In this document: piece by piece, positions 1-64,000 of the stretch
Position numbering within the stretch: the stretch's first letter is position 1
Layout of the letters: the number at the start of each line of letters is the position of its first letter
Assembly (NCBI GenBank): GCA_007751255.1
Contig: CP036296.1
Location: 4,588,001-4,652,000, forward strand
Length of the DNA stretch: 64,000 nt
Reading direction: 5' to 3'
Origin: Engelhardtia mirabilis
GTDB lineage: Bacteria; Planctomycetota; UBA1135; GCA-002686595
Translations under genes and position numbers: made by a program
The notes under the pieces: generated by a model
Told to the model about the DNA's origin: nothing
Database searches by the model: none
What the model saw: only the letters and a program-made list of their open reading frames with translations

Positions 1-1039
1 GCACCGCGACCACCCGCCGTTCGTCGCGCTTGAACACGGCCACGAGCAGGTTCATGAACTCCTCGCGGCGTCGCTCGGACAGGCGCCCGACCATGCCGCA
101 GTCGAGCAGCACGAGCCGTGCCTGGGGCTGGAAGAACACGTTCCCCGGGTGCGGATCGGCGTGGTAGATGCCGTCCACGAAGATCATCTTCAGGATCGCG
201 TCGGCACCGCGCGCGGCGAGCAAGGGCCCCTCGCCCGTACCGGGCTCGTGCTCGTGCGCCCACTCGCCCGCCGAGACGCCGTCGACGAAGGCCAACACCA
301 ACAGGCGTTCGCGGGTGAACTCGTCGATCACTTCGGGCACCTCGACGAACTCGTCGTCGGCGAGGTTGCGACCGATCAGTTCGGTGTTGCGCGCCTCGAG
401 GGACAGGTCGAGCTCCTCCCGCAGGGTCCGCGAGAACAGGCGCACCATCTGCACCGGGCGGTAGCGGCGCAGCTCGGGCAGCTCCTGCTCGGTCAGCTCG
501 GCGAAGCGCTCCAACAGGCGCAGGTCCGCCTCGACCTTGGCGCGGATCCCCGGGCGCCGGATCTTGAGCACCACCCGTCGACCGTCGGACAACCTCGCCG
601 AGTGCACCTGCCCGATCGAGCCCGCCGCCAGGGGCGTCTCGTCGAAGCCCTCGAAGAGCTCGCGCGGGTCGGCGCCCAGGTCCTCCTCGAGCTGCGGCAG
701 GAGCTCGGCGAAGGGCACTGGAGTGACGGCCTGGTGTAGGCGCTCGAACTCGGTGATCCAGTCCGGCGACAGGAGGTCGGGGCGCGTCGCCAGGAGCTGT
801 CCGAACTTGACGAAGGTCGGCCCCAGTTGCTCCAGCGCCCGCCGCACCCGCTCGTGGGTCGGCATCTCGCGCAGTTGGTCGGCACCGGACCAGTGCAGGG
901 CGCGTCCCGCGCGCTCGAGGGGTCCGGACAGACCCATGCGCTGGACCACGTCACCCAAGCCGTGGCGGGCGAAGGTAGAGGCGATCTCTTGCAGGCGCCC
1001 CAGGTCGCGGGCGGCGAACAGCACGTCGAGCACGGACAT
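1..1039 (-). CDS. UbiB/AarF (ABC1) family atypical protein kinase, C-terminus cut by window edge
   Basis: The frame starts at an ATG (1039-1037) and is open to the left edge, giving 346 codons. FVKFGQLLATRPDLL near residue 76 is the KxGQ signature of the ABC1/UbiB family. It is followed by the Ala/Gly-rich nucleotide loop (LAAGSIGQVHSA), a lysine motif (VVLKIRRPG), HADPHPGNVFF (catalytic-loop Asp) and LLDCGMVGR (metal-binding Asp). Family members are membrane-associated ATPase/kinase-like proteins that support isoprenoid-quinone synthesis or lipid homeostasis. The divergent neighbours make menaquinone, which fits a quinone role, but that is inference. The C-terminal membrane anchor expected of the family would lie outside the window. 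Confidence 0.9.
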   Translation of the reverse strand, partial: MSVLDVLFAARDLGRLQEIASTFARHGLGDVVQRMGLSGPLERAGRALHWSGADQLREMPTHERVRRALEQLGPTFVKFGQLLATRPDLLSPDWITEFERLHQAVTPVPFAELLPQLEEDLGADPRELFEGFDETPLAAGSIGQVHSARLSDGRRVVLKIRRPGIRAKVEADLRLLERFAELTEQELPELRRYRPVQMVRLFSRTLREELDLSLEARNTELIGRNLADDEFVEVPEVIDEFTRERLLVLAFVDGVSAGEWAHEHEPGTGEGPLLAARGADAILKMIFVDGIYHADPHPGNVFFQPQARLVLLDCGMVGRLSERRREEFMNLLVAVFKRDERRVVAV

Positions 1040-1317
1040 GGGCCCGACTATGGACACCGGCGCGGCCCGAAGCCAGCCCCACGCACGGGTGGCCCAGACC
1101 CCGCTGGCGCGGTCCATCCATGAACGCGCGCCCGAGACACCCTGATCCGCCTGCTGTTCGGGCCTCTCGGTCCCAGTCGGCGCCCTGCGAACGCCAGCCT
1201 GCTCGACCACCCTTCGCGGTCACCCTCGCGGGTGCCATCCACGGTGCAGCGGCGCGAGGCGTGCGGCGCAGTTTCGAGCACGTCTTCGTCGTTGGTCCGG
1301 GCTAGTCTCTGCGCGCC

Positions 1318-2025
1318 ATGGTCGAACGCGCCGCCGGATCCGGCTCTCCCACCCTGCTGCTGTTTCCCACCGAGTTGGAGCAGCGCCGCTTCCTCGACGC
1401 CGGCGGTCTGCCCGTCGGCCTGGCGCTTCAGGCCCTCTGCGGCTTTGGTCCCGTGGCCGCCGCGGCCCGCACGGCCGAGCTGTGCGCGCGCGTCGCGCCG
1501 CGGCGGGTGCTGTTGATCGGGATCGCCGGTGCCTACGACGTGGAGCGCGATCCGGTGGGCTGTGCGCGGGTCTTCGAAGGCACGGCCCTGGACGGGGTCG
1601 GCGCAGGAGAGGGCGCTGGCTTCCGCGGCCCCACGGCCCTGGGCTTTCCCCAGTGGCCGTCTCGACCGGGTGTCGACGGCGCTGCGATCGAAGACCGCCT
1701 GCCCCTGTGGCGCCCGCAGCAGTCGACGAACGACCGTTACCGCGGCGGCGGAACCCTGCTGACCACCTGCGCCGCCGCCGACGGACCCGAGATGGCCGCG
1801 CGACGCCGCGAGCGCTTCGCGGACGCGGGGGCCGAGGACATGGAGGGATTCGCCGTGGCCTTCGCCTGCACCCTGGCGCGGGTGCCGGTGGCGGTGGTGC
1901 GCGGCATCTCCAACCTGGTGGGCGATCGCGACGGCACGCGCTGGCGCATCCCCCAGGCCTTGGCGAGCGCTCGGGAGGCCGCGTTGGAGATCCTGGCCCA
2001 GGACGCCTGGGAGCCTTCGGCGTGA
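1318..2025 (+). CDS. mqnB: Futalosine hydrolase MqnB
   Basis: This 235-residue protein has the nucleoside phosphorylase/hydrolase fold: GIAGAY at 68-73, EDMEGFAVA at 173-181 (purine and ribose contacts, with the acidic residue typical of nucleosidases) and RGISNLVGDRD at 195-205. MqnB removes the base from futalosine to give dehypoxanthine futalosine in the menaquinone pathway that bypasses the classical Men enzymes. The identification is strengthened by the next gene, mqnD, whose GTG start overlaps this stop codon by 4 nt, so the two are co-transcribed. The other pathway genes (mqnA, mqnC) are not in the window. The ATG is used; the product is cytoplasmic with no signal peptide. Confidence 0.93.
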   Translation: MVERAAGSGSPTLLLFPTELEQRRFLDAGGLPVGLALQALCGFGPVAAAARTAELCARVAPRRVLLIGIAGAYDVERDPVGCARVFEGTALDGVGAGEGAGFRGPTALGFPQWPSRPGVDGAAIEDRLPLWRPQQSTNDRYRGGGTLLTTCAAADGPEMAARRRERFADAGAEDMEGFAVAFACTLARVPVAVVRGISNLVGDRDGTRWRIPQALASAREAALEILAQDAWEPSA

Positions 2026-2840
2026 GGCGCCTGTCGATCGGCATCTCCACCTGCCCCAACGACACGTTCGCCTTCCACGCCCTGCTTACGGGCGCGGTGC
2101 GGGTGGACGGTGTCCAGTTGGACTTCGAGCTGGGCGACGTGCAGGAACTCAACCAGCGCGCCGCGGCCGGCGACTTGGACGTGGCCAAGATCAGCTACGC
2201 CGCGGCCCTGGAGTTGGCGGCGCAGCGCGTGATGCTGCCGGCCGGCTCCGCCCTGGGCTTCGGCGTGGGTCCGGTGGTGTTGGCCGGCCCCCACCCCCAC
2301 GCCAGTCCGCCGCGGGTGCTGTGCCCCGGCGGTCAGACCACCGCGACGCTCCTGTGGCGGCTTTTCCACCCCGAGACCGTGCGACTCGACCAGGTGGTCT
2401 TCAGTGCGATCATGCCCGCACTGCGCGACGGCTCCGCGGACCTCGGCGTTTGCATTCACGAGGGCCGCTTCACCCACCGCGACTGGAATCTCGAGCTGGT
2501 CGAGGACCTGGGAGCCACCTGGGAGCGCGAGACCGCATCGCCCCTGCCCCTGGGTGGTATCTCGGTGCGCCGCTCCCTGCCGGCCGAGGTGATCGCGGCC
2601 GTCGCAGAGGGCGTGCGCGAGTCGGTCGAGTGGGCCCGGGCCAACCCCGATGCCTGCCTCGCGACGATGCGAGCCCACGCCCAGGAGCACACGGACGAGG
2701 TGCTCTGGAAACACGTCGAGCTCTACGTCAACGACTGGACCGTGGACCTGGGCCCGGTCGGTCGCGGGGCGATCGCGGAGCTGGCACGGCGGGCACGTGC
2801 GGTCGGCCTGGGCCAGGGCGAGTCGATCGTCGTCGACTGA
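2022..2840 (+). CDS. mqnD: 1,4-dihydroxy-6-naphthoate synthase MqnD
   Basis: This 272-residue protein is of the MqnA/MqnD periplasmic-binding-like fold. It opens with SIGISTCPNDTFAFHALL, the MqnD N-terminal signature, followed by DVAKISYAA (53-61) and SALGFGVGP (76-84). MqnD converts cyclic dehypoxanthine futalosine to 1,4-dihydroxy-6-naphthoate, the naphthoquinone precursor of menaquinone. The start is GTG at 2022 inside the GTGA overlap with mqnB; the longer in-frame extension upstream merely shadows mqnB. The mqnB-mqnD pair shows that the organism makes menaquinone by the futalosine route, so a low-potential quinone pool is available to the cytochromes encoded further right. Confidence 0.95.
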   Translation: MRRLSIGISTCPNDTFAFHALLTGAVRVDGVQLDFELGDVQELNQRAAAGDLDVAKISYAAALELAAQRVMLPAGSALGFGVGPVVLAGPHPHASPPRVLCPGGQTTATLLWRLFHPETVRLDQVVFSAIMPALRDGSADLGVCIHEGRFTHRDWNLELVEDLGATWERETASPLPLGGISVRRSLPAEVIAAVAEGVRESVEWARANPDACLATMRAHAQEHTDEVLWKHVELYVNDWTVDLGPVGRGAIAELARRARAVGLGQGESIVVD

Positions 2841-2861
2841 GGCGACAGCCGCCCCCTGCGA

Positions 2862-3470
2862 TCACTCGCCGTAGCGCAGCTCGAGGGTCGACACCGGTTG
2901 CGCGTCCTCGGCGGACGGGTTGCAGGTCACCACGAACAGACGGTCGTACTGGTCGTCGGCGAGCATCGGACCGTAGCGCTCGTGCTGCTCGAGACCCTCG
3001 ATCTCGCCGCCCAGGGCCGCGACCAGGCCGGGGACCGTGTTGGAGTGGCCGGCGACGACCGCCACGGATCCGCCTGGCAGGGCCTCGATCGCTGCCACCT
3101 GGGCGGCGGGCTCGCGCGCGGAGATGACCTGAACCTCGAGGTCCGTGGCGGCCGCGAGGGGCGCGACGGTCAGCTGGGTGCGCTGGAACTCGCTCGCGAA
3201 CACGTGGCTCACGCCACTGTGCCCGAGCATGCGCGCCAGCTCGGCCGCCCGCGCGGCGCCGGCCTCGGTCAGCACGGGGTCGCTGCCCTCCGCCACCTTC
3301 TCAGCGTGGCGCACGACGATCACGGTGATCGGCGCCGGCTGCTCCGGCGAAGCGGCCCGTTCCTGGACGGTCGTCGACGCCGAGTCGGTCGCAGTCAGAG
3401 TCGAGATCGACGGCAGGAACAGGGCCAGGGCGGCGGCGCAGGCCGCGACGAGGGGTCGTTGGATCAGCAT
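2862..3470 (-). CDS. Secreted histidine phosphatase family protein (SixA/phosphoglycerate-mutase-like)
   Basis: The 202-residue product begins with a Sec-type signal (hydrophobic residues 8-22). RHAEK at 54-58 supplies the phospho-acceptor His55 and Arg54, and AGHSN at 140-144 supplies the second catalytic His142, as in branch 1 of the histidine phosphatase superfamily. The RHAEK variant is common among small secreted or SixA-like members, whose substrates are mostly unknown. The gene converges on mqnD with about 20 bp between the stops, so it is a separate unit. Substrate cannot be predicted from the sequence. Confidence 0.85.
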   Translation of the reverse strand: MLIQRPLVAACAAALALFLPSISTLTATDSASTTVQERAASPEQPAPITVIVVRHAEKVAEGSDPVLTEAGAARAAELARMLGHSGVSHVFASEFQRTQLTVAPLAAATDLEVQVISAREPAAQVAAIEALPGGSVAVVAGHSNTVPGLVAALGGEIEGLEQHERYGPMLADDQYDRLFVVTCNPSAEDAQPVSTLELRYGE

Positions 3471-3574
3471 GGGACAGGGTTGTAGCGCGCGGCGGGCCGG
3501 TCGGGGCAGGGGATCGAACCTCGACCGATGGGCTGAGTCTGATGGTCCAGGTCGAGCGCTCCCCCAATGAGCGA

Positions 3575-3607
3575 CGCCCGCCGACTCCCCGGGGGAATCG
3601 ACGGGCG
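3575..3607 (-). terminator. Long hairpin downstream of the Hc1-like gene
   Basis: The arms 3575-3590 and 3592-3607 match as an inverted repeat over 16 positions with two differences. Both differences become G-U pairs in RNA read from the minus strand, so the structure is continuous only in that orientation. It lies about 46 nt past the stop of the Hc1-like gene (3653). There is no T-run, so it is either a Rho-independent-like hairpin of a GC-rich genome or an RNA 3' stabiliser. Confidence 0.45.
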
Positions 3608-3652
3608 CCGCCCGCTCGGGGCCGGAATCGGCCCCATGGGGAACGCTGCGGC

Positions 3653-3838
3653 TCAGTCGCCGCCGCCCGAGTCACGAAGCTCGAGCATCTCCTTGCGGAT
3701 CTCCTGTGCGTGGTTCTTGACCTCTTGCATCGCCTTGCGGACGCGGGCGCACGCGGCCTTGTTGCCGGAGGCGGCCTTCTCGACGTCGTCGCGGACGCTC
3801 TCGATGGTCTGAATCAGGTTCTGGTAGTTCTGCGTCAT
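3653..3838 (-). CDS. Histone H1-like protein, Hc1 family core without basic tail
   Basis: The 61-residue product reads IQTIESVRDDVEKAASGNKA then ARVRKAMQEVKNHAQEIRKE. This matches the N-terminal helical core of chlamydial Hc1 and of small Hc1-family proteins, in which a GNKAAxxRVRK segment between two amphipathic helices is the hallmark. The protein ends at an acidic/Gly tail (LELRDSGGGD) and lacks the Lys/Ala repeats that bind DNA in Hc1, so it may act as a small nucleoid or protein-binding module. A cysteine (Cys30) sits inside the conserved segment. The ATG start has no clear Shine-Dalgarno; a hairpin stands just upstream and another just downstream. Confidence 0.75.
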   Translation of the reverse strand: MTQNYQNLIQTIESVRDDVEKAASGNKAACARVRKAMQEVKNHAQEIRKEMLELRDSGGGD

Positions 3839-3857
3839 GCCTGGATATCCGAAATGC

Positions 3858-3878
3858 GAGGAGCCGATCCGGCTCCTC
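3858..3878 (-). promoter_or_regulatory. Perfect 9-bp inverted repeat in the leader of the Hc1-like gene
   Basis: Positions 3858-3866 (GAGGAGCCG) and 3870-3878 (CGGCTCCTC) pair perfectly around a 3-nt loop. The hairpin begins 19 nt upstream of the Hc1-like ATG and would lie in its 5' leader. No T-run follows on either strand, so a leader structure or protein operator is more likely than a terminator for the upstream EVE gene. Confidence 0.35.
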
Positions 3879-4049
3879 TGGGGGGCGCTGGATGGCGGTA
3901 GACGGGCTTCATGGTGGCGATTGCGGGCCAGCGATCAAGGCGCCAGCCCCCGTTCCAGGGGCCGCCAGGGCCGATTCTGAGCCGCGACCGTCCCACGGCG
4001 GCTCGGGGCTCGATCCCGGCCCCGAGGGTCGAAGAGCCCTTCTTGCCCC

Positions 4050-4529
<480 letters not shown>

Positions 4530-4690
4530 GGCGGGGCGGGGGTCGGGGGCTGGGTCGAATCGAACGGAACGAGAGGGTGGGGTCGCGAGAGGGAGCGCGT
4601 CAGCGCGGGGCGCGACTGCGGGCCCGGCGGGCGTCGCGCCATCGAGGGCGTGATCGCAGTGCCCTCCGGCTGTGCCCTGGGTGACGGACC

Positions 4691-5500
4691 TCAGAGCAGG
4701 CCCGCACGACCGAGGGCGCCGCCCTCGAGTTCGCGCAGGGCCGCCGGCGGCCCCAGAACCTCCGCGAGGACGACGGCGCGGCGCCAGGCCTCGCGGTCGG
4801 ACAACGGGTAGCGGGACGCGACCTTGCCACCGGACTCGGCCGCGGGGCCACGCTCCGTGGCCGGCGGGAATCGGTCCAAGGTCCCAGACACCGGCAGGGA
4901 CGAGCGCAGGCCACTCAGCTCAGCGAGGGACCCGCGGGCGACCATCTCATCACCGCCCGTGCGCTCCAACTCGGACTCGCTCGGCATCGGCCGCAGGGCC
5001 GAGGGCAGGTCGTCGCGCAGCTTCTCACGCGCCGCCGAGGGCAGGACCGCGGTCAGCGGTTCCTCGTGGACGCGACGTGCGGGCTCCGGCGTCGCTGACG
5101 CGGTCGCCACCTTGGCCTGCTTGCGCTGACGCCGATGCACCGCTGATTCCGGCCGCAGGTGCGGGTCCCCCATCGGATCCTGGGGACGCGGCACCTTCGC
5201 GGCCGGGCGAGTCGGCTCCACACCTTCGAGCAACTGCTTCCACAGGTCGCGGCCGCTCAGTTCCCCATCGACCTCGGTGGCCACGGGCCTGGGCGCCCGC
5301 CGCGCGGGAGCACCGGGCGCTGCATTGCGTTGACGCTCGCGGAGGATCCCGCGCACGATCGGCACGCCGAAGAACAGCGCGACGAAGGCGATCTGGATGA
5401 TCCCCTCGAGGATGTCGTTCGGCTTGGCCTGGGCCAGGAACGGCCCGGTCTCCAGCAGACTGACGTCCAGCAGCGCCGCGCCCATGACCGCGGAGATCAC
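4691..5500 (-). CDS. Single-span membrane protein, last gene of the nfeD-floA operon
   Basis: The 269-residue product is not recognised as a known family. A hydrophobic segment around residues 33-50 (IIQIAFVALFFGVPIVRGI) is followed by a long, basic and Pro/Ala-rich cytoplasmic region with no clear fold and a short helical C-terminus (SDREAWRRAVVLAEVLG). The GTG start overlaps the TAG of floA by one base, so it is translated with it. In Bacilli the nfeD-floA operon also ends in a small membrane gene (yqfB). This protein is larger and shows no obvious similarity, but an accessory role to the flotillin is a reasonable inference. Confidence 0.6.
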   Translation of the reverse strand: MISAVMGAALLDVSLLETGPFLAQAKPNDILEGIIQIAFVALFFGVPIVRGILRERQRNAAPGAPARRAPRPVATEVDGELSGRDLWKQLLEGVEPTRPAAKVPRPQDPMGDPHLRPESAVHRRQRKQAKVATASATPEPARRVHEEPLTAVLPSAAREKLRDDLPSALRPMPSESELERTGGDEMVARGSLAELSGLRSSLPVSGTLDRFPPATERGPAAESGGKVASRYPLSDREAWRRAVVLAEVLGPPAALRELEGGALGRAGLL

Positions 5501-6546
5501 TAGCTCTCCAGCCCCTCGGGCTTCGAGTCTCCGCCGCCCGCGATGCCCTCCCGCATGCTGGTGTCGGCCTGGATGTTGCGGAAGCGGTACTGGTCCATGA
5601 CGCCCAGGTTGCCCGCGCGCAGGGCCTCGGCCATGGCCTTGGGAATCTCGGCTTCGGCCAGGACCACCTCGGCGCGGTTCTCCATCACCTTGGCCTTGAA
5701 CTCCTGCTCGGCGGCCACGGCCATCGCACGACGCTTCTCGGCGTTGGCCTGGGCCACGCGCTTGTCGGCCTCGGCCTGATCCGCCTGCAGGCGCGCTCCG
5801 ATGTTGTTGCCGATGTCCACGTCGGCGATGTCGATCGAGACGATCTCGAAGGCCGTGCCGGCGTCGAGTCCGCGGGCGAGCACCACCTTGCTGATCGCGT
5901 CGGGGTTCTCGAGCACCTCCTTGTGGGAGGCCTTGGAGCCGATGGTCGAGATGATGCCTTCACCCACGCGGGCGATGATCGTCTCCTCGCCGGCGCCACC
6001 GACCAGGCGCGCGATGTTCGTGCGCACGGTCACCCGCGCCTTGGCCAGGACCTGGATGCCGTCCGCGGCCACGGCGGCGATCTCGGTCTTGCCCGACGCC
6101 GGGTTGGGGCAGTCGATGACCTTGGGCGTCACGCTGGTCTTCACGGCGTCCAGCACGTCGCGCCCGGCCAGGTCGATCGACGCCGCGGTGCGGAAGTCGA
6201 GCTCGATGCCCGCGCGGTTCGCCGCGATCAGCGCCCGCACGACGCGGCCGACCTGACCGCCGGCGAGCACGTGGGCTTCGAGGTCGCGCTTGTCGACCTG
6301 GTCGAGGCGCGCCTGGACCAGCATCACCTGGGCGTCGACGATCTGCGAAGGCGGGACCTTCCGCAGGCTCATGGCGACCATGTCGAGCAGGCCGATACCG
6401 GCGCGCGACAAGAGCGAGCGGACGTAGAGGTTGGCGTAGCGGATCAGCAGCAGGACGAAGGCCAGGCCGACCAGGACCGCGGCGACGGTGAAGACCGTCA
6501 TGGCGGTGTTGCTCGCCGCGGCGAGGGTGAGTTGCAGAGTGCTCAT
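5500..6546 (-). CDS. floA: Flotillin-like protein FloA
   Basis: The 348-residue product has one N-terminal membrane segment (about 15-37), then the FloA/UPF0365 body: [47 protein letters not shown] and the Glu/Ala-rich helical tail [20 protein letters not shown]. FloA scaffolds functional membrane microdomains at the inner membrane. It sits directly after two NfeD-family genes, the same arrangement as yqeZ-floA in Bacillus, which supports the call strongly. Length and start (ATG at 6546) match the family. Confidence 0.95.
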
Positions 6547-6623
6547 GGGAGCGACGGAGGATCTCGGTTCTTCTCGGGAGCGCCGCGGACGGCGCCGGTA
6601 ATTGGTTCAGGCGGGTCGCTCGA

Positions 6624-7133
6624 TCAAGCCTGCGAAGCCGGCTCGCCGCCGTGATCGCCGCCGGGCTCGCTGCGCACGACGACCACGCGGTTGCCGACGA
6701 CCTCGAGCACCCGCACGGGCTCACCGATGCCGATGCTCTCGCCACGGCTGACCACGTCGACGCGGCGCCCGCCGATGCGCGCGTACCCGGCGGGGCGCAG
6801 GGGCGTCAGCACCTCACCCTCCTGGCCGACCAGGTCGAGGTCGCGCGCGTCGGTCGCGGCGGTGCTCTGGAAGCTCAAGCCGCCCAAGGTGTAACGCTTG
6901 CCGAAGGGACTCTGTGGCAAGAGCTTGAAGGCCACGACCAGGGTCACCGGCAAGAGCAAGGCCACGGCCAGCAGGAAGTTGACCCCGGTGCCGGTGTCCT
7001 CCTGGAAGGCCGCGATGACCGAGCCGATGATCGACGCGGCCGCCAGGAAGCTGAGCACGCCGAAGCTGGGGATGAAGACCTCGGCCAGCACCAGGGCCAG
7101 TCCGAGACCGAGCAGGATCAGGGCCAGGGTCAC
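6624..7133 (-). CDS. Short NfeD family membrane protein
   Basis: The 169-residue product has two or three N-terminal transmembrane segments (residues 2-22, 25-45 and 50-72), then the NfeD OB-fold. The latter is recognisable from LVGQEGEVLTPLRPAGYARI and GRRVDVVSRGESI. The OB-fold domain of NfeD proteins partners flotillin or stomatin-type proteins. The start is GTG at 7133, in a 4-nt GTGA overlap with the upstream long NfeD; the in-frame stretch further upstream is only antisense-frame continuation. The order long NfeD, short NfeD, FloA implies co-assembly in membrane domains. Confidence 0.9.
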   Translation of the reverse strand: MTLALILLGLGLALVLAEVFIPSFGVLSFLAAASIIGSVIAAFQEDTGTGVNFLLAVALLLPVTLVVAFKLLPQSPFGKRYTLGGLSFQSTAATDARDLDLVGQEGEVLTPLRPAGYARIGGRRVDVVSRGESIGIGEPVRVLEVVGNRVVVVRSEPGGDHGGEPASQA

Positions 7134-8764
7134 GCGCTCGCCTCCTTGGTGTCGACGTCCTCGACGTCCTCGACGCCTTCGACGCCCTCGACGCCCTCGA
7201 CGCCCTCGACGCGCAGCCGACCGCCCTCGGTGCCGATCACCCGCAGCCGCTGGCCCCGCTCGAGCGTGCCGCCCACGGCCCAGGCCTCGAAGTCGGCGAT
7301 GCCCTGGCCGTCGAGCTGCACGTGGCCCACCGGGCGCAGGTCCGTGGACGCCCGCCCCAACAGGCCCACCAGGTCGCCCGGGCGCGCTCCGACCGGGCCG
7401 CCGCCGACGGCCGAGCCGAAGGTCGGACCGGTGTCCGTGGGTGCCACGGCCATGCGCGAGTACAGGGGCGTCTTGGGCAGGATGAACGACAGGCCGACCG
7501 AGAGCACGAAGCCCACCGCACCCCAGAGGGAGGTGCGGAAGGCGGCCTGCAGGGCCAGTTGGCGGTCGAACTCGTGGGCCAGGGGCAGGCCCGGTCCGAG
7601 CTGGGACCAGATCAAGCCGGCCACGACCAACACCGCGCCGACAATCCCCGGCCACAGGGTCCCGGGCACCAGGAACAGCTCCACGGCGATCAGCACCGCG
7701 CCGAGCCCCATCACCAGGAAGTGCTCGATCCCCGCCAGGCCGACCAGGTAGCGCCCGAACAGGAGCGCGCCGAAGCAGGCCAGGGACAGCACCGCGGCGA
7801 TCCCGAGGCCGGGGGTCTTGAGCTCGATGTAGGCCAGGGTGATCCCGAGGATCAAGAGCAGGGGCGCGAGGGAGTCCAGCAGCGACGCCAACTCCTCCGC
7901 CCTCGACTCCTCGACTCGCGTGACCTCGGCGTCGGCCGGCAGGCTGAGGTGCACGGTCATCAGCTCGGCCAGGCTGGCGACCTCGTCGTCGGCCAGGCGG
8001 TACTCGAGCGCCTCGTCGGTGGTCAACGCCACCAACCGACCGCGCGAAGCGATCACGTCGATCTTCTTCACCGGCGAGCCCTCGAGCCGCAGGGTGTCCC
8101 ACTCCTCGCCGGTGACCACGCGCCGGAAGCCGTCGACCTCGACCCACAGCACCTCAAGGGACGGGTCCACCATGCCCTCGGCCAGGCCCGTGGGCCGCGC
8201 CGTGCGCTCGGCCACGCTGCGGAACCCGCTGCGCGCCACCGAGAGGAACTTCTCCTCCACCGCCTCGACGCCCGTGGGCACCGAGACGATCGGGAGGGCC
8301 GCGCCGATCTGCCCGTCGGGCCGCATCAGCAGCATCTCGCACGACATGGCCACCAGGGCCCCGGCCGAGAGGGCCTTGGGAGCGACCCAGGCGACCACGC
8401 GCAGACCGTCCTCGCGGGCATCGAAGATCGCCGACGAGAGCTGCCACATCAGGTCGACCCGCCCGCCGGGGGTGTCGAGCTCGATCACCAGGGCGTCGCG
8501 GCGCTGCTTGGCCTCGCCCACGGCCCGGCGCAACAGGCTCAGGGCCCCGCGGTCGAGCTCGCCCTCGAAGGTGATCACCGTGACACCGCGGATCGCTTCC
8601 GACTGGGTCTCACGCTCGTCGTCCTCGCCGCCGGCGAGATCGCGGATCATCTGGTCGAAGCCCGTCTGCGTCAGCACGGGGGTCGCCCACGCCTGCTTCG
8701 GCGTCACCAGCAGCAAGACCATCGCGAGCAGCAGCGCTACTCTCGAGGCTGCCGCTCGCGTCAC
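7130..8764 (-). CDS. Long NfeD protein with ClpP-like serine-protease domain
   Basis: The product is a signal peptide (about residues 1-29 from this start), a ClpP-class protease-like domain (VIELDTPGGRVDL and APKALSAGALVAMSC, the NfeD protease site), four or more membrane segments (LLLILGITLAYIEL onward) and a C-terminal OB-fold. This is the 1b-type NfeD architecture found next to flotillins. I used the GTG at 8764 because it puts a classical signal peptide first; the frame is open to 8935 and a longer start cannot be excluded. The last residues form a VEG/VED repeat encoded by a 9-bp tandem array. Confidence 0.85.
   Translation of the reverse strand: MTRAAASRVALLLAMVLLLVTPKQAWATPVLTQTGFDQMIRDLAGGEDDERETQSEAIRGVTVITFEGELDRGALSLLRRAVGEAKQRRDALVIELDTPGGRVDLMWQLSSAIFDAREDGLRVVAWVAPKALSAGALVAMSCEMLLMRPDGQIGAALPIVSVPTGVEAVEEKFLSVARSGFRSVAERTARPTGLAEGMVDPSLEVLWVEVDGFRRVVTGEEWDTLRLEGSPVKKIDVIASRGRLVALTTDEALEYRLADDEVASLAELMTVHLSLPADAEVTRVEESRAEELASLLDSLAPLLLILGITLAYIELKTPGLGIAAVLSLACFGALLFGRYLVGLAGIEHFLVMGLGAVLIAVELFLVPGTLWPGIVGAVLVVAGLIWSQLGPGLPLAHEFDRQLALQAAFRTSLWGAVGFVLSVGLSFILPKTPLYSRMAVAPTDTGPTFGSAVGGGPVGARPGDLVGLLGRASTDLRPVGHVQLDGQGIADFEAWAVGGTLERGQRLRVIGTEGGRLRVEGVEGVEGVEGVEDVEDVDTKEASA
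7152..7214. repeat. 9-bp tandem repeat, seven units, in the NfeD 3' end
   Basis: Seven consecutive 9-bp units of consensus TCGACGCCC run from 7152 to 7214 with 0-2 substitutions each. The array stays in frame and encodes (VEG)n/(VED)n at the C-terminus of the long NfeD protein. Because the unit is a multiple of three, copy changes would lengthen or shorten the tail without a frameshift. Confidence 0.9.
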
Positions 8765-9089
8765 GATCGCCGAGATCGAGGACCCGCCGCGCAGACCGGA
8801 TTTGCGGCGGGACTGCGCGAGTCCGCAAGCGGCGCCCGCGCGGGATCGCCAATCATCCAGAACCCAACTGACAACGTGAGTCACTTCGGGATCGTAGGCC
8901 ACGGGGCCATTCTCCCCAACTGGCGCCCGACGCAAAGGGCCGACTACGGAGGATGTGGCCGGGAGAGGCGCCAGGGCTGGCTGGTTCCGGCAGCGGCCGG
9001 GCCGGCGCTCGTGGAGCGCCTGGCACGCGAGTGGACAGCCCTGGCCGTCATTGGCCCCTGCAGCTCCGAGCCCTGGCGCAGCCCCGACC
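8765..9089. other. Interval between the nfeD operon and the acetyltransferase pair
   Basis: About 325 bp with no convincing gene. The minus-strand frame of the long NfeD stays open to 8935 without a signal-like or family-like sequence, so it is treated as leader. The rest separates the stop of the acetyltransferase-like gene (9090) from that leader. No clear hairpin or RNA gene was seen; the nfeD-floA promoter must lie here. Confidence 0.5.
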
Positions 9090-10088
9090 TCAGACCAAGT
9101 CCGTGTCGGCCAACTGGTACCACCAGTTGTCCCGCAGCCACAGGTCGTTGTAGCGGGCGTGGAAGCTGCGGGTGACCATGAAGTACTCGCTCGGGTGGAC
9201 CCGCCAGCCCCAGTCCTGGAACCTGTCGAACCAGGGCGACCAGTCGACGGTCAGGCTGGCCACGGCGCTGACGCCGTCCCGGGCGCCGCGGTGGCGCACG
9301 GCGCGCTCGAGGGCGGCGCCGACCTCGGGCTCGTCCGGCGGGACGAGCCAGTCGACGATCAAGCCCATGTTGGGCAGGATCCAGTCGGCGCGCCGGTAGA
9401 TCGCGACGCCGCGCAGGATGCCCTCGGCGTCGCGCACGCCCAGACGCTCGTAGTCGAAGTTCGGGTGGTCGACGAAGCGCCAGTTCCAGAAGTCGGCGTC
9501 GCGGATCGCGCTGGCCCCGAAGGCACCCGAGCAGCGGTCGTAGAGCCAGCGCGCCTGCTCGTCGAAGCGCTCGATCAGCTCGACCTCGGGCGCCTCGCCC
9601 GGATCCGGCCCGGGCTCGCGGGCCAGCACCCCGTGGGTGCGCGAGATCTCGTACTTGAGGAAGGTCTGCCCGATGCGCCAGGCGTCGGCCACGGGCATGC
9701 CGTAGTGCACCAGGTCCTTCTCGGGGCCACCGTAGGCGTCGAAGAACTCCCAGGCGGTGCGCACGAACAGGCCCGGGCGCTTGAGGCCCGCGCGGTGCTC
9801 GGGGTGCACCATCGAGTCGACGATCTGGGCGAAGTTGCGCTCCTGGCCGTCCACCAACAGGCGGTAGGGCCAGGCGGCGTACTGGGCCACGACCTTGCGC
9901 GGTCCGCCGTCGTTGGTCAGCGCCAGCCAGATGCGCCAACCGGCCGGGTTGCCCAGGGCCGTCCAGCGCCACTCGTCCAAGGTGCGCGGAACGTGGTCGG
10001 CGCTCTTGGCGCCGAAGACCTCGTTGAAGGTCTCGACCAGGCTCTCTTCGTCACCCTCGCGGTACTCGCGGATCTCGTAGTCGGCCAT
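9090..10088 (-). CDS. GNAT-like acetyltransferase family protein, paralogue of the next upstream gene
   Basis: The 332-residue product starts MADYEIREYREGDEESLVET, the usual opening of GNAT domains, followed by RTLDEWRWTALGNPAG. A second GNAT-like half includes FGASAIRDADFWNWRF and VVxQYAA-type strands. It resembles two-domain GNAT proteins that N-acylate small molecules or peptides, but the acetyl-CoA loop is not distinct enough to name a substrate. It lies 3 bp after the stop of its paralogue at 10092, and both end in the same peptide (LADTDLV/LGDTDLV), so the pair arose by tandem duplication. Confidence 0.7.
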   Translation of the reverse strand: MADYEIREYREGDEESLVETFNEVFGAKSADHVPRTLDEWRWTALGNPAGWRIWLALTNDGGPRKVVAQYAAWPYRLLVDGQERNFAQIVDSMVHPEHRAGLKRPGLFVRTAWEFFDAYGGPEKDLVHYGMPVADAWRIGQTFLKYEISRTHGVLAREPGPDPGEAPEVELIERFDEQARWLYDRCSGAFGASAIRDADFWNWRFVDHPNFDYERLGVRDAEGILRGVAIYRRADWILPNMGLIVDWLVPPDEPEVGAALERAVRHRGARDGVSAVASLTVDWSPWFDRFQDWGWRVHPSEYFMVTRSFHARYNDLWLRDNWWYQLADTDLV

Positions 10089-10091
10089 GGC

Positions 10092-11105
10092 TCAGACGAG
10101 GTCCGTGTCGCCGAGGGTGTAGTACCAGTGCTTGTAGACCCAGCGCGTGTCGTAGCGCTTGGTGTAACGCCGGATGACCATGAAGTAGCTCGAGGTGCGC
10201 GCGCGGAAGCCGCGTCCTTGGAAGGGCAGCCACTCGGGGCAGGTGTCGGGCAGCAGCGTCACCAGCCGCTCGCGACCGGCGGCGCGGGTGCGCTCGGCGG
10301 CCCATGCGATCAGGGCGGCGCTGGCATCGGGCCGTCCGGGGTCGACGATCCAGTCGCAGATCAAGCCGTCGTCCGAGCGGTCGAAGACTCCGGCGCGCCA
10401 GACCGCGAGGCCGACCAACTGACCGTTCGCACGGGCCAGCGCGACTTCGTAGCGAAAGCCCGGCCGGTCGCGGTAGCGCCACTGCATGTGCGCCCGGTCG
10501 CGGATGCCGATCGCGCCGAACGGCTCGCAGGCGCGGGCGAAGAGCTCGTCCAGGTCGTCGGGCCAGGTCTCGGTCTCGGTCACCTCGACCCCGGCCGCGG
10601 ACTCGAGCGTCAGGCCGCCGTCCGCCGGGACCACCAGCTTGGTCTCGGTGCGCAGCATCTGGTAGCCGCAGTGGACCTTGCCGATGCGCCAGGCGGGCGG
10701 GATCGGCATGCCGTACTGGATCGGGTCCTTGTCCGGGGCCGGGCCGCCGTAGTTCTCGGCGTAGGGGTAGGAAGTCAGCACGAAGAAACCCGGCTTCTTC
10801 AGGCCGCGCCGGAAGGCCGGGTCGGTCATGGAGTCGACCGCCTGGCTGAAGTGGGCGCGCTCACCCTCGAGCAGCACGCGCAGGCCCACCCCGGCGTACT
10901 GGCTCATGACCCGCCCGTCGTCGGTGATGGCCAGGTAGATGCGCCAGCCACTGGGGTTCTCGAGGTACTGCCAACGCCACTCCTCGATGGTGCGCGGGGT
11001 GAAGTTGGGATCCACGTCCGCGAAGCAGCGGTTGAACGTCTCGAGGATCGCCTCCTCGTCGCCGGCGCGGTACTCCCGGATCTCGTAGGGCGGCAGTTCG
11101 GACAC
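10092..11105 (-). CDS. GNAT-like acetyltransferase family protein, tandem paralogue
   Basis: The 337-residue product opens VSELPPYEIREYRAGDEEAI and continues with RTIEEWRWQYLENPSGWRIY, matching its downstream paralogue along its length (both end in GDTDLV or ADTDLV). I placed the start at GTG 11105. The open frame runs further upstream to 11291, but that extension passes through the selC tRNA gene and has no family similarity, whereas the chosen start gives the same N-terminus and almost the same length as the paralogue. Two catalytic-like halves suggest a two-domain acyltransferase; the substrate is unknown. Confidence 0.7.
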   Translation of the reverse strand: MSELPPYEIREYRAGDEEAILETFNRCFADVDPNFTPRTIEEWRWQYLENPSGWRIYLAITDDGRVMSQYAGVGLRVLLEGERAHFSQAVDSMTDPAFRRGLKKPGFFVLTSYPYAENYGGPAPDKDPIQYGMPIPPAWRIGKVHCGYQMLRTETKLVVPADGGLTLESAAGVEVTETETWPDDLDELFARACEPFGAIGIRDRAHMQWRYRDRPGFRYEVALARANGQLVGLAVWRAGVFDRSDDGLICDWIVDPGRPDASAALIAWAAERTRAAGRERLVTLLPDTCPEWLPFQGRGFRARTSSYFMVIRRYTKRYDTRWVYKHWYYTLGDTDLV

Positions 11106-11168
11106 GGGCGATGCTCGGGGGGGAGGGAGGAGTCCGTGGCGGGGGGACCGGGGCCGGCGGCGGTTGGA

Positions 11169-11266
11169 TGGCGGGAGCGCATGGGAATCGAACCCACCGG
11201 TCACGCTGTTCACGCAACCCTCGCGGCTTTGAAGGCCGGGCGGCACACCAGCACCGATCCGCTCCC
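11169..11266 (-). tRNA. selC: tRNA-Sec (UCA anticodon), selenocysteine tRNA
   Basis: Read on the minus strand, the gene folds as a selenocysteine tRNA. The acceptor arm is GGGAGCGG with GCGCTCCC, discriminator G and an encoded CCA (11171-11169). It has a 6-bp D stem with a 4-nt loop, and an anticodon loop CTTCAAA with TCA at 11232-11230. A 7-bp variable arm GGTTGCG/CGTGACC and a T arm GTGGG-TTCGATT-CCCAT complete it. The long variable arm, extended D stem and about 98-nt length separate it from tRNA-Ser and tRNA-Leu. The eighth acceptor pair is G-G, and one pair in the anticodon stem is mismatched. Its presence implies selABD and selenoprotein genes elsewhere. Confidence 0.93.
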
Positions 11267-11329
11267 CCGTTGCGCGCCATTCCAGCGTCAACCGCTCCGA
11301 GGTGCAACGGATCCCGGTAGCCTCCCGCC

Positions 11330-11731
11330 ATGGGAACCCTCCGACGGCTGCTGCCCGCCCTGGTCCTATCGGCCTGCCTGGGGTCCTGTTTGAGCCCCGG
11401 TGGAGATTCCGGAGCGGTCGACGGGCGCGTCGAGCACGTGGTGTTGTGCTGGCTGGCCGAGCCCGCCAGCGACGAGGCCCGGCAGAAGGTCATCGAGGCC
11501 AGCCGTGAACTGACGGTGATCCCCGAGGTGCTCTCGATCACGGTCGGCACGCCCCTCGCCAGCGACCGCGAGGTGGTCGACGACTCCTTCGACATCGGGC
11601 TCGTGATCACCTTCCGCTCGGCGGGCGACCTGGCGGTCTACCTCGACCACCCGGAGCACGTGCGACGGGTCCAAGAGGTACTGGGCCCGCTGACCGAGCG
11701 AATCCTGGTCTACGACATCATCGACCGCTGA
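11330..11731 (+). CDS. Lipoprotein with stress-responsive A/B barrel (Dabb) domain
   Basis: The 133-residue product starts with a lipoprotein signal (lipobox LSAC or LGSC, acylated at Cys16 or Cys20). A single Dabb domain follows: VEHVVLCWL near residue 34, then VLSITVGTPL and DLAVYLDHPEHVRRV, the conserved YxxHPxH segment. Dabb proteins are dimeric ferredoxin-like barrels; most are uncharacterised. Membrane anchoring of a bare Dabb domain is unusual but occurs. It begins 64 bp past the divergent selC gene and converges with the lipoprotein gene at 11757. Confidence 0.85.
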   Translation: MGTLRRLLPALVLSACLGSCLSPGGDSGAVDGRVEHVVLCWLAEPASDEARQKVIEASRELTVIPEVLSITVGTPLASDREVVDDSFDIGLVITFRSAGDLAVYLDHPEHVRRVQEVLGPLTERILVYDIIDR

Positions 11732-11756
11732 GCGAGGACGCGCCCGGCTAGCGGGG

Positions 11757-12596
11757 TCAGCGCCCCGCGTCCTCGGCCCTGGCGCGCCAGTAGTCCAGGG
11801 CCACCGGCATCCAGACCTGCGCCCCATCGACCGGCGGCGGTCCACCCTCCGTCGGACGCGGCGGCTGGTCGGCGCCCACGTTCCAGGTGAGGACGCCGGA
11901 CACCACCGCGGGCCCCTCGATGTACTGCGATCCGAGCAGCCCCAGCCGGAACTCGATCACGGTCGACCAGTCGTCGCCCGGACGGAGATCGAGGGTCACC
12001 GCACCCCCGCTGACTGCCTTGAACCCGCTGGTCAGACCGGGTGAATCCGACGCGTGGTGGACGCCCACAGCGATCAACTCCTCCGCCGGCCCACTCAGGT
12101 CGATCAGGAAGTAGACCCAAGTGTTCTCGAACCAATCGCCACCGCCGCCCCCTTCGAGGAGCAGCAGCCCGCCCTCGAGGAACTCGTAGCGCCCGACCGC
12201 CACCGGCCACGGTTCCCCTCGCCAGCCCGCGAAGAACGTCGGCTGGTCCGGCCCGGCGAGGGATCGATGGATGACCTCCAGCTCGACCTCGTCGGTGTGG
12301 AGCGAGTCCTCGAGGCCGGGCAGAGTCCTGCCGACTGGACTGGCCAAGCTCCGCCGGGTCTCGAGCACCGGGTCGGAGGCGTCCTGCCCCTCGGCACATC
12401 CTGCCAGGGGCAGCGTCAGAGCCATGCCGGCCAACATCGACCGGCGCCCGCCCCACCTGCGACGGCCCGCGCCCGTCACCCCGCCGGCCGCCCCAGCGGC
12501 GTGGTCGCGTAGCCCGCTGCGGGAACTGCTGGCCCCCAGGGCGGAATCGCTCCTGGCAGACTTCAACGGGAACTTCCGGCGCTCTCGACCGTCCAT
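11757..12596 (-). CDS. Putative lipoprotein of unknown function
   Basis: The frame from ATG 12596 encodes 279 residues. An Arg-rich stretch precedes a hydrophobic segment and lipobox (SMLAGMALTLPLAGC), so the mature protein is probably a lipoprotein. A shorter start at ATG 12437 would put the signal at the very N-terminus; RRSM before the hydrophobic core could also suit Tat export. The mature part contains beta-rich segments (WVYFLIDLSGPAEELIAVGV, DDWSTVIEFRLGLLG) but no family I recognise. It is divergent from the ECF sigma gene and could share its control region. Confidence 0.6.
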   Translation of the reverse strand: MDGRERRKFPLKSARSDSALGASSSRSGLRDHAAGAAGGVTGAGRRRWGGRRSMLAGMALTLPLAGCAEGQDASDPVLETRRSLASPVGRTLPGLEDSLHTDEVELEVIHRSLAGPDQPTFFAGWRGEPWPVAVGRYEFLEGGLLLLEGGGGGDWFENTWVYFLIDLSGPAEELIAVGVHHASDSPGLTSGFKAVSGGAVTLDLRPGDDWSTVIEFRLGLLGSQYIEGPAVVSGVLTWNVGADQPPRPTEGGPPPVDGAQVWMPVALDYWRARAEDAGR

Positions 12597-12770
12597 GGTT
12601 GACCGAGAGTAGCCCGAGACTCCGCGCTCCCGTGGCCCTTCGACTTTCGAACGTGCGGCGGCTGGTCCCCGGGGACACAGGGAATCAGACCCGTGGGGCC
12701 CAGCGAGTCGTGGCCCCTCGCCGATCGGCGATACCTGCCCCGATGTAGGAACAACTAGACTCCGCAAGAC

Positions 12771-13394
12771 GTGGACCCATCCGATCCGAGCGACGCAATC
12801 GCGCAAACAGTCGAACTCGTCCGACTCGCCCAGGGCGGCGACGACCGTGCTTTCGGTGAGTTGATCGAACGCTACCTGCCGCGCGTCGAGACGATCGTTC
12901 GGGCGCGCTTGGGTCCAGGACTGCGACGTGAGCTGGAGTCGGGCGACGTGGTGCAGGAGACGCTGATCGAGGTGTTGCGCAACTTCGATCACTTCGAGCT
13001 GCGGGACGAGCGCTCCTTCGTGCGCTGGGTGTCCACGATCGTCGAGAATCGCTTGCGCCAGGATGCGCGCTTCTTCGGCGCCCTGCGACGCGATCGCCGC
13101 AGGGACGTCGAGTTGGGCGGCGAGGGGGCGGGTGCCACCGCGGATCCCAGCGACGGCGCAGAGGGTCCTTCGACGCTGGCCGAGAAGGGCGAGTTGCTCG
13201 AGCGCGCGCGTGTCGCGCGCGCGGCCCTCTCGCCTCGGCACATCGAGGTGCTCGATCGACGCGACGCCGGCGAATCGTGGGCAACGGTGGCGGCGGACAT
13301 GGGACTGGCGAGCGCCGACGCGGCGCGGATGTTGCACGCACGTGCGCGCACCGCGCTGCTGCACGGCGTCGTCGGCGATCGAGGAAGCGGTTAG
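12771..13394 (+). CDS. ECF-family RNA polymerase sigma factor
   Basis: The 207-residue product has a sigma region 2 (GELIERYLPRVETIVRARLG, SGDVVQETLIEVLRNFDHFE with FVRWVSTIVENRLR) and a region 4 helix-turn-helix (LSPRHIEVLDRRDAGESWAT, then VAADMGLASADAARMLHARA). No anti-sigma gene follows. Instead it is 29 bp upstream of a membrane Ser/Thr kinase, the arrangement of the planctomycete ECF groups linked to Hanks-type kinases, where phosphorylation is thought to replace anti-sigma control. The start is GTG at 12771. Confidence 0.9.
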   Translation: MDPSDPSDAIAQTVELVRLAQGGDDRAFGELIERYLPRVETIVRARLGPGLRRELESGDVVQETLIEVLRNFDHFELRDERSFVRWVSTIVENRLRQDARFFGALRRDRRRDVELGGEGAGATADPSDGAEGPSTLAEKGELLERARVARAALSPRHIEVLDRRDAGESWATVAADMGLASADAARMLHARARTALLHGVVGDRGSG

Positions 13395-13423
13395 CAGCTG
13401 CTCGAGGAACAAGGGGAGGAACC

Positions 13424-16012
13424 ATGGAGAACGCAGTCGTCGACGTCGACAGCCTGTTCGCCGAGTACCTGGCAGGGGTCGAGTCCGGTCAGGGACCGGA
13501 GCTGGAGGCGCTCTGCGTAGCCCATCCCTCCGCGGCACCGGAGCTGCGCGTTCTGCACGAACATTGGTTGCGCCTGGCCAGCGCGATCGGAGTCGGCGGG
13601 GCGACCGACTCGCTGATCGAGTCCTTCGGCGCCGAGGTCGATCCGCGCATCTCGATCGACGGCGCTCCCCCACAGTCGCGCTTCCGCGTCAAGCGTGTGG
13701 TCGGACGCGGAGGCATGGGCATCGTGTTCGAGGTCTGGGACCCCGAGTTCCGTCGACGCCTGGCCATGAAGGTGGTGCGCAGCGGAATCGGTGCCCTGGG
13801 CGAGCAACCTTCGCCGCGCACCGCGCGGGTCGTCTCCCGCTTCCTGCAGGAAGCGCAGATCACCGGGCAACTTCAGCACCCCGGCGTGCTGCCGGTCCAC
13901 GAGCTCGGCGCGGACGCCTCGGGCCAGGCCTGGTTCACCATGCCCCTGGTCGAGGGCTCGACCCTGGCCCAGGTCCTGGACCGCATCGCCGCTGGTGACG
14001 TCGAGTGGAGCCGCGAGCGCGCGCTCGAGATGCTCGCCCGCGTCTGCGAGACGATGGCCTTCGCCCACAGCCGCGACGTGATCCACCGCGACCTCAAGCC
14101 GGCCAACGTGATGGTCGGGAGCTTCGGCGAGGTGCACGTGATGGACTGGGGCCTGGCGCGGGTCCTGGGTCAGGCGGACCGCCACGACCTGCGCCTGGAG
14201 ATGCTCGCACGCCACGCCCCGGCCCTGGAGGCGGCCCGCGAGGAGGCGCCGCTGATGACCATGGACGGCGACGTGATCGGCACGCCGGCCTACATGTCGC
14301 CCGAGCAGGCGCGGGGGGAGCTGGATTCGCTCGGACCCCAGACGGACGTCTACGCCGTGGGCGCGATGCTCTACCACCTGCTCACCGGCGCGGCCCCCTA
14401 CCGCAGTGCTCGGGGTCCCCACGAGGTGCTCGCCGCCGTCGTGACGGGCCCGCCGCACCCGATCGCGCTCGCGGCTCCCGGCGCGCCGCCGGCCCTGGTC
14501 TCGATCGCCGAGCGCGCCATGCGCCGTGAAGCGGCGGATCGCTACCCGGACATGGCGGCCATGTCGGCGGACCTGCGTGCCTACCTCGAAGGCCGTGTCG
14601 TCGTCGCCCACGAGAGCGGCCGCTGGGCCGAGGCACGGGCCTGGGTGCGGCGCAATCGGCGGCTGAGTATCGCCATGGCGTCCTCGGCGATCTTCCTATT
14701 GCTGGGCGGCATCGGGATGTATGTCGTGCGCAGTGTGGAGCGCTCCCTCTGGGAGCGCTTCCTCGACATGCGCCGCTTGACCGTGCTCCAACGTGAGTCC
14801 GACGAGCTGTGGCCCCCGACGCCGGATCGCGTCGAGGCGATGGAAGCCTGGGTGTCCCTGGCCGAGAACGTGGTCTCGCGGCGACCGATGCACGTGCGTG
14901 AGCTCGCGCAACGGACCTCCAGGGTCTCGTTCGCCGCCGGCGCGGAGCGGGCGACGGACAGCGAGCTCGACGCCTGGATCATTCCCGAGCTGCGCGAGTT
15001 GGTCGATGGCCTGGAGCAACTCAGGGCTTCCGACCCAGTCGATCAGACCAGCATCGCTCGCATGCGCGCGCGACTCGACGCGGCGAGGTCCCTGGCGGAA
15101 CGGACCACCCAGGACCCCTCTTGGGAGGCGGCGATCGACGCCATCGCCGACCCGGCCGGCCCCTACGGCGGACTCACGATTGCACCGCAGCTCGGACTCT
15201 TGCCCCTCGGCACGGACCCACACTCCGGACTCCAGGAGTTCGCGCACCTCCTCACCGGCGAGCCACCGCGGCGCAATTCGGACGGAACCTTCGACCTCTC
15301 GGTCGACAGCTCGATCGTGCTGGTCCTGATCCCCGGGGCGCGGCACGTGCTCGGCGGCGTGGGCGACCATCCAGAGCTGGTCGAGACCTTCGAGCGCGCC
15401 GAGAACGAGGTCGACTTGGACCCGTTCTTCATCTCCAAGTACGAGTTGACCCGCGCCCAGTGGGCTCGTTGGTCGCCGCCGGTCCCTGACGAGGTCGCCA
15501 CCGATCCGAGCCTGATGCCCATGGGTAGCCTGTCCCACGACCAGGGCTTCGAGATCGTGCGTCGGCTGGGATTGATCCTGCCGACCGAGGCTCAGTGGGA
15601 CTACGCCTCGCGGGGCGGCGCCGACACCGATTGGTGGTGGGGTCCTGACTACCGGGACATGACCGTGTACGAGGTGACCGGCACGGACGCGGGCCCGAGC
15701 CCCGTCGGCAGCCGTTCACCGAACGGGTACGGCTTGTACGACATGCTCGGCAACCTGCGCGAGCTGGTGCGAGATCCCTGGCGTGACTATTCCGCCCGGG
15801 CATCGCGCGCACGGGGCGATGGCATGCTGCTGGACGTCGGTCTCGACCAAGCCCAGATCTTCACCGCGCGCGGTGCCTACTTCTTCGTCGGCTTCAACCA
15901 ATCGACGCCGCTGACGCGACAGATGTCACGCTGTTCGATGCGGTTCACCTCGGGACGCGCGCAGACCATGCCGATCACCGGTTTGAGGCCCGCGCGCGTG
16001 GTGGAGTCCTGA
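13424..16012 (+). CDS. Membrane Ser/Thr protein kinase fused to a formylglycine-generating-enzyme-like domain
   Basis: This 862-residue protein begins at an ATG preceded by GGGGAGGA. The Hanks kinase domain spans about residues 86-390: GRGGMG (94-99), AMKVV with Lys116, HRDLKPAN (221-228), DWG (241-243, replacing DFG) and GTPAYMSPEQ (286-295). A membrane span lies at about 413-435. The periplasmic part ends in an FGE-sulfatase/SUMF1-like domain from about 640: KYELTRAQWARW, LPTEAQWDYASRGG, NGYGLYDMLGNLREL. The FGE module lacks an evident catalytic cysteine pair, so it is probably a ligand-sensing fold. It is co-directional with the ECF sigma gene. Confidence 0.92.
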   Translation: MENAVVDVDSLFAEYLAGVESGQGPELEALCVAHPSAAPELRVLHEHWLRLASAIGVGGATDSLIESFGAEVDPRISIDGAPPQSRFRVKRVVGRGGMGIVFEVWDPEFRRRLAMKVVRSGIGALGEQPSPRTARVVSRFLQEAQITGQLQHPGVLPVHELGADASGQAWFTMPLVEGSTLAQVLDRIAAGDVEWSRERALEMLARVCETMAFAHSRDVIHRDLKPANVMVGSFGEVHVMDWGLARVLGQADRHDLRLEMLARHAPALEAAREEAPLMTMDGDVIGTPAYMSPEQARGELDSLGPQTDVYAVGAMLYHLLTGAAPYRSARGPHEVLAAVVTGPPHPIALAAPGAPPALVSIAERAMRREAADRYPDMAAMSADLRAYLEGRVVVAHESGRWAEARAWVRRNRRLSIAMASSAIFLLLGGIGMYVVRSVERSLWERFLDMRRLTVLQRESDELWPPTPDRVEAMEAWVSLAENVVSRRPMHVRELAQRTSRVSFAAGAERATDSELDAWIIPELRELVDGLEQLRASDPVDQTSIARMRARLDAARSLAERTTQDPSWEAAIDAIADPAGPYGGLTIAPQLGLLPLGTDPHSGLQEFAHLLTGEPPRRNSDGTFDLSVDSSIVLVLIPGARHVLGGVGDHPELVETFERAENEVDLDPFFISKYELTRAQWARWSPPVPDEVATDPSLMPMGSLSHDQGFEIVRRLGLILPTEAQWDYASRGGADTDWWWGPDYRDMTVYEVTGTDAGPSPVGSRSPNGYGLYDMLGNLRELVRDPWRDYSARASRARGDGMLLDVGLDQAQIFTARGAYFFVGFNQSTPLTRQMSRCSMRFTSGRAQTMPITGLRPARVVES

Positions 16013-16022
16013 GGAGCCTGTC

Positions 16023-17687
16023 TCAGCCCCCGTTTGCGAAGATCCTGCCAGCTCCGACCGGTCCGCCGGGTCCCTGGATCGACGTCGTGATCAAGGTCTT
16101 GTGGATGGCCTCGAGCTGCTCCGAGGCGTGCCCGGTGCCATCATCGATCGTCTCGAGGTCACTGAGCTGCAGGCTCGGATTCGCCCCGCACTTCTCGACG
16201 GTGAAGATCTTCGTGCCGACGCCTGCGTCGCTCCCGACCACGTCGTCACCACGGCAGTCGATCACCGTGTACTCGTAGCAGCCTCCTCCCTTCGGCAGGC
16301 ATTCCACCGTGGGATCGACGGTGACATTGAAGGGAGGACCCTCCATCCCCCAGGTGGGCCCGCTCGGGATGTAGGAGAGGTTGGTCAGTCCGGTCGACTG
16401 GACCAGGGCGAGGTCCTCCCCGCCCGGCGCCAGTCCGGGCAAGTACAGCAGTGACGTCGCGCCACCGACCAGGAAGACGCCACCGTCGCCCGATTGAACG
16501 GTGCCGTGGAAGGCGCGGGCGACGGGCAGGGACGGGCCACTGGAGATCGAATTGGTGGCCGGGTCGAAGCTGAGTACCTCGTCGGTGGTCGCCACCGGCG
16601 GTCCACCGAAGATGGGCGTGCCCTCCACTCGACCTCCGACGATCAGCACGGTTCCGTCCCCGAGCAGCGTCGCCGAATGGCCGTAGCGACCCCCGGGGAG
16701 CATCGGCCCCGCCGACCAGGTATTGGTGACCGGGTTGAAGAGCTCGGTTCCCGCGGGCAATGCGGCGCCGAAGTCCTCACCCCCCAGGGAGTGCCGCAGG
16801 TCCACGTCCGAACTGCGTCCACCCACCACGAAGACCCGCCCGTCGAGCAGCCTGGTCGCCGTGTGCTGGACCCGGCTGACCGCCATCGACGGGCCGGCGC
16901 TGAAGGTCATGGTGACCGGATCGAAGAGCTCCGTCGTCGCCAGGGCCAGCGCGCCGGCGCCGCTCCCCGAGCTCGCCTGTGCGCCTCCCGTGACCAGCAC
17001 GCGGCCGTCCAGGAGCGGCGTCGCCTGGAGTCGCGATCGCGACGTCGAGAGGGTGGTCGCACCTGCCGTGAACGCCTCCGTCTGGGGGTCGTACACCTCC
17101 CAGGCATTCGTCGACAGGGCGTTGCCTGAAGCGTCCGTCACCTCACCGCCGATCAGCAGCACCCTCCCGTCCGGGATGCGCGCCATGCAGTGGCCACGGC
17201 GCGAAACGATGGTCGGGTTGTCGGTCGGGAAGAGCTGACCGGGGAACGTCAGGGTGGTCTGGACCGCTCCGCTCAGGTCATCGAAGGGCGAGCCAACGAA
17301 GGAGAAGTCGATCGAGACGGCCTGGGCGCGGATCTGCACCCCGGCCAGGGCGGGAGCGGCCGAGAGGGGGTAGGCGACCAAGGCCTGGCCGCCGCCGTCG
17401 AGGACGAACAGGGAGGCCAGGGAGACCAGGTCCAAGCCCACGTCGAGCGATCGGGTCTCGCCGGCGTAGAAGAGCGACAGGGGCGTGGGACCGTCGGTGA
17501 GCGACGGGAGCAGGATCACCGGCGCGAAGGGGTCACCCTCGAGGGTGTAGTCCAGGGACGAACCGAGGAAGCCATCGGTCCAAGTCAGCTCGAGATCGGG
17601 GACCAGCGGCGTAAGGACGGCGAGCAGGTAGGCGGCGGAAGTGATCATTGCGTTGATGGGCAGGTAGTTGTCGATCCGATCGGCCAT
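16023..17687 (-). CDS. Kelch-repeat beta-propeller protein
   Basis: From ATG 17687 the product is 554 residues. At least five Kelch motifs are visible, each a DGRVLLIGGE-like strand pair: DGRVLLIGGE, DGRVLVTGGA, DGRVFVVGGR, DGTVLIVGGR and GGVFLVGGAT, spaced about 55-70 residues with YDPQT/FDPVT turns between. They predict a propeller. The N-terminal hydrophobic helix (AMITSAAYLLAVLTPLV) may be a signal or anchor; ATG 17648 would put it first. The Cys-containing C-terminal module is unknown. The frame is open to 17999, but upstream residues look non-coding. It converges with the kinase gene. Confidence 0.75.
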   Translation of the reverse strand: MADRIDNYLPINAMITSAAYLLAVLTPLVPDLELTWTDGFLGSSLDYTLEGDPFAPVILLPSLTDGPTPLSLFYAGETRSLDVGLDLVSLASLFVLDGGGQALVAYPLSAAPALAGVQIRAQAVSIDFSFVGSPFDDLSGAVQTTLTFPGQLFPTDNPTIVSRRGHCMARIPDGRVLLIGGEVTDASGNALSTNAWEVYDPQTEAFTAGATTLSTSRSRLQATPLLDGRVLVTGGAQASSGSGAGALALATTELFDPVTMTFSAGPSMAVSRVQHTATRLLDGRVFVVGGRSSDVDLRHSLGGEDFGAALPAGTELFNPVTNTWSAGPMLPGGRYGHSATLLGDGTVLIVGGRVEGTPIFGGPPVATTDEVLSFDPATNSISSGPSLPVARAFHGTVQSGDGGVFLVGGATSLLYLPGLAPGGEDLALVQSTGLTNLSYIPSGPTWGMEGPPFNVTVDPTVECLPKGGGCYEYTVIDCRGDDVVGSDAGVGTKIFTVEKCGANPSLQLSDLETIDDGTGHASEQLEAIHKTLITTSIQGPGGPVGAGRIFANGG

Positions 17688-18024
17688 CGGAACGACGAGT
17701 GCCACGCGCTCGCGAAGCGAACGCAGGGCCACGATCTGAGCAGCAGGCCGAACCGGACGACGCGCCAATCCGGAATCCCGAATTCGAGCGATTCGAAGTC
17801 CCGGGGACGGCCAGCTCGCTGACGGGACCGACCGGCTGCGGTTGCAGCGTGCCGTGCACGGCACTGCCCCCCGCTCGAGTCGACCTGCGCCCCTGGCGGC
17901 CCCCGTCAGCCCTAGGGATTCGAGGCGTCTTCGCATTCGCTCCGGGAGGGCTCGGCACTGGCGTTGTTCGAAGGCCCGGTCGACCGACCGGACCACCAAC
18001 CTGACCCTTCACCCCTTCAGCGCC
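17688..18024. other. Divergent intergenic region between the Kelch gene and a secreted-protein gene
   Basis: A 337-bp region between two divergently transcribed secreted or surface-protein genes that must carry both promoters. Apart from a 16-bp perfect palindrome at 17849-17864 nothing specific is seen; no RNA gene or small ORF with plausible codon use stands out. Confidence 0.5.
17849..17864. promoter_or_regulatory. 16-bp perfect palindrome, possible operator
   Basis: GTGCCGTGCACGGCAC is its own reverse complement. It lies in the middle of the divergent interval, about 160 bp from either predicted start, where a dimeric regulator could control both genes. No cognate regulator is adjacent. 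Confidence 0.3.
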
Positions 18025-19230
18025 ATGCGAACCCCGATCCTCCCGCTCCTCCTTCCCGCCGCCATCGGCCTGTCCGCCGGCCTCGGCTTCGCAGGGGACC
18101 CGAGCGTCAACCAGTACGGCTCCGCCTGCGGCTCGGCGCCCGGCTTGACCCTGCTCTCCAGCCCCGTGGCCGGCACCAGCCTCGACTTCCAGGTCAGCGG
18201 CGATCCCCTCGGCGTGCAGATCCTCGGCACCGGCTTCAGCGACACGCACTTCGGTGGCCAGCCGATCCTGCCCTTCAACCTCGCGTCACTGGGCTTTCCC
18301 AGCGGCTGCTCGCTCTACAACTCCCTGGACCTGACCAACGTCTACAGCGGCGGCACCGGCGTCCACCTCGACTCCTTCAACCTGCCCCCGAGCTCGGCTG
18401 GTGTGCCCTTCTACATGCAGGTCCTCGAACTGAGCCTGTTTCCCCAGGGCTACACGGGCACCAGCGACGGAACGGCTGTCGTCATCGGCGACGCCGGCCC
18501 GAACATCGGCAGCATCAGCGTCACCAGCGGTGGCGACGGCACGCTGATCACCCTCACCGGGACCGGCTTCAACACACCCGCCAAGGACAACTGCGTCGGC
18601 ATCGCCGGCAAGGGCTTGGGGATCATCCAGAGCGGCACCTCCACCAGCATCACCGTGCGGGTCGAAGGCTCGGCCGCGGCGGTCGGCCCGATCGCGATCC
18701 TCAGCGGCCAGCGCGACCTGGTGCCCGCGAGTTCGTTCATCCAACTCCCCGGCGCGCCGGCGATCCCCGGCGTGGCGGCGTTCACCGGGACGCCCTCGGC
18801 CTCGACCATGGGCACGTCGGCCCAGTCCTTCAACCTGGTCGCGGACCCGAACTTCAAGCCCTTCGTGGCCGTGCCGCCGCCCGCGATCGCGAGCCTCGTT
18901 CCCGGCCTGAAGGTCAAGTTCGACTTCGACCCGTGCAACGCCGGTGACTGCCTGCGCGTCTGGATGCGGATCTACGAGAACGGGCGCTGCCACGACGTCT
19001 ACTTCACCGACGAGAGCGGCTCCTTCATCGGCAAGACCCTGGCCATCCCCGGCAACATGTCGCCGCAGTTCTGCGCCCTGTGGGCCTGCGCCTGGATCCA
19101 GCAGTCCCTCGAGCCGCGCATCCCGGGCTTCAAGTGCGACGTCGAGGGCGGCTCTATCGTGCTCTCCGTCGACCTCGGCACCGGCATCACCGGCTTCGAG
19201 GGCGGCTTCAGCGTGACCACCGGCTGCTGA
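18025..19230 (+). CDS. Secreted TIG/IPT-like protein, paralogue of the gene at 23423
   Basis: The 401-residue product has a signal peptide ending near GLGFAGD. Its mature start is NQYGSACGSAPGLTLL. The central part has an IPT/TIG-like Ig fold (ISVTSGGDGTLITLTGTGF), followed by GLGIIQSGTSTSITVRVEGS and a C-terminal module with conserved Cys (CLRVWMRIYENGRCHDVYFT). Essentially the same order recurs in the gene at 23423 (YGSTCGS, GLGIVESGTDTSLTVRVEGS, VWMRIEENGMNHDVYFT). The Cys-rich mature start may form a disulphide in the periplasm or outside the cell. The role is unknown, possibly surface or adhesive. ATG 18025 directly precedes the signal peptide. Confidence 0.75.
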   Translation: MRTPILPLLLPAAIGLSAGLGFAGDPSVNQYGSACGSAPGLTLLSSPVAGTSLDFQVSGDPLGVQILGTGFSDTHFGGQPILPFNLASLGFPSGCSLYNSLDLTNVYSGGTGVHLDSFNLPPSSAGVPFYMQVLELSLFPQGYTGTSDGTAVVIGDAGPNIGSISVTSGGDGTLITLTGTGFNTPAKDNCVGIAGKGLGIIQSGTSTSITVRVEGSAAAVGPIAILSGQRDLVPASSFIQLPGAPAIPGVAAFTGTPSASTMGTSAQSFNLVADPNFKPFVAVPPPAIASLVPGLKVKFDFDPCNAGDCLRVWMRIYENGRCHDVYFTDESGSFIGKTLAIPGNMSPQFCALWACAWIQQSLEPRIPGFKCDVEGGSIVLSVDLGTGITGFEGGFSVTTGC

Positions 19231-19511
19231 TCGCCGGAGCGACCCCGCGCCGGTCCCCGCCGACCAGCAGCACGCCGACCTCGAGCCGGCCCACCGAGCC
19301 GTGGACGCGGACGGGAGGGAGGGAGCGAGGTCGGCGGTCTCCTGGGCGTGCGGGACCCGGCGCGTCGAAGATTTTTTTGGGGGAATCTCCGCGAGATCCG
19401 CAAGGTCGCGACGCCGTTGATCCCTGGGCCGCAGGCCTGACCTGCCCCGAGGGGGGCCGGTGGCCTCCGTGGCGACTCAATCTCCGGCTCACCGGATCCC
19501 GAGGACCCTCG

Positions 19512-22271
19512 TTGCTGCACCTTCCGTTCACGCTCATCGCCTGTCTGCAAGGCCCCATCGAGGTCCCGGGTGAGCTCCTGTTCCGGCCCCACGGGGACCC
19601 ACTCATCCGCCACACCGAGCTCCCGGCGCCGCCGGCTCCAGGCGGCAGCAGCCCGGGGGAGCTGCCGCCGCTCCTGGGCCAAGCCGGCCAGCTCTGCTCC
19701 GGCCTCGGGCTCGTGTTCGCGCCGAACTTCGACCAGATCGAGGGCGACACCCCCAGCGCCGTGGCCTTCACCCCGGATGGCTCGCGCTACCTGATCGCGC
19801 ACCGCGACTCGAAGAACCTGATCGAGTTCGACACCGCCACCAACGACTTCCTGCGGGCCATCGACGTCTCCGGCTCGCCCCAGGATCTGGCCCTGACGCC
19901 GGACGGCTCGACGGCGGTGGTCGCGAACATGCTGGAGGGCACGGTGAGCTTCATCGACCTGGCCAGCGGTACCGAGACGACCACGGCCACGGGCTTCAGC
20001 CAACCCGCCGTGGTGCGCCTGACGGGCGACGGATCCCGCGCGGTGGTCGGCAACTGGGGTGCCCAGGAGCTGGTCGTGCTGGACGTGGCCAGCGGCGCCG
20101 AGCTGCTACGCGTGGGCGGCATGGGCTTTTGGGCGACGGGCTGGTTCGCGTCCGAAGCCGGCGCGTCGGGCACCCTCGTCGAGCAACTCGAGGTGAGCGG
20201 CAACACGGCGGTGCACCCCGATCGCGTGCACGACGAGATCGTCCTGGTGGACGTCGTCACGGGCACGACGACCCGCTTGACCAGCCTCGAGGAGCCCCGC
20301 GGCCTGGCTCTGACTCCGGACGGCGCCACCGCCGTGATCGCCCACGGCGGTCTGGCCAAGGCGATCAGCGTCGTCGACGTGGCCTCCGCCACGATCACCA
20401 AGGCCATCTTCCTGAACCTGTTCCCGATCGGCGCGATCACTGTCGACCCGAGCGGCACCACCGCGGTGGTCGCGGCGTCCACGGGCCCCACCATCGGCAA
20501 CAACTCGCTGGTCGTGGACCTGGTGTCGGGCGCCGTGTCGCCGGTGGTCCCCACCGGCTGGATCGGAACCTACCGCCGCACCGCCGACGGCAACCACGCC
20601 CTCGGCTTCGGCCAGCGGATCGTCCTGGTGGAGTTCGCCAGCGGCGCGATCGTGGCCGACCTGGACGGTCCGGCCTGGACCGCCCTGGGAGCCATCTCCC
20701 CCACAGCCGACAAGGCGGTGCTGGTCACCAACAGCGCGGGGGAGGATCGATTGGTGGTCGAGACCACCGGCGCGGGCGCGTCGATCTCCTTCCAGGACAC
20801 CACCGGCCAGGGCCTCGAGGCCGATGCCACGCGCAGGATCGCGATCAGCGCCGACGGGAGGGTCGCGGTGACCACGAATGTGCTGAGTGACACGGCCACC
20901 ATCTGGGACGTCCCCGGGGCGACCTTGGTCAAGGTCGTCGAGGTCGGCGATCGGCCGGAGGGCGTCGCGCTGACTCCCGACGGGTCCCTGGCCGTGGTCG
21001 CAAACCTCGACTCGACCTTCGTCTCCGTGATCGACGTCGCCACGGCGACGGTGACCCAGATCCCGATCTCGTTCCGGGGCAGCGAGGTGGCGATCTCGCC
21101 CGATGGAACCCAGGCCTTCGTGGCGACCATCGACGACGGCGACGGGGTCTGGCGCATCGACCTCACGACGCTGACCGTCTCCGGGGCCAAGATCCCCACC
21201 GGGGACATGGCCTTCTTCAACACGGGCTACGGCTACGCCAGCGGGATCGCCCTGTCCCCCGACGGATCGCGCCTGGCGGTCTGCAACACCTTCTCGAACT
21301 CGGTCACGGTCCTGGACACCCAGGCCTGGTCGACGCTCGGCACCGTGGCGGTGAGCTCGCGGCCCCTGCGCGCGGTGTGGAACGCGGCCGGGACCACCTG
21401 CTACGTCGGCTGCTACGCGGGGAACCAGGTAGCGCGCATCCAGGTCGGCGCCGGGCCCCCCCAGTTGACGGGCTCGTTCCCCTCGCCCAACGGGCCCCTG
21501 CACCTCGCCCTGGCGCCGGACGAGCAGAGCCTGGTGACGGCGGGTGGACTGGCGGGCATGGTCCGGATCGCCCTGCCCTCGGGCGCGGCCACGGCGACGG
21601 CCCCCCTGCCCGGCAAGGTCGTCGGTCTGACCTACTCGGCCAAGGGCGAGCTGCTCGCACCCTTCGGGCGCTGGGACTTCCTGACCAGCTCGGGCACCTA
21701 CTTCGCGAACTACGAGGGCACCCTGCGCTTCGCCGACCCGGCGACGCTGGGAGTTCTGAACGAGATCGTGATCGACCCCCACTCGCCCTCGGACTACGCC
21801 ATCGACGCGGCCTCCGAGGTCCTGGTCCTGCCCAGCGTGCACGTGCAGGGCGTGACCTTCGTCCGGCTGAACGCCGGCTTGGTCGCGGAGCCGGCGGCCA
21901 TCTCGATCACCTCTGGAGGCAGCCAGGACCTCTGCCTCGACGCGGGCGTCGCCTTCGCGGGCCAGGTCTACCTCGTGCTGGGCTCGGCCAGCGGAACCGC
22001 GCCGGGCCTCACCGTCGACGCGGTGACCCTTCCGCTGGTCCCCGACCCGTACCTGTTCTGGACCCTGACTGCCGCGGGCAACGCGCCGTTCGTCGGCACG
22101 CTCGGGGTGCTCGACGGCCTGGGCCGGGCCACCGCCGCGATCGTGCTCGGGCCGCTGCTCGACCCCAACCTGGCGGGCCTCGACCTGCACCACGCCTTCG
22201 TGGCCCTCGATCCGCTGATGGGGACCGTGGGCTTCGCCAGCGAGGCCGTGGGACTCGAGCTGGCTCCCTGA
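19512..22271 (+). CDS. YVTN-type beta-propeller lipoprotein
   Basis: I start at TTG 19512 because GAGGA lies 6 nt upstream and the product then opens with a short lipoprotein signal (LPFTLIAC, lipobox LIAC); the open frame upstream has no protein-like features. The 919-residue protein carries many repeats of the YVTN/NHL kind: TPDGSTAVVANMLEGTVSFI, LTPDGATAVIAHGGLAKAIS, LTPDGSLAVVANLDSTFVSV and LSPDGSRLAVCNTFSNSVTV. These predict one or two seven-bladed propellers. A C-terminal domain (DLCLDAGVAFAGQVYLVLGS) resembles modules found in planctomycete secreted proteins. Probably a surface-exposed binding protein. Confidence 0.8.
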   Translation: MLHLPFTLIACLQGPIEVPGELLFRPHGDPLIRHTELPAPPAPGGSSPGELPPLLGQAGQLCSGLGLVFAPNFDQIEGDTPSAVAFTPDGSRYLIAHRDSKNLIEFDTATNDFLRAIDVSGSPQDLALTPDGSTAVVANMLEGTVSFIDLASGTETTTATGFSQPAVVRLTGDGSRAVVGNWGAQELVVLDVASGAELLRVGGMGFWATGWFASEAGASGTLVEQLEVSGNTAVHPDRVHDEIVLVDVVTGTTTRLTSLEEPRGLALTPDGATAVIAHGGLAKAISVVDVASATITKAIFLNLFPIGAITVDPSGTTAVVAASTGPTIGNNSLVVDLVSGAVSPVVPTGWIGTYRRTADGNHALGFGQRIVLVEFASGAIVADLDGPAWTALGAISPTADKAVLVTNSAGEDRLVVETTGAGASISFQDTTGQGLEADATRRIAISADGRVAVTTNVLSDTATIWDVPGATLVKVVEVGDRPEGVALTPDGSLAVVANLDSTFVSVIDVATATVTQIPISFRGSEVAISPDGTQAFVATIDDGDGVWRIDLTTLTVSGAKIPTGDMAFFNTGYGYASGIALSPDGSRLAVCNTFSNSVTVLDTQAWSTLGTVAVSSRPLRAVWNAAGTTCYVGCYAGNQVARIQVGAGPPQLTGSFPSPNGPLHLALAPDEQSLVTAGGLAGMVRIALPSGAATATAPLPGKVVGLTYSAKGELLAPFGRWDFLTSSGTYFANYEGTLRFADPATLGVLNEIVIDPHSPSDYAIDAASEVLVLPSVHVQGVTFVRLNAGLVAEPAAISITSGGSQDLCLDAGVAFAGQVYLVLGSASGTAPGLTVDAVTLPLVPDPYLFWTLTAAGNAPFVGTLGVLDGLGRATAAIVLGPLLDPNLAGLDLHHAFVALDPLMGTVGFASEAVGLELAP

Positions 22272-22355
22272 CCCGGGTCGCGGCGGCGAGCGCGGGGCCG
22301 CGGGGTCGCGCGCCGCGGGTGCGACCGAGGGTCGGTGCGGTAGTCTCAGCGCCCC

Positions 22356-23120
22356 ATGCGGACCTTCGACCCGCCCTACACCGCCGCCTCCCGCGCCGAA
22401 CAGGTCCTGGCAGAGCAGGGCTACGTGGTCCTCGATCCCGAGGCAGTGCGCGAGCGGCTCGGACTGGAGCGCGAGGGACTGGAGGCCCTGGGTCCAGCCT
22501 GGGATCGGTTGCCGCCGGACGAGCACCTGCGCGACGGCGGCCGCTACCGACGCCGCCGGCACGGCTGCTTCGTGGTCGAGGGGGACACCGTGACCCACGA
22601 GGCCCACCGCGCCCACTGGCAGCCCGAGCGGTACAACGCTCTGCACGGCGGCATCGAGCGCTGGTTCGAGCCCCTCGAGCGCGAGTGGCTCGACTCCCCC
22701 ACTTGGCGACGGATGATCCTGGGGCTCGCCGAGATGTTCTCGGAGCTCGCGCCCGGCGCGCGCTGGTTCGTGGAGGCCCACCCCTTCCGGATCGACACGA
22801 CCGGCGGCATCGGCCGCCCGACGCCCGAGGGCGCCCACCGTGACGGCGTCGACTTCGTGGCGCTGTTTCTGGTCGCGGCCGAGGGCATCAAGGGCGGCGA
22901 GACCCGTGTGTTCGATGCCGACGGTCCGACGGGGCTGCGCTTCACCCTCGCCGAGCCCTGGACCGCGATGCTGCTCGACGACCGGCGCGTGGTGCACGAG
23001 TCGACGCCGATCCAGCCCCTGGCCGACGAGGGCCATCGCGACACCCTGGTGCTGACCTTCCGGCGGGACGGGTTCCAGGCGCCGCGCGACGGGGCCGATC
23101 GGACGGAGCGGTCAGCCTGA
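22356..23120 (+). CDS. 2OG-Fe(II) dioxygenase family protein (isoleucine-hydroxylase-like)
   Basis: The 254-residue product contains HRD at 161-163 (His161, Asp163) and His214 in RVVHEST, the His-x-Asp...His iron triad, with Arg228 in GHRDTLVLTF for 2-oxoglutarate binding. Together with GGETRVFDADG this matches the 2OG-Fe dioxygenase family of Bacillus isoleucine 4-hydroxylase (PF10014-type). The likely reaction is hydroxylation of a free amino acid or similar acid, but the substrate cannot be read from the sequence. ATG start; it stands alone between two secreted-protein genes. Confidence 0.85.
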   Translation: MRTFDPPYTAASRAEQVLAEQGYVVLDPEAVRERLGLEREGLEALGPAWDRLPPDEHLRDGGRYRRRRHGCFVVEGDTVTHEAHRAHWQPERYNALHGGIERWFEPLEREWLDSPTWRRMILGLAEMFSELAPGARWFVEAHPFRIDTTGGIGRPTPEGAHRDGVDFVALFLVAAEGIKGGETRVFDADGPTGLRFTLAEPWTAMLLDDRRVVHESTPIQPLADEGHRDTLVLTFRRDGFQAPRDGADRTERSA

Positions 23121-23422
23121 TCGCGGACCGCGGGCTCGAATCGTCGATCGCGAGGTGCCCCACTGGCGCCCTGGGAGGGTCAAGCGACCCGCAGTTCCCC
23201 ACGAGCTTCACGGCAGGCGCCGCCCCCCCCCGATCAGGGCGCGGTTTGCGGGATCTAAACGCGCGGACGGCGCGTCCGGGACCTGGACAAGACGAACGGC
23301 TCCGGTCCCCCGCGGACCGCGAGCCGCGCGGCAGCCGGTGGAGGGCGATTCCCGCCGTCACCGATGGCCACGTGGCCGCCCGCCGCCCCCCCATCCAATC
23401 GCGCAGGCTCGAAGGAGCTCCC
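23121..23422. other. Interval upstream of the second secreted TIG/IPT-like gene
   Basis: About 300 bp of GC-rich sequence without a convincing gene. A small hairpin (23303-23308 with 23314-23319, 6 bp, 5-nt loop) and a good Shine-Dalgarno (GAAGGAG) before the ATG at 23423 are the only signals seen. The promoter of the secreted-protein gene must be here. Confidence 0.45.
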
Positions 23423-24610
23423 ATGCGACCCCTCCTCGCTGGTTCCCTGTCCCTGACCGTGCTCGCCCTCGCCACCGACCCCGCCGGAGCGCAGACCGAA
23501 GGCATCGCAGCCTACGGCTCGACCTGCGGCTCCGAACCCGTCCTGGCCCTCACGGGGATCCCCATCGAAGGGGGCAGCCTCTCGTACGTGCCCCTCGGCT
23601 CCGCGCCCGGCAACCTGCTCGTGCTGGGCGTCGGCTTCAGCGACGCGAGCTTCCTCGGCCTGCCCCTGCCCCTCGGCCTGGCGCCCTTCGGCTTCCCGGG
23701 TGGCTGCGAGCTCTACACCTCGGCCGACCTGGTGCTCTTCACCCAGGGATTCGGCCAGCTCGAGCTGCCCGCCAACACCTCCGGGCTGCACCTCTACCTG
23801 CAGCTGATCGAGTTCGCGCCCCTGTCCAGTGCCTTCGTCGGCGCCAGCGAGGCCTACGACGTCACGATCCTGACCCCCGGTTCGACCGTCGACCTCTTCG
23901 GCCCCGCGACGGGCACCGACGGCACCCTGGTGACCATCGCCGGTAGCGGCTTTGCGGTGCCCTTCCAGAACAACTGTGTCGCGATGACCTCCGAGGGACT
24001 CGGCATCGTCGAGAGCGGCACCGACACCAGCTTGACGGTCCGCGTCGAGGGCTCCGACCCCGCCCTGGGCAAGATCGGTGTGGTGACGGGCCTGCGCGAG
24101 CAGGTCGACACCTCGGCCTTCGTCTACCCGGCCGGCTCGACGCCCGTGCCGGGCATCTCGGTCTTCAGCGGGGCGCTCACCGCCGCGACGGTCGGCATCT
24201 CGGCGGCGCCCTTCGACCTTCAGGACGACCCTCTGTTCACGCCCTTCCAAGCCCTCGCCACCACCGACGCCGAGGGCGCCGTTCCCGGCCTCACGTACCA
24301 GTTCGACTTCCCGAACTGCGACGTCGGGGACAAGCTGAAGGTCTGGATGCGGATCGAGGAGAACGGCATGAACCACGACGTGTACTTCACCGACGGGATC
24401 AGCTACGCCTCCAAGCAGCTCAAGATCCTGGTCGCCATGCACCCGGCGAAGTGCGCCCTGTGGGCCCGTGCCTGGCTGATCCAATCGCTGCAGCCGCGCA
24501 TCGTCGGCATCCAGGTCGTCGCCAACGGTGGCTCGATCCAGATCTCCGTCAACAACGGCACGGGCATCGTCGGCCTGAAGGGCGGCTTCAAGATCGTCGT
24601 CGGACCCTGA
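23423..24610 (+). CDS. Secreted TIG/IPT-like protein, paralogue of the gene at 18025
   Basis: The 395-residue product has a signal peptide (cleavage after GAQ or nearby), then YGSTCGSEPVLALTGIPIEG and GVGFSDASFLG. A TIG-like region follows (VDLFGPATGTDGTLVTIAGS), then GLGIVESGTDTSLTVRVEGS and a C-terminal KVWMRIEENGMNHDVYFTDG. Each block has a counterpart in the gene at 18025, so the two are paralogues flanking the propeller gene. The ATG is preceded by GAAGGAG. Function is unknown; extracytoplasmic location is clear from the signal peptide. Confidence 0.75.
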   Translation: MRPLLAGSLSLTVLALATDPAGAQTEGIAAYGSTCGSEPVLALTGIPIEGGSLSYVPLGSAPGNLLVLGVGFSDASFLGLPLPLGLAPFGFPGGCELYTSADLVLFTQGFGQLELPANTSGLHLYLQLIEFAPLSSAFVGASEAYDVTILTPGSTVDLFGPATGTDGTLVTIAGSGFAVPFQNNCVAMTSEGLGIVESGTDTSLTVRVEGSDPALGKIGVVTGLREQVDTSAFVYPAGSTPVPGISVFSGALTAATVGISAAPFDLQDDPLFTPFQALATTDAEGAVPGLTYQFDFPNCDVGDKLKVWMRIEENGMNHDVYFTDGISYASKQLKILVAMHPAKCALWARAWLIQSLQPRIVGIQVVANGGSIQISVNNGTGIVGLKGGFKIVVGP

Positions 24611-24625
24611 GCCGCCCGCCCGGGA

Positions 24626-27493
24626 TCAGGGCCCGACGAAGGTCGAGGCGTTGCCCTCCGGCTGACCGTCGGCGTTGTACCAGGAGTCCAGCACCAGGCC
24701 GGTGCTCGGATTCGCCAGCAGCTCCGTCAGTGTGGTCCCCAGCGGCCCCGCCATGTTCAGGTCGCTCGCGCCGTCGCGCAGGAGGTCCGCCACACCCGGC
24801 GTCAAGAGCGGGTGGTTGTTGGAGGCGAAGCTGGTGCCCGTCTCGCTCACGATCCGGTCCAGGTCGTAGACGATGTCGGCCGGGTCGTAGACCGTCGACG
24901 GTGCCACGTTCAGCGGCTTGCGCTGGGGGTCGATGTCCAGCGGGTTGACCGGCGCCCCGCCGGCGTCGAACAGGAACATGCCCGAGCCCAGGCCGGCCAC
25001 CATGTGGACGAACATGGGCGAGTTCAGCTGGTTGCCCGGGTTGCGTCCGATGTGGTCCTGCAGCAAGGTCCAGTTGAGGCTGTCGTAATCGCCGGTCTGG
25101 ATCGCGGTGCGGAAGGAAGCGTACTCGGACCCGAAGTCGGTGATCGCGTCGTCGGTCAGGTGGCAGGCGACGCAGTACCGGGGCCCCTCGTTCTCGCTGT
25201 CGACCCGTCCGCGGATCGAGTGGGCCATCATCGCGTTGTGCGACAGGGCCGGGAAGTTCGCGCTCGGCGCGTTGCCGGCGACGTTGCGATCGGAGAAGGC
25301 GAAGACCTCGCTGCGAGCTCCGTTCAGGTCGTTGTAGCGGAAGAAGGTCTTGGTGTTCGCGCTCATCTGCGCGATCTCGCCGTTGTGGTCGACGCCGAGC
25401 TGGAACATCAACGGCGACTGGTAGACGAAGTCGGCGAACTTCTCCCGGAAGACGATCCTGTCCCCGGTGATGTTCGAGAAGTTGTTGCCCTGGTTGTACT
25501 CGCCCTCGAGGTGACAACCCATGCAGGTGTTGGTCCAGGAGGCGTGGCAGGTGGCGCAGTCCAACCGGTCCGTGTGGCTGAAGCCAGTCGCGACCCAGTC
25601 CTCTTGCTGCGGGCCGATGCCGGTGCTGGCCAATCCGTCGATGCGCCCCATGGCGTAGGAGGCGGAGGCCGAATAGACCGGCTCACTCCCGGGCACGGTG
25701 CTGAGCGGGTTGACGACCCCGTTGTCGACGATCGTGTCCAGGGTCTGCGGCACGAAGTGCTTCACGCCCGTCAGGCGGCTGTACAGGTACAGGTGCCCGT
25801 CGCCCTCGCGGCGCACGTGGCGCAGAACGTTGCCCTCGGTGTCCGTGGCGTGCTGGCCGGCCTGGCCGGCGTAACTCGTGCCCGCCACCGTCGGCGCGTA
25901 GGCAGTCGCCGTGCCGTGGCAGCTCTCACAGGCGATGGCCACGGCCTGCTCCTGCCGCGAGCGCAGCTCGGAGCGTCCGTCGCCCACCTTACCGCCGTGC
26001 AGGTCGTTGCTGCCGTGGCAGTCGATGCAACCCATCCCGGCCTCGTGGTGGACGTCCGGCGGGGTGTCGTCGCGCCCGTCGCCGTCGTAGTCCTCCTCCG
26101 CCAGGTACTGGCGGTGGTCACGGCCGTTGAACTCCTTGTTGCCCAGCACCGGATCGAACAGGCGCGTGTCGTTCTGGGTCGTGGTGAACGACACCGGGTT
26201 GGCCGGGTACTGGCGGTTCTTGCGCACGTTCTCGTTCTGGTCGAGGCGGATGCCCCAGTACTGCATCACCGTGCGGTTGGAGCCCTGGTGACAGCCGGCG
26301 CAGGTCAGGTCGTCCATGCCCTCGACGGTGGCGCCGTTGGACAGGGTCTTCTTGACGCTGACGATCTTGTGCGCGCGCACGTGGGCCCACTCGGGGTCGT
26401 CGATGTCGTCCGGATCCAGGGGTTCGAGCTTGTTGACGTGGGGGTCGAGACTCCCGCTGCGCCCGCCCAGGCTGTAGGGCATGTGGCAGGCCGTGCAGCC
26501 CGAGGAGCGGTAGTCGCCGGAGCGGTTGTTCGCACCGGCGCTGCCCAGGTGACAGTCGCCGCAGGTGAAGGCCACCTGCTCGTGGTACAGGTTCGCCAGC
26601 TCGGAGCCCGTCACCAGGCGCCCGTCCGCCTGCACGTCGTCGAGCAGGTTGGCGGCGTTGTAGGCCGCGTTGTTGTGGATCGCGTCCGGCGCCGGGTCGT
26701 TGCGCACGCTGAAGACCGGGTACTCGATCAGCTCTGAGACCTCGCCGATCTGCGCCGTGCCCAGGTTGAAGGCCGGGTCGACCACCGCGCGCCAGCCCAG
26801 GTCGGCGGCCGTGTCCTGCCACAGGTCGACGCTGGCCGGGACCTCGTTCTCGACGCCCGAGGCGAAGGACGCGCCCGAGAAGATCCCGCTCGAGGTGGCC
26901 AAGAGCGAGTGCGCCACCGAGTCCGAGTGGGGTGCGTGGCACTGACCACAACCCAGACCCGCCTCGGTGACCCGCAGGTCACCCGGGTTGATCCACTGCA
27001 GGTAGTCGAGCGCGGTATAGGTCGTGCCCCCCACCGTGTAGTCCGGGAACTTGTCGATCCCGACCAGGGTCAGGCGGTTGAAGTACGCCTGGGCGTTGAC
27101 GTCCTGAAAGTCGCGGTCGCCGATCTGCGGCGGCGGCGGCACGTGGGCGAGCTCCTTGGTGTCGCCCGCGACGTTGCCGCCGTGGCAGGTGGCGCAGTCC
27201 AGGTTCGCGGCGCCAGGGAAGGGGTGCGGGTTCTCGATGCCCGGTCCGGCGTAGTCGCCGGAGAGCGTGCCGTTGTGGCACAGCATGCAGCTGGTCGAGC
27301 TCTGAGGCGTCAGGCCCGCGGTGTCCCCACCGGCGCCCCCGCCGCAACCCGAGAGTGCGAGGGCCGCGAAGGCCAACAGCACCAGGGCCACGGCGACCAC
27401 GCGCACCAAGCCCGACTCCCGCTCGACGGCCGCTAGGCCCTCCAGCTCGGCGGTCGCCTCCACCGCGCCCTGCTCACCTGACAACTGCCCCAT
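24626..27493 (-). CDS. Undecahaem c-type cytochrome lipoprotein, putative outer-membrane terminal reductase
   Basis: The product carries eleven CXXCH haem sites (CMLCH, CATCH, CGQCH, CGDCH, CTACH, CAGCH, CIDCH, CESCH, CATCH, CMGCH, CVACH) in about 955 residues, after a lipobox (LALSGC). I prefer ATG 27493, which has AGGAG 9 nt upstream; TTG or GTG codons near 27407 would give a shorter signal. Nearly 200 haem-free residues form the C-terminus. As the last gene of the porin-cytochrome cluster it resembles the cell-surface cytochromes of porin-cytochrome conduits, which pass electrons to extracellular acceptors. No substrate-binding residues can be named. Confidence 0.85.
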   Translation of the reverse strand: MGQLSGEQGAVEATAELEGLAAVERESGLVRVVAVALVLLAFAALALSGCGGGAGGDTAGLTPQSSTSCMLCHNGTLSGDYAGPGIENPHPFPGAANLDCATCHGGNVAGDTKELAHVPPPPQIGDRDFQDVNAQAYFNRLTLVGIDKFPDYTVGGTTYTALDYLQWINPGDLRVTEAGLGCGQCHAPHSDSVAHSLLATSSGIFSGASFASGVENEVPASVDLWQDTAADLGWRAVVDPAFNLGTAQIGEVSELIEYPVFSVRNDPAPDAIHNNAAYNAANLLDDVQADGRLVTGSELANLYHEQVAFTCGDCHLGSAGANNRSGDYRSSGCTACHMPYSLGGRSGSLDPHVNKLEPLDPDDIDDPEWAHVRAHKIVSVKKTLSNGATVEGMDDLTCAGCHQGSNRTVMQYWGIRLDQNENVRKNRQYPANPVSFTTTQNDTRLFDPVLGNKEFNGRDHRQYLAEEDYDGDGRDDTPPDVHHEAGMGCIDCHGSNDLHGGKVGDGRSELRSRQEQAVAIACESCHGTATAYAPTVAGTSYAGQAGQHATDTEGNVLRHVRREGDGHLYLYSRLTGVKHFVPQTLDTIVDNGVVNPLSTVPGSEPVYSASASYAMGRIDGLASTGIGPQQEDWVATGFSHTDRLDCATCHASWTNTCMGCHLEGEYNQGNNFSNITGDRIVFREKFADFVYQSPLMFQLGVDHNGEIAQMSANTKTFFRYNDLNGARSEVFAFSDRNVAGNAPSANFPALSHNAMMAHSIRGRVDSENEGPRYCVACHLTDDAITDFGSEYASFRTAIQTGDYDSLNWTLLQDHIGRNPGNQLNSPMFVHMVAGLGSGMFLFDAGGAPVNPLDIDPQRKPLNVAPSTVYDPADIVYDLDRIVSETGTSFASNNHPLLTPGVADLLRDGASDLNMAGPLGTTLTELLANPSTGLVLDSWYNADGQPEGNASTFVGP

Positions 27494-27655
27494 GCCCAAG
27501 CGCTCCTGTCCCCTCTGCTGCCCTTCGGTACCCCCACGCGCCCCGACGCGCTGCCCCCGGGAGGTCTTCCGTTCGCCCTTCATCGGAGCTGCGGGACGGG
27601 CGCCTTGACCCGGACCCCCGCCCCGCGGGTACGGCTTGCGTGAAGGCGCGGGCGC

Positions 27656-28333
27656 TCAGAAGCCCTGGGCCGCCTGCCAGGTCGTGGGCAGGTGGCAGCG
27701 GTCGCAGTCATTGACCCAACCGAAGGCGAAGTGGTCCGGGTTCTGGGCCGTCAGCAGGTTGTCGTAGTGGCACGTCACGCACTCGATGTCCGTCGGCGTG
27801 AACTGCCCGACATCCGCCCCCGGGTGACAGCGACTGCAATCGGTGATCGCGTGGACGCCGTTGAGCGGGAAGCGCGTGCGCGAGTGGCGCTCGACCTGCC
27901 CCACCGGCAACCAGCTCATCTGCTGGTGGCAATCGGTGCAACGCGAGCCCAGCCGTCCCTGGTGCACGTCCTCGTGGCAGCCGCCGCAGCCGCGCTCCGC
28001 GAAGACCTGCACCGGTCCGCGGTCGTTGTGACAGCGCAGGCAGTGGGCGTCCAGGTGCGCGCCCTCGAGGGGCACGCCGGTCTCGGCCGCGTGGTCGAAC
28101 TCGAAGTCGTCCCGCAGGCTGTTCCAGTCGCTGCCGTCGTGGCACAGGGAGCAGTCGGTCGGGAACTGGTCGTGGGGAATCACCGGCCCCAAGCCCGCCC
28201 ACCAGCGATGCACTTCCAGGCCACCCGGGCGCTGCAAGGCGCAGGCGACCAAGAGGACCGTCGCGGCCAGGGCCAGGATCTGCGGGCGACCGTCGCGGAC
28301 CAGGGCCCGCCCGAGGCGTCTCAGAAGCTCCAT
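27656..28333 (-). CDS. Heptahaem c-type cytochrome lipoprotein
   Basis: The 225-residue product has a lipobox near residue 31 (VLLVAC) and seven CXXCH motifs (CSLCH, CLRCH, CGGCH, CTDCH, CSRCH, CVTCH, CDRCH). The haem pattern (GVPLEGAHLDAHCLRCH, GCGGCHEDVHQG, FPLNGVHAITDCSRCH) is the same module repeated in the 23-haem protein upstream. Its ATG lies inside the last codons of the barrel gene (13-nt overlap), so barrel and cytochrome are made together. By analogy with MtrA-like or OmaB-like subunits it could sit inside or beside the barrel; the lipid anchor could hold it to either membrane. Confidence 0.85.
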   Translation of the reverse strand: MELLRRLGRALVRDGRPQILALAATVLLVACALQRPGGLEVHRWWAGLGPVIPHDQFPTDCSLCHDGSDWNSLRDDFEFDHAAETGVPLEGAHLDAHCLRCHNDRGPVQVFAERGCGGCHEDVHQGRLGSRCTDCHQQMSWLPVGQVERHSRTRFPLNGVHAITDCSRCHPGADVGQFTPTDIECVTCHYDNLLTAQNPDHFAFGWVNDCDRCHLPTTWQAAQGF

Positions 28334-30069
28334 TGGGCGAAGACTCCCGCGGTCAGCCCGCGCTCGGTGTTGAAGATCGTGCCGTCCAGGTAGCCGCTGA
28401 CGGTCACGCCGCCACCGGCGCGCCAGGCCACCGAGGTACGCAGGCGGTGCTGGACGAAGTCGTCGTTGTTCTCGTCGAAGCCGACCTGGTCGTAGTTGGC
28501 CAGCTCGTAGAACAGGTCGAAGCTCAGGCTCTCGCCGCTCACGCCCAGGCTGGTGCGCGAGCCCGTCACGTCGGTGAACTCCCCCGCCGAGCCGAAGACC
28601 AGCACCCGCACGCGCGTGCCCGGCCCCATCAGGCCCTCGAGCTCCACGCCGAGCTCCGCGTCGCCGCCCTCGTCGTCGGCGTCCTCCCAGACCCCGAGCC
28701 GACCGACCAGTCGACTCTTGACCGGCATCGCGACCCAGAAGTCGCCGCCGAGCCGGTGGATACGCTCATCGGCCAACTGGGTGGCGAGGACGGGCGGAAG
28801 GAGCTCGTTACGGTCGAGCTCGGGGTAGCGCTGGTGCGCGTAGGTCAGGTCCAGTCCCCAGGACCGCCCGGTGTAGGGCGAGCTGGTCAGAAGCGCCTGG
28901 GTAACCTCGGCGCCGCTGCCCTTGGCCTCGTCGCTGGACGTGTACAGGTCGATCCAGAGCGTGCCGAAGGTCGTCCAACCCCGGCGCGGCAGGTAGTGCC
29001 CCTTGGCGACCACGAGGTCACGGTCGACCGCGCCGTCGTGCCAGGTCTTCTGGTAGCCGATCTGGGCCGAGGCCAGCTCGGTGGGATCGGAGACCCAGCG
29101 GTACCAGCCCGCGATCTCGAAGTCGTGACCGCTCTCGTAGTCCTGGTCCGGCTCGGGCATGAAGCCCGTGCTGACGCCGAAGGAGTGCGAGCCGTCCAGG
29201 CGCCGACTCCATTCGAAGCCGTCGACCACGCCGAACTCGGGCGCGCCTGTTTGCAGGAATCGCCCGACCTGCATGCGATCGCCCTCGAAGCGCGTGCCCC
29301 CGAGGGCGTAGGACAGGCGCTCCACCCGCAGCTGGCTGTAGGTGATGTCGTCCAGCTCCGGGCGGTTGAACTGCCGCCGGTCCCACTCGCCGCCGATGTC
29401 GAGGGTGCCGCCGCGACCGAAGACGTTGTCGAAGGTCAGGCGGCCACCGCTGCGCAGGAAACTCTCCGAGCGTCCTTCGTCGCTGGTGGCCGTGGCGTCG
29501 GCGGCCACGTAGTAGCGACCGGTGAAGCTGGCCCGGCGGTCCGCGGGTCGCACCGCCCGCGCGCCGGCGAGCAGGGGCATGTCCTGGGAGAAGCCGTCGT
29601 CCTCGTAGCTCCAGTCAGAGCTGTCACCGTCGTCCACGGGTTCGACGGCCTCGGCTTCCGGCTCCGGATCCTCGTCCACTGGCGCCGGCTCGGGCGCACC
29701 GAAGCGCTCGCCGGGCAGGATCGCCTGGCCCCGGGTGCCAGGGCTCGGCACGAAGTCCGCCAGGGACAGCTCGATCACCGCCGAGCGCTCGTCGACCTCG
29801 ACCACGCTGGCGCGATAGCGCCCGCCCTCGCGCGGCGTGAGCCAGATCGCGTCGCCGACCTCGAGCCCGTCGGCGCTGCCGCGATCGACCGTGGCGCGCC
29901 GGTCGCCGAGGCTCGCGGTCACCCGCAGGTCGACGACGACCTCGTCCTGGGCCTGTCGCGCGGCCCCCGCCGCGCGGGCCTCGATGCCGCGGGCCGTGGC
30001 AGGAGCTCCCAAGAGCGCCGCCCCCAACATCGCGGCACAAGCCGCCCCCCTGGCTCTTCGAGCTGTCAT
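28321..30069 (-). CDS. Outer-membrane beta-barrel, putative porin of an electron conduit
   Basis: The 582-residue product has a signal peptide and then an SH3-like small domain (about 45-120: VTASLGDRRATVDRGSADGL and VGDAIWLTPREGG). A Pro/Glu/Asp linker leads to a long run of alternating-hydrophobicity strands ending in FAQWSF. The terminal aromatic Phe is the outer-membrane barrel insertion signature. Strand pairs such as GTLDIGGEWDRRQFNRPELD and SVAWRAGGGVTVSGYLDG are visible. Position between a 23-haem and a 7-haem gene, with overlapping starts, identifies it as the porin of a porin-cytochrome complex. It is not recognisably MtrB or OmbB, and the N-terminal SH3-like domain is unusual for that role. 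Confidence 0.8.
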   Translation of the reverse strand: MTARRARGAACAAMLGAALLGAPATARGIEARAAGAARQAQDEVVVDLRVTASLGDRRATVDRGSADGLEVGDAIWLTPREGGRYRASVVEVDERSAVIELSLADFVPSPGTRGQAILPGERFGAPEPAPVDEDPEPEAEAVEPVDDGDSSDWSYEDDGFSQDMPLLAGARAVRPADRRASFTGRYYVAADATATSDEGRSESFLRSGGRLTFDNVFGRGGTLDIGGEWDRRQFNRPELDDITYSQLRVERLSYALGGTRFEGDRMQVGRFLQTGAPEFGVVDGFEWSRRLDGSHSFGVSTGFMPEPDQDYESGHDFEIAGWYRWVSDPTELASAQIGYQKTWHDGAVDRDLVVAKGHYLPRRGWTTFGTLWIDLYTSSDEAKGSGAEVTQALLTSSPYTGRSWGLDLTYAHQRYPELDRNELLPPVLATQLADERIHRLGGDFWVAMPVKSRLVGRLGVWEDADDEGGDAELGVELEGLMGPGTRVRVLVFGSAGEFTDVTGSRTSLGVSGESLSFDLFYELANYDQVGFDENNDDFVQHRLRTSVAWRAGGGVTVSGYLDGTIFNTERGLTAGVFAQWSF

Positions 30070-30090
30070 CGCGCGCCGCCCCTCGGGTCC

Positions 30091-32214
30091 CTATCGGTCT
30101 TCGCTCGCGCCACGCCGGAGGGAAGTCGCACGAACTCCGTGGCAATCGGTGCAGGCCGTGCCCAGCGGCTTGTAGCGGATCGCGGTGGTGCCGCGGATCT
30201 GCTCCGTGCGGTGGCACTGGGCGCAGTCGAGGGCCTCGTGGGTCTCGTCGAGCTTGAAGCTCGAGTCCCAGTCGTGATTGAAACGCAGGGCCGCGAAGGA
30301 CTTGGTGCTGCCGTGGCAACGGGCGCAGTCGATCGAGCCCGCCTGCTCGAATTGCGCGGCGTGGGGGTCGTCGTGGCAATCGGCGCAGGCCTTGCCCGCG
30401 GCCGGGCGCCAGGTCCGTCCGCTCTCCGTCGGCGGCCGCAGGGGCGCGTGGCACTGGGTGCAGCTCGCCTGGCCGTGGGCGCCGTCCAGCTTGAAGCCCG
30501 TCCACAGCCCGTGGTCGAAGCCGTGGGCCAGGTCGCGGAAGGAGCTGTCCACGTGGCAGCGGGCGCAGCCCTGGCGCTCGTCGAACAGCGCCGGCAGGCC
30601 GGCCTGGTCGAAGCGACCCTCGTGGGGATCGGCGTGGCAGGCGGCGCAGGATTGCCCCACCTCGGCCCCGCCGTGCAGGGTCGGGAGCTCGCCGTGTGCG
30701 GGCTCGACCCGTCCGAAGTGACGCCCCAACTCGTCGGCCTGGGAGCTCGGTCGGTGGCAGCTGTCGCAGCCCTCGGCTGCGTGGGCACCGGCCACGGGGA
30801 AGCCGGTCCAGCGACCGTGCTCGAACCCGTCGCGGTCCAGGTCACTGAACTCGGTCGCGCGGTGGCAGCGGGCGCAGTCGCCGTGCTCCAGCGGCGCGAG
30901 GGCCGCGGTGCGCAGGTCGAAGAAGCCGCTGTGGGCGTCTCCGTGGCAGGCGTCGCAGTCGTTGTCGGTGCCGCGAAACAGGCGCGGCAGGTCGGGCTCC
31001 GCGGCCACGTGGCACTGCTCGCAGTCGGTGGCCAAGTGGCTGCCCTCCAGGGGCAGGCTGGTCCGCGCGTGCAGCGCCGTGTCGAAGCCGTGGGGCTCGA
31101 ACCGCTCGCGCCCGTGGCAGGCCACGCAACCCTCGGCCGCAAAGGGCCCGGACTCGAACTGCCCCCCGTGGGGATCCGCATGGCAGGCCGCGCAGGCGTC
31201 GCGCTCGCGGCCGGGGTAGCGCTGCGCGAAGCCGTCCAGGTGCGGCTCGTGGCATTGGGCGCAGGTCACGTCCGCGTGGGGAGCTTCCAGGGGGAACCCG
31301 GAGAGGCCGTGCTGCGCGTCGCTGAGCTCGAGCCCCTCGTCGCGGAAGCTGCGGTGCTCGCTCGCGTGGCAGGTGTCGCAGCTGCGCGCCAGGCCCAGTC
31401 CGGCGAGGCGGGCGTTGCCCACCGCGAAGCCGGCCCCATGGGGCGAATCGTGGCAATCCGTGCAGGCCCGCGCGTCGGGCAGACTGCCCCCGCCTGCGAC
31501 CACCTCGAGGGCGTGGTCGTCACCCTCGCCGTGGCAATCGCGACAGGAGAGGCCCCCGTGCCCGCCCACGAGCTTCAGGTGCTCGTCGTGCCCGCGCGAC
31601 CAGTGCTGCTCGAAGGACGCCTGTACGTGGCAGTCGTTGCAGGTGCGGCCCAGGGCGCCGTCGTGCTCGTCCTCGTGGCAACTCACGCAGCGTTGGCTGA
31701 GCCCGATGAAGCGCGTGGCGCCCTCCGGCAGCACCTCGTCCTGCGCGTGGGCGTGGCACTCGGTGCAGTCGAGCTCCAGGTGCGCGCCCTCCATGCGAAA
31801 GCCGATCGAGGCGTGGTCGAAGGCCTGGATGTCGTCGACGCCGGCCTTGGCGAAGGACAGCTCGTTGACCATCGCGAAACCCGCGCCGTGGTGGTCGGAG
31901 TGGCAGCTCGCGCAGCGGCGCTGCTCCTCGGGGAGCTGGCCGTGCAGGCCCTGGCCGGAGTCGAGCTGCTTCTCGATCGGGGTGTGGCAGTCGAGGCAGG
32001 CGGCGGCCATGTCCTGGAACCAACCGCCGTGGCAGGCGGAGCAATCGTTCGCCCCGGCCAGCTCGGGCACACGCGAGTGCACCGAGGCCAGGGGCCCGGG
32101 CGAGCTGCGGCCGGTGTCGACCACGGCCATGGCCATCACCGCCACGGCGCTGCACAGGGCCACCCACAGGCTCGGCCGGCCCAGCCGCTTGGCCAGGGAG
32201 CTCGCTTCGCTCAC
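30091..32214 (-). CDS. 23-haem c-type cytochrome with N-terminal membrane anchor
   Basis: Starting at GTG 32214 (GTGA overlap with the upstream gene) the product has 707 residues. One N-terminal hydrophobic segment lies at about 16-33 (WVALCSAVAVMAMAVV), then there are 23 CXXCH sites, one per about 30 residues. A module of roughly 60-70 residues recurs: TGFPL/GAH, C..CH, then C..CHxDPHxG and a further C..CH (for example CAACHADPHGG, CVACH, CEQCH). High-density haem wires of this sort carry electrons across the periplasm. The single helix could be an uncleaved inner-membrane anchor or a signal peptide. Confidence 0.9.
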   Translation of the reverse strand: MSEASSLAKRLGRPSLWVALCSAVAVMAMAVVDTGRSSPGPLASVHSRVPELAGANDCSACHGGWFQDMAAACLDCHTPIEKQLDSGQGLHGQLPEEQRRCASCHSDHHGAGFAMVNELSFAKAGVDDIQAFDHASIGFRMEGAHLELDCTECHAHAQDEVLPEGATRFIGLSQRCVSCHEDEHDGALGRTCNDCHVQASFEQHWSRGHDEHLKLVGGHGGLSCRDCHGEGDDHALEVVAGGGSLPDARACTDCHDSPHGAGFAVGNARLAGLGLARSCDTCHASEHRSFRDEGLELSDAQHGLSGFPLEAPHADVTCAQCHEPHLDGFAQRYPGRERDACAACHADPHGGQFESGPFAAEGCVACHGRERFEPHGFDTALHARTSLPLEGSHLATDCEQCHVAAEPDLPRLFRGTDNDCDACHGDAHSGFFDLRTAALAPLEHGDCARCHRATEFSDLDRDGFEHGRWTGFPVAGAHAAEGCDSCHRPSSQADELGRHFGRVEPAHGELPTLHGGAEVGQSCAACHADPHEGRFDQAGLPALFDERQGCARCHVDSSFRDLAHGFDHGLWTGFKLDGAHGQASCTQCHAPLRPPTESGRTWRPAAGKACADCHDDPHAAQFEQAGSIDCARCHGSTKSFAALRFNHDWDSSFKLDETHEALDCAQCHRTEQIRGTTAIRYKPLGTACTDCHGVRATSLRRGASEDR

Positions 32215-34439
32215 GTGAGGCCCCCGTCGAAGAGGTGGGCCCCGTAGGCCAGGGCGTAGACCACGTGGATCGCGATCAGCGCGAGCAAGAGCACCGCCGC
32301 CCAGCGGTGCAGCCAGCGCCAACTCTCCATCAGGCCGCGCAGGTCGTCGATGTGCGCGGTGGCCAGGGCCGCGCGGTGGGCGGAGCGCGCCAGGCCGGTG
32401 ACCTCGTCGATCTGATCGGACGCGAGGCCCGCCACCAGCCCCTCGTGGCGCACCTGGCGCAACAGGCGCCGCAAGCCCGTCTCGGCGCCGACGAGCGCCA
32501 AGAGCCGCGCGGGCAGGCTGGCCTTCCACTGACGCCGCTCGACCAGTCCGCCCACCTCGTCGCGCACCAACGCCGCCAGCCGCGGGTGCACGCGGTCGAA
32601 GCCCTCGGCCACCCGCGTCAGGCGCCCGCGCAGCTCCGCCAGCTCGAGCTCGCGACCATTGGCGGCGCGGGGCACGTAGGCGTAGAGGTAGCGCCCGATG
32701 GCACCGGTCGCGAACAGCGCCGCCAGGGCCCAGAAGGCGTGGCCGCCGACCGTGTCGCGCGGTTGCATGCCGCCGTGCAAGAGGGCCGCGAGCAGGGCCA
32801 GCACCCCCGTCGCCACGTGCAGCGTCATCCAACCGGCCAGGGAACCCAGGCGCAGGGGGAAGCGCGGACTGCGGCGCAGGATGTAGAGCAGGTTGGCGAG
32901 CACCAGGGCGATCGAGCCGACGCCGAGCCACAGGCCCAGGCCCAGGCCCGGGCGCAGCTCGTCGTGCTTGGTGTGGGCCGCGCGCAGGCCGGCGGGCAGG
33001 GTGTAGTAGTCCCGGTGCCACAGGGCGAAGGCCAGGCCGAGCAGCGCGATCACGAAGCCGGCGGCTAGGGCCTTGACCAGGCCCGTGCCCTGTTCGCCGA
33101 GGGCCGCGGCAGCCGGCCGCAGGGCGGGATCGAAGGAGACGCCTGCGGCCTCGAGTTGGGCGATCGGCGGCGTGCCCCCGACCATCACGAAGACCGCGTC
33201 GGTGGGCAGCACCAACTCCTCGCGCGCGCCGTCCGCACCGACGCTCAGACGCACCTGACCCTCGTCGATCGCGAGCACCTGGCTCTCGAACAGGGCGCGC
33301 ACGCGGCCCTCGGCGATGGCGGCGGCGATGCGGCGCTCGTTGGACGGCTTGAGCCGGAACAGCTCCGCGCGGCGGTAGGACAGGGTGACGTCGTTGGCGC
33401 CGCGCGCGGTCAGACCCAGGGCCGCCTCGACCGCGCTGTCGCCGCCGCCGACGACCAGGATCCGGCGCCCCTCCCAGGCGTCGGCGTCGAGCAGGCTGTA
33501 GGCCACCCAGGGGCGATCCTCACCGGGCACGCCCAGGCGGTTCGGCAGGCCGCGCCGGCCGATGGCGAGGCACACGTTGCGGGCCCGGCGCGGGCCTTTG
33601 CTGGTGCGAACCTCGAACAGGCCGTCCGCGCTGCGCTCGACGCCCTCGAAGGTCACGCCGCACTCCACCGGCAGCTCGTGGTCGCGGGCCAGGGACTGCC
33701 ACAGCTCGATCAGCTCTTCCTTGAGGTAGGTGCGCTGGGGCAGGCGGCCGTGCAGGGGCAGGTCGATGGGCTGGGTCGCGACCAGCTTGCGGCGCGGGTA
33801 GCGCGCGACGGTGCCGCCGACGTCGGACTCGCGCTCGAGCAGCGCGAAGTCCAGGCCCAGGCGACGCGCCTCCAAGGCGCAGGCCAGGCCGCCGGGCCCG
33901 GCGCCCACGATCACGAGGTCGAGGGCATTTGGGGCCCGCTCGCCGCCGACTCGCTCGGCCACCGTCCGGGCCACGAGCACGCCGTGGTCCACGGCCGTCT
34001 TGACCAGGGCGTGGGCGGTCACCTCGCCGGCTAGGAACAGCCCCCGCTGACCCACCGCCTCGAGCCCCTCGTCGAGCACCGGCACGTCGCGCCGCGTGGC
34101 CAGGTCGGTCAGGGTCACGGTGATCGCGCCCGTCGGGCATTCGCGCGCGCAGGCGGCCGTGCCGACGCAGCCCGAACCGCGCACCACCACCGCCTGGCCG
34201 TGCAGGAGGTCGAGCACGCCCTCCTCGGGGCAGGCCCGTACGCAGGTGCCGCAGCCCAGGCAACGGGTCAGGTCCACCACCGGATGCTGCAACTCGGCCG
34301 CGGCCGCGCCCGTGCGCTCGGCCTTGTGCCGCGCGCGCAGGGTCTGGTGCTGTTCGCGCCGGTCGACGCGGCGCAGGGCCACGCCGCCCAGCGCGGCGCC
34401 GAGGGCCGCGACCAGGCCGATCAAGACAGCCCAGCCCAT
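32211..34439 (-). CDS. Membrane oxidoreductase: ferredoxin-FAD/NAD(P)-cytochrome b fusion
   Basis: This 742-residue protein fuses several modules. An N-terminal membrane helix (4-22) precedes a ferredoxin-like region with C60xxC63xxC66xxxC70P and C91xxTxxC97xxxC101P. A TrxB/YpdA-like flavoprotein has FAD GAGPGG at 169-174 and a second nucleotide-binding VVGGGDSAVEAA near 320. The membrane part has helices near 445-463, 490-511, 527-546, 557-577 and 708-730, with candidate haem ligands His531, His545, His557, His711 and His725. It could transfer electrons between NAD(P)H or ferredoxin, the quinone pool and the 23-haem protein whose gene overlaps its stop. Confidence 0.8.
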   Translation of the reverse strand: MGWAVLIGLVAALGAALGGVALRRVDRREQHQTLRARHKAERTGAAAAELQHPVVDLTRCLGCGTCVRACPEEGVLDLLHGQAVVVRGSGCVGTAACARECPTGAITVTLTDLATRRDVPVLDEGLEAVGQRGLFLAGEVTAHALVKTAVDHGVLVARTVAERVGGERAPNALDLVIVGAGPGGLACALEARRLGLDFALLERESDVGGTVARYPRRKLVATQPIDLPLHGRLPQRTYLKEELIELWQSLARDHELPVECGVTFEGVERSADGLFEVRTSKGPRRARNVCLAIGRRGLPNRLGVPGEDRPWVAYSLLDADAWEGRRILVVGGGDSAVEAALGLTARGANDVTLSYRRAELFRLKPSNERRIAAAIAEGRVRALFESQVLAIDEGQVRLSVGADGAREELVLPTDAVFVMVGGTPPIAQLEAAGVSFDPALRPAAAALGEQGTGLVKALAAGFVIALLGLAFALWHRDYYTLPAGLRAAHTKHDELRPGLGLGLWLGVGSIALVLANLLYILRRSPRFPLRLGSLAGWMTLHVATGVLALLAALLHGGMQPRDTVGGHAFWALAALFATGAIGRYLYAYVPRAANGRELELAELRGRLTRVAEGFDRVHPRLAALVRDEVGGLVERRQWKASLPARLLALVGAETGLRRLLRQVRHEGLVAGLASDQIDEVTGLARSAHRAALATAHIDDLRGLMESWRWLHRWAAVLLLALIAIHVVYALAYGAHLFDGGLT

Positions 34440-34448
34440 GGGGAACCG

Positions 34449-34467
34449 CTCCGCCCCTCAGGCGGAG
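34449..34467 (-). promoter_or_regulatory. 7-bp stem hairpin in the leader of the cytochrome operon
   Basis: CTCCGCC (34449-34455) pairs perfectly with GGCGGAG (34461-34467) around a 5-nt loop. It ends about 10 nt before the ATG at 34439, where the ribosome-binding region should be, and about 50 nt after the stop of the lipoprotein gene at 34516. It could mask translation of the oxidoreductase or separate the two transcripts. No T-run. Confidence 0.3.
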
Positions 34468-34515
34468 GGGCACCTCCACGGACGCGCTGCCTGGGTCGCC
34501 GTCACTCGAGTTCGC

Positions 34516-35193
34516 TCAGCGACCCTCGGTCGCCTCGCCGGTCAGGCGCACCTGACCGAGGGGCGCCGCCGCGCGGACGTACTCGCTGGCCGCCTTGAGC
34601 AGCGTGTCGATGCGGTCGTCGAGCACCTCGGCGTGGTCGCGCATCACGTCGAGCTCGGGCGCCAGGTCCTTCACCGACGACGCGTTGAGGTCGTAGGACA
34701 GGAACAGCGCGTGGTCCCGCAGCATGCGGTTGTAGGCATCGAGCCCGTCGATCGCCGGGGTGATCGCCTCGACCACGACCTTGTAACGCGCGGTGGTCAG
34801 GTCGCGGCGCTGCTCGCTGCGCTCGCGCAGGGTCTTGCTGGTGAAGGACTCGAGGTCCTCCGTCCAGGCGTCGTAGACCTGGCTCGCGCTGGCCTGCATG
34901 GGCTCGACGTTGGAGCGCAGACGGTTGACCTGGGCCTCCGACCGCTCGACCGCCTTGACGAAGTCCGCATAGGCGTCGGCCGCGTCGCCGGAGAACTCCT
35001 GCCGCACGATCACGCGCAGGTTACCGACCGCATCCTGGATCTTCTCCCGACCGAGCTCCGCGTCGAGGTGGACCTTCTCGATGCGCGCGACGAGGGTGTC
35101 AACCTGCTGGATGCCGACCGCGTGCTGAGGGCCCATGCACCCCGTGAGGACCAGCGCCAGGGCGCCGAACAAACCGAATGACCGCTGGAGCAA
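34516..35193 (-). CDS. DUF2959-like lipoprotein
   Basis: The start is TTG 35193, because AGGAGG stands 6 nt upstream and the product then begins with a compact lipoprotein signal ending in LVLTGC (Cys19). The 225-residue mature chain is almost entirely helical (VGIQQVDTLVARIEKVHLDA, RQEFSGDAADAYADFVKAVE), the pattern of DUF2959 lipoproteins, which are about this long. No motif suggests catalysis. It is upstream of the cytochrome cluster on the same strand with a 76-bp gap, so it may or may not share the transcript. Confidence 0.75.
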   Translation of the reverse strand: MLQRSFGLFGALALVLTGCMGPQHAVGIQQVDTLVARIEKVHLDAELGREKIQDAVGNLRVIVRQEFSGDAADAYADFVKAVERSEAQVNRLRSNVEPMQASASQVYDAWTEDLESFTSKTLRERSEQRRDLTTARYKVVVEAITPAIDGLDAYNRMLRDHALFLSYDLNASSVKDLAPELDVMRDHAEVLDDRIDTLLKAASEYVRAAAPLGQVRLTGEATEGR

Positions 35194-35392
35194 TTCCAGC
35201 CTCCTGTACTGAGGACTCCTGGCCCGCGACCCCAACGGCGCGGCGCTTCCCCCGCTTCGACAGGGGGGCCTGGCGGTCTTGAAGCGCATCGGCGGGCGCT
35301 TCGCTCAGGCTTCGTTTGGAGCTGGCCCCGGGGTCGATCCGGGAAGATCTTTCGCGCCACCGGGCGTTCTTCCACTCGGCTCGGCGCGCGAC

Positions 35393-35851
35393 TCAGAAGT
35401 CCAGGGTCGGCGGCGGACAGGTCCGCTCGGCCCCCATCGCCCGGCGCAGCCCCGGGTAGCTCCGCGAGCCGAGGGTGTTGACCCCCAGCTCCGCGAAGGC
35501 GGCGTCGCCGTGCGCCTCGCGCAGCGCGGCCACGCGCTCGGGTTCCGCGTTGTCACCGCCGACCACCTGGACCGCGTGGTCGTGGACCAGCTTCAGCACC
35601 GGCGGGAGGGCCGCGGGATCCTCGAGCAGTTGCCGCAGGAGCAGCCTGTCGACCCCGGCCTCGACCTCGACCGCCATGCGGAGGTTGAGCTGGGTGCACG
35701 CACCACAGTCGTCGGCCATCAAGGCGCTGATGCGGGCCAGGTAGTGGGCGTCCAGGGGCAACTGGTCGCGGAACTCCGACATGGCCATGGCGCCCTCGAA
35801 GACCTGGTAGACACCCGGCGACAGCTCGAGGAGCTGCAGCTTGTGATCCAC
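35393..35851 (-). CDS. AhpD/carboxymuconolactone-decarboxylase-like protein, start unresolved, probable lipoprotein
   Basis: From the nearest GTG (35851) the product is 152 residues. LARISALMADDCGACTQLNL holds a CxxC within a helix, as in AhpD-like peroxidase-reductase partners. The same frame stays open upstream to beyond 36055 and encodes a perfect-looking lipoprotein signal (LLVTALVSTVVGC, Cys codon 35999-36001) followed by AFPALSESEVGHAADDEG. No ATG, GTG or TTG precedes that signal in frame. The real protein is therefore probably about 220 residues, lipid-anchored, with a rare start codon, or the sequence has an error or recent mutation here. Confidence 0.6.
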   Translation of the reverse strand: MDHKLQLLELSPGVYQVFEGAMAMSEFRDQLPLDAHYLARISALMADDCGACTQLNLRMAVEVEAGVDRLLLRQLLEDPAALPPVLKLVHDHAVQVVGGDNAEPERVAALREAHGDAAFAELGVNTLGSRSYPGLRRAMGAERTCPPPTLDF

Positions 35852-36172
35852 CTCGTAGTCGTAGGCCTCGCCGAAGGCCAGGAGTTCCTCGCGGCCGAAG
35901 GTGATCTGCAGGCCCTCGTCGTCGGCTGCGTGGCCGACCTCGCTTTCCGACAGCGCGGGGAATGCGACGCTCGATGCCGCCTTCGGCCCGGGGCCTGCGC
36001 AGCCGACGACGGTCGAGACCAGGGCGGTGACGAGGAGGTTTGACTCGAGCTTCTTGGCGCGCGGTCCAAGAGGCGGTGGTCGATCTGGCCTGGGCCCGCG
36101 CGGGAACCGAGCGCCACGAGCACCCGACGGACCCGCTCCACTACCCGTCCACCCCTTCCGCGACGCGCTCGA

Positions 36173-36679
36173 TCAGTCCACCGGCTCGAACTCGAACAGG
36201 TCGCGGCGCTCTGTGCCGTGGTGCGGGTCGTCGAGGGTGATCACCAGGCGCTCGTCGGACTCGCGGTGGTAGGTGATGCGCGTGGGGAAGTCGTTGGCGG
36301 GGTTCTCGAAGACCGCCTTGCGCGCCTTGGCGTCGAACTCGCTCAGCTCGAAGGGGTCAGCGGCCTCCCCCTCGGGGTGCGGAACCAACAGGACCGTGCC
36401 TTCGCGCACGAGGAACAGCTCGAACTCGAAGAACTGCGCGCGCTTCTTGACCAGGAGCTTGCTGGCCGAGAGCAGCACACCGCCTTCGGGGGTGCCGTAG
36501 GTGCTCTGGAAGCGGCCGCCCCAGATCTCGCACTCCCACGCCCCCTCGAGCCAGGTCATCGCGGCGAGCTGTTCGGCGCCCGTCAGCGCGGTGGGCTGCT
36601 CGGGCTCCTGCGTCGGAGCAGTCGATGAAACCAGAACGGGCGCGACGGCGCACAGCATCAGGGCCAGGGCGTACTTCAT
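36173..36679 (-). CDS. Secreted DUF6265-like protein
   Basis: I use ATG 36679, which gives MKYALALMLCAVAPVLVSST as a clean signal peptide; the frame runs back to 36730 without benefit. The 168-residue protein has LAAMTWLEGAWECEIWGGRF near residue 38, then GVLLSASKLLV, FFEFELFLVREG and NDFPTRITYHRE. This is the lipocalin-like beta pattern of DUF6265-type proteins (WLxGxW...E.W...GG). Function unknown; the signal peptide puts it in the periplasm. It precedes the AhpD-like gene on the same strand. Confidence 0.7.
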   Translation of the reverse strand: MKYALALMLCAVAPVLVSSTAPTQEPEQPTALTGAEQLAAMTWLEGAWECEIWGGRFQSTYGTPEGGVLLSASKLLVKKRAQFFEFELFLVREGTVLLVPHPEGEAADPFELSEFDAKARKAVFENPANDFPTRITYHRESDERLVITLDDPHHGTERRDLFEFEPVD

Positions 36680-36710
36680 TGGCGCGAGACTAGAGGCGCC
36701 GCGGCGTGCC

Positions 36711-37508
36711 CTATTGGACGTTTCCGACAAACTGGTCGTTGAGGCCGTGGGTCTCGCGCAGGTAGGCGGCAGGGCTCGTCCCGGCGAAGCGGGTGAAGTC
36801 GCGGATCAGGTGGGGCTGGTCGCTGTAGCCGCAGGACTGGGCCAGTTCGGCCCAGGCCGGCGGCGGGCCCGAGCCGATCGAGCGCAGGACTGCTTGGAAG
36901 CGCTCGACGCGCGCCAGGAACTTCGGCGCCAGGCCGACCTCGCGCGCGAAGGCCCGCTCGAGGTTGCGGGCCCCCACTCGGAGTTCGTCCGCGAGCTGGC
37001 CGATCTCCACCTGACCGCGCGAGGCGCGGATCGCGCGCGCGGCGGCGCGCACGAAGCCGCTGCTGGGCCCGAGTCGATCCAAGAGCGCGACCTCGATCGC
37101 CGCGACGCTGCGTGCACACCGAAGGGCCTCTCGCAGGGCTCCTTCGAGGCCTTCGAAGCCGTCGTTCAGCTCCGCCACCGAACGACCACCTAGGAACGGG
37201 AACAGCCCGCCAGGCTCGAAGCGAATGCCGATCAGTCGCGCCTCACCCGTGGGCGCGATGGCCAGGGGGCCGCGCAGCTCCCCCACCGCCATCCACAGGG
37301 GCTGGACGCCGTCCTGGGTGCGAAAGGGGTCCGCGTGGTTGAGGATCACCTCGCAGCAACCGTCCGGCAGCACCCGCTCGAAGTTCGTCGCTGGCCGCGG
37401 ATCGCAGAGGGTCCAGATGCAACGCACATAGGGCCGCAGCGCCGGACACGGGGAAACCTCCGCATAGCCCGGGGCACCGCTCAGGAGGGCTGCGACGGCG
37501 TCGACCAT
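36711..37508 (-). CDS. AraC-family transcriptional regulator with DUF6597-like sensor domain
   Basis: The 265-residue product has an N-terminal cupin-like half (LRPYVRCIWTLCD, RVLPDGCCEVILN, GIRFEPGGLFPFLG), matching DUF6597. The C-terminal AraC-type double helix-turn-helix includes QLADELRVGARNLERAFARE and AELAQSCGYSDQPHLIRDFT with the final FAGTSPAAYLRE. Regulators of this architecture often control neighbouring genes, and the secreted DUF6265-like gene starts 31 bp downstream on the same strand. The inducer is unknown. Confidence 0.88.
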   Translation of the reverse strand: MVDAVAALLSGAPGYAEVSPCPALRPYVRCIWTLCDPRPATNFERVLPDGCCEVILNHADPFRTQDGVQPLWMAVGELRGPLAIAPTGEARLIGIRFEPGGLFPFLGGRSVAELNDGFEGLEGALREALRCARSVAAIEVALLDRLGPSSGFVRAAARAIRASRGQVEIGQLADELRVGARNLERAFAREVGLAPKFLARVERFQAVLRSIGSGPPPAWAELAQSCGYSDQPHLIRDFTRFAGTSPAAYLRETHGLNDQFVGNVQ

Positions 37509-37569
37509 GGCCGTCCGTTCTAACCCGACCGGGCAGGTACCGTCACCGGGTGTCCGGCACGGATTGGCT

Positions 37570-39609
37570 TCAGGCCGCGGACTTGTCGAGCGCGGGCTCG
37601 ATCGCCTCGAGCTTCGGTCGGCGCTCTTCGCCGCGCGTTCGCGCCTCGACCTTGGCCCGGTACCAGACCACGACGCCCAGGGCGCAGATGGCCCACTGCA
37701 GGCCGTAGTAGGTCCACAGGGCCCGCGCGATGCCGCTGGTGAAGCCGTAGCTGTGCAGTCCGACCCCGAGCAGGTTCACGCCCCACCAGGAGAAGGCCAC
37801 CACGCTCCCGCCGAAGGCGGCGGCGACGCAGATGCCCAGCTCCTTGAGGTGTCCGCCCATGCGCCCGTGCAGGATCGCCGTCATCGTCAAGCAGATCAGC
37901 AGGGCGCCGTTCTCCTTGGGGTCCCAGCCCCAGAAGCGGCCCCAGGAGTCGTTGGCCCACAGGCCGCCGAGGATCGTGCCCACCAGGCTGAACAGGAGGC
38001 CGAAGCAGAGGGTGCCGTAGACCATCCGCGCCAAGGCGCGGAAGGTCTCGGGCGCGGCGTCGCGGCGACGCAACAGGCGCATCACCACGTAGGCGCTGCC
38101 CAGGAGCGCGGCCAGCATGCCCGCGGCGTAGCCGATCGTGATCGAGGTCACGTGGGTCGCCAGCCAGAAGTTGGTGTCGAGCACCGCCACCAGCTCGGGC
38201 ATGGTGTCCTTGGCGTCGAGCTTCTCGTAGCCGGAGGCCAGGAACAGACCCACGGCGCCCAGCGCGGCGGCCGCCGAAGCGGCGATGCGGCGGCGATCGA
38301 TGGCCTCGGTGACCAGGGCCAGGAGCACCGCCGTCGCGGTCACGAACAGCACGGTCTCGTAGAGGGTGCTGACCGGCGGGCGGCCGCGGATCACGCAGCG
38401 CACGGCGATGGCGAGGGTGAGCAGGGCCAAGCCGGTCCAGGCCAGCGTGGTGCAGAGGCGATAGGGCAGGCGAGCCTTGGGCCGCAGCCAAGTGGCCGTG
38501 GCGGCGACGAAGGCCACCAGGAACGCCATCAGGGCCCACATCAGCGGCTTCGCGCCGTAGTAGCTGCGCTCGAGGTCGAGCTTGCCGGCCTCGCCGCGCG
38601 CCTCGGCCGCCGCGCGCGTGCTGGCGGTCAAGAGCGCCAGGGCCGACTCCGCCGAATCGTTGTCGATGGCCGCCGCCAGGGCTTCGAAGCCGCGCAGGGC
38701 CGCGAGTTCGGCTTCGGAGGCCGGCGCGCCGTCCAGGGCCGCGGTCAGGATGTCGCCCGGCGTGCGCCACTCGGGCGCTTCGTCGGCGCTGCCCGCGGGC
38801 GGCACCAGGGCCAGGCCGTCGGCCGAGCGGCCCAGCTCGGCGGCCAGGCGCAGCACGCCGTCGATGCCGCGCAGCTCCTCCCGCTCGAGGGGGTCGTCGC
38901 TGGTGCTGAGGGTGCGGTAGAGCTGCCCCACCGCCGGCGCGGCGGCGACCAGCTCCGAGAAGTGAGCGCGACCGCTGTCCGCGCCGAGCAGCTCCGCCAG
39001 GGCGCTGTCGCGCACCACAGGCAGCTCGACCCGCGCGAAGTCCAGGAAGCCGCCCAGGTCCAGGAACTGATCCACGGCCTCGGCCAGTTGCACCGTCTGC
39101 TGTTGGGTGGCGCTGCGCTGAGGGGCCTCGATGCGGCTCCAGTCGTGGGCCAGCTCGAACAGGCGCGGCAGGGCCGGACGCAGCTCGTCGAAGCTCCAAC
39201 GCGCGCGGCGCTTCTTGAGCGAGCCATCGAGGCCGATGGCGTCGATGGCCGCGCTCTCGGCGACGAGGAACAACGGCAGGCGCGCCGCCGACTCCGGCCG
39301 CACCAGGGTCTCGAGCAGGAAGGCGTCGGGGCCCAGACGCTCGCCCGCGGCGTCTTCCACCGAGCGTCGACCCGCCAGACGCAGCAGGGTGAAGCCGGCG
39401 TGGGTCGAGAGCGGCTTGACGCGACCGCCCGCTTGGATCGGCAGGGCGCCGAGCGCGTCGAGGGCGGCCTCGGACCAGCGCTCATGGACGACCGCGGGCG
39501 TCAGCGGTCCATGGGGCGCGCCGTGGGGCCCCATGTCGACCCCGCCCTGGGCGGCGAGCGGCAGCGCCAGCGCCACCGTCGCGATCAGTCCTCGCACCAG
39601 CCCGGTCAC
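37570..39609 (-). CDS. ccsA: Cytochrome c biogenesis protein CcsA (System II), with large N-terminal extension
   Basis: Starting at GTG 39609 (GTGA overlap with resB) the product is 679 residues. The C-terminal half is a polytopic membrane protein with the WWD haem-handling loop WGRFWGWDPKENGA and conserved His residues (LWANDSWG, THVTSITIGYA, GVGLHSYGF). This is the CcsA/ResC signature of System II cytochrome c maturation, which delivers haem to CXXCH apoproteins. The N-terminal 330 residues or so are soluble and periplasmic after a signal-like helix (GLIATVALALPLAAQG), a longer ectodomain than in typical CcsA. It is essential for the multihaem cytochromes encoded nearby. Confidence 0.93.
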   Translation of the reverse strand: MTGLVRGLIATVALALPLAAQGGVDMGPHGAPHGPLTPAVVHERWSEAALDALGALPIQAGGRVKPLSTHAGFTLLRLAGRRSVEDAAGERLGPDAFLLETLVRPESAARLPLFLVAESAAIDAIGLDGSLKKRRARWSFDELRPALPRLFELAHDWSRIEAPQRSATQQQTVQLAEAVDQFLDLGGFLDFARVELPVVRDSALAELLGADSGRAHFSELVAAAPAVGQLYRTLSTSDDPLEREELRGIDGVLRLAAELGRSADGLALVPPAGSADEAPEWRTPGDILTAALDGAPASEAELAALRGFEALAAAIDNDSAESALALLTASTRAAAEARGEAGKLDLERSYYGAKPLMWALMAFLVAFVAATATWLRPKARLPYRLCTTLAWTGLALLTLAIAVRCVIRGRPPVSTLYETVLFVTATAVLLALVTEAIDRRRIAASAAAALGAVGLFLASGYEKLDAKDTMPELVAVLDTNFWLATHVTSITIGYAAGMLAALLGSAYVVMRLLRRRDAAPETFRALARMVYGTLCFGLLFSLVGTILGGLWANDSWGRFWGWDPKENGALLICLTMTAILHGRMGGHLKELGICVAAAFGGSVVAFSWWGVNLLGVGLHSYGFTSGIARALWTYYGLQWAICALGVVVWYRAKVEARTRGEERRPKLEAIEPALDKSAA

Positions 39610-40766
39610 CGCGCCACCTCCCGGCGCACGTGGCGCGCGAGCTTGCGCCCGAAGTGGAACAGCAGCCCGCCCGCGATCACCAGGCACGAGTAGAGCGGCC
39701 ATTGGTCGGCGGGGTTGCGGACCACCGCGAGGGTCGAGAAGAGCCGGTCCCCCGGGCGCGCGTTGCCCGGTCCCCAGGAGGCTTGGTAGAGCACCAGCCC
39801 GGCCTCGCGCAGGGGCCGGTTCATGGAGATCGTCACCGGCCGCTCGCCGCTGCCGTCGTCCACGCTGACGTCGCTCGAGAACCAGGCCGGCATGTTGGTG
39901 CCCGGGTGGTCCTCCTTGGTGAACTCGTCGAGCCGCACCTCGAAGGGCATCGGGAAGCGCTGGCGCCGCAGGTCGAGGACGAAGCGCGCGCCGCCCACGT
40001 CGACGGTCCAGGGCGCGGCGTCGTAGGCCCACAACAGGCCCACCTGCCGCCGACCGTCGGCGCCGGTGACCGCCACGTAGGCGCCGGGGCCGTTGCGCTC
40101 GGCCTGGGGTGAGAGGGGCTCTGCGCGCAGGAAGAACCCGTCCACCACCGGCACGTCCACGTCGAACATCGGGCCCTTGGGGCTGACGTTCGCGTTGTCG
40201 AACCAGTGGGTGACCTCGAGGCGGAAGGGCAGGCCCGAAGCCACGACCGGCGCCGCGCTCGTCGCGCCGCGCAGGGAGTCGCCGGGCAGGATGCGCTCGG
40301 TGTGCCGACCGGCCGGATCGACCGAGATCACCGCCAGCTCCGTCTCGGTGTAGCTCTGGAACCAGGCGGCCGTGTCGCCCTCGTAGAGCGTCACGTGGCC
40401 CTCCTCGCCGGTGGCGTACTTCACGAAGCCCGCCACGAGCATCAGCACCATGCCCAGGTGCGCCACCAGCACGCCCGCCGTCCCCGCGCCGCGCCGCAGG
40501 CGCACGACGCCGCCCAGGATCAAGTTGACGAACAACAGCCCCATCACCAGCCCGCCGCCCGGCAGGGGGATCGGGACGCCGCCCGCCTCGTGGATCAGGT
40601 AGCTCGACTCGAAGTAGCGCTTCTGGACCTCGTACAGGCCGTGTTCCGCCTGCTCGAGGGTCCCCAGGAAAGTCAGCAGCGCCAACAGGCAGATCAACAC
40701 CCCCGCCAGGGAGATCGACGACAGGACCGCGACCAGGCGCGCGGATCCGCTGGACAGGACCTTCAC
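39606..40766 (-). CDS. resB: Cytochrome c biogenesis protein ResB (Ccs1)
   Basis: This 386-residue protein starts at GTG 40766 in a 4-nt overlap with the preceding lipoprotein gene. It shows the ResB pattern: SISLAGVLICLLALLTFLGT, YFESSYLIH, LGMVLMLVAGFVKYATGEEG, then a long periplasmic domain and a last helix (LYSCLVIAGGLLFHFGRKLA). LVLYQASWGPGN is the ResB loop before the last helix. With CcsA it forms the System II synthetase that ligates haem to cytochrome c. GTGA overlaps at both ends make one translational unit. Confidence 0.92.
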   Translation of the reverse strand: MKVLSSGSARLVAVLSSISLAGVLICLLALLTFLGTLEQAEHGLYEVQKRYFESSYLIHEAGGVPIPLPGGGLVMGLLFVNLILGGVVRLRRGAGTAGVLVAHLGMVLMLVAGFVKYATGEEGHVTLYEGDTAAWFQSYTETELAVISVDPAGRHTERILPGDSLRGATSAAPVVASGLPFRLEVTHWFDNANVSPKGPMFDVDVPVVDGFFLRAEPLSPQAERNGPGAYVAVTGADGRRQVGLLWAYDAAPWTVDVGGARFVLDLRRQRFPMPFEVRLDEFTKEDHPGTNMPAWFSSDVSVDDGSGERPVTISMNRPLREAGLVLYQASWGPGNARPGDRLFSTLAVVRNPADQWPLYSCLVIAGGLLFHFGRKLARHVRREVAR

Positions 40767-41923
40767 CGGCTGGTCTCCAGGCTGGCGACGAAGGCGCGGA
40801 AGCGCTCGCGCTCGGGCGCCGCGGCGTCGCGCGGTCCGACCAGCTTGACGAAGACGGTGCTGCCCTCGAGCGAGGCCACCGCGCCGAGCATCAGCGCCTC
40901 GTCGTGGGTCTGTCCCGACATGCCCTCGAAGGCACCCTCGATCTCGATCAGGATCGCGGTCGAGCCCAGGCACGGCACGCGCTCGAGCGAGGCCAGGGCC
41001 GCGTCGTCCAGCGGCGCGAGACCCATCTGCCCGCGCCAGCGATCGAAATTGGAGCGGATCCCGCCCCCATCGCCCCCCAGCACGCTGATGTAGCACTCGA
41101 CCGATCCGGCGGGATCGGTGGTGAACGTCACCTCGCGCATCATGCGCGGCGGACCTTGGACCCAACCCTCGGGAGCGCTCCAGGTCAGTGGTCCGCCGGC
41201 CGGACTCGGCGCGGCGGTCGCGCTCGGAGCCCCGCCCAGGGACTCCGCCAGGCGCTCGAAGGCGAGCAGTTCCGCCTCGACCACGTCGGCGGGTCCGACG
41301 AACTTCAAGAACGCCGAGCCCCCGCTGTCGACCGCGAGCAGGCCCACCATGCGGAAGCCCTCGCCGCCGCCACCAGCCATGCCCGAGTAGCTCCCCGCGA
41401 AGTCGACCCGCGTGGCCGGGCGCCCCAGCAGCGATCCGGACGGCAGGCTCTGGAACTCCGACTCGGTCAGGTTCGAGAGGCCCATCTGCCCACGCCAGCG
41501 ATCGATGTTCGCCCGCAGTCCCCCGCCCTCGCCGGGCAGCAGCGTCAGGCTGCAGTCGGCGCGCTCGTCGCGCGCCACGCGCAGGTTGAGGGTCCTCATC
41601 GAGGTCGGCGCCAGGGCCAACCATCCGTCGGGCAGCTCGAAGTCCGGTCCGCTCGCCATCGACGGCACCCCGCTGGCGACCGCCGCCGGCTCGAAGCCGA
41701 AGCGCCGCGCCGGGCTGGCTCCCACCTCGAGCTGGTCCCCTTGGAACGGCCGCGCTTCACCGATCGCGACCGTGCGTGAACCCTCGTCCGCTCCGCAACC
41801 CACCAGCGACGAGCAGAGCATGACCCCCACCGTCACTTGCAACAGGACCACGCCGCCGAGGAGCGCCGCTTCCATGCGCCGCACCGGCTCGACCGTCCCC
41901 GCGCCCGACTGCTCGATTCCCAT
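40763..41923 (-). CDS. Lipoprotein with two copies of an unknown domain, first gene of the resB-ccsA operon
   Basis: From ATG 41923 the product has 386 residues; ATG 41875 would give a shorter lipoprotein signal and is possible. The lipobox is SSLVGC. The mature chain holds two homologous halves of about 140 residues. Each has a beta-rich start (DFELPDGWLALAP; GPLTWSAPEGWVQG), then RANIDRWRGQMGLSNL or RSNFDRWRGQMGLAPL, and a C-terminal AFLKFVGP or VFVKLVGP. I do not recognise the domain. Its stop overlaps resB by 4 nt, so a role in cytochrome c maturation or in sensing its state is a testable inference. Confidence 0.7.
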   Translation of the reverse strand: MGIEQSGAGTVEPVRRMEAALLGGVVLLQVTVGVMLCSSLVGCGADEGSRTVAIGEARPFQGDQLEVGASPARRFGFEPAAVASGVPSMASGPDFELPDGWLALAPTSMRTLNLRVARDERADCSLTLLPGEGGGLRANIDRWRGQMGLSNLTESEFQSLPSGSLLGRPATRVDFAGSYSGMAGGGGEGFRMVGLLAVDSGGSAFLKFVGPADVVEAELLAFERLAESLGGAPSATAAPSPAGGPLTWSAPEGWVQGPPRMMREVTFTTDPAGSVECYISVLGGDGGGIRSNFDRWRGQMGLAPLDDAALASLERVPCLGSTAILIEIEGAFEGMSGQTHDEALMLGAVASLEGSTVFVKLVGPRDAAAPERERFRAFVASLETSR

Positions 41924-42082
41924 GGTTCCCAAGTCGCTCCGAGACGGTGTCGGACACCGGTCACGGGAGGATCTCGACCTGGGGTCGCACGTGCCTTGAG
42001 CGCGAACAGGGCTTCACGCAGCTCGAACCGGGCTCCGCGAGGCACTCGGAGAGCCCCAGCGGCTCTTCGCCACCGACGGGGC

Positions 42083-43024
42083 TCAGCGCACGAGCGGGAA
42101 GACCGCGTCGCGCGCGAGCCAGCCGCGGGTGCCGTCGCGGCGCTCGATGCGGACCCAATCCGGTAGCTCGTCGATGCGTTGGGCGACTTCGCCGGCTGAG
42201 ACCTCGCCGATGGCCGGCCGGCCCTCGAGGGGCTCGGCGCGCACCGTGGTGGTCCCCTTCCTGACGACCATCACCGGGTCGTCGACCCCGTGCAGGGAGT
42301 GGTGGGCCAGGGGCACGGCCCCGGCGGCCGCCGCGAGCACGGCCAGGGCCACGGCCAGTCGCCAAGCGCGACCGCCGCGCACGGCCTCGCCCAAGAGGGC
42401 CACGAGCAGCGGGCCCAGGGCCAGCAGCGCCAACCAACGGGCCTCGGACGGCGTGATCAGGTCGAGGCCCTCGCCCACCGACGCGGCGAAGTCGTCCTCC
42501 AACTCCGTGTCGAGCTCGGCGGCGCGACGCGCCAGGGCCAGGTTGGCCCGGGTGTCGAGGCTGCGCGGCGCGTGGCGCAGGGCCGCCAGGTACCAACCCA
42601 TGGCTTCGAGCGGCCGCTCCAGGCGGAAGGCGGCGTTGCCCAGGTTGTGGAGCAGGGCGTGGCGATCGAGGATGCGCTCACGCCCGCGCAGGCTGGCGGC
42701 GCTCGACTTCGACTCGGCCAGCACGTCGAGCCAACGGCCCTCGGCGATCGCGTACTCGCCCCGGCGCCAGGCCTCGACGCCCTCGTCGAAGCGCCGCGCC
42801 AGGGCGCCGAGTTGCAGCTCGTAGGGATCCGGCGCCGGCGCGGCGGGGACCGCCGCTGCGGTCGCCGTCGGAGTCGCGGGAGCGGACCCATCCAGCAGTT
42901 CGGGGCCACCGGGGACCAGGGCGTCGTCGTCCAGGGTCGGATCGATCCCACCCCCCTGGGCCCGGGCCACGGCAGGTAGCAGGACGATCGCGAGCAACGC
43001 CAGGATTCGAAGCTTCGTGTTCAC
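42083..43024 (-). CDS. BatE-like protein: TPR, membrane span and SH3-like domain
   Basis: The 313-residue product starts at GTG 43024 inside the GTGA overlap with batD. It has a signal peptide (LRILALLAIVLLPAVARAQG), TPR helices (RHALLHNLGNAAFRLERPLE, AMGWYLAALRHAPRS), membrane segments around 195-240 and a C-terminal SH3b-like domain (VVRKGTTTVRAEPL, ELPDWVRIERRDGTRGWLAR). This is the BatE arrangement, and the gene is last in the Bat operon, as usual. The Bat system has been tied to oxidative-stress tolerance or envelope stability; its mechanism is not settled. Confidence 0.85.
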   Translation of the reverse strand: MNTKLRILALLAIVLLPAVARAQGGGIDPTLDDDALVPGGPELLDGSAPATPTATAAAVPAAPAPDPYELQLGALARRFDEGVEAWRRGEYAIAEGRWLDVLAESKSSAASLRGRERILDRHALLHNLGNAAFRLERPLEAMGWYLAALRHAPRSLDTRANLALARRAAELDTELEDDFAASVGEGLDLITPSEARWLALLALGPLLVALLGEAVRGGRAWRLAVALAVLAAAAGAVPLAHHSLHGVDDPVMVVRKGTTTVRAEPLEGRPAIGEVSAGEVAQRIDELPDWVRIERRDGTRGWLARDAVFPLVR

Positions 43025-44802
43025 AGTCCATCCCCCAGGAGGTCGCGCGCGGTCCCGATCAGCTCTTGGCGCGGCACCCGCTCGCCGTCGCCGAAGACCG
43101 CCGACTCCAGGTCGCGGTTCATGCGGACCAGGGCGTCGACCGTGTCCGCGGGCAGGGGCCGCTCGCCGTGGGGTCCGAAGACCTCACGCGGATCGCGGCC
43201 GAACCAGGCCTCGGCCTCCTCGCGCGTGCGCGCGCCGAGGAACCCGGCCCAGGCGCGCAGGTCGGTCTCGGAGTCGAGGCTCGTGCGCAGTTCGCGCTCG
43301 AGCAGGCGCAGGGCCCGCCTGCGGCGGCGTTCGTCGATCGAGCTGGGATCGCGCCCACCCTGACGCACGGCGCTTCGCAGGGCGAACCAGCACAGGATCA
43401 CACCCACCAGGGCGCCGCTCACGGTCCGCAGGCCCGGCGCGCTGGTCGCCGCGCCGCCGTCGATGACGGCCTCGGCCTCGATGTCGCGCAGGTCCTCCAC
43501 GAAGCGCGGGGCCTCCTCGCCATCCAGGCCCACGCCCTCGAGGGCGCGCACGCGGATCGGGATCGGTTCCGTGGCCAGGCGCCGATAGCTCCAGGTCTCG
43601 GTGTCGAAGACCGGCAGCTCCAGGGACGGGATCTCGGTCACCGTCGAGTCCAGGGGCGCGAGGTCGTAGACCACCCGCCGCCGGCCGCTGAGCTTCTCGC
43701 CGGTGGTGCCGAAGAAGCGGAAGCCCTCGAAGCCCGGTTGGCGCGAGGGATCGGGCGGCTCGAAGTAGTCCAGGTTGCCGTTGCCGATCCACTCCACCGT
43801 GAGCTTGATCGAATCGCCCACACGCACGTCGCGGGTGTCGGCCTGGGCGCGCACGCTCATCTGACCGATGGCACCGGTGTAGTCGAAGGGTTGGCCCTCC
43901 GTCGGCAGGGGCTCGACCTCGAGCTTGAACTGCGGCGCTTCGGCGAAGTAGCTGCGCGTGAGGCGCGATTCCTCGAAGAAGCTGCCGCGTTGCAGGGTCC
44001 CGAACTGCAGGAACGACGTGGGCAACTCCAGCACACCCGAGCGCACCGGTAGCAGCTCGAGCTGCACCTTGAAGACGCGGAAGGGCTTGCCACCGACGAG
44101 CTCGTCGGCCATCTCCCCCACGACCAGGTTCGAGCGTCGGTTGAGGATCACCTCGACGTCGCGCCGCGCCCCGCGCCGGGGCAGCTCCTGCAACAGGGCC
44201 CCGGGCAGGTTGTCCCACCAGGGCAGCAGCAGGTTGGCGTAGTTGGTGGCGCTCTCGATATCTCGATCCCAGCCGAAGACCAGGTCGACCTCGATCGGCT
44301 GGCCCTCGACGATGCGGTCGGTCAGACCCCGCAGCTCGATGAAGCCGAGCTCGGCGCCCAGCAGGTCGGCTTGAACTGTGAGCGGCTGAGGCGCGGTGCG
44401 GTAGACCGCCCCGTCGACCTCGACGCCGATCGCGGGCACCTCGAAGTCCCCTTCGCTGGCCGCGCGCACGCCGACGGAGAAGGTCAGCGTGCGCTCCACG
44501 GTCAGGCGCCCGCCGATCAGGGTGCTGGACTGGCGCAGGCTGGGGCCGGCCACGGGGCCGAGCTCGAGCCCTTCGACCTTGGGCAGCTCGAGCAGGCGCG
44601 CGCTGCCGGCGCCCTCCACCGTCACCACCAGGGACGTGTCGTCGCCGAGCTTGAGCACGCCCTGTCCGAGCCGCGCCGACACGCGCACGTCCTGGCTCGC
44701 GGCGGCCAGGCCGCCAAGGCTCGCCACCGCCAACAACAACGTGGCCAAGTGCGCCATCCGGCGCGCGGCACGCCCGATCGTGTTCGTCATCGTCACCATC
44801 AC
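43021..44802 (-). CDS. batD: BatD-like protein with Ig-like repeats
   Basis: The 593-residue product has a signal peptide (TLLLAVASLGGLAAASQD) followed by the BatD body. Several beta domains are visible: DVRVSARLGQGVLKLGDDTS, ELRGLTDRIVEGQPIEVDLV, VSLTVEWIGNGNLDYFEPPD-like and TEIPSLELPVFDTETW. A late membrane helix (LVGVILCWFALRS) and a cytoplasmic helical tail follow. BatD proteins are large membrane-anchored periplasmic proteins that partner VWA proteins. Its ends overlap batE and the batC-like gene by 4 nt. The ORF opens with several Met codons; the first is used. Confidence 0.88.
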   Translation of the reverse strand: MMVTMTNTIGRAARRMAHLATLLLAVASLGGLAAASQDVRVSARLGQGVLKLGDDTSLVVTVEGAGSARLLELPKVEGLELGPVAGPSLRQSSTLIGGRLTVERTLTFSVGVRAASEGDFEVPAIGVEVDGAVYRTAPQPLTVQADLLGAELGFIELRGLTDRIVEGQPIEVDLVFGWDRDIESATNYANLLLPWWDNLPGALLQELPRRGARRDVEVILNRRSNLVVGEMADELVGGKPFRVFKVQLELLPVRSGVLELPTSFLQFGTLQRGSFFEESRLTRSYFAEAPQFKLEVEPLPTEGQPFDYTGAIGQMSVRAQADTRDVRVGDSIKLTVEWIGNGNLDYFEPPDPSRQPGFEGFRFFGTTGEKLSGRRRVVYDLAPLDSTVTEIPSLELPVFDTETWSYRRLATEPIPIRVRALEGVGLDGEEAPRFVEDLRDIEAEAVIDGGAATSAPGLRTVSGALVGVILCWFALRSAVRQGGRDPSSIDERRRRRALRLLERELRTSLDSETDLRAWAGFLGARTREEAEAWFGRDPREVFGPHGERPLPADTVDALVRMNRDLESAVFGDGERVPRQELIGTARDLLGDGL

Positions 44803-46052
44803 CAGTCGCGCTCAACGGGTACGTGGCGGATGCCACGCAGCTGGCGGCGAATGTCCTCGCCGTTGCGTTCGATCTCGGCCAGTCGGTCCAGCAGCTCGGT
44901 CATCTCCTCGGCAGACAGGGACTCCTGCTGGGCTGCTTCGGAGGCGACACCTTCGGGCTGCTCGCCCTCTTCCTCGCCCTCCTCGGGCAGGGGCTGCTCG
45001 GCATCCATGTCGTCCTGCCGCTCGGCGTCGTCGACCTGCTGTTCCTCTTGCTGTTCGCCCTCCTGGTCGGACTCCTCGCCGTCCTGGGGCTTCTGCTCGT
45101 CGGGCGGTTGCTGCTGGTCCGAGTCGGAGGGCTGCTGATCCTGGTCCTGCTGCGGATCGCCCTCCTGCTGTTGGTCGCCGTCCTGTTGCTGCTCCTGCTG
45201 CTGTTGCTCCTGCTCTTCCATCTGCTGGAGCGCGCGCTCGAGCTCGCGGATGCGGCGCTGGGACCACTCCAGGTTGGCGCGGGGATCCGCGTCGCTCCAA
45301 TCACTGCGAACCCGCTCGGCGAGCAGGTCGCGGGCACCCTCGAAGCGACCGATCAGCTCCTCGATCTGCTGCTTGGGGTCCGGCGGTTCCTCGGGCTCCT
45401 GGCCGGGCACGGGCAACGGCGGCGTCGGTGCGTCCGGGCCGTTGGCCACCACGAAGCGACGCAGCTCACGCTCGGCGAGCCACAGCTCGAGGGTCCCGGC
45501 GGCGTAGACCGCGCGCTGGCGCAGGATCCCGCCTCCGGCGTAGGCCCGCGCCTTGGCGAAGGCCGCGCGGGCCCGCTCGACGCGCTCGGCGGCCGCACCT
45601 TCGGGCGGGTCGTAGGGCGCCTCGAGCACCGCCAGGGGCTCGCTCTCCACCAGCAGCAGGCCCTGGGCGTAGTTCAGCGCGGCCAGCTCGGGCTCGGGCA
45701 GGTCGTCCGCCCGGCCGCTGCGATCGAAGGCCTCGACGAGCTGCAGCGCATGCTCGAACTCACGCCCCTCGCCCAGCTCGACGATGCGCGCGAGCAGGTC
45801 GGCGTCCACGAGCTCCGCCAACTCCAGATCGGCCGCCACCCGGGCGGGATCGGGGGGCGCGACCTCCGGCGGCGCGTCGATCGGTGCAGCGTCCCGCTGT
45901 GGCGCGTCCCGCTGTGGCGCGTCCCGCTGTGGCGCGTCCCGCTGTGGCGCAGCGGGCGCCGGTGCCACCGGTCCTCGGGCTTCGAAGGCCATCGCTCGGC
46001 CCTGCATGAGGCAGAGCGCGATCAGCGCCATCGGTCGCGTGAGTCGCATCAT
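44799..46052 (-). CDS. BatC-like secreted protein with Gln-rich low-complexity stretch
   Basis: The 417-residue product starts at ATG 46052 (ATGATG overlapping the TGA of the VWA gene) and has a signal peptide ending near QGRAMA. A Pro/Asp region with QRDAP repeats follows, then helical TPR-like segments (FEHALQLVEAFDRSGRADD, AAAERVERARAAFAKARAYA). A Gln/Glu/Asp-rich region contains runs of QQQ and EEQ, and the tail is ERNGEDIRRQLRGIRHVPVE. Position between the VWA protein and batD, the usual place of batC, is the main argument; the low-complexity linker is longer than in typical BatC. Confidence 0.75.
   Translation of the reverse strand: MMRLTRPMALIALCLMQGRAMAFEARGPVAPAPAAPQRDAPQRDAPQRDAPQRDAAPIDAPPEVAPPDPARVAADLELAELVDADLLARIVELGEGREFEHALQLVEAFDRSGRADDLPEPELAALNYAQGLLLVESEPLAVLEAPYDPPEGAAAERVERARAAFAKARAYAGGGILRQRAVYAAGTLELWLAERELRRFVVANGPDAPTPPLPVPGQEPEEPPDPKQQIEELIGRFEGARDLLAERVRSDWSDADPRANLEWSQRRIRELERALQQMEEQEQQQQEQQQDGDQQQEGDPQQDQDQQPSDSDQQQPPDEQKPQDGEESDQEGEQQEEQQVDDAERQDDMDAEQPLPEEGEEEGEQPEGVASEAAQQESLSAEEMTELLDRLAEIERNGEDIRRQLRGIRHVPVERDW
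45891..45950. repeat. 15-bp direct repeat, four perfect units
   Basis: Four identical tandem copies of GTCCCGCTGTGGCGC lie at 45891-45905, 45906-45920, 45921-45935 and 45936-45950. On the minus strand they encode the APQRD repeats of the BatC-like protein. Identity over all four units suggests recent expansion; the unit length keeps the frame. Confidence 0.95.
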
Positions 46053-47092
46053 TGGACACCTGCCGGGTTCTTGCGCCCGCGCTCGCGCAGGGCGGATTCC
46101 GCGATGGCCAGGGCCAGGGCCAGGGCCAGGGGCCATTGGTAGCGGTCGTAGGGCACGCGCCGCACGCCGTCCTCGAGCTCGCGCGACTCGAGGCCGGCGA
46201 TGCGCTTGCGATAGAGCGTCTCGAGCGGCGTGGGCGAGCCTTCGGTCGACAGGTACGCGCCGCCGGTGACCTCGGCCAGGGCTTCGAGGGTCTCGCCCGA
46301 CAGGCGCGAGGAGACCTCCACGCCGTCGGGCCCGACCAGGAAGGACTCGCGGCCATCGGGACCTGTGACCGGGATCTTGCCCCCGTCGCTGGTGCCGACG
46401 CCGACCACGAAGACGCGAATGCCACTCGCGGCGGCGCGCTCGGCTACGGCGCGCCCGCGGCCCTCCAGATCCTCGCCGTCGGTGATCAGGACGATCGCCT
46501 CGCTGGCGCCGGTGCGCCCGTCGAAGAGGTCGAGGGCGCGCTCCAGGGCCACGCCGAGGTCGGTGCCGCCGACGCGGTTGTCGTCCACCTGCACGCGACT
46601 CAGTAGGTCGCGCAGGGCCTCGCGGTCGGTGGTCAGGGGCGCGACCTGGCGCGCGTCCCCGGCGAAGGCCAACAGCGCGACGCGGTCATTGGAAAGCTGG
46701 TCCAGGAGGCCGGAGACCTCGCGCTTGGCGCGGTTCAGTCGGTCCGGACGCAGGTCGCGCGCGAGCATCGAGCGCGAAGTGTCGATCGCGATCACCAGGT
46801 CCACCCCGCTGGACATCACCGCGCGCTCCGCGTAGCCCAGGACCGGACCGGCGAGGGCCACGCCGCCGGCCAGCAGCGCGCCCGCGGCCAGGGCCGCGCG
46901 CAGCAGCCGCCGCGTCGCGGAGAACTCACTTGCCGCCGCCTCGCGCAGGCTCGGTGAGAAGACCAGGCCGAGGGCCCGCCGCGCGCGCAGGATCGCGAAG
47001 GGCGCCAGGGCCAAGAGCGCCAGGCCGCCCAGGGCGATCAGGCCGTCCGTGGGCCGCAGCCAGTCGATTCCTAGGAAGCTGGCGGCGATCAC
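46049..47092 (-). CDS. batB: VWA-domain membrane protein (BatB-like)
   Basis: The 347-residue product starts at GTG 47092 (GTGA overlap). Two N-terminal helices (GLIALGGLALLALAPFAILR and LLRAALAAGALLAGGVALAG) precede a von Willebrand A domain with a complete MIDAS: DTSRSM, GGTDLG and TDGED. The domain continues to VSSRLSGETLEALAEVTGGA. A final helix (WPLALALALAIAES) closes the protein. VWA proteins of the Bat system are thought to work with MoxR AAA+ ATPases as metal-dependent adaptors. The two VWA proteins of this operon are adjacent and similar, consistent with BatA and BatB. Confidence 0.88.
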   Translation of the reverse strand: MIAASFLGIDWLRPTDGLIALGGLALLALAPFAILRARRALGLVFSPSLREAAASEFSATRRLLRAALAAGALLAGGVALAGPVLGYAERAVMSSGVDLVIAIDTSRSMLARDLRPDRLNRAKREVSGLLDQLSNDRVALLAFAGDARQVAPLTTDREALRDLLSRVQVDDNRVGGTDLGVALERALDLFDGRTGASEAIVLITDGEDLEGRGRAVAERAAASGIRVFVVGVGTSDGGKIPVTGPDGRESFLVGPDGVEVSSRLSGETLEALAEVTGGAYLSTEGSPTPLETLYRKRIAGLESRELEDGVRRVPYDRYQWPLALALALAIAESALRERGRKNPAGVQ

Positions 47093-48129
47093 GGCGTGCG
47101 TCCTCCGAAGGTCAGGCCACCGGCCCAGGCCAAGAGGTACAGGGCCAGGGCCGCGAGCAGCACCGGCGGATACAGATCGAAGGTGTCGACGTGCCGTGAC
47201 GACTCGCGTGGCGTGCGCTCGAGGTCCTCGATCTCGGCGTAGATGGCCTCTAGCGAGTCCCGATCCCGCGCGCGGTAGAAGCGGCCGCCGGTGCGCTCGG
47301 CGATGGCCTCGAGCTCGGTCGAATCGAGCTGCTCGTCGGTGCGGACCACGCCCCCGAAGCCGCTGCGGTAGACGTAGCGTCCGGCCAGGATCGTGTAGAC
47401 CTTGACCCCCGCCTCGGCCGCCAGGTCCGCGGCCTCGAGGGGCAGGATCTCCTCGCGGTTGTTCTCGCCGTCGGTGAGCAGCACGACGATGCGCGAGGTC
47501 GCCTGACTCTTGGCCAACAGGTCCACCGACTTGGCCAGGGCCACGCCGACGGCGGTGCCGTCCTCGACCCGGTAGCGCACCAGCTCCACCTGACTCAGGA
47601 AGTCGAGCAGGGCGTCGGCGTCGAGGGTGAAGGGGCAGACCAGCTCGGGGTAGGCCGCGAAGGTCAAGAGGCCCACGCTGTCCGCCGCATCGACGCGGTC
47701 GGTCATGCGCCGCCGCGCGAAGTCGCCGACGACCTCCTTGACCACTTCGAGACGCGAGCGGCCGTTCTCGAGGTCCTCGTAGTCCATCGAGCCGGAGCGG
47801 TCGATCGCGCACAGGATGTCGATGCCCTCGGTGGTGTCGGTGGTCTCGACGTCGGCGCGCAGGGGACGCGCGAGGGCTACTGCCAGGAGCACGAGAGCCG
47901 TGCCGTGCAGGAGCGGCAAGAGGCGCGCGGCGCGCTGGCGCAGGCTGCTCGGCGGAGCGCCTCCCGGCAGGCCCGGCAGGATCGCCGCGGCGCGCCCCTC
48001 GCGGGCGCGGCCGAATGCGAGCAACAGCAGCGCCAGGGGAATGATCGCCAGAAAGACCGGGTCGGCCAGGGCCAGGTTGCCCCACAGCTCGAGCCCCACG
48101 TCGGCGGTGCTTTGTGCTGCGTCGATCAC
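47089..48129 (-). CDS. batA: VWA-domain membrane protein (BatA-like)
   Basis: The 346-residue product starts at GTG 48129. It has N-terminal helices (DPVFLAIIPLALLLLAFGRA; HGTALVLLAVALARP), a VWA domain with MIDAS residues DRSGSM, DGTAVG and TDGEN, and a C-terminal helix (LYPPVLLAALALYLLAWAGG). The loop LLTFAAYPELVCPFTLDADA is typical of BatA. It overlaps both neighbours by 4 nt. Role as for its paralogue: membrane-anchored partner of MoxR in an envelope-stress or maturation complex, inferred from family context. Confidence 0.88.
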   Translation of the reverse strand: MIDAAQSTADVGLELWGNLALADPVFLAIIPLALLLLAFGRAREGRAAAILPGLPGGAPPSSLRQRAARLLPLLHGTALVLLAVALARPLRADVETTDTTEGIDILCAIDRSGSMDYEDLENGRSRLEVVKEVVGDFARRRMTDRVDAADSVGLLTFAAYPELVCPFTLDADALLDFLSQVELVRYRVEDGTAVGVALAKSVDLLAKSQATSRIVVLLTDGENNREEILPLEAADLAAEAGVKVYTILAGRYVYRSGFGGVVRTDEQLDSTELEAIAERTGGRFYRARDRDSLEAIYAEIEDLERTPRESSRHVDTFDLYPPVLLAALALYLLAWAGGLTFGGRTP

Positions 48130-49145
48130 GCCGCGCCCTCCACCTCGACCGGGTCGCCCGCGGGCGCCGGGCGGTGGTTCGCCACGGCGTCGAGGATCCC
48201 CAGGCACTCGGTGGCCAGCTCTTCCACGGCCCATCCGGTGGGCTGGTGGCCGCTGTACTTGGCCCGGGCCGAGCGCGCCAGGAACTCGGCCGCCCGCTCG
48301 CGCAGGCTCGCCATGGACGGGTCGCGGGGCAGGGCGGCGATCCACTCGCTGTCGGTCAGCCCCGGCCGCGGCTCGCCGAGCAGCTCGTCCACCGCGCTGC
48401 GCGCCAGGTCCGTCAACTCGAACACGAGCTCGGGCTCGGTCGCGCCGCTGCGCAGGGCCGCGTCGATGCGTCGACGGCGCTCGGAGAGGCCCGGCTTGGG
48501 CGGGGTCTGCTCGCGCGGGCCCGTGCGGCGCAGCAGCACCAGCCAGGCCCACAGGAGCACGCCCGCGCAGACCACCGCCACCGCGCCGGCCCGCTCCCAC
48601 TGGGCCAGGGCCGTGGGCCCCTGCGGCGGGTCGGTCCAACCTGGGAAGCCGCGCGGCAGGTCCTCACCCACCGCGAGCAGGCTGGTGGCCACGATCGACG
48701 CCGGCTCGCAGGTGAGCTCGAAGGTCTCCTCGCCGCTGACCAGCGTCAGGGGCGGCGGCGGGACCTCGCGCGTCGCACTCCAGGTCCAACCGTCCTCGGT
48801 CTCGACCTGGGCCTGTTCGGTCGCCGCCACGCGAAAGCGCGTGGTCGTGACCAGGCCGCGGCCGTCGGAACGGTCCAGGGTCAGCGGATCGCCGGCGTCG
48901 AAGAGCAGCCAGCCTTCCTCGAGCGTCCAGGGCAACTCGCCCAGGCGCAGGGTCGTGCCTGCATCGTGCTCGACCTCCACCCGCAGCTCGAAGGGCTCGC
49001 CCAGCTCGACCTGGGGGCGCTCGACCACCAACACCGCGCGCGCGTCGGCAGCGGGCGCGAGGGAGCCCTGGGGCAGCGCACCGGCGTCGGCTGCCGGCGC
49101 AGGCGCGCAGAACATCACAGCGCAAAGCAGTCCGACCGCGATCAC
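48126..49145 (-). CDS. Bat-operon membrane protein, DUF4381-like
   Basis: The 339-residue product starts at GTG 49145. It has a signal peptide (VIAVGLLCAVMFCAPAPAAD), an Ig-like periplasmic domain (VLVVERPQVELGEPFELRVE), a membrane helix (VAVVCAGVLLWAWLVLLRR) and a cytoplasmic helical domain (AAEFLARSARAKYSGH). The single-helix layout and position between the DUF58 and batA genes match the DUF4381-like members of MoxR/Bat operons. The N-terminal Ig domain resembles part of BatD and is an addition to the short DUF4381 form. Confidence 0.75.
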   Translation of the reverse strand: MIAVGLLCAVMFCAPAPAADAGALPQGSLAPAADARAVLVVERPQVELGEPFELRVEVEHDAGTTLRLGELPWTLEEGWLLFDAGDPLTLDRSDGRGLVTTTRFRVAATEQAQVETEDGWTWSATREVPPPPLTLVSGEETFELTCEPASIVATSLLAVGEDLPRGFPGWTDPPQGPTALAQWERAGAVAVVCAGVLLWAWLVLLRRTGPREQTPPKPGLSERRRRIDAALRSGATEPELVFELTDLARSAVDELLGEPRPGLTDSEWIAALPRDPSMASLRERAAEFLARSARAKYSGHQPTGWAVEELATECLGILDAVANHRPAPAGDPVEVEGAA

Positions 49146-50104
49146 GCCCGCGCTCCCTGCCGGCGGGCGCGGCGCTTGAAGAAGCGGATCACTGGCTCGA
49201 TGTCCACGAGATCGTGGACCGCTTGGCTGCGCTCGCGGTCCCAACTCGGCGAACGCAGCTCGATGCCCTCGACCCGCGCGCTGCGCAGGATCGCCTCGTA
49301 GGCCTCCCGGCGGCTCGCGGCGCGCTCGCTCCACCAGCGCCGCACGGCCCCCGAGCGCGCGTCCAACTCGACCCTCTGGCCGCTCTCGGGGTCCAGCACG
49401 GTGGCCAGGCCCAGCTCGCGCGGCAGATCTTCCTCGAGCGGATCGACGATGCGCACGCAGACCACGTCGTGGCGCTGGCCGAGCAGGCGCAGGGCCTGGG
49501 TCGCTTCCTCGCCGGTGACCTCGCGGAAGTCGCTCACGACGAACACCAGCCCGCCCTTGCGAAGCACGCGGCGCAGCTCCTCGAGGGCCGCGACGAAGTG
49601 CAGCGGCGAGCCGACCCGTGCGGCCTCGCGGCGCGCGCTCTCCAGCGCCACGAGAATCCGCTGGGTCTGGACCGCGCCCGGCTTGGCGGGCAGGTGCACG
49701 CCGGGGCCGTCGGCGAAGAGGTTGAGTCCGACCGGATCCCGCTGGAGCTCGGCGGCGCAGGCGATCAGCGCCGCGAACTGCTCGGCCACGTCGAGCTTGG
49801 TCACGCGGCTGCCGAAGCGCATCGACGCGCTGGTGTCGACCAACAGCTCGACCAGGAGCTGGCGCTCCTCGATGTAGGTCTTGATGTGCGGCGTGCCGGT
49901 ACGCGCCGTCACGTTCCAGTCGATCGAGCGCACCTCGTCGCCCGGCTGGTAGGGCCGCACCTCGTCGAATTCGATCCCGCTGCCGCGGAAGCTCGAGCGA
50001 TAGGCTCCGGACAGCACGTCCGAAACCATGCGCCGGGTACGCAGTTCCAGGCGCTTGACGCGGGCACGCTGTTCAGCGCGCGTGGAGGCGGGAGTCCGAC
50101 TCAA
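49142..50104 (-). CDS. DUF58 domain-containing protein
   Basis: The 320-residue product starts at TTG 50104, with GAGGA 6 nt upstream, and no better start is available. It has the DUF58 hallmark EFDEVRPYQPGDEVRSIDW and then IKTYIEERQLLVELLVDTSA, a VWA-like domain. GLVFVVSDFREV is the central strand and RIVDPLEEDLPRELG is also typical. DUF58 proteins are cytoplasmic, always linked to MoxR ATPases, and probably act as their adaptors. It follows moxR by 21 bp and overlaps the DUF4381-like gene by 4 nt. Confidence 0.93.
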   Translation of the reverse strand: MSRTPASTRAEQRARVKRLELRTRRMVSDVLSGAYRSSFRGSGIEFDEVRPYQPGDEVRSIDWNVTARTGTPHIKTYIEERQLLVELLVDTSASMRFGSRVTKLDVAEQFAALIACAAELQRDPVGLNLFADGPGVHLPAKPGAVQTQRILVALESARREAARVGSPLHFVAALEELRRVLRKGGLVFVVSDFREVTGEEATQALRLLGQRHDVVCVRIVDPLEEDLPRELGLATVLDPESGQRVELDARSGAVRRWWSERAASRREAYEAILRSARVEGIELRSPSWDRERSQAVHDLVDIEPVIRFFKRRARRQGARA

Positions 50105-50125
50105 CGGTTTCCTCAGTCCGGCGGG

Positions 50126-51121
50126 TCAAGGGACCGGAACGGTCTCGAGCACGCGCCGCACGAGCGCGTCGGAGTCGAAGCCACTGGCCTCGGCCTCGTA
50201 GGTCGGGGCCACGCGGTGTCGCAGGACGTCGGGCGCCACGCGCTTGATGTCGGTCGGAGTGACGTAGTCGCGCCCCTCCAGCAGGGCCTCGGCCTTGCAG
50301 GTCAGGGCCAGCACGATCGTGCCCCGCGGGCTGGCGCCGTACTCGATCATCCCGGCCAGCTCGGACAGGCCGGCCTCGGCCGGTCGGCGGGTGGCGTGGA
50401 CCAGGCGCACGATGTACTCGCGCAGGCGCGGGTCGAGGGTCACCGCGTCCACCAGGGGCCGCGTGGCGAGGACCGCCTCGGGCGAGGTCACTGGCGTGAC
50501 CTCGATCGGCTCGGCCGTGCTGGCCATGCGGTCGAGGATCACCAACTCTTCGTCCTGGCGCGGGTAGTCGAGCACGACTTTCAGGGCGAAGCGATCGAGC
50601 TGGGCCTCGGGCAGGGCGTAGGTGCCCTCCTGCTCCAGCGGGTTCTGGGTCGCCAGCACCAGGAAGGGCCGCGGCAGGGGGAAGGTCTCCCCGCCGATCG
50701 ACACCTGGCGCTCCTGCATCGCCTCGAGCAGGGCCGACTGGACCTTGGCCGGGGCGCGGTTGATCTCGTCGGCCAGGATGAAGTTGGCGAAGATCGGGCC
50801 CTTGCGCGGCGCGAAGCTGCCGTCGCGGGCGTGGTAGACCTCGGTTCCGACCAGGTCCGAGGGCAACAGGTCCGGGGTGAACTGGAGGCGGGCGAAGTCG
50901 CCCCCCACCGCGCGGGCGAGGGTCGAGACGGCCAGGGACTTGGCCAGGCCGGGCACGCCCTCGAGCAGCACGTGGCCGCCGGTCAGGAGGCCGATCAGAA
51001 GGCTGCGCACCAGGTGCTCCTGACCCACGACCACCCGTCCGAGGGCGTCGGTGAGGTCGCGGGTCCAGGCGCTGCCGCGCTGGATCGTGTCGGCGTCGAG
51101 TTGCGCTTGCGTGGGCGCCAT
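50126..51121 (-). CDS. MoxR-family AAA+ ATPase
   Basis: The 331-residue product has GVPGLAKS at 55-62 (Walker A), ILADEINR at 115-122 (Walker B), LATQNP around 156-161 (sensor 1), PEAQLDRF and a C-terminal AAA lid (RRPAEAGLSELAGMIEYGAS). This is the MoxR signature. MoxR ATPases act as chaperones that assemble or activate membrane and periplasmic complexes with their VWA partners. It is the first gene of an eight-gene operon to 42083, all on the minus strand and nearly all overlapping. Confidence 0.95.
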   Translation of the reverse strand: MAPTQAQLDADTIQRGSAWTRDLTDALGRVVVGQEHLVRSLLIGLLTGGHVLLEGVPGLAKSLAVSTLARAVGGDFARLQFTPDLLPSDLVGTEVYHARDGSFAPRKGPIFANFILADEINRAPAKVQSALLEAMQERQVSIGGETFPLPRPFLVLATQNPLEQEGTYALPEAQLDRFALKVVLDYPRQDEELVILDRMASTAEPIEVTPVTSPEAVLATRPLVDAVTLDPRLREYIVRLVHATRRPAEAGLSELAGMIEYGASPRGTIVLALTCKAEALLEGRDYVTPTDIKRVAPDVLRHRVAPTYEAEASGFDSDALVRRVLETVPVP

Positions 51122-51284
51122 CGGTGTCGTCGAGGTCGAAAGGCCAGGGGTGAACGATCGCGGTCCGAGTCGGACGCGCCGGCTCGGACCGCAGACTACG
51201 TTTCTTCACCGCCGGACGTTGGTCCGCCGTGGGGAACGGTGGCGATTCCCGCCCGTTCCCCGCGGCCGCCCTCCGGCCGCCCCG

Positions 51285-54200
51285 CTACTGATCCGAGCCG
51301 GGGATGCCCGATCCGCTGCGATCGGGACCCTTCGGGCGGCGTCGCTCGGGGGCGGAGTAGCTCTCGAGTTCCTCGAGCAGCTGGGTCACGCCGGCCTCGA
51401 GCTGGGGATCGCCGCCCTTGGCCAGGGCCGTGGGATCGTCGATCACCTCGATGTCCGGAGCGACGCCGTAGCCCTCGACCCCCCACGTCCCGTCCGTCTC
51501 GTAGAAGGCGAAGCGCGGGATCGAGGGCTCGGTGCCGTCGATCAGGGCCGGGTTGCCGGAGATGCCGACCAGACCGCCCCAGGTCCGCATGCCGATCAGC
51601 TTGCCCAGGCCCGACTGGCGGAAGTACCAGGGGAAGGCGTCGCCGCCCGACCCCGACCAACCGTTGATCAGCATGGCCTTGGGCCCACGGTGGCCGCGCG
51701 GAGGCCAGTTCCAGTCCTCGCCGTGGCGGATGGCCCAGTAGTTCGTGACGGGGCGATCGAGCAGCTCGATGAAGCGGGTAGGAATCTGGCCGCCGGCGTT
51801 CCAACGCTCGTCGATCAACAGGGCGTCCTTGTGCTGTTGGCCCAGGAACTGGCGCATCAACTCGTTCTGACCGTCAAAGCCGGTGTCCGGCACGTGGATG
51901 TAGCCGACTCGCCCGCCGGAGAGCTCGTCGACGCGGGCCCGGTTGTCGGCCACCCACTTGCGGTAGCGCAGGCTGGACTCCGAGCGGAGCGGCTCGACGA
52001 TGACCCTGCGGTCCTCGTCGTCGACGGTCGGATCGGCGCTGAGCAGCAACTCCGTGGGCCGCCCGGCGGTCCCGATCAGCGAGGCGTACACGGCCCGACT
52101 GCCGTCCACCGGCACGCCGTTCACCTGCAGCAGGTAGTCACCCACCCGGGCGTCGACCCCTGGCTGGGCCAGGGGCGAGCGGGCGTCCAGGTCGTAGCTG
52201 CCGCCGCCGAGGATCGCGGCGATGCGGTAGGCGCCGGCCTCGGCGTCGAAGTCCCAGTCCACGCCCAGAAGGCCCACCGGCTCGCTCGGCGCCGAGGGCA
52301 GAAGGCCACCCGGGGGCTGGCGGTTGTAGGCGTGGCCGACGTTGAGCTCGGCCATCATCTCGCCGGTCAGGAAGTGCAGGTCCTCGCGCGAGGTGACGTC
52401 GCCCAGGGACGAAACGTAGCGCTCGCGCACGGCGGACCAGTCCAGGCCGTGCATGCCCTCGTCGTAGAAGTAGTCGCGGAACAGTCGCCAGCAGTCCACC
52501 AGCATCTGTCGCCACTCCGCCCGCGGGTCGGTCAGCGAGACCATGCCGGAGAGGTCGACGGGCTCGTCGAGCTTGGCACCCGGAGCCACCTCCACCACGG
52601 AGAAGCCCCCGCCGGCGAACAGCAAGAGATGCTTGCCATCCGCGGTGACGCCGTAGCCCCCGACACCGGCGGCGATCGTTTCCTCTTCCGCGTCGGCGCC
52701 GTCCTCGAGCTTGAAACGCATCAAATTCGGCGGGCTGTCGTCGGCCCCGGTGCGGCTGCCGCGGATGTAGAGCAGGCCGCCCTCGACCCCGGTCGGCTGG
52801 CGGAGCTGACCCGCCTCGATCGGTAGCAACATCGCGCGCGACTCGAAGCCGTCGATCTCGATCGTCAGGCTCGTCGGCGCGTCGTCGGCGTCCTCGTCGC
52901 CGTCACCGTTCTCGTCACCGCCATCGTCGTCAGCACCGTCGGCGGCGTCCTGATCGTCGTCGCTGTCCTCGGTGCCCTCGGCCGCGGCACCGTCGTCGGA
53001 ATCGTCATCGGCACCGTCCGCGGATTCGTCGTCCTTGGCCGACTCGATCGGCTCCGCCTCGTCGGTCGGCGCGAAGGGATTCTCCACGTCGGCCCGCAAG
53101 GGAACGGCGACCAGCTGGCGCATGTTGGCGTAGATCCAGGTCGTATCCAGATCCGCGTAGATCGGCTCGAAGTCGCGCGCGGACGAGAAATAGAGGTAGT
53201 CGCCCTCGGGTCCGAAGGTCGGGTCCGAGTCGTCGAACATGCCCGAGGTCACCTCGTACGTCGTGCCCGCAGCTACGTCGTACAGGTAGATCGCGTCCAG
53301 GTCCGAGGACGAGTGCTTGTGGCTCCAGGCGAGCCAGTCGGAGGTCTTCGACCAGGAGGACGAGAGGGGGTTGCCGGACGGGTTGACCGCCACGGTGCGG
53401 AGCTCGTCGGTCTCGAGGCTGTACAGGTACAGGGAGCCGTCGTTGGCCGTGAAGCTGATCCACTTGGAGTCCGGGCTCCAGGCCGACTGCGAGCGGAAGC
53501 CGGGGCCGAGGGAGGTCAGGGTCTTCTGGCCGCGCTCGTCGCTGCCGTCGAAGGCCGCGCCGTCGATGCGCCGCAGGGTCAACTCGTACTCGCCGCTGCG
53601 ATCGGAGAAGAACGCCAGCCACTGGCCGTCGGGGCTCCAGGCCGGGTCACGCTCGGCGACACCGTCGCTCGAGGTCAGGTTGCGGGTCACGCCCTCCTCG
53701 ACGGGGACACTGAAGATCTCGCCGCGGGCCTCGACCGCCAGGCGCACCCCGGTCGGACCGGGCGCGACGCTGGCGACGCTGTCTTCCAGCTCGTGGCGCT
53801 CGGGGCGCAGGTTGGGACGGTCTCCGGGAATCGTGACCTCCACCGGCACCATCGATCGAGTGGCCAACTCGAGGCGGTAGAGCTGGCCGCCGTTCTCGAA
53901 GACCACGTCCTCGGGCCCGATGGCCGGGAAGCGCACGCCGAAATCGGTGACGAAGGTCAACTGCTGGGCAGCGCCCGACTGGGTGTCGATCGACCACAGG
54001 TTGAGGATCCCGTTGGGACCGCGGTCGCTGGTGAAGATCACCTCGGACCCCGACCACATGGGCTGCGCGTCGGTGCCCGGGTAGTCCGTCAACTGGCGCG
54101 ACTCGAACGTGCGCAGGTTGAACAGCCAGATGTCCTGGGCCAGCCCGCCCTGGTAGCGCTTCCAGGTGCGGAACTCGCGCGACGCGGGGGTGTAGGCCAG

Positions 54201-54728
54201 CCACTCGCCGGTGGCGTCGATGCTGCCGAAGGTGCCGTAGGACACGGGCAGGGCCTCGGGTTGGCTGCCGTCGATACCGACCTTCATGATCCGCGGCGCG
54301 CGGCCCATCGCGGCCACCTCGCTCGACCAGTACAGGAGGTGCTCGCCGTCCGGGTGCCAGTCGTTGAGCGTCTTGCCGCTCGGGTGGTAGGTCGCGCGCT
54401 CGGGCATCCCGCCGCTGATCGGCAGGGTGTAGAGGTCCCCGGCCCCGTCGTAGTTGCCGACGAAGGCGATCGTCTTGCCGTCGGGGCTGAAGCGTGGGAA
54501 GGACTCGGCTGCGGGGGTCGCCGTCAGGCGTCGCGCCTCGCCCCCCTGCTTGTCCACGATCCACAGGTCGCCCGAGTAGCGGAAGACGATGCTGTCCGCG
54601 CTCACGTCGGGATAGCGCAGCATCACCGCGCTGGGCTCGATCTGGGCGGAGGCGGCGCCGGCCAAGGAAGCGATCGCGAGGGCGGCCGGGGCGGCGGCTC
54701 GGACCAGGGGGGCGGGGAGGAATTGCAT
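51285..54728 (-). CDS. Tricorn protease homologue, secreted
   Basis: The 1147-residue protein has a signal peptide (APAALAIASLAGAASAQ). WD40-like propeller repeats follow (FRYSGDLWIVDKQGGEARRL, AAESFPRFSPDGKTIAFVGN, RDPAWSPDGQWLAFF), as in the two propellers of tricorn. A C1-type domain includes the PDZ region (ARVGDYLLQVNGVPVDG) and the serine active site GWSGSGGDAFPW, near residue 1024. Archaeal tricorn is cytoplasmic; bacterial homologues are often secreted, as here. A strongly acidic Asp/Glu stretch of some 70 residues (about 560-630) interrupts the chain between propeller parts. The start at ATG 54728 gives the signal peptide; the frame extends upstream without support. Confidence 0.9.
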   Translation of the reverse strand: MQFLPAPLVRAAAPAALAIASLAGAASAQIEPSAVMLRYPDVSADSIVFRYSGDLWIVDKQGGEARRLTATPAAESFPRFSPDGKTIAFVGNYDGAGDLYTLPISGGMPERATYHPSGKTLNDWHPDGEHLLYWSSEVAAMGRAPRIMKVGIDGSQPEALPVSYGTFGSIDATGEWLAYTPASREFRTWKRYQGGLAQDIWLFNLRTFESRQLTDYPGTDAQPMWSGSEVIFTSDRGPNGILNLWSIDTQSGAAQQLTFVTDFGVRFPAIGPEDVVFENGGQLYRLELATRSMVPVEVTIPGDRPNLRPERHELEDSVASVAPGPTGVRLAVEARGEIFSVPVEEGVTRNLTSSDGVAERDPAWSPDGQWLAFFSDRSGEYELTLRRIDGAAFDGSDERGQKTLTSLGPGFRSQSAWSPDSKWISFTANDGSLYLYSLETDELRTVAVNPSGNPLSSSWSKTSDWLAWSHKHSSSDLDAIYLYDVAAGTTYEVTSGMFDDSDPTFGPEGDYLYFSSARDFEPIYADLDTTWIYANMRQLVAVPLRADVENPFAPTDEAEPIESAKDDESADGADDDSDDGAAAEGTEDSDDDQDAADGADDDGGDENGDGDEDADDAPTSLTIEIDGFESRAMLLPIEAGQLRQPTGVEGGLLYIRGSRTGADDSPPNLMRFKLEDGADAEEETIAAGVGGYGVTADGKHLLLFAGGGFSVVEVAPGAKLDEPVDLSGMVSLTDPRAEWRQMLVDCWRLFRDYFYDEGMHGLDWSAVRERYVSSLGDVTSREDLHFLTGEMMAELNVGHAYNRQPPGGLLPSAPSEPVGLLGVDWDFDAEAGAYRIAAILGGGSYDLDARSPLAQPGVDARVGDYLLQVNGVPVDGSRAVYASLIGTAGRPTELLLSADPTVDDEDRRVIVEPLRSESSLRYRKWVADNRARVDELSGGRVGYIHVPDTGFDGQNELMRQFLGQQHKDALLIDERWNAGGQIPTRFIELLDRPVTNYWAIRHGEDWNWPPRGHRGPKAMLINGWSGSGGDAFPWYFRQSGLGKLIGMRTWGGLVGISGNPALIDGTEPSIPRFAFYETDGTWGVEGYGVAPDIEVIDDPTALAKGGDPQLEAGVTQLLEELESYSAPERRRPKGPDRSGSGIPGSDQ

Positions 54729-54914
54729 GGGATGTGGAGTGGAGCTGACTCCCGGCTCCCCGGATGGGGGCTGGAGCGGGCGAGAGAGGCTAGTCGGGCC
54801 GCGGACCGCGATCCAGACAGCCCTGGGCGGGGTCTCGGGTCGCTGGGGGTGCGCCGGAGCCGAGCCCTGCGGACCCAATCCTGCGAAATTCCGTCCCCGG
54901 GCCTCAAACAATCA

Positions 54915-54931
54915 ACTACCACGGTCGTAGT
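54915..54931. promoter_or_regulatory. Candidate BlaI/MecI-type operator
   Basis: ACTAC (54915-54919) and GTAGT (54927-54931) form a 5-bp dyad with a 7-nt spacer, 64 bp upstream of the BlaI-family start. CTAC/GTAG half-sites recall operators bound by BlaI-type repressors, which autoregulate their own operons. The assignment is by position and half-site resemblance only. Confidence 0.45.
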
Positions 54932-54994
54932 AGATCCAGCCGGCGCCCCACCCGGGCGCCCGGCCTCCCCGACCCCCGCAACCGCACGGCCACC

Positions 54995-55387
54995 ATGGAC
55001 CGCAGTCACCACCTGGGCAGCCTCCAGCACTCGATCATGCGAGTGCTTTGGGAGCGCGAGGAAGCCACCGTCGCCGAAGTGCACGCGGCCCTCGACACCG
55101 ACCAGCCCAAGGCGCTCACCACCGTCGCGACCATGCTCTCGAAACTCGAGAAGAAGGGCGTGGTGGCCCACCGGCGCGACGGGAGGCAATTCGTCTACCG
55201 ACCGCTGGTGACCGAGATGGACGTGCGTCGATCGATGATCTCGGGCCTGGCGGAGCAGCTCTTCGACGGCAACGTGACCGAGCTGGTCAGCCACCTGATC
55301 GACGAGCAGGGCATCGACTCCGGCGAGCTGGATGCTCTCAAGCGATTGATTGCCGAGCGCGCGGAGCGGGATGGCGACGATGTTTGA
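54995..55387 (+). CDS. BlaI/MecI/CopY-family winged-helix repressor
   Basis: The 130-residue product starts MDRSHHLGSLQHSIMRVLWE and has the winged helix TTVATMLSKLEKKGVVAHRR with RQFVYRPLVTEMDVRRSMIS, and a dimerisation helix (SHLIDEQGIDSGELDALKRL). This is the BlaI/MecI/CopY family, whose members are cleaved or inactivated upon signalling by a partner M56 (BlaR1-like) peptidase. The partner gene follows with overlap. No beta-lactamase gene is nearby, so the pair probably controls something other than resistance. Confidence 0.92.
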   Translation: MDRSHHLGSLQHSIMRVLWEREEATVAEVHAALDTDQPKALTTVATMLSKLEKKGVVAHRRDGRQFVYRPLVTEMDVRRSMISGLAEQLFDGNVTELVSHLIDEQGIDSGELDALKRLIAERAERDGDDV

Positions 55388-56855
55388 GTCGATCGCCGGG
55401 TCCGTTGCGGCCGGTGCCCTGGCTTGGGCGCTCACCTACCTCGTCCACTCCACGGTCCTGCTCGGGTTGGCCTGGTGCGTCACCCGCTGGTCGCGCCTCA
55501 GCGACGGTCGCCTGCGCGCCGGCGCCTGGCAGGCGGCGCTGGTCGGCGGGCTGCTGACCGCCTCGATCCAACTGGGCGCCGGCCTGGAGCCCGTGGGCGG
55601 TCGCTTCGTCCTCCCGGACCTCTCGGGTGCGTTGTCCGCCGCCGTGGCCCCGCCCGCTGCGGACGTGGAATACCTCGAGATCAGCGCTCTGGACGCCGCG
55701 AGCCTGGCCGCCCCGCAGGCAATTCCGATCGAACCGTCCTTCGAACACCCCGCCGCGCCCGAGTCCCCCGCCGATCGCTGGCGACCGGCCATCGCCATGG
55801 CCTGGCTGTCGGGCGCCCTGTTCGGCCTGCTGCGATTCTTGACCCGCACCGGGCGCTTCCGTTCCCGCATCGCCGACCGCCTGCCCGTTTGGGACGAGTC
55901 GGCCCTAACTTCGCTCGAGGACCTGCGCCTGCGCGCCGGAGTGCGACGTCGGGTGAGGCTGTCGCGCTCGCGCACCATCCGGGTCCCCCTGACCTGGGGC
56001 GTGCTGCGACCGGAGATCTGCGTGCCCGATCGAGCCCTGACCGACCTGACTCCGGCCGAGTTCGAAGCCGTCCTGGCCCACGAACTCGGGCACGTGGCCC
56101 GCGGCGACGCCTTCTGGTTGGGCCTCGGCGCCTGGCTCGGCGCGGTGATGTTCTTCCAGCCCCTCAACCGCGTCGGCCGCCGGAGCCTCGCGCGCGAGGC
56201 GGAGCACCTGGCGGACGCCTTCGCCGTCCAGCTCACCCGCCGACCGATGACCTTGGCGCGCTGCCTGGCCAAGGTTGCCGGTTGGATCGAGCGCGCGAGC
56301 GTCGACGTCACCGGGACCGCCACCGCGGGAGTTGCCGCGGCGAGTATGGCCAGCTCCCGCGGCGTGCTGCTGGAGCGCGTCGAGCGGCTGCTCGAGCGCC
56401 GGCCGGCTCCGCGTCCGCGACGCATGGCGGCCCTGATGATCGCGGCCACGCCCCTGGCCCTCTTGCCGGTCGCTCCGGCCATCGCCGCGGATGCGCCGGC
56501 CGACGCCGAGTTCGACGTCGTCGAAGTGGACGAGGACCGACTGCGTGCGGGCGCGGGCAGCCTCGAACTCACGGCTGCGCTCGACTCCCTCGAACCGGCC
56601 GAGCAGATGCTGTTCGCGATGCTCGAGCAGCTCCCGGTGCTGCGCTCCGAGATCGACGAGCTGCGACGGATGCCCCAGGCCGCCAACCACAGCTCCGAGC
56701 TCGATGCCCTCGATCGCCGACTGGCGACCTTGGAGTCACTCGGCAGCCGCGCCTACGGCCTGATCGGCGCCACCGGCGCCGAGCCCGAATCAACGTCGCC
56801 GCGGAACGCGAGCCGCGACGTCGTGCCCTCCTCCGACGTTCCCGACCAACGCTAG
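55371..56855 (+). CDS. M56-family (BlaR1-like) membrane metallopeptidase
   Basis: From ATG 55371 (the blaI-like TGA is at 55385-55387; ATG 55380 is an alternative) the product is 494 residues. N-terminal helices (ALAWALTYLVHSTVLLGLAW) precede VLAHELGHVARGD, with HExxH in variant form HELGH, and a following EAEHLADAFA (third ligand region), the M56 zinc-peptidase site. After this come a further helix (MAALMIAATPLALLPVAPAI) and an exported C-terminal tail with a helix (DSLEPAEQMLFAMLEQLPV). There is no penicillin-binding sensor domain, unlike BlaR1, so the signal must be another one. Confidence 0.88.
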   Translation: MATMFESIAGSVAAGALAWALTYLVHSTVLLGLAWCVTRWSRLSDGRLRAGAWQAALVGGLLTASIQLGAGLEPVGGRFVLPDLSGALSAAVAPPAADVEYLEISALDAASLAAPQAIPIEPSFEHPAAPESPADRWRPAIAMAWLSGALFGLLRFLTRTGRFRSRIADRLPVWDESALTSLEDLRLRAGVRRRVRLSRSRTIRVPLTWGVLRPEICVPDRALTDLTPAEFEAVLAHELGHVARGDAFWLGLGAWLGAVMFFQPLNRVGRRSLAREAEHLADAFAVQLTRRPMTLARCLAKVAGWIERASVDVTGTATAGVAAASMASSRGVLLERVERLLERRPAPRPRRMAALMIAATPLALLPVAPAIAADAPADAEFDVVEVDEDRLRAGAGSLELTAALDSLEPAEQMLFAMLEQLPVLRSEIDELRRMPQAANHSSELDALDRRLATLESLGSRAYGLIGATGAEPESTSPRNASRDVVPSSDVPDQR

Positions 56856-56871
56856 ACACCCACCCATAAAC

Positions 56872-59097
56872 GTGATGAACATCGACACGATCGGATTGGC
56901 CGCAGCCTGCGCCTTGCCCCTGGGCTTCGCGCTGATCGGCGAGGGCAGCACGACCCAGAATGCCGTGGCCCAGCTCGCCTCGGCTCCCGTCGCGAGCACC
57001 GTGGCCGCGCCGGCCTCCGCGCTCGCTCCCGCCCCACAGAGCACCGAGGGCGTGAACGACGAGCTAGACGGCCTGCGCCGCGACATCGAGGAGCTGCGCG
57101 CGAAGCTCGAGGCCGCTCGCGCCGACTCGCGCGACTCCCAGCTCGCGGTGGAGCAGGACGCCCGACTGCGCGAGCTCGAGCGAGCCGAGACCGAGCGGGT
57201 TCGCGCCGATACCGAGCGCGCGGCCGTCAAGCTGAAGTTGGCCGAGCTCGAGCGGGAGGGAGCGTTGATTCGAGAGCTCGCTGCAGGCGCTAGTGATGAC
57301 GCTCGCGAAGTGCTCGAGGTTCAGCTGGCCGAGATCGGCGCCGCGCTCTCCAAGGGCGAACGCATGGTGCAGCAACGGCGTTCGCTGGCAGAAGCCCTTG
57401 CGGCGGAGCCCTCGGCTGCCTCGACCGACGCCCAGGCCCTGCTGGCCAAGGCCAAGTACAAGGCCGCCGTGGGTCAGGCCCAACGTGCCGAGCTCGAAGA
57501 GCAGCTGGCGCGGGCCGAAGCCGGCTTGAACGACGCCGAAGTCAGGCGCATCGACGCCCTGAGACAGGCGAAGGCTCAACTCGACGCGGCCACCGCCGAG
57601 ACCGAGCAGGTCCGGAGCCTGGTCCGCAAGCTGGCCGCGGAACGCTCCGCGCAGCCGGACGGCGGCGGAGCCCAGGTGGACGAGTTCGTCATCGGAAAAG
57701 GCACCAACGTGATCGTCGAGCGGATCGCCGCAGGCGCCGATGGGGCGAAGCAGAAGGCCTTGCTCGGGAAGCTCGGGTACCTGGGCAGCTCCGACGAGAG
57801 CGACGGGGCGAAGATCAAGGGCCTCCTCAGCAAGCTCGGATACCTGCACGCCTCGGACGACGATCGCGAGGGCGTCAACGTGACGCAGTCGGGTACTCGG
57901 ATCGTTCGGGTCCAGGTCGGCGAGGGCGAAGGCTCGGGCCCCGTGGTCGAAGCGCAGGGGTTCAAGCTCGAGGGCGAGGACGGTGACCAGCCCGTCTACC
58001 TCGAGCTGCAGGTCGACAGTGACGGCGACACCCTTCAGATCCAGCCGCAGCTGTTGCAGCTGTTCCGCGCCGCGCCGGCCGGCGGAAGTGGCCCGCGCGC
58101 GAGCTCCGGCGGCGGGAGCACCTTCGTCTTCAAGTCCGCCGACGGCTCCTCGGCCTTCGAGGGCAAGGGCGGCAACGTGTTCTTCGGAGGCTCCGGCGGC
58201 CCGAGTGCCGGCGGCGGCAGCACCCCGCACAAGATCATCGAGATCCAGGAGGGTGGCTCCGCCTTCAAGGGTCAGGGACACAACGTGTTCTTCGGACAGG
58301 GTGGCGGCCAGGTGCTCCGCGTCGACGGCATGACCGGCACGCTCCTCGAGCGCCCGTCGGGCGACGGCGACGAGTCACGCGAAGTGCAAGTCTGGGTGAC
58401 CGGTGAGGGCAGCGGTGGCTCCGGAGCCTTCTCCGGCAAGGCGGAGAACTTCTTCTTCTCCGACAATGGGGCCGTCGAGGTGCACAAAGGCCAGTTCGGC
58501 TCCGACGACCATGGGGACCATCACGACGGTGGCGCCGTGAAACGCTGGACCACGGAGGACGGGACCCACTACGAAGTGCGGACGGTCATCGGGAAGTCCA
58601 CCGGTCAGGGCTCCGACGCGCCGAGCGCCGGCCACTTCACTCACGACTCCCACACGCCCTTCAAGTGGAAGTCCGCCGAGGGCGAAGACGGCGAGGTCGG
58701 CTTCGGGCTGATGTTCGGCGGCCAGGAGGGCGAGCATGGCATTGGCTGGGCGCCCGCGGACAGCGGCGACGGGGGTCCCGGCGTGCACTGGTTCAGCGGT
58801 GGCGGCGCAGGAGGCGCTAGCCCCTTCAAGTTCGAGCTCCAGGGCGGGCCCGACGGTGAGGCGCCCCACGCGCCCCACGGCGGGATGGTGTTCGGCCAAC
58901 CCGGCGGCGGTCGCGAGCTGGTCGTGATCCACGGCGACGGCTCGTCCGGCTTCGAGGTCCACAACCACATCGGCAGCGACGGGCCTTCGGGCAACAGCGC
59001 CGAGCTGAAGGAGATCCTCGACTCGATGCAGCAGGAGCTCAAGGCGATCCGCAAGGAGCTCGCCGAGCTGCGCAAGTCCATGGGTTCGGACCGCTGA
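56872..59097 (+). CDS. Large secreted coiled-coil and Gly/His-rich protein, third gene of the blaI-M56 operon
   Basis: The 741-residue product (GTG 56872, or ATG 56875) is 17 nt past the M56 gene. A signal-like N-terminus (TIGLAAACALPLGFALIG) leads to a coiled coil (residues about 60-270, LREDARLRELERAETER-like). Two copies of a KLGYL motif follow (LLGKLGYLGSSDESDGAK and LLSKLGYLHASDDDREG). A long Gly/Ser/His-rich region carries repeated GGNVFFGG/GHNVFFGQ-type strands, and the chain ends in a helix (LDSMQQELKAIRKELAELRK). I do not recognise it. Location next to M56 suggests the substrate or the output of that sensor; this is inference. Confidence 0.6.
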   Translation: MMNIDTIGLAAACALPLGFALIGEGSTTQNAVAQLASAPVASTVAAPASALAPAPQSTEGVNDELDGLRRDIEELRAKLEAARADSRDSQLAVEQDARLRELERAETERVRADTERAAVKLKLAELEREGALIRELAAGASDDAREVLEVQLAEIGAALSKGERMVQQRRSLAEALAAEPSAASTDAQALLAKAKYKAAVGQAQRAELEEQLARAEAGLNDAEVRRIDALRQAKAQLDAATAETEQVRSLVRKLAAERSAQPDGGGAQVDEFVIGKGTNVIVERIAAGADGAKQKALLGKLGYLGSSDESDGAKIKGLLSKLGYLHASDDDREGVNVTQSGTRIVRVQVGEGEGSGPVVEAQGFKLEGEDGDQPVYLELQVDSDGDTLQIQPQLLQLFRAAPAGGSGPRASSGGGSTFVFKSADGSSAFEGKGGNVFFGGSGGPSAGGGSTPHKIIEIQEGGSAFKGQGHNVFFGQGGGQVLRVDGMTGTLLERPSGDGDESREVQVWVTGEGSGGSGAFSGKAENFFFSDNGAVEVHKGQFGSDDHGDHHDGGAVKRWTTEDGTHYEVRTVIGKSTGQGSDAPSAGHFTHDSHTPFKWKSAEGEDGEVGFGLMFGGQEGEHGIGWAPADSGDGGPGVHWFSGGGAGGASPFKFELQGGPDGEAPHAPHGGMVFGQPGGGRELVVIHGDGSSGFEVHNHIGSDGPSGNSAELKEILDSMQQELKAIRKELAELRKSMGSDR

Positions 59098-59115
59098 CCG
59101 ATCGGCGCCCGGTCC

Positions 59116-59136
59116 GGCGCCCCCGCGAGGGGCGCC
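59116..59136 (+). terminator. Hairpin terminator candidate after the coiled-coil gene
   Basis: GGCGCCCC (59116-59123) pairs with GGGGCGCC (59129-59136) around a 5-nt loop, starting 19 nt after the stop at 59097. There is no T-run. As the genes on each side converge, this and the next hairpin are the natural ends of both transcripts. Confidence 0.5.
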
Positions 59137-59256
59137 ACTGACCGCGGCGGCTCACTGGCTCGAGGTCCCCGCGGCCGCGCACCGATCGGCGCGCCGTCGT
59201 CGGGCCCTCCGTTCACCGCCCGTCTCAAGGGGAACGCGGCGGGCGGTGTCTCGCGC

Positions 59257-59288
59257 GGCCACTCCACCGGTCTTCCGGCGGAGTGGCC
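59257..59288 (-). terminator. 14-bp hairpin after the mechanosensitive channel gene
   Basis: GGCCACTCC (59257-59265) pairs with GGAGTGGCC (59280-59288), and CCGG (59267-59270) with CCGG (59275-59278) around a 4-nt loop. The single mismatch between them becomes a G-U pair when read on the minus strand, so the structure suits the channel gene, whose stop is at 59308. A weaker 9-bp inverted repeat (59214-59222 with 59240-59248) lies just beyond. Confidence 0.5.
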
Positions 59289-59307
59289 CTTCGCCGTTCG
59301 CGGGGGC

Positions 59308-61131
59308 TCAGCCGACCGGCGGCGGCGGTGGGCTTCCCGGGGGGCCCAGGCTCGACGTGACGATGGCATCGGCCAACTCACGGCCGCGACCGGCGGGGTC
59401 GTCGAGCTCGCCGTCCTCTCCCCCGCCGTCGCCGGACCGCCGCAGGCTGATCGACTGGTTCGGCACCGACAGGCGCACTCCCAGCTCCCGAGCCAGGCGC
59501 AGGATGTCCGCCAGGAGGCGGTGGCGCTCGCGCAGCTCCGTGGCCCAGTCCGGCGTCTCGACGAAGGTGTAGAGCAGCACGTCGAGGGAGTCCGCGCCCA
59601 GGTCGTTCAGGTAGACGTGGAACTGCCGCTCGGCGCTGTAGGGATGGCGCCTGACCACTTGCCGCACCCCCTCGCAGAAGGCGTCGACCAGGTCCGGCGG
59701 CGTGTCGACCGTCAGGCGCAGGGTGGTCTTGAAGCGCCTGAAGCGGCGGCGGCCGTAGTTGTCGACCACGCCGCTGATGAACTTGCGGTTGGGGACCGAC
59801 AGCACCGAGTCGTAGAAGGTGCGGATGCGCGTGGAGCGGAAGCCCACCGTCTCGACGGTGCCCTCCAGGTCCTCGACCACGATCCAGTCCCCGAGCGCGA
59901 AGGGCTTGTCGGTCAGCACGGTGAAGGTGCCGAACAGGTTCTCGATCGAGTCGCGGGCGGCGAAGCCGATGGCCAGGGAGCCGATCGAGAGCCCCGCCAC
60001 GATGCTCCACAGGTCGTCGGTCCAGCTCGCGGCCAGGTAGACCAGGCCAATCACCACCACCAGGATCCGCAGGGTCTTGCGCAGCAGCGGGACCAACAGG
60101 TCGTCGAAGCGGTTGGCGCTCTGGCGCGCGCGCTCTTCCAACACGCCGCATCCCAGGTCGACCAGGCGGAAGGCGGACCACAGGCCGGCGAAGGTCGCGA
60201 CCAACTCGGCGGCGAAGGCGATGGCCGTGCGGACCTGGCCGTCGAGGCCGATGATCGGCAGCAGCCAGGCGAAGACCAGGGCGCCCAGGAACAGGCCGCC
60301 GGGACGCACGAAACGCCCCAGCTCCCGGGCCAGGCGGGCAACACTCTCGGCGCCGGCCGCGCGGCGGGCCGCGGTGCCCAGGAGCACCTGCACCAGCTTG
60401 TCCAGCAGCACGCACAGGCCCAGGAGCAGCCCGAGCCCGATCCACTGCCAGTTCTCGAGCACGAAGGACTCCGCCCGCAGGGACTCGGGCAGCTCGGTTC
60501 GCAGGTGGTAGTGCAGCCGCTCGAGGGCCGGCAGGCTCGCCAGGACCGCCTCGGCGGGGGGCACCGCCTCGAGCTGCTGCGCCGCGATCGGAATCCAGTC
60601 GGCGACGCTGCGGGCGAAGTGCCAGCCGAGCTGGTCGGTGCGGACCAGCTCGACGTAACGCACGCGGGGCGAGAGGGCCGGGTGGCCGATCGTGAACGAC
60701 GCCCGATGGTCGGACTGCGGGCCCGCCTCCGCCAGGTCCTCGGCGTTGTCGTAGCCGGTGCGCAGCAGGATCTCGTAGAGCTGGTGTGCGAGCTCCTCGC
60801 GTCCCGCCCCGCTCTCGCTGCCGGCGCGGAACAGTCCGGTCTCGGCCACCGCGGACGCCTGTCCGGCGCGCATCTGCCCGAGGAAGGCCTCGAACGCCTC
60901 GGGCGCGCTGGTGTAGCGGGCGAAGACCGCGCCGGACGGGGACTGACCGCTCGTCGATTCGCCTGGCGCGGCGTCGCTCTGGACCGCGCTCGTGATCGCG
61001 GCCGCGCTGGAACGCGTCGCGGCGCTCGAGCTCGACGGAAGGACTCCGACCAGGCACAGGGCGAGCGACGGCACCAAGAGGCCCTTCACGAGCCGTTGGC
61101 CCCTCACGAGCCATTCGATACGGGCGCACAT
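59308..61131 (-). CDS. MscS-family mechanosensitive ion channel with N-terminal periplasmic extension
   Basis: I start at ATG 61131, giving MCARIEWLVRGQRLVKGLLV and a signal-type helix; the frame runs to 61173, but that extension is inside the MITE. The 607-residue protein has a soluble N-terminal part (to about 210), several helices (LENWQWIGLGLLLGLCVLLD, FVRPGGLFLGALVFAWLLPI), then the MscS pore and vestibule: LSIGSLAIGFAARDSIENLF, PFALGDWIVVEDLEGTVETV, DSVLSVPNRKF. This gates on membrane tension and protects against osmotic shock. The extension may bind a regulatory partner. Confidence 0.9.
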   Translation of the reverse strand: MCARIEWLVRGQRLVKGLLVPSLALCLVGVLPSSSSAATRSSAAAITSAVQSDAAPGESTSGQSPSGAVFARYTSAPEAFEAFLGQMRAGQASAVAETGLFRAGSESGAGREELAHQLYEILLRTGYDNAEDLAEAGPQSDHRASFTIGHPALSPRVRYVELVRTDQLGWHFARSVADWIPIAAQQLEAVPPAEAVLASLPALERLHYHLRTELPESLRAESFVLENWQWIGLGLLLGLCVLLDKLVQVLLGTAARRAAGAESVARLARELGRFVRPGGLFLGALVFAWLLPIIGLDGQVRTAIAFAAELVATFAGLWSAFRLVDLGCGVLEERARQSANRFDDLLVPLLRKTLRILVVVIGLVYLAASWTDDLWSIVAGLSIGSLAIGFAARDSIENLFGTFTVLTDKPFALGDWIVVEDLEGTVETVGFRSTRIRTFYDSVLSVPNRKFISGVVDNYGRRRFRRFKTTLRLTVDTPPDLVDAFCEGVRQVVRRHPYSAERQFHVYLNDLGADSLDVLLYTFVETPDWATELRERHRLLADILRLARELGVRLSVPNQSISLRRSGDGGGEDGELDDPAGRGRELADAIVTSSLGPPGSPPPPPVG

Positions 61132-61142
61132 GCCCCGCGACC

Positions 61143-61309
61143 CTAGTGTCCTGGATCGGAAATTCGGCGTCACTGCTCGGAGGTCCGATCGATGCTGGCT
61201 AGGCGCGCCGACGACGCGTATCCGCTGCGATACTCGGAGGAGGCGCTGGCGACGCCAGCGGCGATCGGAGCCCGGGAAGTGACGCCGAATTTCTGATCCA
61301 GGACACTAG
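61143..61309. mobile_element. MITE of IS630/Tc1-mariner type, 167 bp
   Basis: Terminal inverted repeats 61143-61174 and 61278-61309 match at 31 of 32 positions. Both begin at CTAG, so the element is flanked by a TA duplication at 61144-61145 and 61307-61308, the target preference of IS630-family transposases. A second, inner inverted repeat (61185-61199 with 61254-61268, 13 of 15) lets the whole element fold. It has no ORF and depends on a transposase elsewhere. It lies between the SGNH-hydrolase stop and the MscS start and splits what was a closely spaced gene pair. Confidence 0.9.
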
Positions 61310-62463
61310 TCCTGGGCCCCGGCCTGTGCCAGGCGTTGCAGCCATCCGTCGCCCAAGAGGTGCTCGTAGATCGCCCGCGCGATCAGGCGATGCCCCTCCC
61401 CGGACCAGTGCAAGCCGTCGTCGGCGTACCAGCGCTTGCGGTCCTCGGCCATGGTGCTGATCGGCACCGAGAGGTCCCAGGCCTCGATCCCCAGCTCGCG
61501 GCAGCGCTCGCCCATGACCTCCACGCCCTCCAGGCGCGGGGTCGTCGACGGCGGGGCCCCGAACTGGGCGAAGTTGCGGGTGTAGTGACTCCAGCGCGCG
61601 TCGCTGTCCTGCTCCGAGTCGGGCATCAAGAGCGCCACCAGGCGGATGCCGCGGGCCTGGCAGGCCAGGTGCAGCTGCTGGAGCTCGTCGAAGGCGCGCT
61701 CGATGCGCTGGGCCAGGGCCGGCGCCGCCTCCTGGCGCGAGAGCATCCAGCTCTGGATCTCCTGGGGCCGGTCGTCGCCGTCCAGGTCGAGCTTGGCGCG
61801 ATGGCGGACGTAGAGGTTCGAGTTCATCAGCGCCCGGTGCAGCGCCACCCGCGCCGGCACCAGCACCTCGGGCCAGCCCTCGATCACGTCCTCCTCGACG
61901 AGCTTCTCGCCCACGCGGACCCAGCGGCGGGCCGACGAGTTGTCGATCAAGGTCTGGGCCCCGGGCGACAGGGCGATCAGCACCAGGTTCGGATCGACGC
62001 GCACGCCGTCACGCTCCTCGTCCAGCAGGCGGATGCCGCGCCGGGCGGCCTGGGCCAGGGAGTAGGCCATCACGCCCCCGTTCAGGACCCGCGCGGGCGG
62101 CGTGGTCGAGCCCGCCAGCATCTGCTCGAGCCAGTAGGACCAGGTCTGCGACTGGCGCACGTTGCGCGCCCCGTAGATGCGCGAGGCCCCCAGACCGAGG
62201 ATGCGGATCTCGTCCGGCGGGGCGTCCGCGGGGATCTCGGCGTTGCGCAGGCCGAAGCGGTCGAGCTTGGTCTCGAGCTCCGGGTTCTCGAAGTAAGGCC
62301 GCGGCGCCCAACCGAGCTGCTCGTCGATCAGCCACGAGCCCTCGTCGCTGCCCTGGTCCCGGTCGAGCCAGCCCACCCACAGGTCGAAGGCGACGACGCC
62401 GGGGATGAAGCCCAGCAGCAACTTGGCGGCGGCGCGCAGCGCGAATCGTCGGGGAACAGCCAT
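61306..62463 (-). CDS. SGNH/GDSL-like hydrolase family protein, partner of MBOAT acyltransferase
   Basis: Using ATG 62463, the product is 385 residues with an N-terminal membrane helix (AKLLLGFIPGVVAFDLWVGW) and a SGNH-type fold. GLGASRIYG (around 90-98) carries the nucleophile-block Ser, LNGGVMAYSLAQAARRG resembles block II, and DGLHWSGEGHRLIA near the C-terminus holds the Asp/His pair. Such proteins accompany MBOAT acyltransferases in exopolysaccharide acetylation, and one is divergent here at 62738. The stop codon TAG is formed at the insertion site of the MITE. Confidence 0.8.
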   Translation of the reverse strand: MAVPRRFALRAAAKLLLGFIPGVVAFDLWVGWLDRDQGSDEGSWLIDEQLGWAPRPYFENPELETKLDRFGLRNAEIPADAPPDEIRILGLGASRIYGARNVRQSQTWSYWLEQMLAGSTTPPARVLNGGVMAYSLAQAARRGIRLLDEERDGVRVDPNLVLIALSPGAQTLIDNSSARRWVRVGEKLVEEDVIEGWPEVLVPARVALHRALMNSNLYVRHRAKLDLDGDDRPQEIQSWMLSRQEAAPALAQRIERAFDELQQLHLACQARGIRLVALLMPDSEQDSDARWSHYTRNFAQFGAPPSTTPRLEGVEVMGERCRELGIEAWDLSVPISTMAEDRKRWYADDGLHWSGEGHRLIARAIYEHLLGDGWLQRLAQAGAQD

Positions 62464-62737
62464 GGGGCGAAGGGTCGCCGGCGGCGGCGTCGGCGCGGGG
62501 AAAGTTACCACATGGGCAACGGCCATCCGGCCACCAGTCAACCGGCCGCCGGGGCCTCGGCGGGCCGCAACCCATCGTCGCACCTGCCCACAAGCGGAGC
62601 CGTCCCCGCCCCCGCTCAGCGGCTAGACTTCCCGGCTTCGACGGGGGCTCGCGCGAGCCCCCCCCACCGACGCCGCCCCTCGGCTACCGGTCACACCGCA
62701 TCCCCCGGTGGCGCCGGCCCCGCGCCCGATCCCCCCC

Positions 62738-64000
62738 TTGGTCTTCCACAGCGCCACCTTCGTCGTGTTCCTGATCGTCGCGTTCGCGGCGTTCTGGGCC
62801 CTGGCGGGCAAGCGCGACGCGCGCACGGCGTTGCTGCTCGTGGCGAGCTACGTGTTCTACGGCGCGTGGGAGTTCTGGTACCTGTGGCTGATCGTCTTCT
62901 CGACGCTGCTGGACTTCACCTGCGGCAACCGCATCCACGCGGCGAAGAGCCAGGGGGCCAAGCGCGCTTGGTTGAGCGTCAGCCTGGTCGGCAACCTCGG
63001 GGTCCTGGGCTTCTTCAAGTACTACGACTGGGGCATCGAGGGCCTGGCCACCCTGCTGTCGAGCTTGGGCCTTGCGAACAACCTGCATTCGCTCGGAATC
63101 CTGGTCCCGGTCGGCATCTCCTTCTACACCTTCCAGACGCTCAGCTACACGCTGGACATCTACCGCGGCCAACTGAAGCCGGCGCGCAACCTGCTCGACT
63201 TCGGCATGTTCGTGGCCTTCTTCCCGCAGCTCGTGGCGGGCCCGATCGTGCGCGCGGCGGAGTTCATTCCGCAGATGGACCTGGAGCCGCGGCTCGACCG
63301 CGCGCGCTTCACGGACGCGATCTGGCGCATGGGCACCGGCCTGGTCAAGAAGGTCGTGCTGGCGGACGGCCTGGGCGCCTTCCTGGTGGACCCGGTCTAC
63401 GAGGCGCCGGGCTCCTTCGGCGCTTGGATGCACGCCCTCGCCCTGCTCGGCTTCACCTTCCAGATCTACTACGACTTCTCGGGCTACTCCGACATCGCCA
63501 TCGGCGTCGGCAAGCTGTTCGGCTTCGACCTGCCCGAGAACTTCGACGGCCCCTTCAAGTCGCGCTCGGTCAGCGAGTTCTGGCGCCGCTGGCACATGAC
63601 CCTGTCCTTCTGGGTCAGGGACTACGTGTTCTTCCCCTTGATGGGCCGCACCGGCATCCGCTCGCGGGTTCGCATCGCCTTCAGCGTGATGACGACCATG
63701 GTCGTGATCGGCCTGTGGCACGGCGCGAGCCTGCTGTGGCTGCTCTACGGCGCCGTTCAGGGTGTCGTGATGGCGATCGAGCAGGTGGTGACGGTCGCAC
63801 GCCGACGGCGCCGCAAGGCCTCCGGCGGGCTGGCCCTCCTGCAGTGGGCCCTGACCTTCCTCTTCACGGTGCTGGTCTCGAGTCTCTGCGTGCGTCCGCG
63901 GTCCTTCGAACAGGCCTGGGCCATGCTCTCGGAGTTCGGCAGCGGCGGCGCGGTCTCGATCTGGGGTCCGGTGACCCTGGCCGTCGGCGTGGCGATCCAC
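62738..64000 (+). CDS. MBOAT-family O-acyltransferase (AlgI/DltB-like), cut by window edge
   Basis: The frame is open to the right edge (421 codons). It begins VFHSATFVVFLIVAFAAFWA, the usual MBOAT N-terminal helix, and I use TTG 62738 because family members start immediately before it; GTG 62708 is possible. Signature regions are present: FFPQLVAGPIVRAAEF, YYDFSGYSDIAIGVGKLFGF, EFWRRWHMTLSFWVRDYVF (first catalytic-region His) and GLWHGASLLWLLYG (conserved active-site His). Such enzymes transfer acyl groups to polysaccharides or teichoic acids. The divergent SGNH-like gene is its probable partner. Confidence 0.92.
   Translation, partial: MVFHSATFVVFLIVAFAAFWALAGKRDARTALLLVASYVFYGAWEFWYLWLIVFSTLLDFTCGNRIHAAKSQGAKRAWLSVSLVGNLGVLGFFKYYDWGIEGLATLLSSLGLANNLHSLGILVPVGISFYTFQTLSYTLDIYRGQLKPARNLLDFGMFVAFFPQLVAGPIVRAAEFIPQMDLEPRLDRARFTDAIWRMGTGLVKKVVLADGLGAFLVDPVYEAPGSFGAWMHALALLGFTFQIYYDFSGYSDIAIGVGKLFGFDLPENFDGPFKSRSVSEFWRRWHMTLSFWVRDYVFFPLMGRTGIRSRVRIAFSVMTTMVVIGLWHGASLLWLLYGAVQGVVMAIEQVVTVARRRRRKASGGLALLQWALTFLFTVLVSSLCVRPRSFEQAWAMLSEFGSGGAVSIWGPVTLAVGVAIH

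Follow-up and report, generated by a model that had tools for sequence, protein, structure and literature searches.

PCC3 clusters are usually discussed in the context of Fe(II) oxidation, that is, of electrons flowing inward. They have been catalogued since 2017 and are still termed functionally unverified in PMC12442390; their published description lists a porin, a periplasmic cytochrome of 21–27 haems, a multihaem cytochrome outside the cell, and an inner-membrane protein with five helices and two haems b (PMC5566968, PMC10734462). He et al. (2017) gave two WX3HX13H motifs and [ST]GXXG as the signature of PCC3 and PCC4 inner-membrane proteins, proposed that the PCC3 protein exchanges electrons with quinones, and noted further redox genes in PCC4 clusters (PMC5566968). 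No established PCC3 electron donor was found in the excerpts of the literature examined, and the excerpts of PMC7399161, PMC10654088, PMC12133095 and PMC6295460 hold nothing on the system described here. Porin-MHC clusters of the related phylum Verrucomicrobia, compared by description only, likewise place a porin beside multihaem cytochromes, but the periplasmic cytochrome there has 8 haems (PMC5615132).

In a 64 kb stretch of Engelhardtia mirabilis DNA (the window), we found a 41-haem cluster at 24626–34439, composed of five minus-strand genes: E (32211–34439, 742 aa), D (30091–32214, 707 aa, with a GTG start overlapping the stop codon of E), C (28321–30069, 582 aa), B (27656–28333, 225 aa) and A (24626–27583, 985 aa as an ORF). 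A 976-aa ORF was rejected as the extent of D because it is an over-extension, and the 707-aa form was adopted. The five genes and 41 CXXCH motifs of the first-pass annotation were both recovered (23 motifs in D, 7 in B and 11 in A), and none lies outside these three genes in six frames of the whole window. Such a density is not expected by chance, as random sequences from a first-order Markov model of the 9.8 kb cluster (six frames, 200 trials) gave a mean of 0.59 motifs and a maximum of 3. All five genes have a third-position GC of 0.91–0.95 and a second-position GC of 0.48–0.54. When 33 D, 23 B and 22 A sequences were aligned, the number of invariant histidines outside the motifs, candidate distal ligands, equalled the haem number of each cytochrome (23, 7 and 11, respectively).

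Gene E had been called a membrane flavoprotein/cytochrome b, and Pfam matches (Fer4_10 and Pyr_redox_3), an alignment of 22 homologues, motifs and hydropathy bear this out. Its N-terminal helix is followed by a ferredoxin-like Fe-S domain (residues 53–110; 34110–34283, minus strand) with CxxCxxCxxxCP and a second motif holding three cysteines only, a thioredoxin-reductase-like FAD/NAD(P)H domain (residues 174–443; 33111–33920, minus strand; PF13738, E 6e-40), and a di-haem-b membrane domain (residues 453–742; 32214–33083, minus strand). The FAD/NAD(P)H domain also matches YpdA/thioredoxin-reductase, and its GGGD, Y355, R356 and R362 are invariant among the 22 homologues. Within the membrane domain, four of the five helices exceed the hydropathy threshold used, and WX3HX13H at 537 and 707 together with TGAIG at 578 reproduce the PCC3 inner-membrane signature, with T in place of S in SGXXG; two haems b are predicted in this FRD/cytochrome-b-like domain. 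Compared with a profile of seven proteobacterial PCC3 inner-membrane proteins, it matched with a probability of 99.2 (E 2e-19). In PCC3, however, the inner-membrane protein is a separate gene, whereas E of this cluster fuses it to the Fe-S/FAD/NAD(P)H module in a single ORF.

The second gene, D, encodes a predicted periplasmic cytochrome whose N-terminal region holds a hydrophobic helix (residues 14–35; 32110–32175, minus strand) that is apparently an uncleaved anchor, a further difference from PCC3. At 23 haems and 30.7 aa per haem, it falls within the range of PCC3 periplasmic cytochromes (about 21–27 haems, 22–39 aa per haem), five of which it matched by hhalign over 547 columns (probability 100, E 1e-65). 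Haem numbers in PCC3 are 21, 24 or 27, and in planctomycete D mostly 23 or 26; the 52 uncut planctomycete sequences have 20, 23, 26 or 29 only, and in the 26-haem form the added haems are exactly three, at one site, in 6 of 6 aligned rows. The ends of D, considered as much more conserved than its middle, proved only slightly so (0.525, 0.462 and 0.496). As the first-pass annotation had it, the periplasmic link is a 23-haem protein and not a decahaem: D reaches 61 bits (E 1e-16) against the DmsE-family model TIGR03508, under its cut-off of 192.2 bits. It does exceed the Pfam cut-off of PF22113, the MtrC/MtrF domain II/IV model (52 versus 30 bits), and it matches chain A of 6r2q, which carries a depositor label other than MtrA and which we take to be MtrA. 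A fold search of the D model against the PDB returned no match.

Gene C ends in phenylalanine, and its AlphaFold2 model (mean pLDDT 84.4, pTM 0.74) is an outer-membrane beta-barrel of 22 strands running from residue 181 to that terminal residue, in agreement with the barrel first proposed and with the porin-like component of PCC3 clusters. The SH3-like domain assigned to its N-terminus stands as a small beta domain in the same model (residues 43–119; 29713–29943, minus strand), and its SH3-like identity is only possible. C matches no family in Pfam or NCBIfam, libraries that presumably include an MtrB/PioB barrel model. A fold search gave large-barrel matches, with ushers and porins among the best 50 of 277 (E ≤ 0.001) and no recognised MtrB chain in those 50. 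Compared by hhalign with five proteobacterial PCC3 porins, C showed no detectable similarity (probability 1.6); the barrels thus look unrelated in sequence, although undetected similarity is not proof of unrelatedness, and porin homology is not among the PCC3 conditions in the excerpt of He et al. (PMC5566968). A tblastn search of plasmid records with C gave no match at E 1e-5.

The remaining two genes encode lipoproteins with invariant lipobox cysteines, at residue 31 in the 7-haem B and at residue 80 in the 11-haem A; the latter position suggests that the true start of A is probably later than the ORF start. A homology of A to ExtM-type cytochromes is supported by its matches to NCBIfam ExtM (NF040943, E 3e-22) and to a 10-haem protein encoded at L183 (E 4e-27, 23% across 815 aligned positions), a PCC4-like locus that likewise has an FAD/Fe-S redox gene. 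Its 78.5 bits are nevertheless far under the 800-bit ExtM cut-off, so that membership by score was rejected, and the planctomycete cluster lacks the 4- and 5-haem partners of PCC4 and Geobacter ext systems. Neither A nor B matched the OmcA/MtrC NCBIfam models at E 0.1, and against PF22113 they score 28 and 19.5 bits, below the 30-bit cut-off.

The gene content is conduit-like, in kind as the first-pass annotation had it, and shares the working plan of MtrCAB, MtoAB, PioAB and DmsE systems (periplasmic wire, barrel and further cytochrome), but membership in the MtrCAB family was rejected on the D score, the absence of any family for C and the lack of OmcA/MtrC matches, and D carries 23 haems rather than 10. 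The distinction from MtrCAB drawn at first therefore holds. The further claim, that no described system has this composition, does not: the E membrane domain and D are, judged by sequence, homologous to their PCC3 counterparts, and with a porin and further cytochromes in one cluster the composition resembles the PCC3 description. The best reading is that the system belongs to the known PCC3 class, as a variant with real differences in the Fe-S/FAD/NAD(P)H fusion, the unrelated-looking barrel and the lipoproteins, where 7-haem B and 11-haem ExtM-like A replace one large extracellular cytochrome.

Nor is the arrangement unique to this genome, a possibility rejected because the same set is present in relatives. 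Gene order E-D-C-B(-A) on one strand is kept in all 39 planctomycete loci that were selected by the barrel and have sufficient flanking sequence, so the cytochromes are not dispersed; among other loci, L124 and L129 are exceptions. Both halves of E lie within one ORF at 49 of 61 barrel-selected loci, and 10 of the other 12 are interrupted by contig ends; in L129 the halves are two separate genes, and in L066 only the membrane half is present, the flavoprotein half being absent from the stretch covered. The Fe-S/FAD module is fused also in three non-planctomycete loci, and strong matches to it occur in 7 of 150 proteobacterial genomes, in every case adjoining a PCC3 cluster or one ORF off, though these proteobacterial and other-phylum loci were chosen through the module and so do not show its frequency among PCC3 clusters. 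Of 42 non-planctomycete loci fetched in this way, 13 showed no two-motif inner-membrane protein, including two with long stretches (L154 and L165).

Around the cluster, the resB-ccsA and mqnBD genes annotated as neighbours fared differently. A CcsA-type cytochrome c assembly domain (37753–38370, minus strand; PF01578, E 3e-26) and a ResB-like ORF (39606–41624, minus strand; PF05140, E 2e-16) are indeed near, but the sole MqnA/D-family match in the window (PF02621, 2031–2798) lies 22 kb from the cluster.

We consider it somewhat probable that the five genes specify a trans-envelope conduit of the PCC3 type, fed by NADPH and carrying electrons outward. E would oxidise cytoplasmic NADPH at its FAD, and the electrons would pass through two Fe-S clusters, cross the inner membrane by way of two haems b and reach D; this putative bis-histidine wire, held at the inner membrane by its one helix, is probably long enough to span the periplasm and enter barrel C, and B and A, presumably facing outward, would relay the electrons to an extracellular acceptor such as Fe(III), a humic or another oxidant. 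What the sequences contribute to this picture is homology, motifs, a likely distal histidine for each haem and a conserved operon, while a planctomycete D with 22 haems (L112) and the pTM of 0.40 of the predicted D model count against it. So do the lack of a fold match for D, the slight contrast in conservation between its ends and middle, the dissimilarity of C to PCC3 porins, loci L066 and L129, the 13 module-fetched loci that showed no two-motif inner-membrane protein, and the quinone exchange and inward flow discussed for PCC3. If true, a single protein bridging the inner and outer membranes would make Mtr-type periplasmic shuttles unneeded. Fusion of the Fe-S/FAD module to the inner-membrane protein suggests what may feed the PCC3 class, and points to a specific donor and a direction that can be tested. 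Only tentatively would we extend this to PCC3-type conduits of many phyla as a quinone-independent class, in which an NADPH-flavin/Fe-S/di-haem-b reductase is wired to the cell surface by one protein bridging both membranes, with its reach set by gain or loss of three-haem modules and its donor revealed by the planctomycete fusion.

Instead of respiration, the same outward conduit could be used in assimilation, for instance to reduce Fe(III) that is then taken up, or for redox disposal, relieving the cell of surplus NADPH at low oxygen. Such a role overlaps the preferred reading, from which it differs in purpose only. In the absence of a proton pump, a route fed by NADPH would conserve no energy, and the two cluster versions found together in 17 of the 24 genomes with an A-bearing locus suggest specialised uses; we nonetheless find it doubtful, as a scan of 20 ORFs around the cluster, several of them without any match, found no iron-uptake family. 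Alternatively, the b haems of the same conduit could exchange electrons with the menaquinone pool, in either direction, and the flavoprotein domain would then be regulatory or serve a different acceptor. The two predicted haems b, the quinone exchange proposed by He et al. (PMC5566968) and two PF02621 genes in the whole genome favour this, as does L066, whose missing flavoprotein half lowers our confidence in the NADPH-fed and quinone-independent readings alike. We regard it as unlikely, however, because lineages far apart have the flavin/Fe-S module fused or next door, and a quinone-only model does not need it. Quinone plays no part when FRD proteins that carry NAD(P)H domains, such as NOX and ferric reductases, pass on electrons from NAD(P)H. 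An inward conduit, which would bring electrons into the cell from Fe(II) or some other donor oxidised outside it, appears improbable: Fe(II) oxidisers do have PCC3 (PMC5566968), and one PCC3 inner-membrane gene is up-regulated in iron-oxidising Sideroxydans CL21 (PMC12442390), but in Sideroxydans ES-1 PCC3 is down-regulated on Fe(II) (PMC8788666), and transfer from Fe(II) to NADP+ across an inside-negative membrane would be strongly uphill.

Searching the phylum with the barrel model gave matches at E 0.001 in 72 of 392 genomes, and at E 1e-23 or better in 44; those of E 2e-11 or weaker span N-terminal model positions 6–144 only, and this stretch also matches on its own in many genomes. Related clusters are present in much of one planctomycete order and, as labelled in the records, in about ten lineages besides. 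Both versions of the cluster are found in the cultured strain Poly30 (genome CP036434.1). In a barrel tree built by a quick method, a single group with a support of 100 unites the 24 A-bearing loci and five loci truncated by contig ends.

The cluster of five genes with 41 CXXCH motifs described in the first-pass annotation is real. The genes lie on the minus strand between 34439 and 24626 and are read in the order E (inner-membrane flavoprotein/di-haem-b protein; 32211-34439), D (23-haem cytochrome; 30091-32214), C (barrel; 28321-30069), B (27656-28333) and A (24626-27583), the last two being predicted 7- and 11-haem lipoproteins, each with an invariant lipobox Cys. E and D overlap by 4 bases and C and B by 13, while 21 bases separate D from C and 72 separate the B and A ORFs. 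Codon-position GC is consistent with genuine coding frames in all five genes, and CXXCH motifs number 23 in D, 7 in B and 11 in A, as compared to 0.59 on average in a Markov control; no CXXCH was found outside these three genes in any frame of the whole 64-kb window.

The operon structure is conserved. Of 61 genomes, made up of the window's own and 60 relatives, 40 had a barrel match, and we examined 61 of the 67 matching places, the window among them, the other six being short or not fetched. The first-pass annotation had proposed a survey of co-occurrence, and E-D-C-B were kept on one strand in all 39 loci with more than 4.8 kb before and more than 1.5 kb after the barrel, with A next in 15. 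Two loci outside these 39 depart from the order: E comes after B in L124, and in L129 the two parts of E are encoded separately, with the barrel after B. A single ORF spans both halves of E in 49 of the 61 loci; in the remaining 12, E is missing from the stretch (8), cut by a contig end (2), split over two overlapping ORFs (L065), or represented by the inner-membrane half alone (L066, a type 2 locus; 6296-7057, 253 aa), the flavoprotein half not being found within the stretch examined. L066 is thus a natural exception for the donor idea developed below. When one genome per species was scanned with the E alignment, at least 585 stretches matched and 566 encode a relative; among the best 80 of these 566, E is fused in 36 of 38 planctomycete loci, cut in one and split in one (L129).

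The clusters fall into two types. In type 1, B has 7 haems in 24/24 A-bearing loci and A has 11 in 22/22 uncut sequences; type 2 is without A and has a B of 10-27 haems, the A-less loci apart from this range (two with seven haems and a one-haem stub) all being contig-truncated. Of the 24 genomes that carry an A-bearing locus, 17 also have a type 2 locus; for two of these 17, truncated at a contig end, the type was assigned from the barrel tree. A type 2 cluster is likewise present in the window's own genome (L021; D of 26 haems, B of 22), and the cultured planctomycete strain Poly30 (CP036434.1) has both types, its type 1 B and A being separated by three predicted ORFs. At L062 (1357-5894), three consecutive B-like cytochromes (25, 18 and 12 haems) lie behind the barrel.

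The further claim that no described system has this composition did not hold, in that the membrane domain of E and D match parts of PCC3, one of the porin-cytochrome conduit classes of He et al. (2017). The PCC3 periplasmic cytochrome has 21, 24 or 27 haems and may span the periplasm, according to the available text of PMC10734462. The E alignment was used to search 150 genomes of the order to which an Azonexaceae MAG belongs, and in seven of them the Fe-S/FAD half was matched strongly (E-value below 1e-120). In all seven loci (L172, L175-L180), a two-motif inner-membrane protein adjoins a 24- or 27-haem cytochrome, and a further cytochrome has 11-89 haems; the flavoprotein gene directly neighbours the PCC3 cluster in six and is one ORF off in L172, and a barrel candidate of 715-894 aa is present in five, the stretch ending inside a candidate in the other two. 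The membrane domain of E is homologous to the seven inner-membrane proteins (profile probability 99.2, E-value 2e-19), as is D to five periplasmic cytochromes (probability 100, E-value 1e-65, a value inflated by CXXCH density, though flanking motifs align too). In contrast, C against five PCC3 porins gave a profile probability of 1.6. A is homologous both to ExtM of the Geobacter ext cluster and to a 10-haem protein encoded at the PCC4-like locus L183, where the FAD/Fe-S redox protein (9446-11848) also matches CRP-like nucleotide-binding models. We conclude that the cluster is a new variant of PCC3, not a new category. The PCC3 cluster of the Azonexaceae MAG (L172; JAAXVL010000004.1) contains one 2387-aa ORF with 89 CXXCH (4618-11781); the available texts give 85 for the largest cytochrome known to He et al. 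(PMC5566968) and up to 86 in PMC12133095.

The value of the cluster is that it suggests a missing electron donor for the widespread PCC3 class. In the available main text of He et al., "flavo-", "FAD" and "ferredoxin" do not occur, other redox genes are mentioned in PCC4 and similar clusters, and Planctomycetes appear once, in PCC4 subgroup II (PMC5566968). "FAD" has no occurrence in the available portions of PMC12442390, PMC12016527 and PMC13386937, and one in those of PMC10734462. Because these checks covered part of the PCC3 literature, a link to this flavoprotein may be elsewhere in print. No title or abstract combining Planctomycetes with porin, multihaem cytochrome or extracellular electron transfer described this cluster, in a search outside which most subscription papers and all preprints fall.

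Among the best 80 relatives, 42 loci were taken as non-planctomycete (45 less L129, L140 and L142; a few are titled only "bacterium"). Of these, 29 have the two-motif inner-membrane protein, 26 a cytochrome of at least 15 haems, 27 a barrel match (E-value below 0.001; in some of them the N-terminal domain alone matches) and 18 all three; E is fused in 3. The misses include short contigs as well as two longer stretches (L154, L165), and the flavoprotein rate is biased because the loci were chosen by flavoprotein. By record title, the inner-membrane protein and large cytochrome occur together in Acidobacteria, Calditrichota, Neomarinimicrobiota, Zixibacteria, Krumholzibacteriota, Bacteroidetes, Gemmatimonadetes, Anaeromyxobacter, deltaproteobacteria and Azonexaceae.

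In E (742 aa), an N-terminal helix is followed by a ferredoxin-like Fe-S domain, then by an FAD/NAD(P)H domain nearest to YpdA-type thioredoxin reductases and finally by a membrane domain with WX3HX13H at residues 537 and 707, TGAIG at 578 and 4 of 5 expected helices above the hydropathy threshold. Across 22 aligned homologues, among them one row (L047) affected by N, the GGGD that binds the nucleotide does not vary, nor do Y355, R356 and R362. These three residues lie near the site of the 2'-phosphate-holding arginines in NADPH-specific relatives, and we therefore infer NADPH, not NADH, as the probable nucleotide donor. At residue 94 of E (32211-34439), the second Fe-S motif has just three Cys; its second position is occupied not by Cys but by His in 16/22 homologues and by V, I or T in the others, and the Fe-S cluster may be His-ligated or three-iron.

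D has a single hydrophobic helix (residues 14-35), also present in relatives and followed by a PG motif that is invariant among the aligned sequences, and it grows in steps of three haems. Among 52 uncut proteins from the relatives and the window, 27 have 23 haems, 21 have 26, three have 29 and one has 20. The 31 uncut planctomycete proteins of the species scan, which overlap in part with the organisms of that set, have 23 (19), 26 (10), 20 (1) or 22 haems (1); the last, L112, is the exception to the rule of threes, and its E is also broken. In all six aligned 26-haem rows the additional haems number exactly three and sit together, two rows having them after residue 356 and four having them around 507-516. 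Outside planctomycetes, 22 D-like proteins have 20 (14), 23 (5), 19 (2) or 17 haems (1). Since all these sequences share ancestry, the haem counts cannot be treated as independent.

Invariant histidines outside CXXCH equal the haem number in all three cytochromes: 23 in D (33 of the 52 uncut sequences aligned, among them each of the 27 that have 23 haems), 11 in A (22 of 22 uncut sequences), where four more are nearly invariant, and 7 in B (23 of 26 seven-haem sequences). Every haem thus has a candidate second His, by which it would be ligated, and the lack of an obvious open coordination site suggests a conducting, not a catalytic, role. In its predicted structure (mean pLDDT 84.4), C forms a 22-strand barrel preceded by a small N-terminal beta domain. 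Its residues 43-119 (within 28321-30069) alone match many planctomycete genomes with weak E-values, so this domain may be a general module.

The most likely course is that NADPH reduces FAD in the cytoplasmic part of E, from which the Fe-S clusters and a pair of b haems would carry electrons to the periplasmic side and on to D; D, tethered to the inner membrane, would conduct across the periplasm into C, and B and A would hand electrons to an outside acceptor. The sequences establish the homology, the conserved histidines and the operon structure; donor, direction, geometry and acceptor are all putative here. The ten haems of MtrA span roughly 80 A, and by that precedent the 23 of D could reach about 180 A. 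Published expression data for PCC3 point both ways: in the available texts, ES-1 expresses PCC3 at a lower level on Fe(II) (PMC8788666) and one PCC3 inner-membrane gene is up in iron-oxidising CL21 cells (PMC12442390).

Elsewhere in the window, we observed a predicted tRNA-Sec (11169-11266) and, close together at 43021-51121, BatD-like, VWA, DUF58 and MoxR-type AAA genes.
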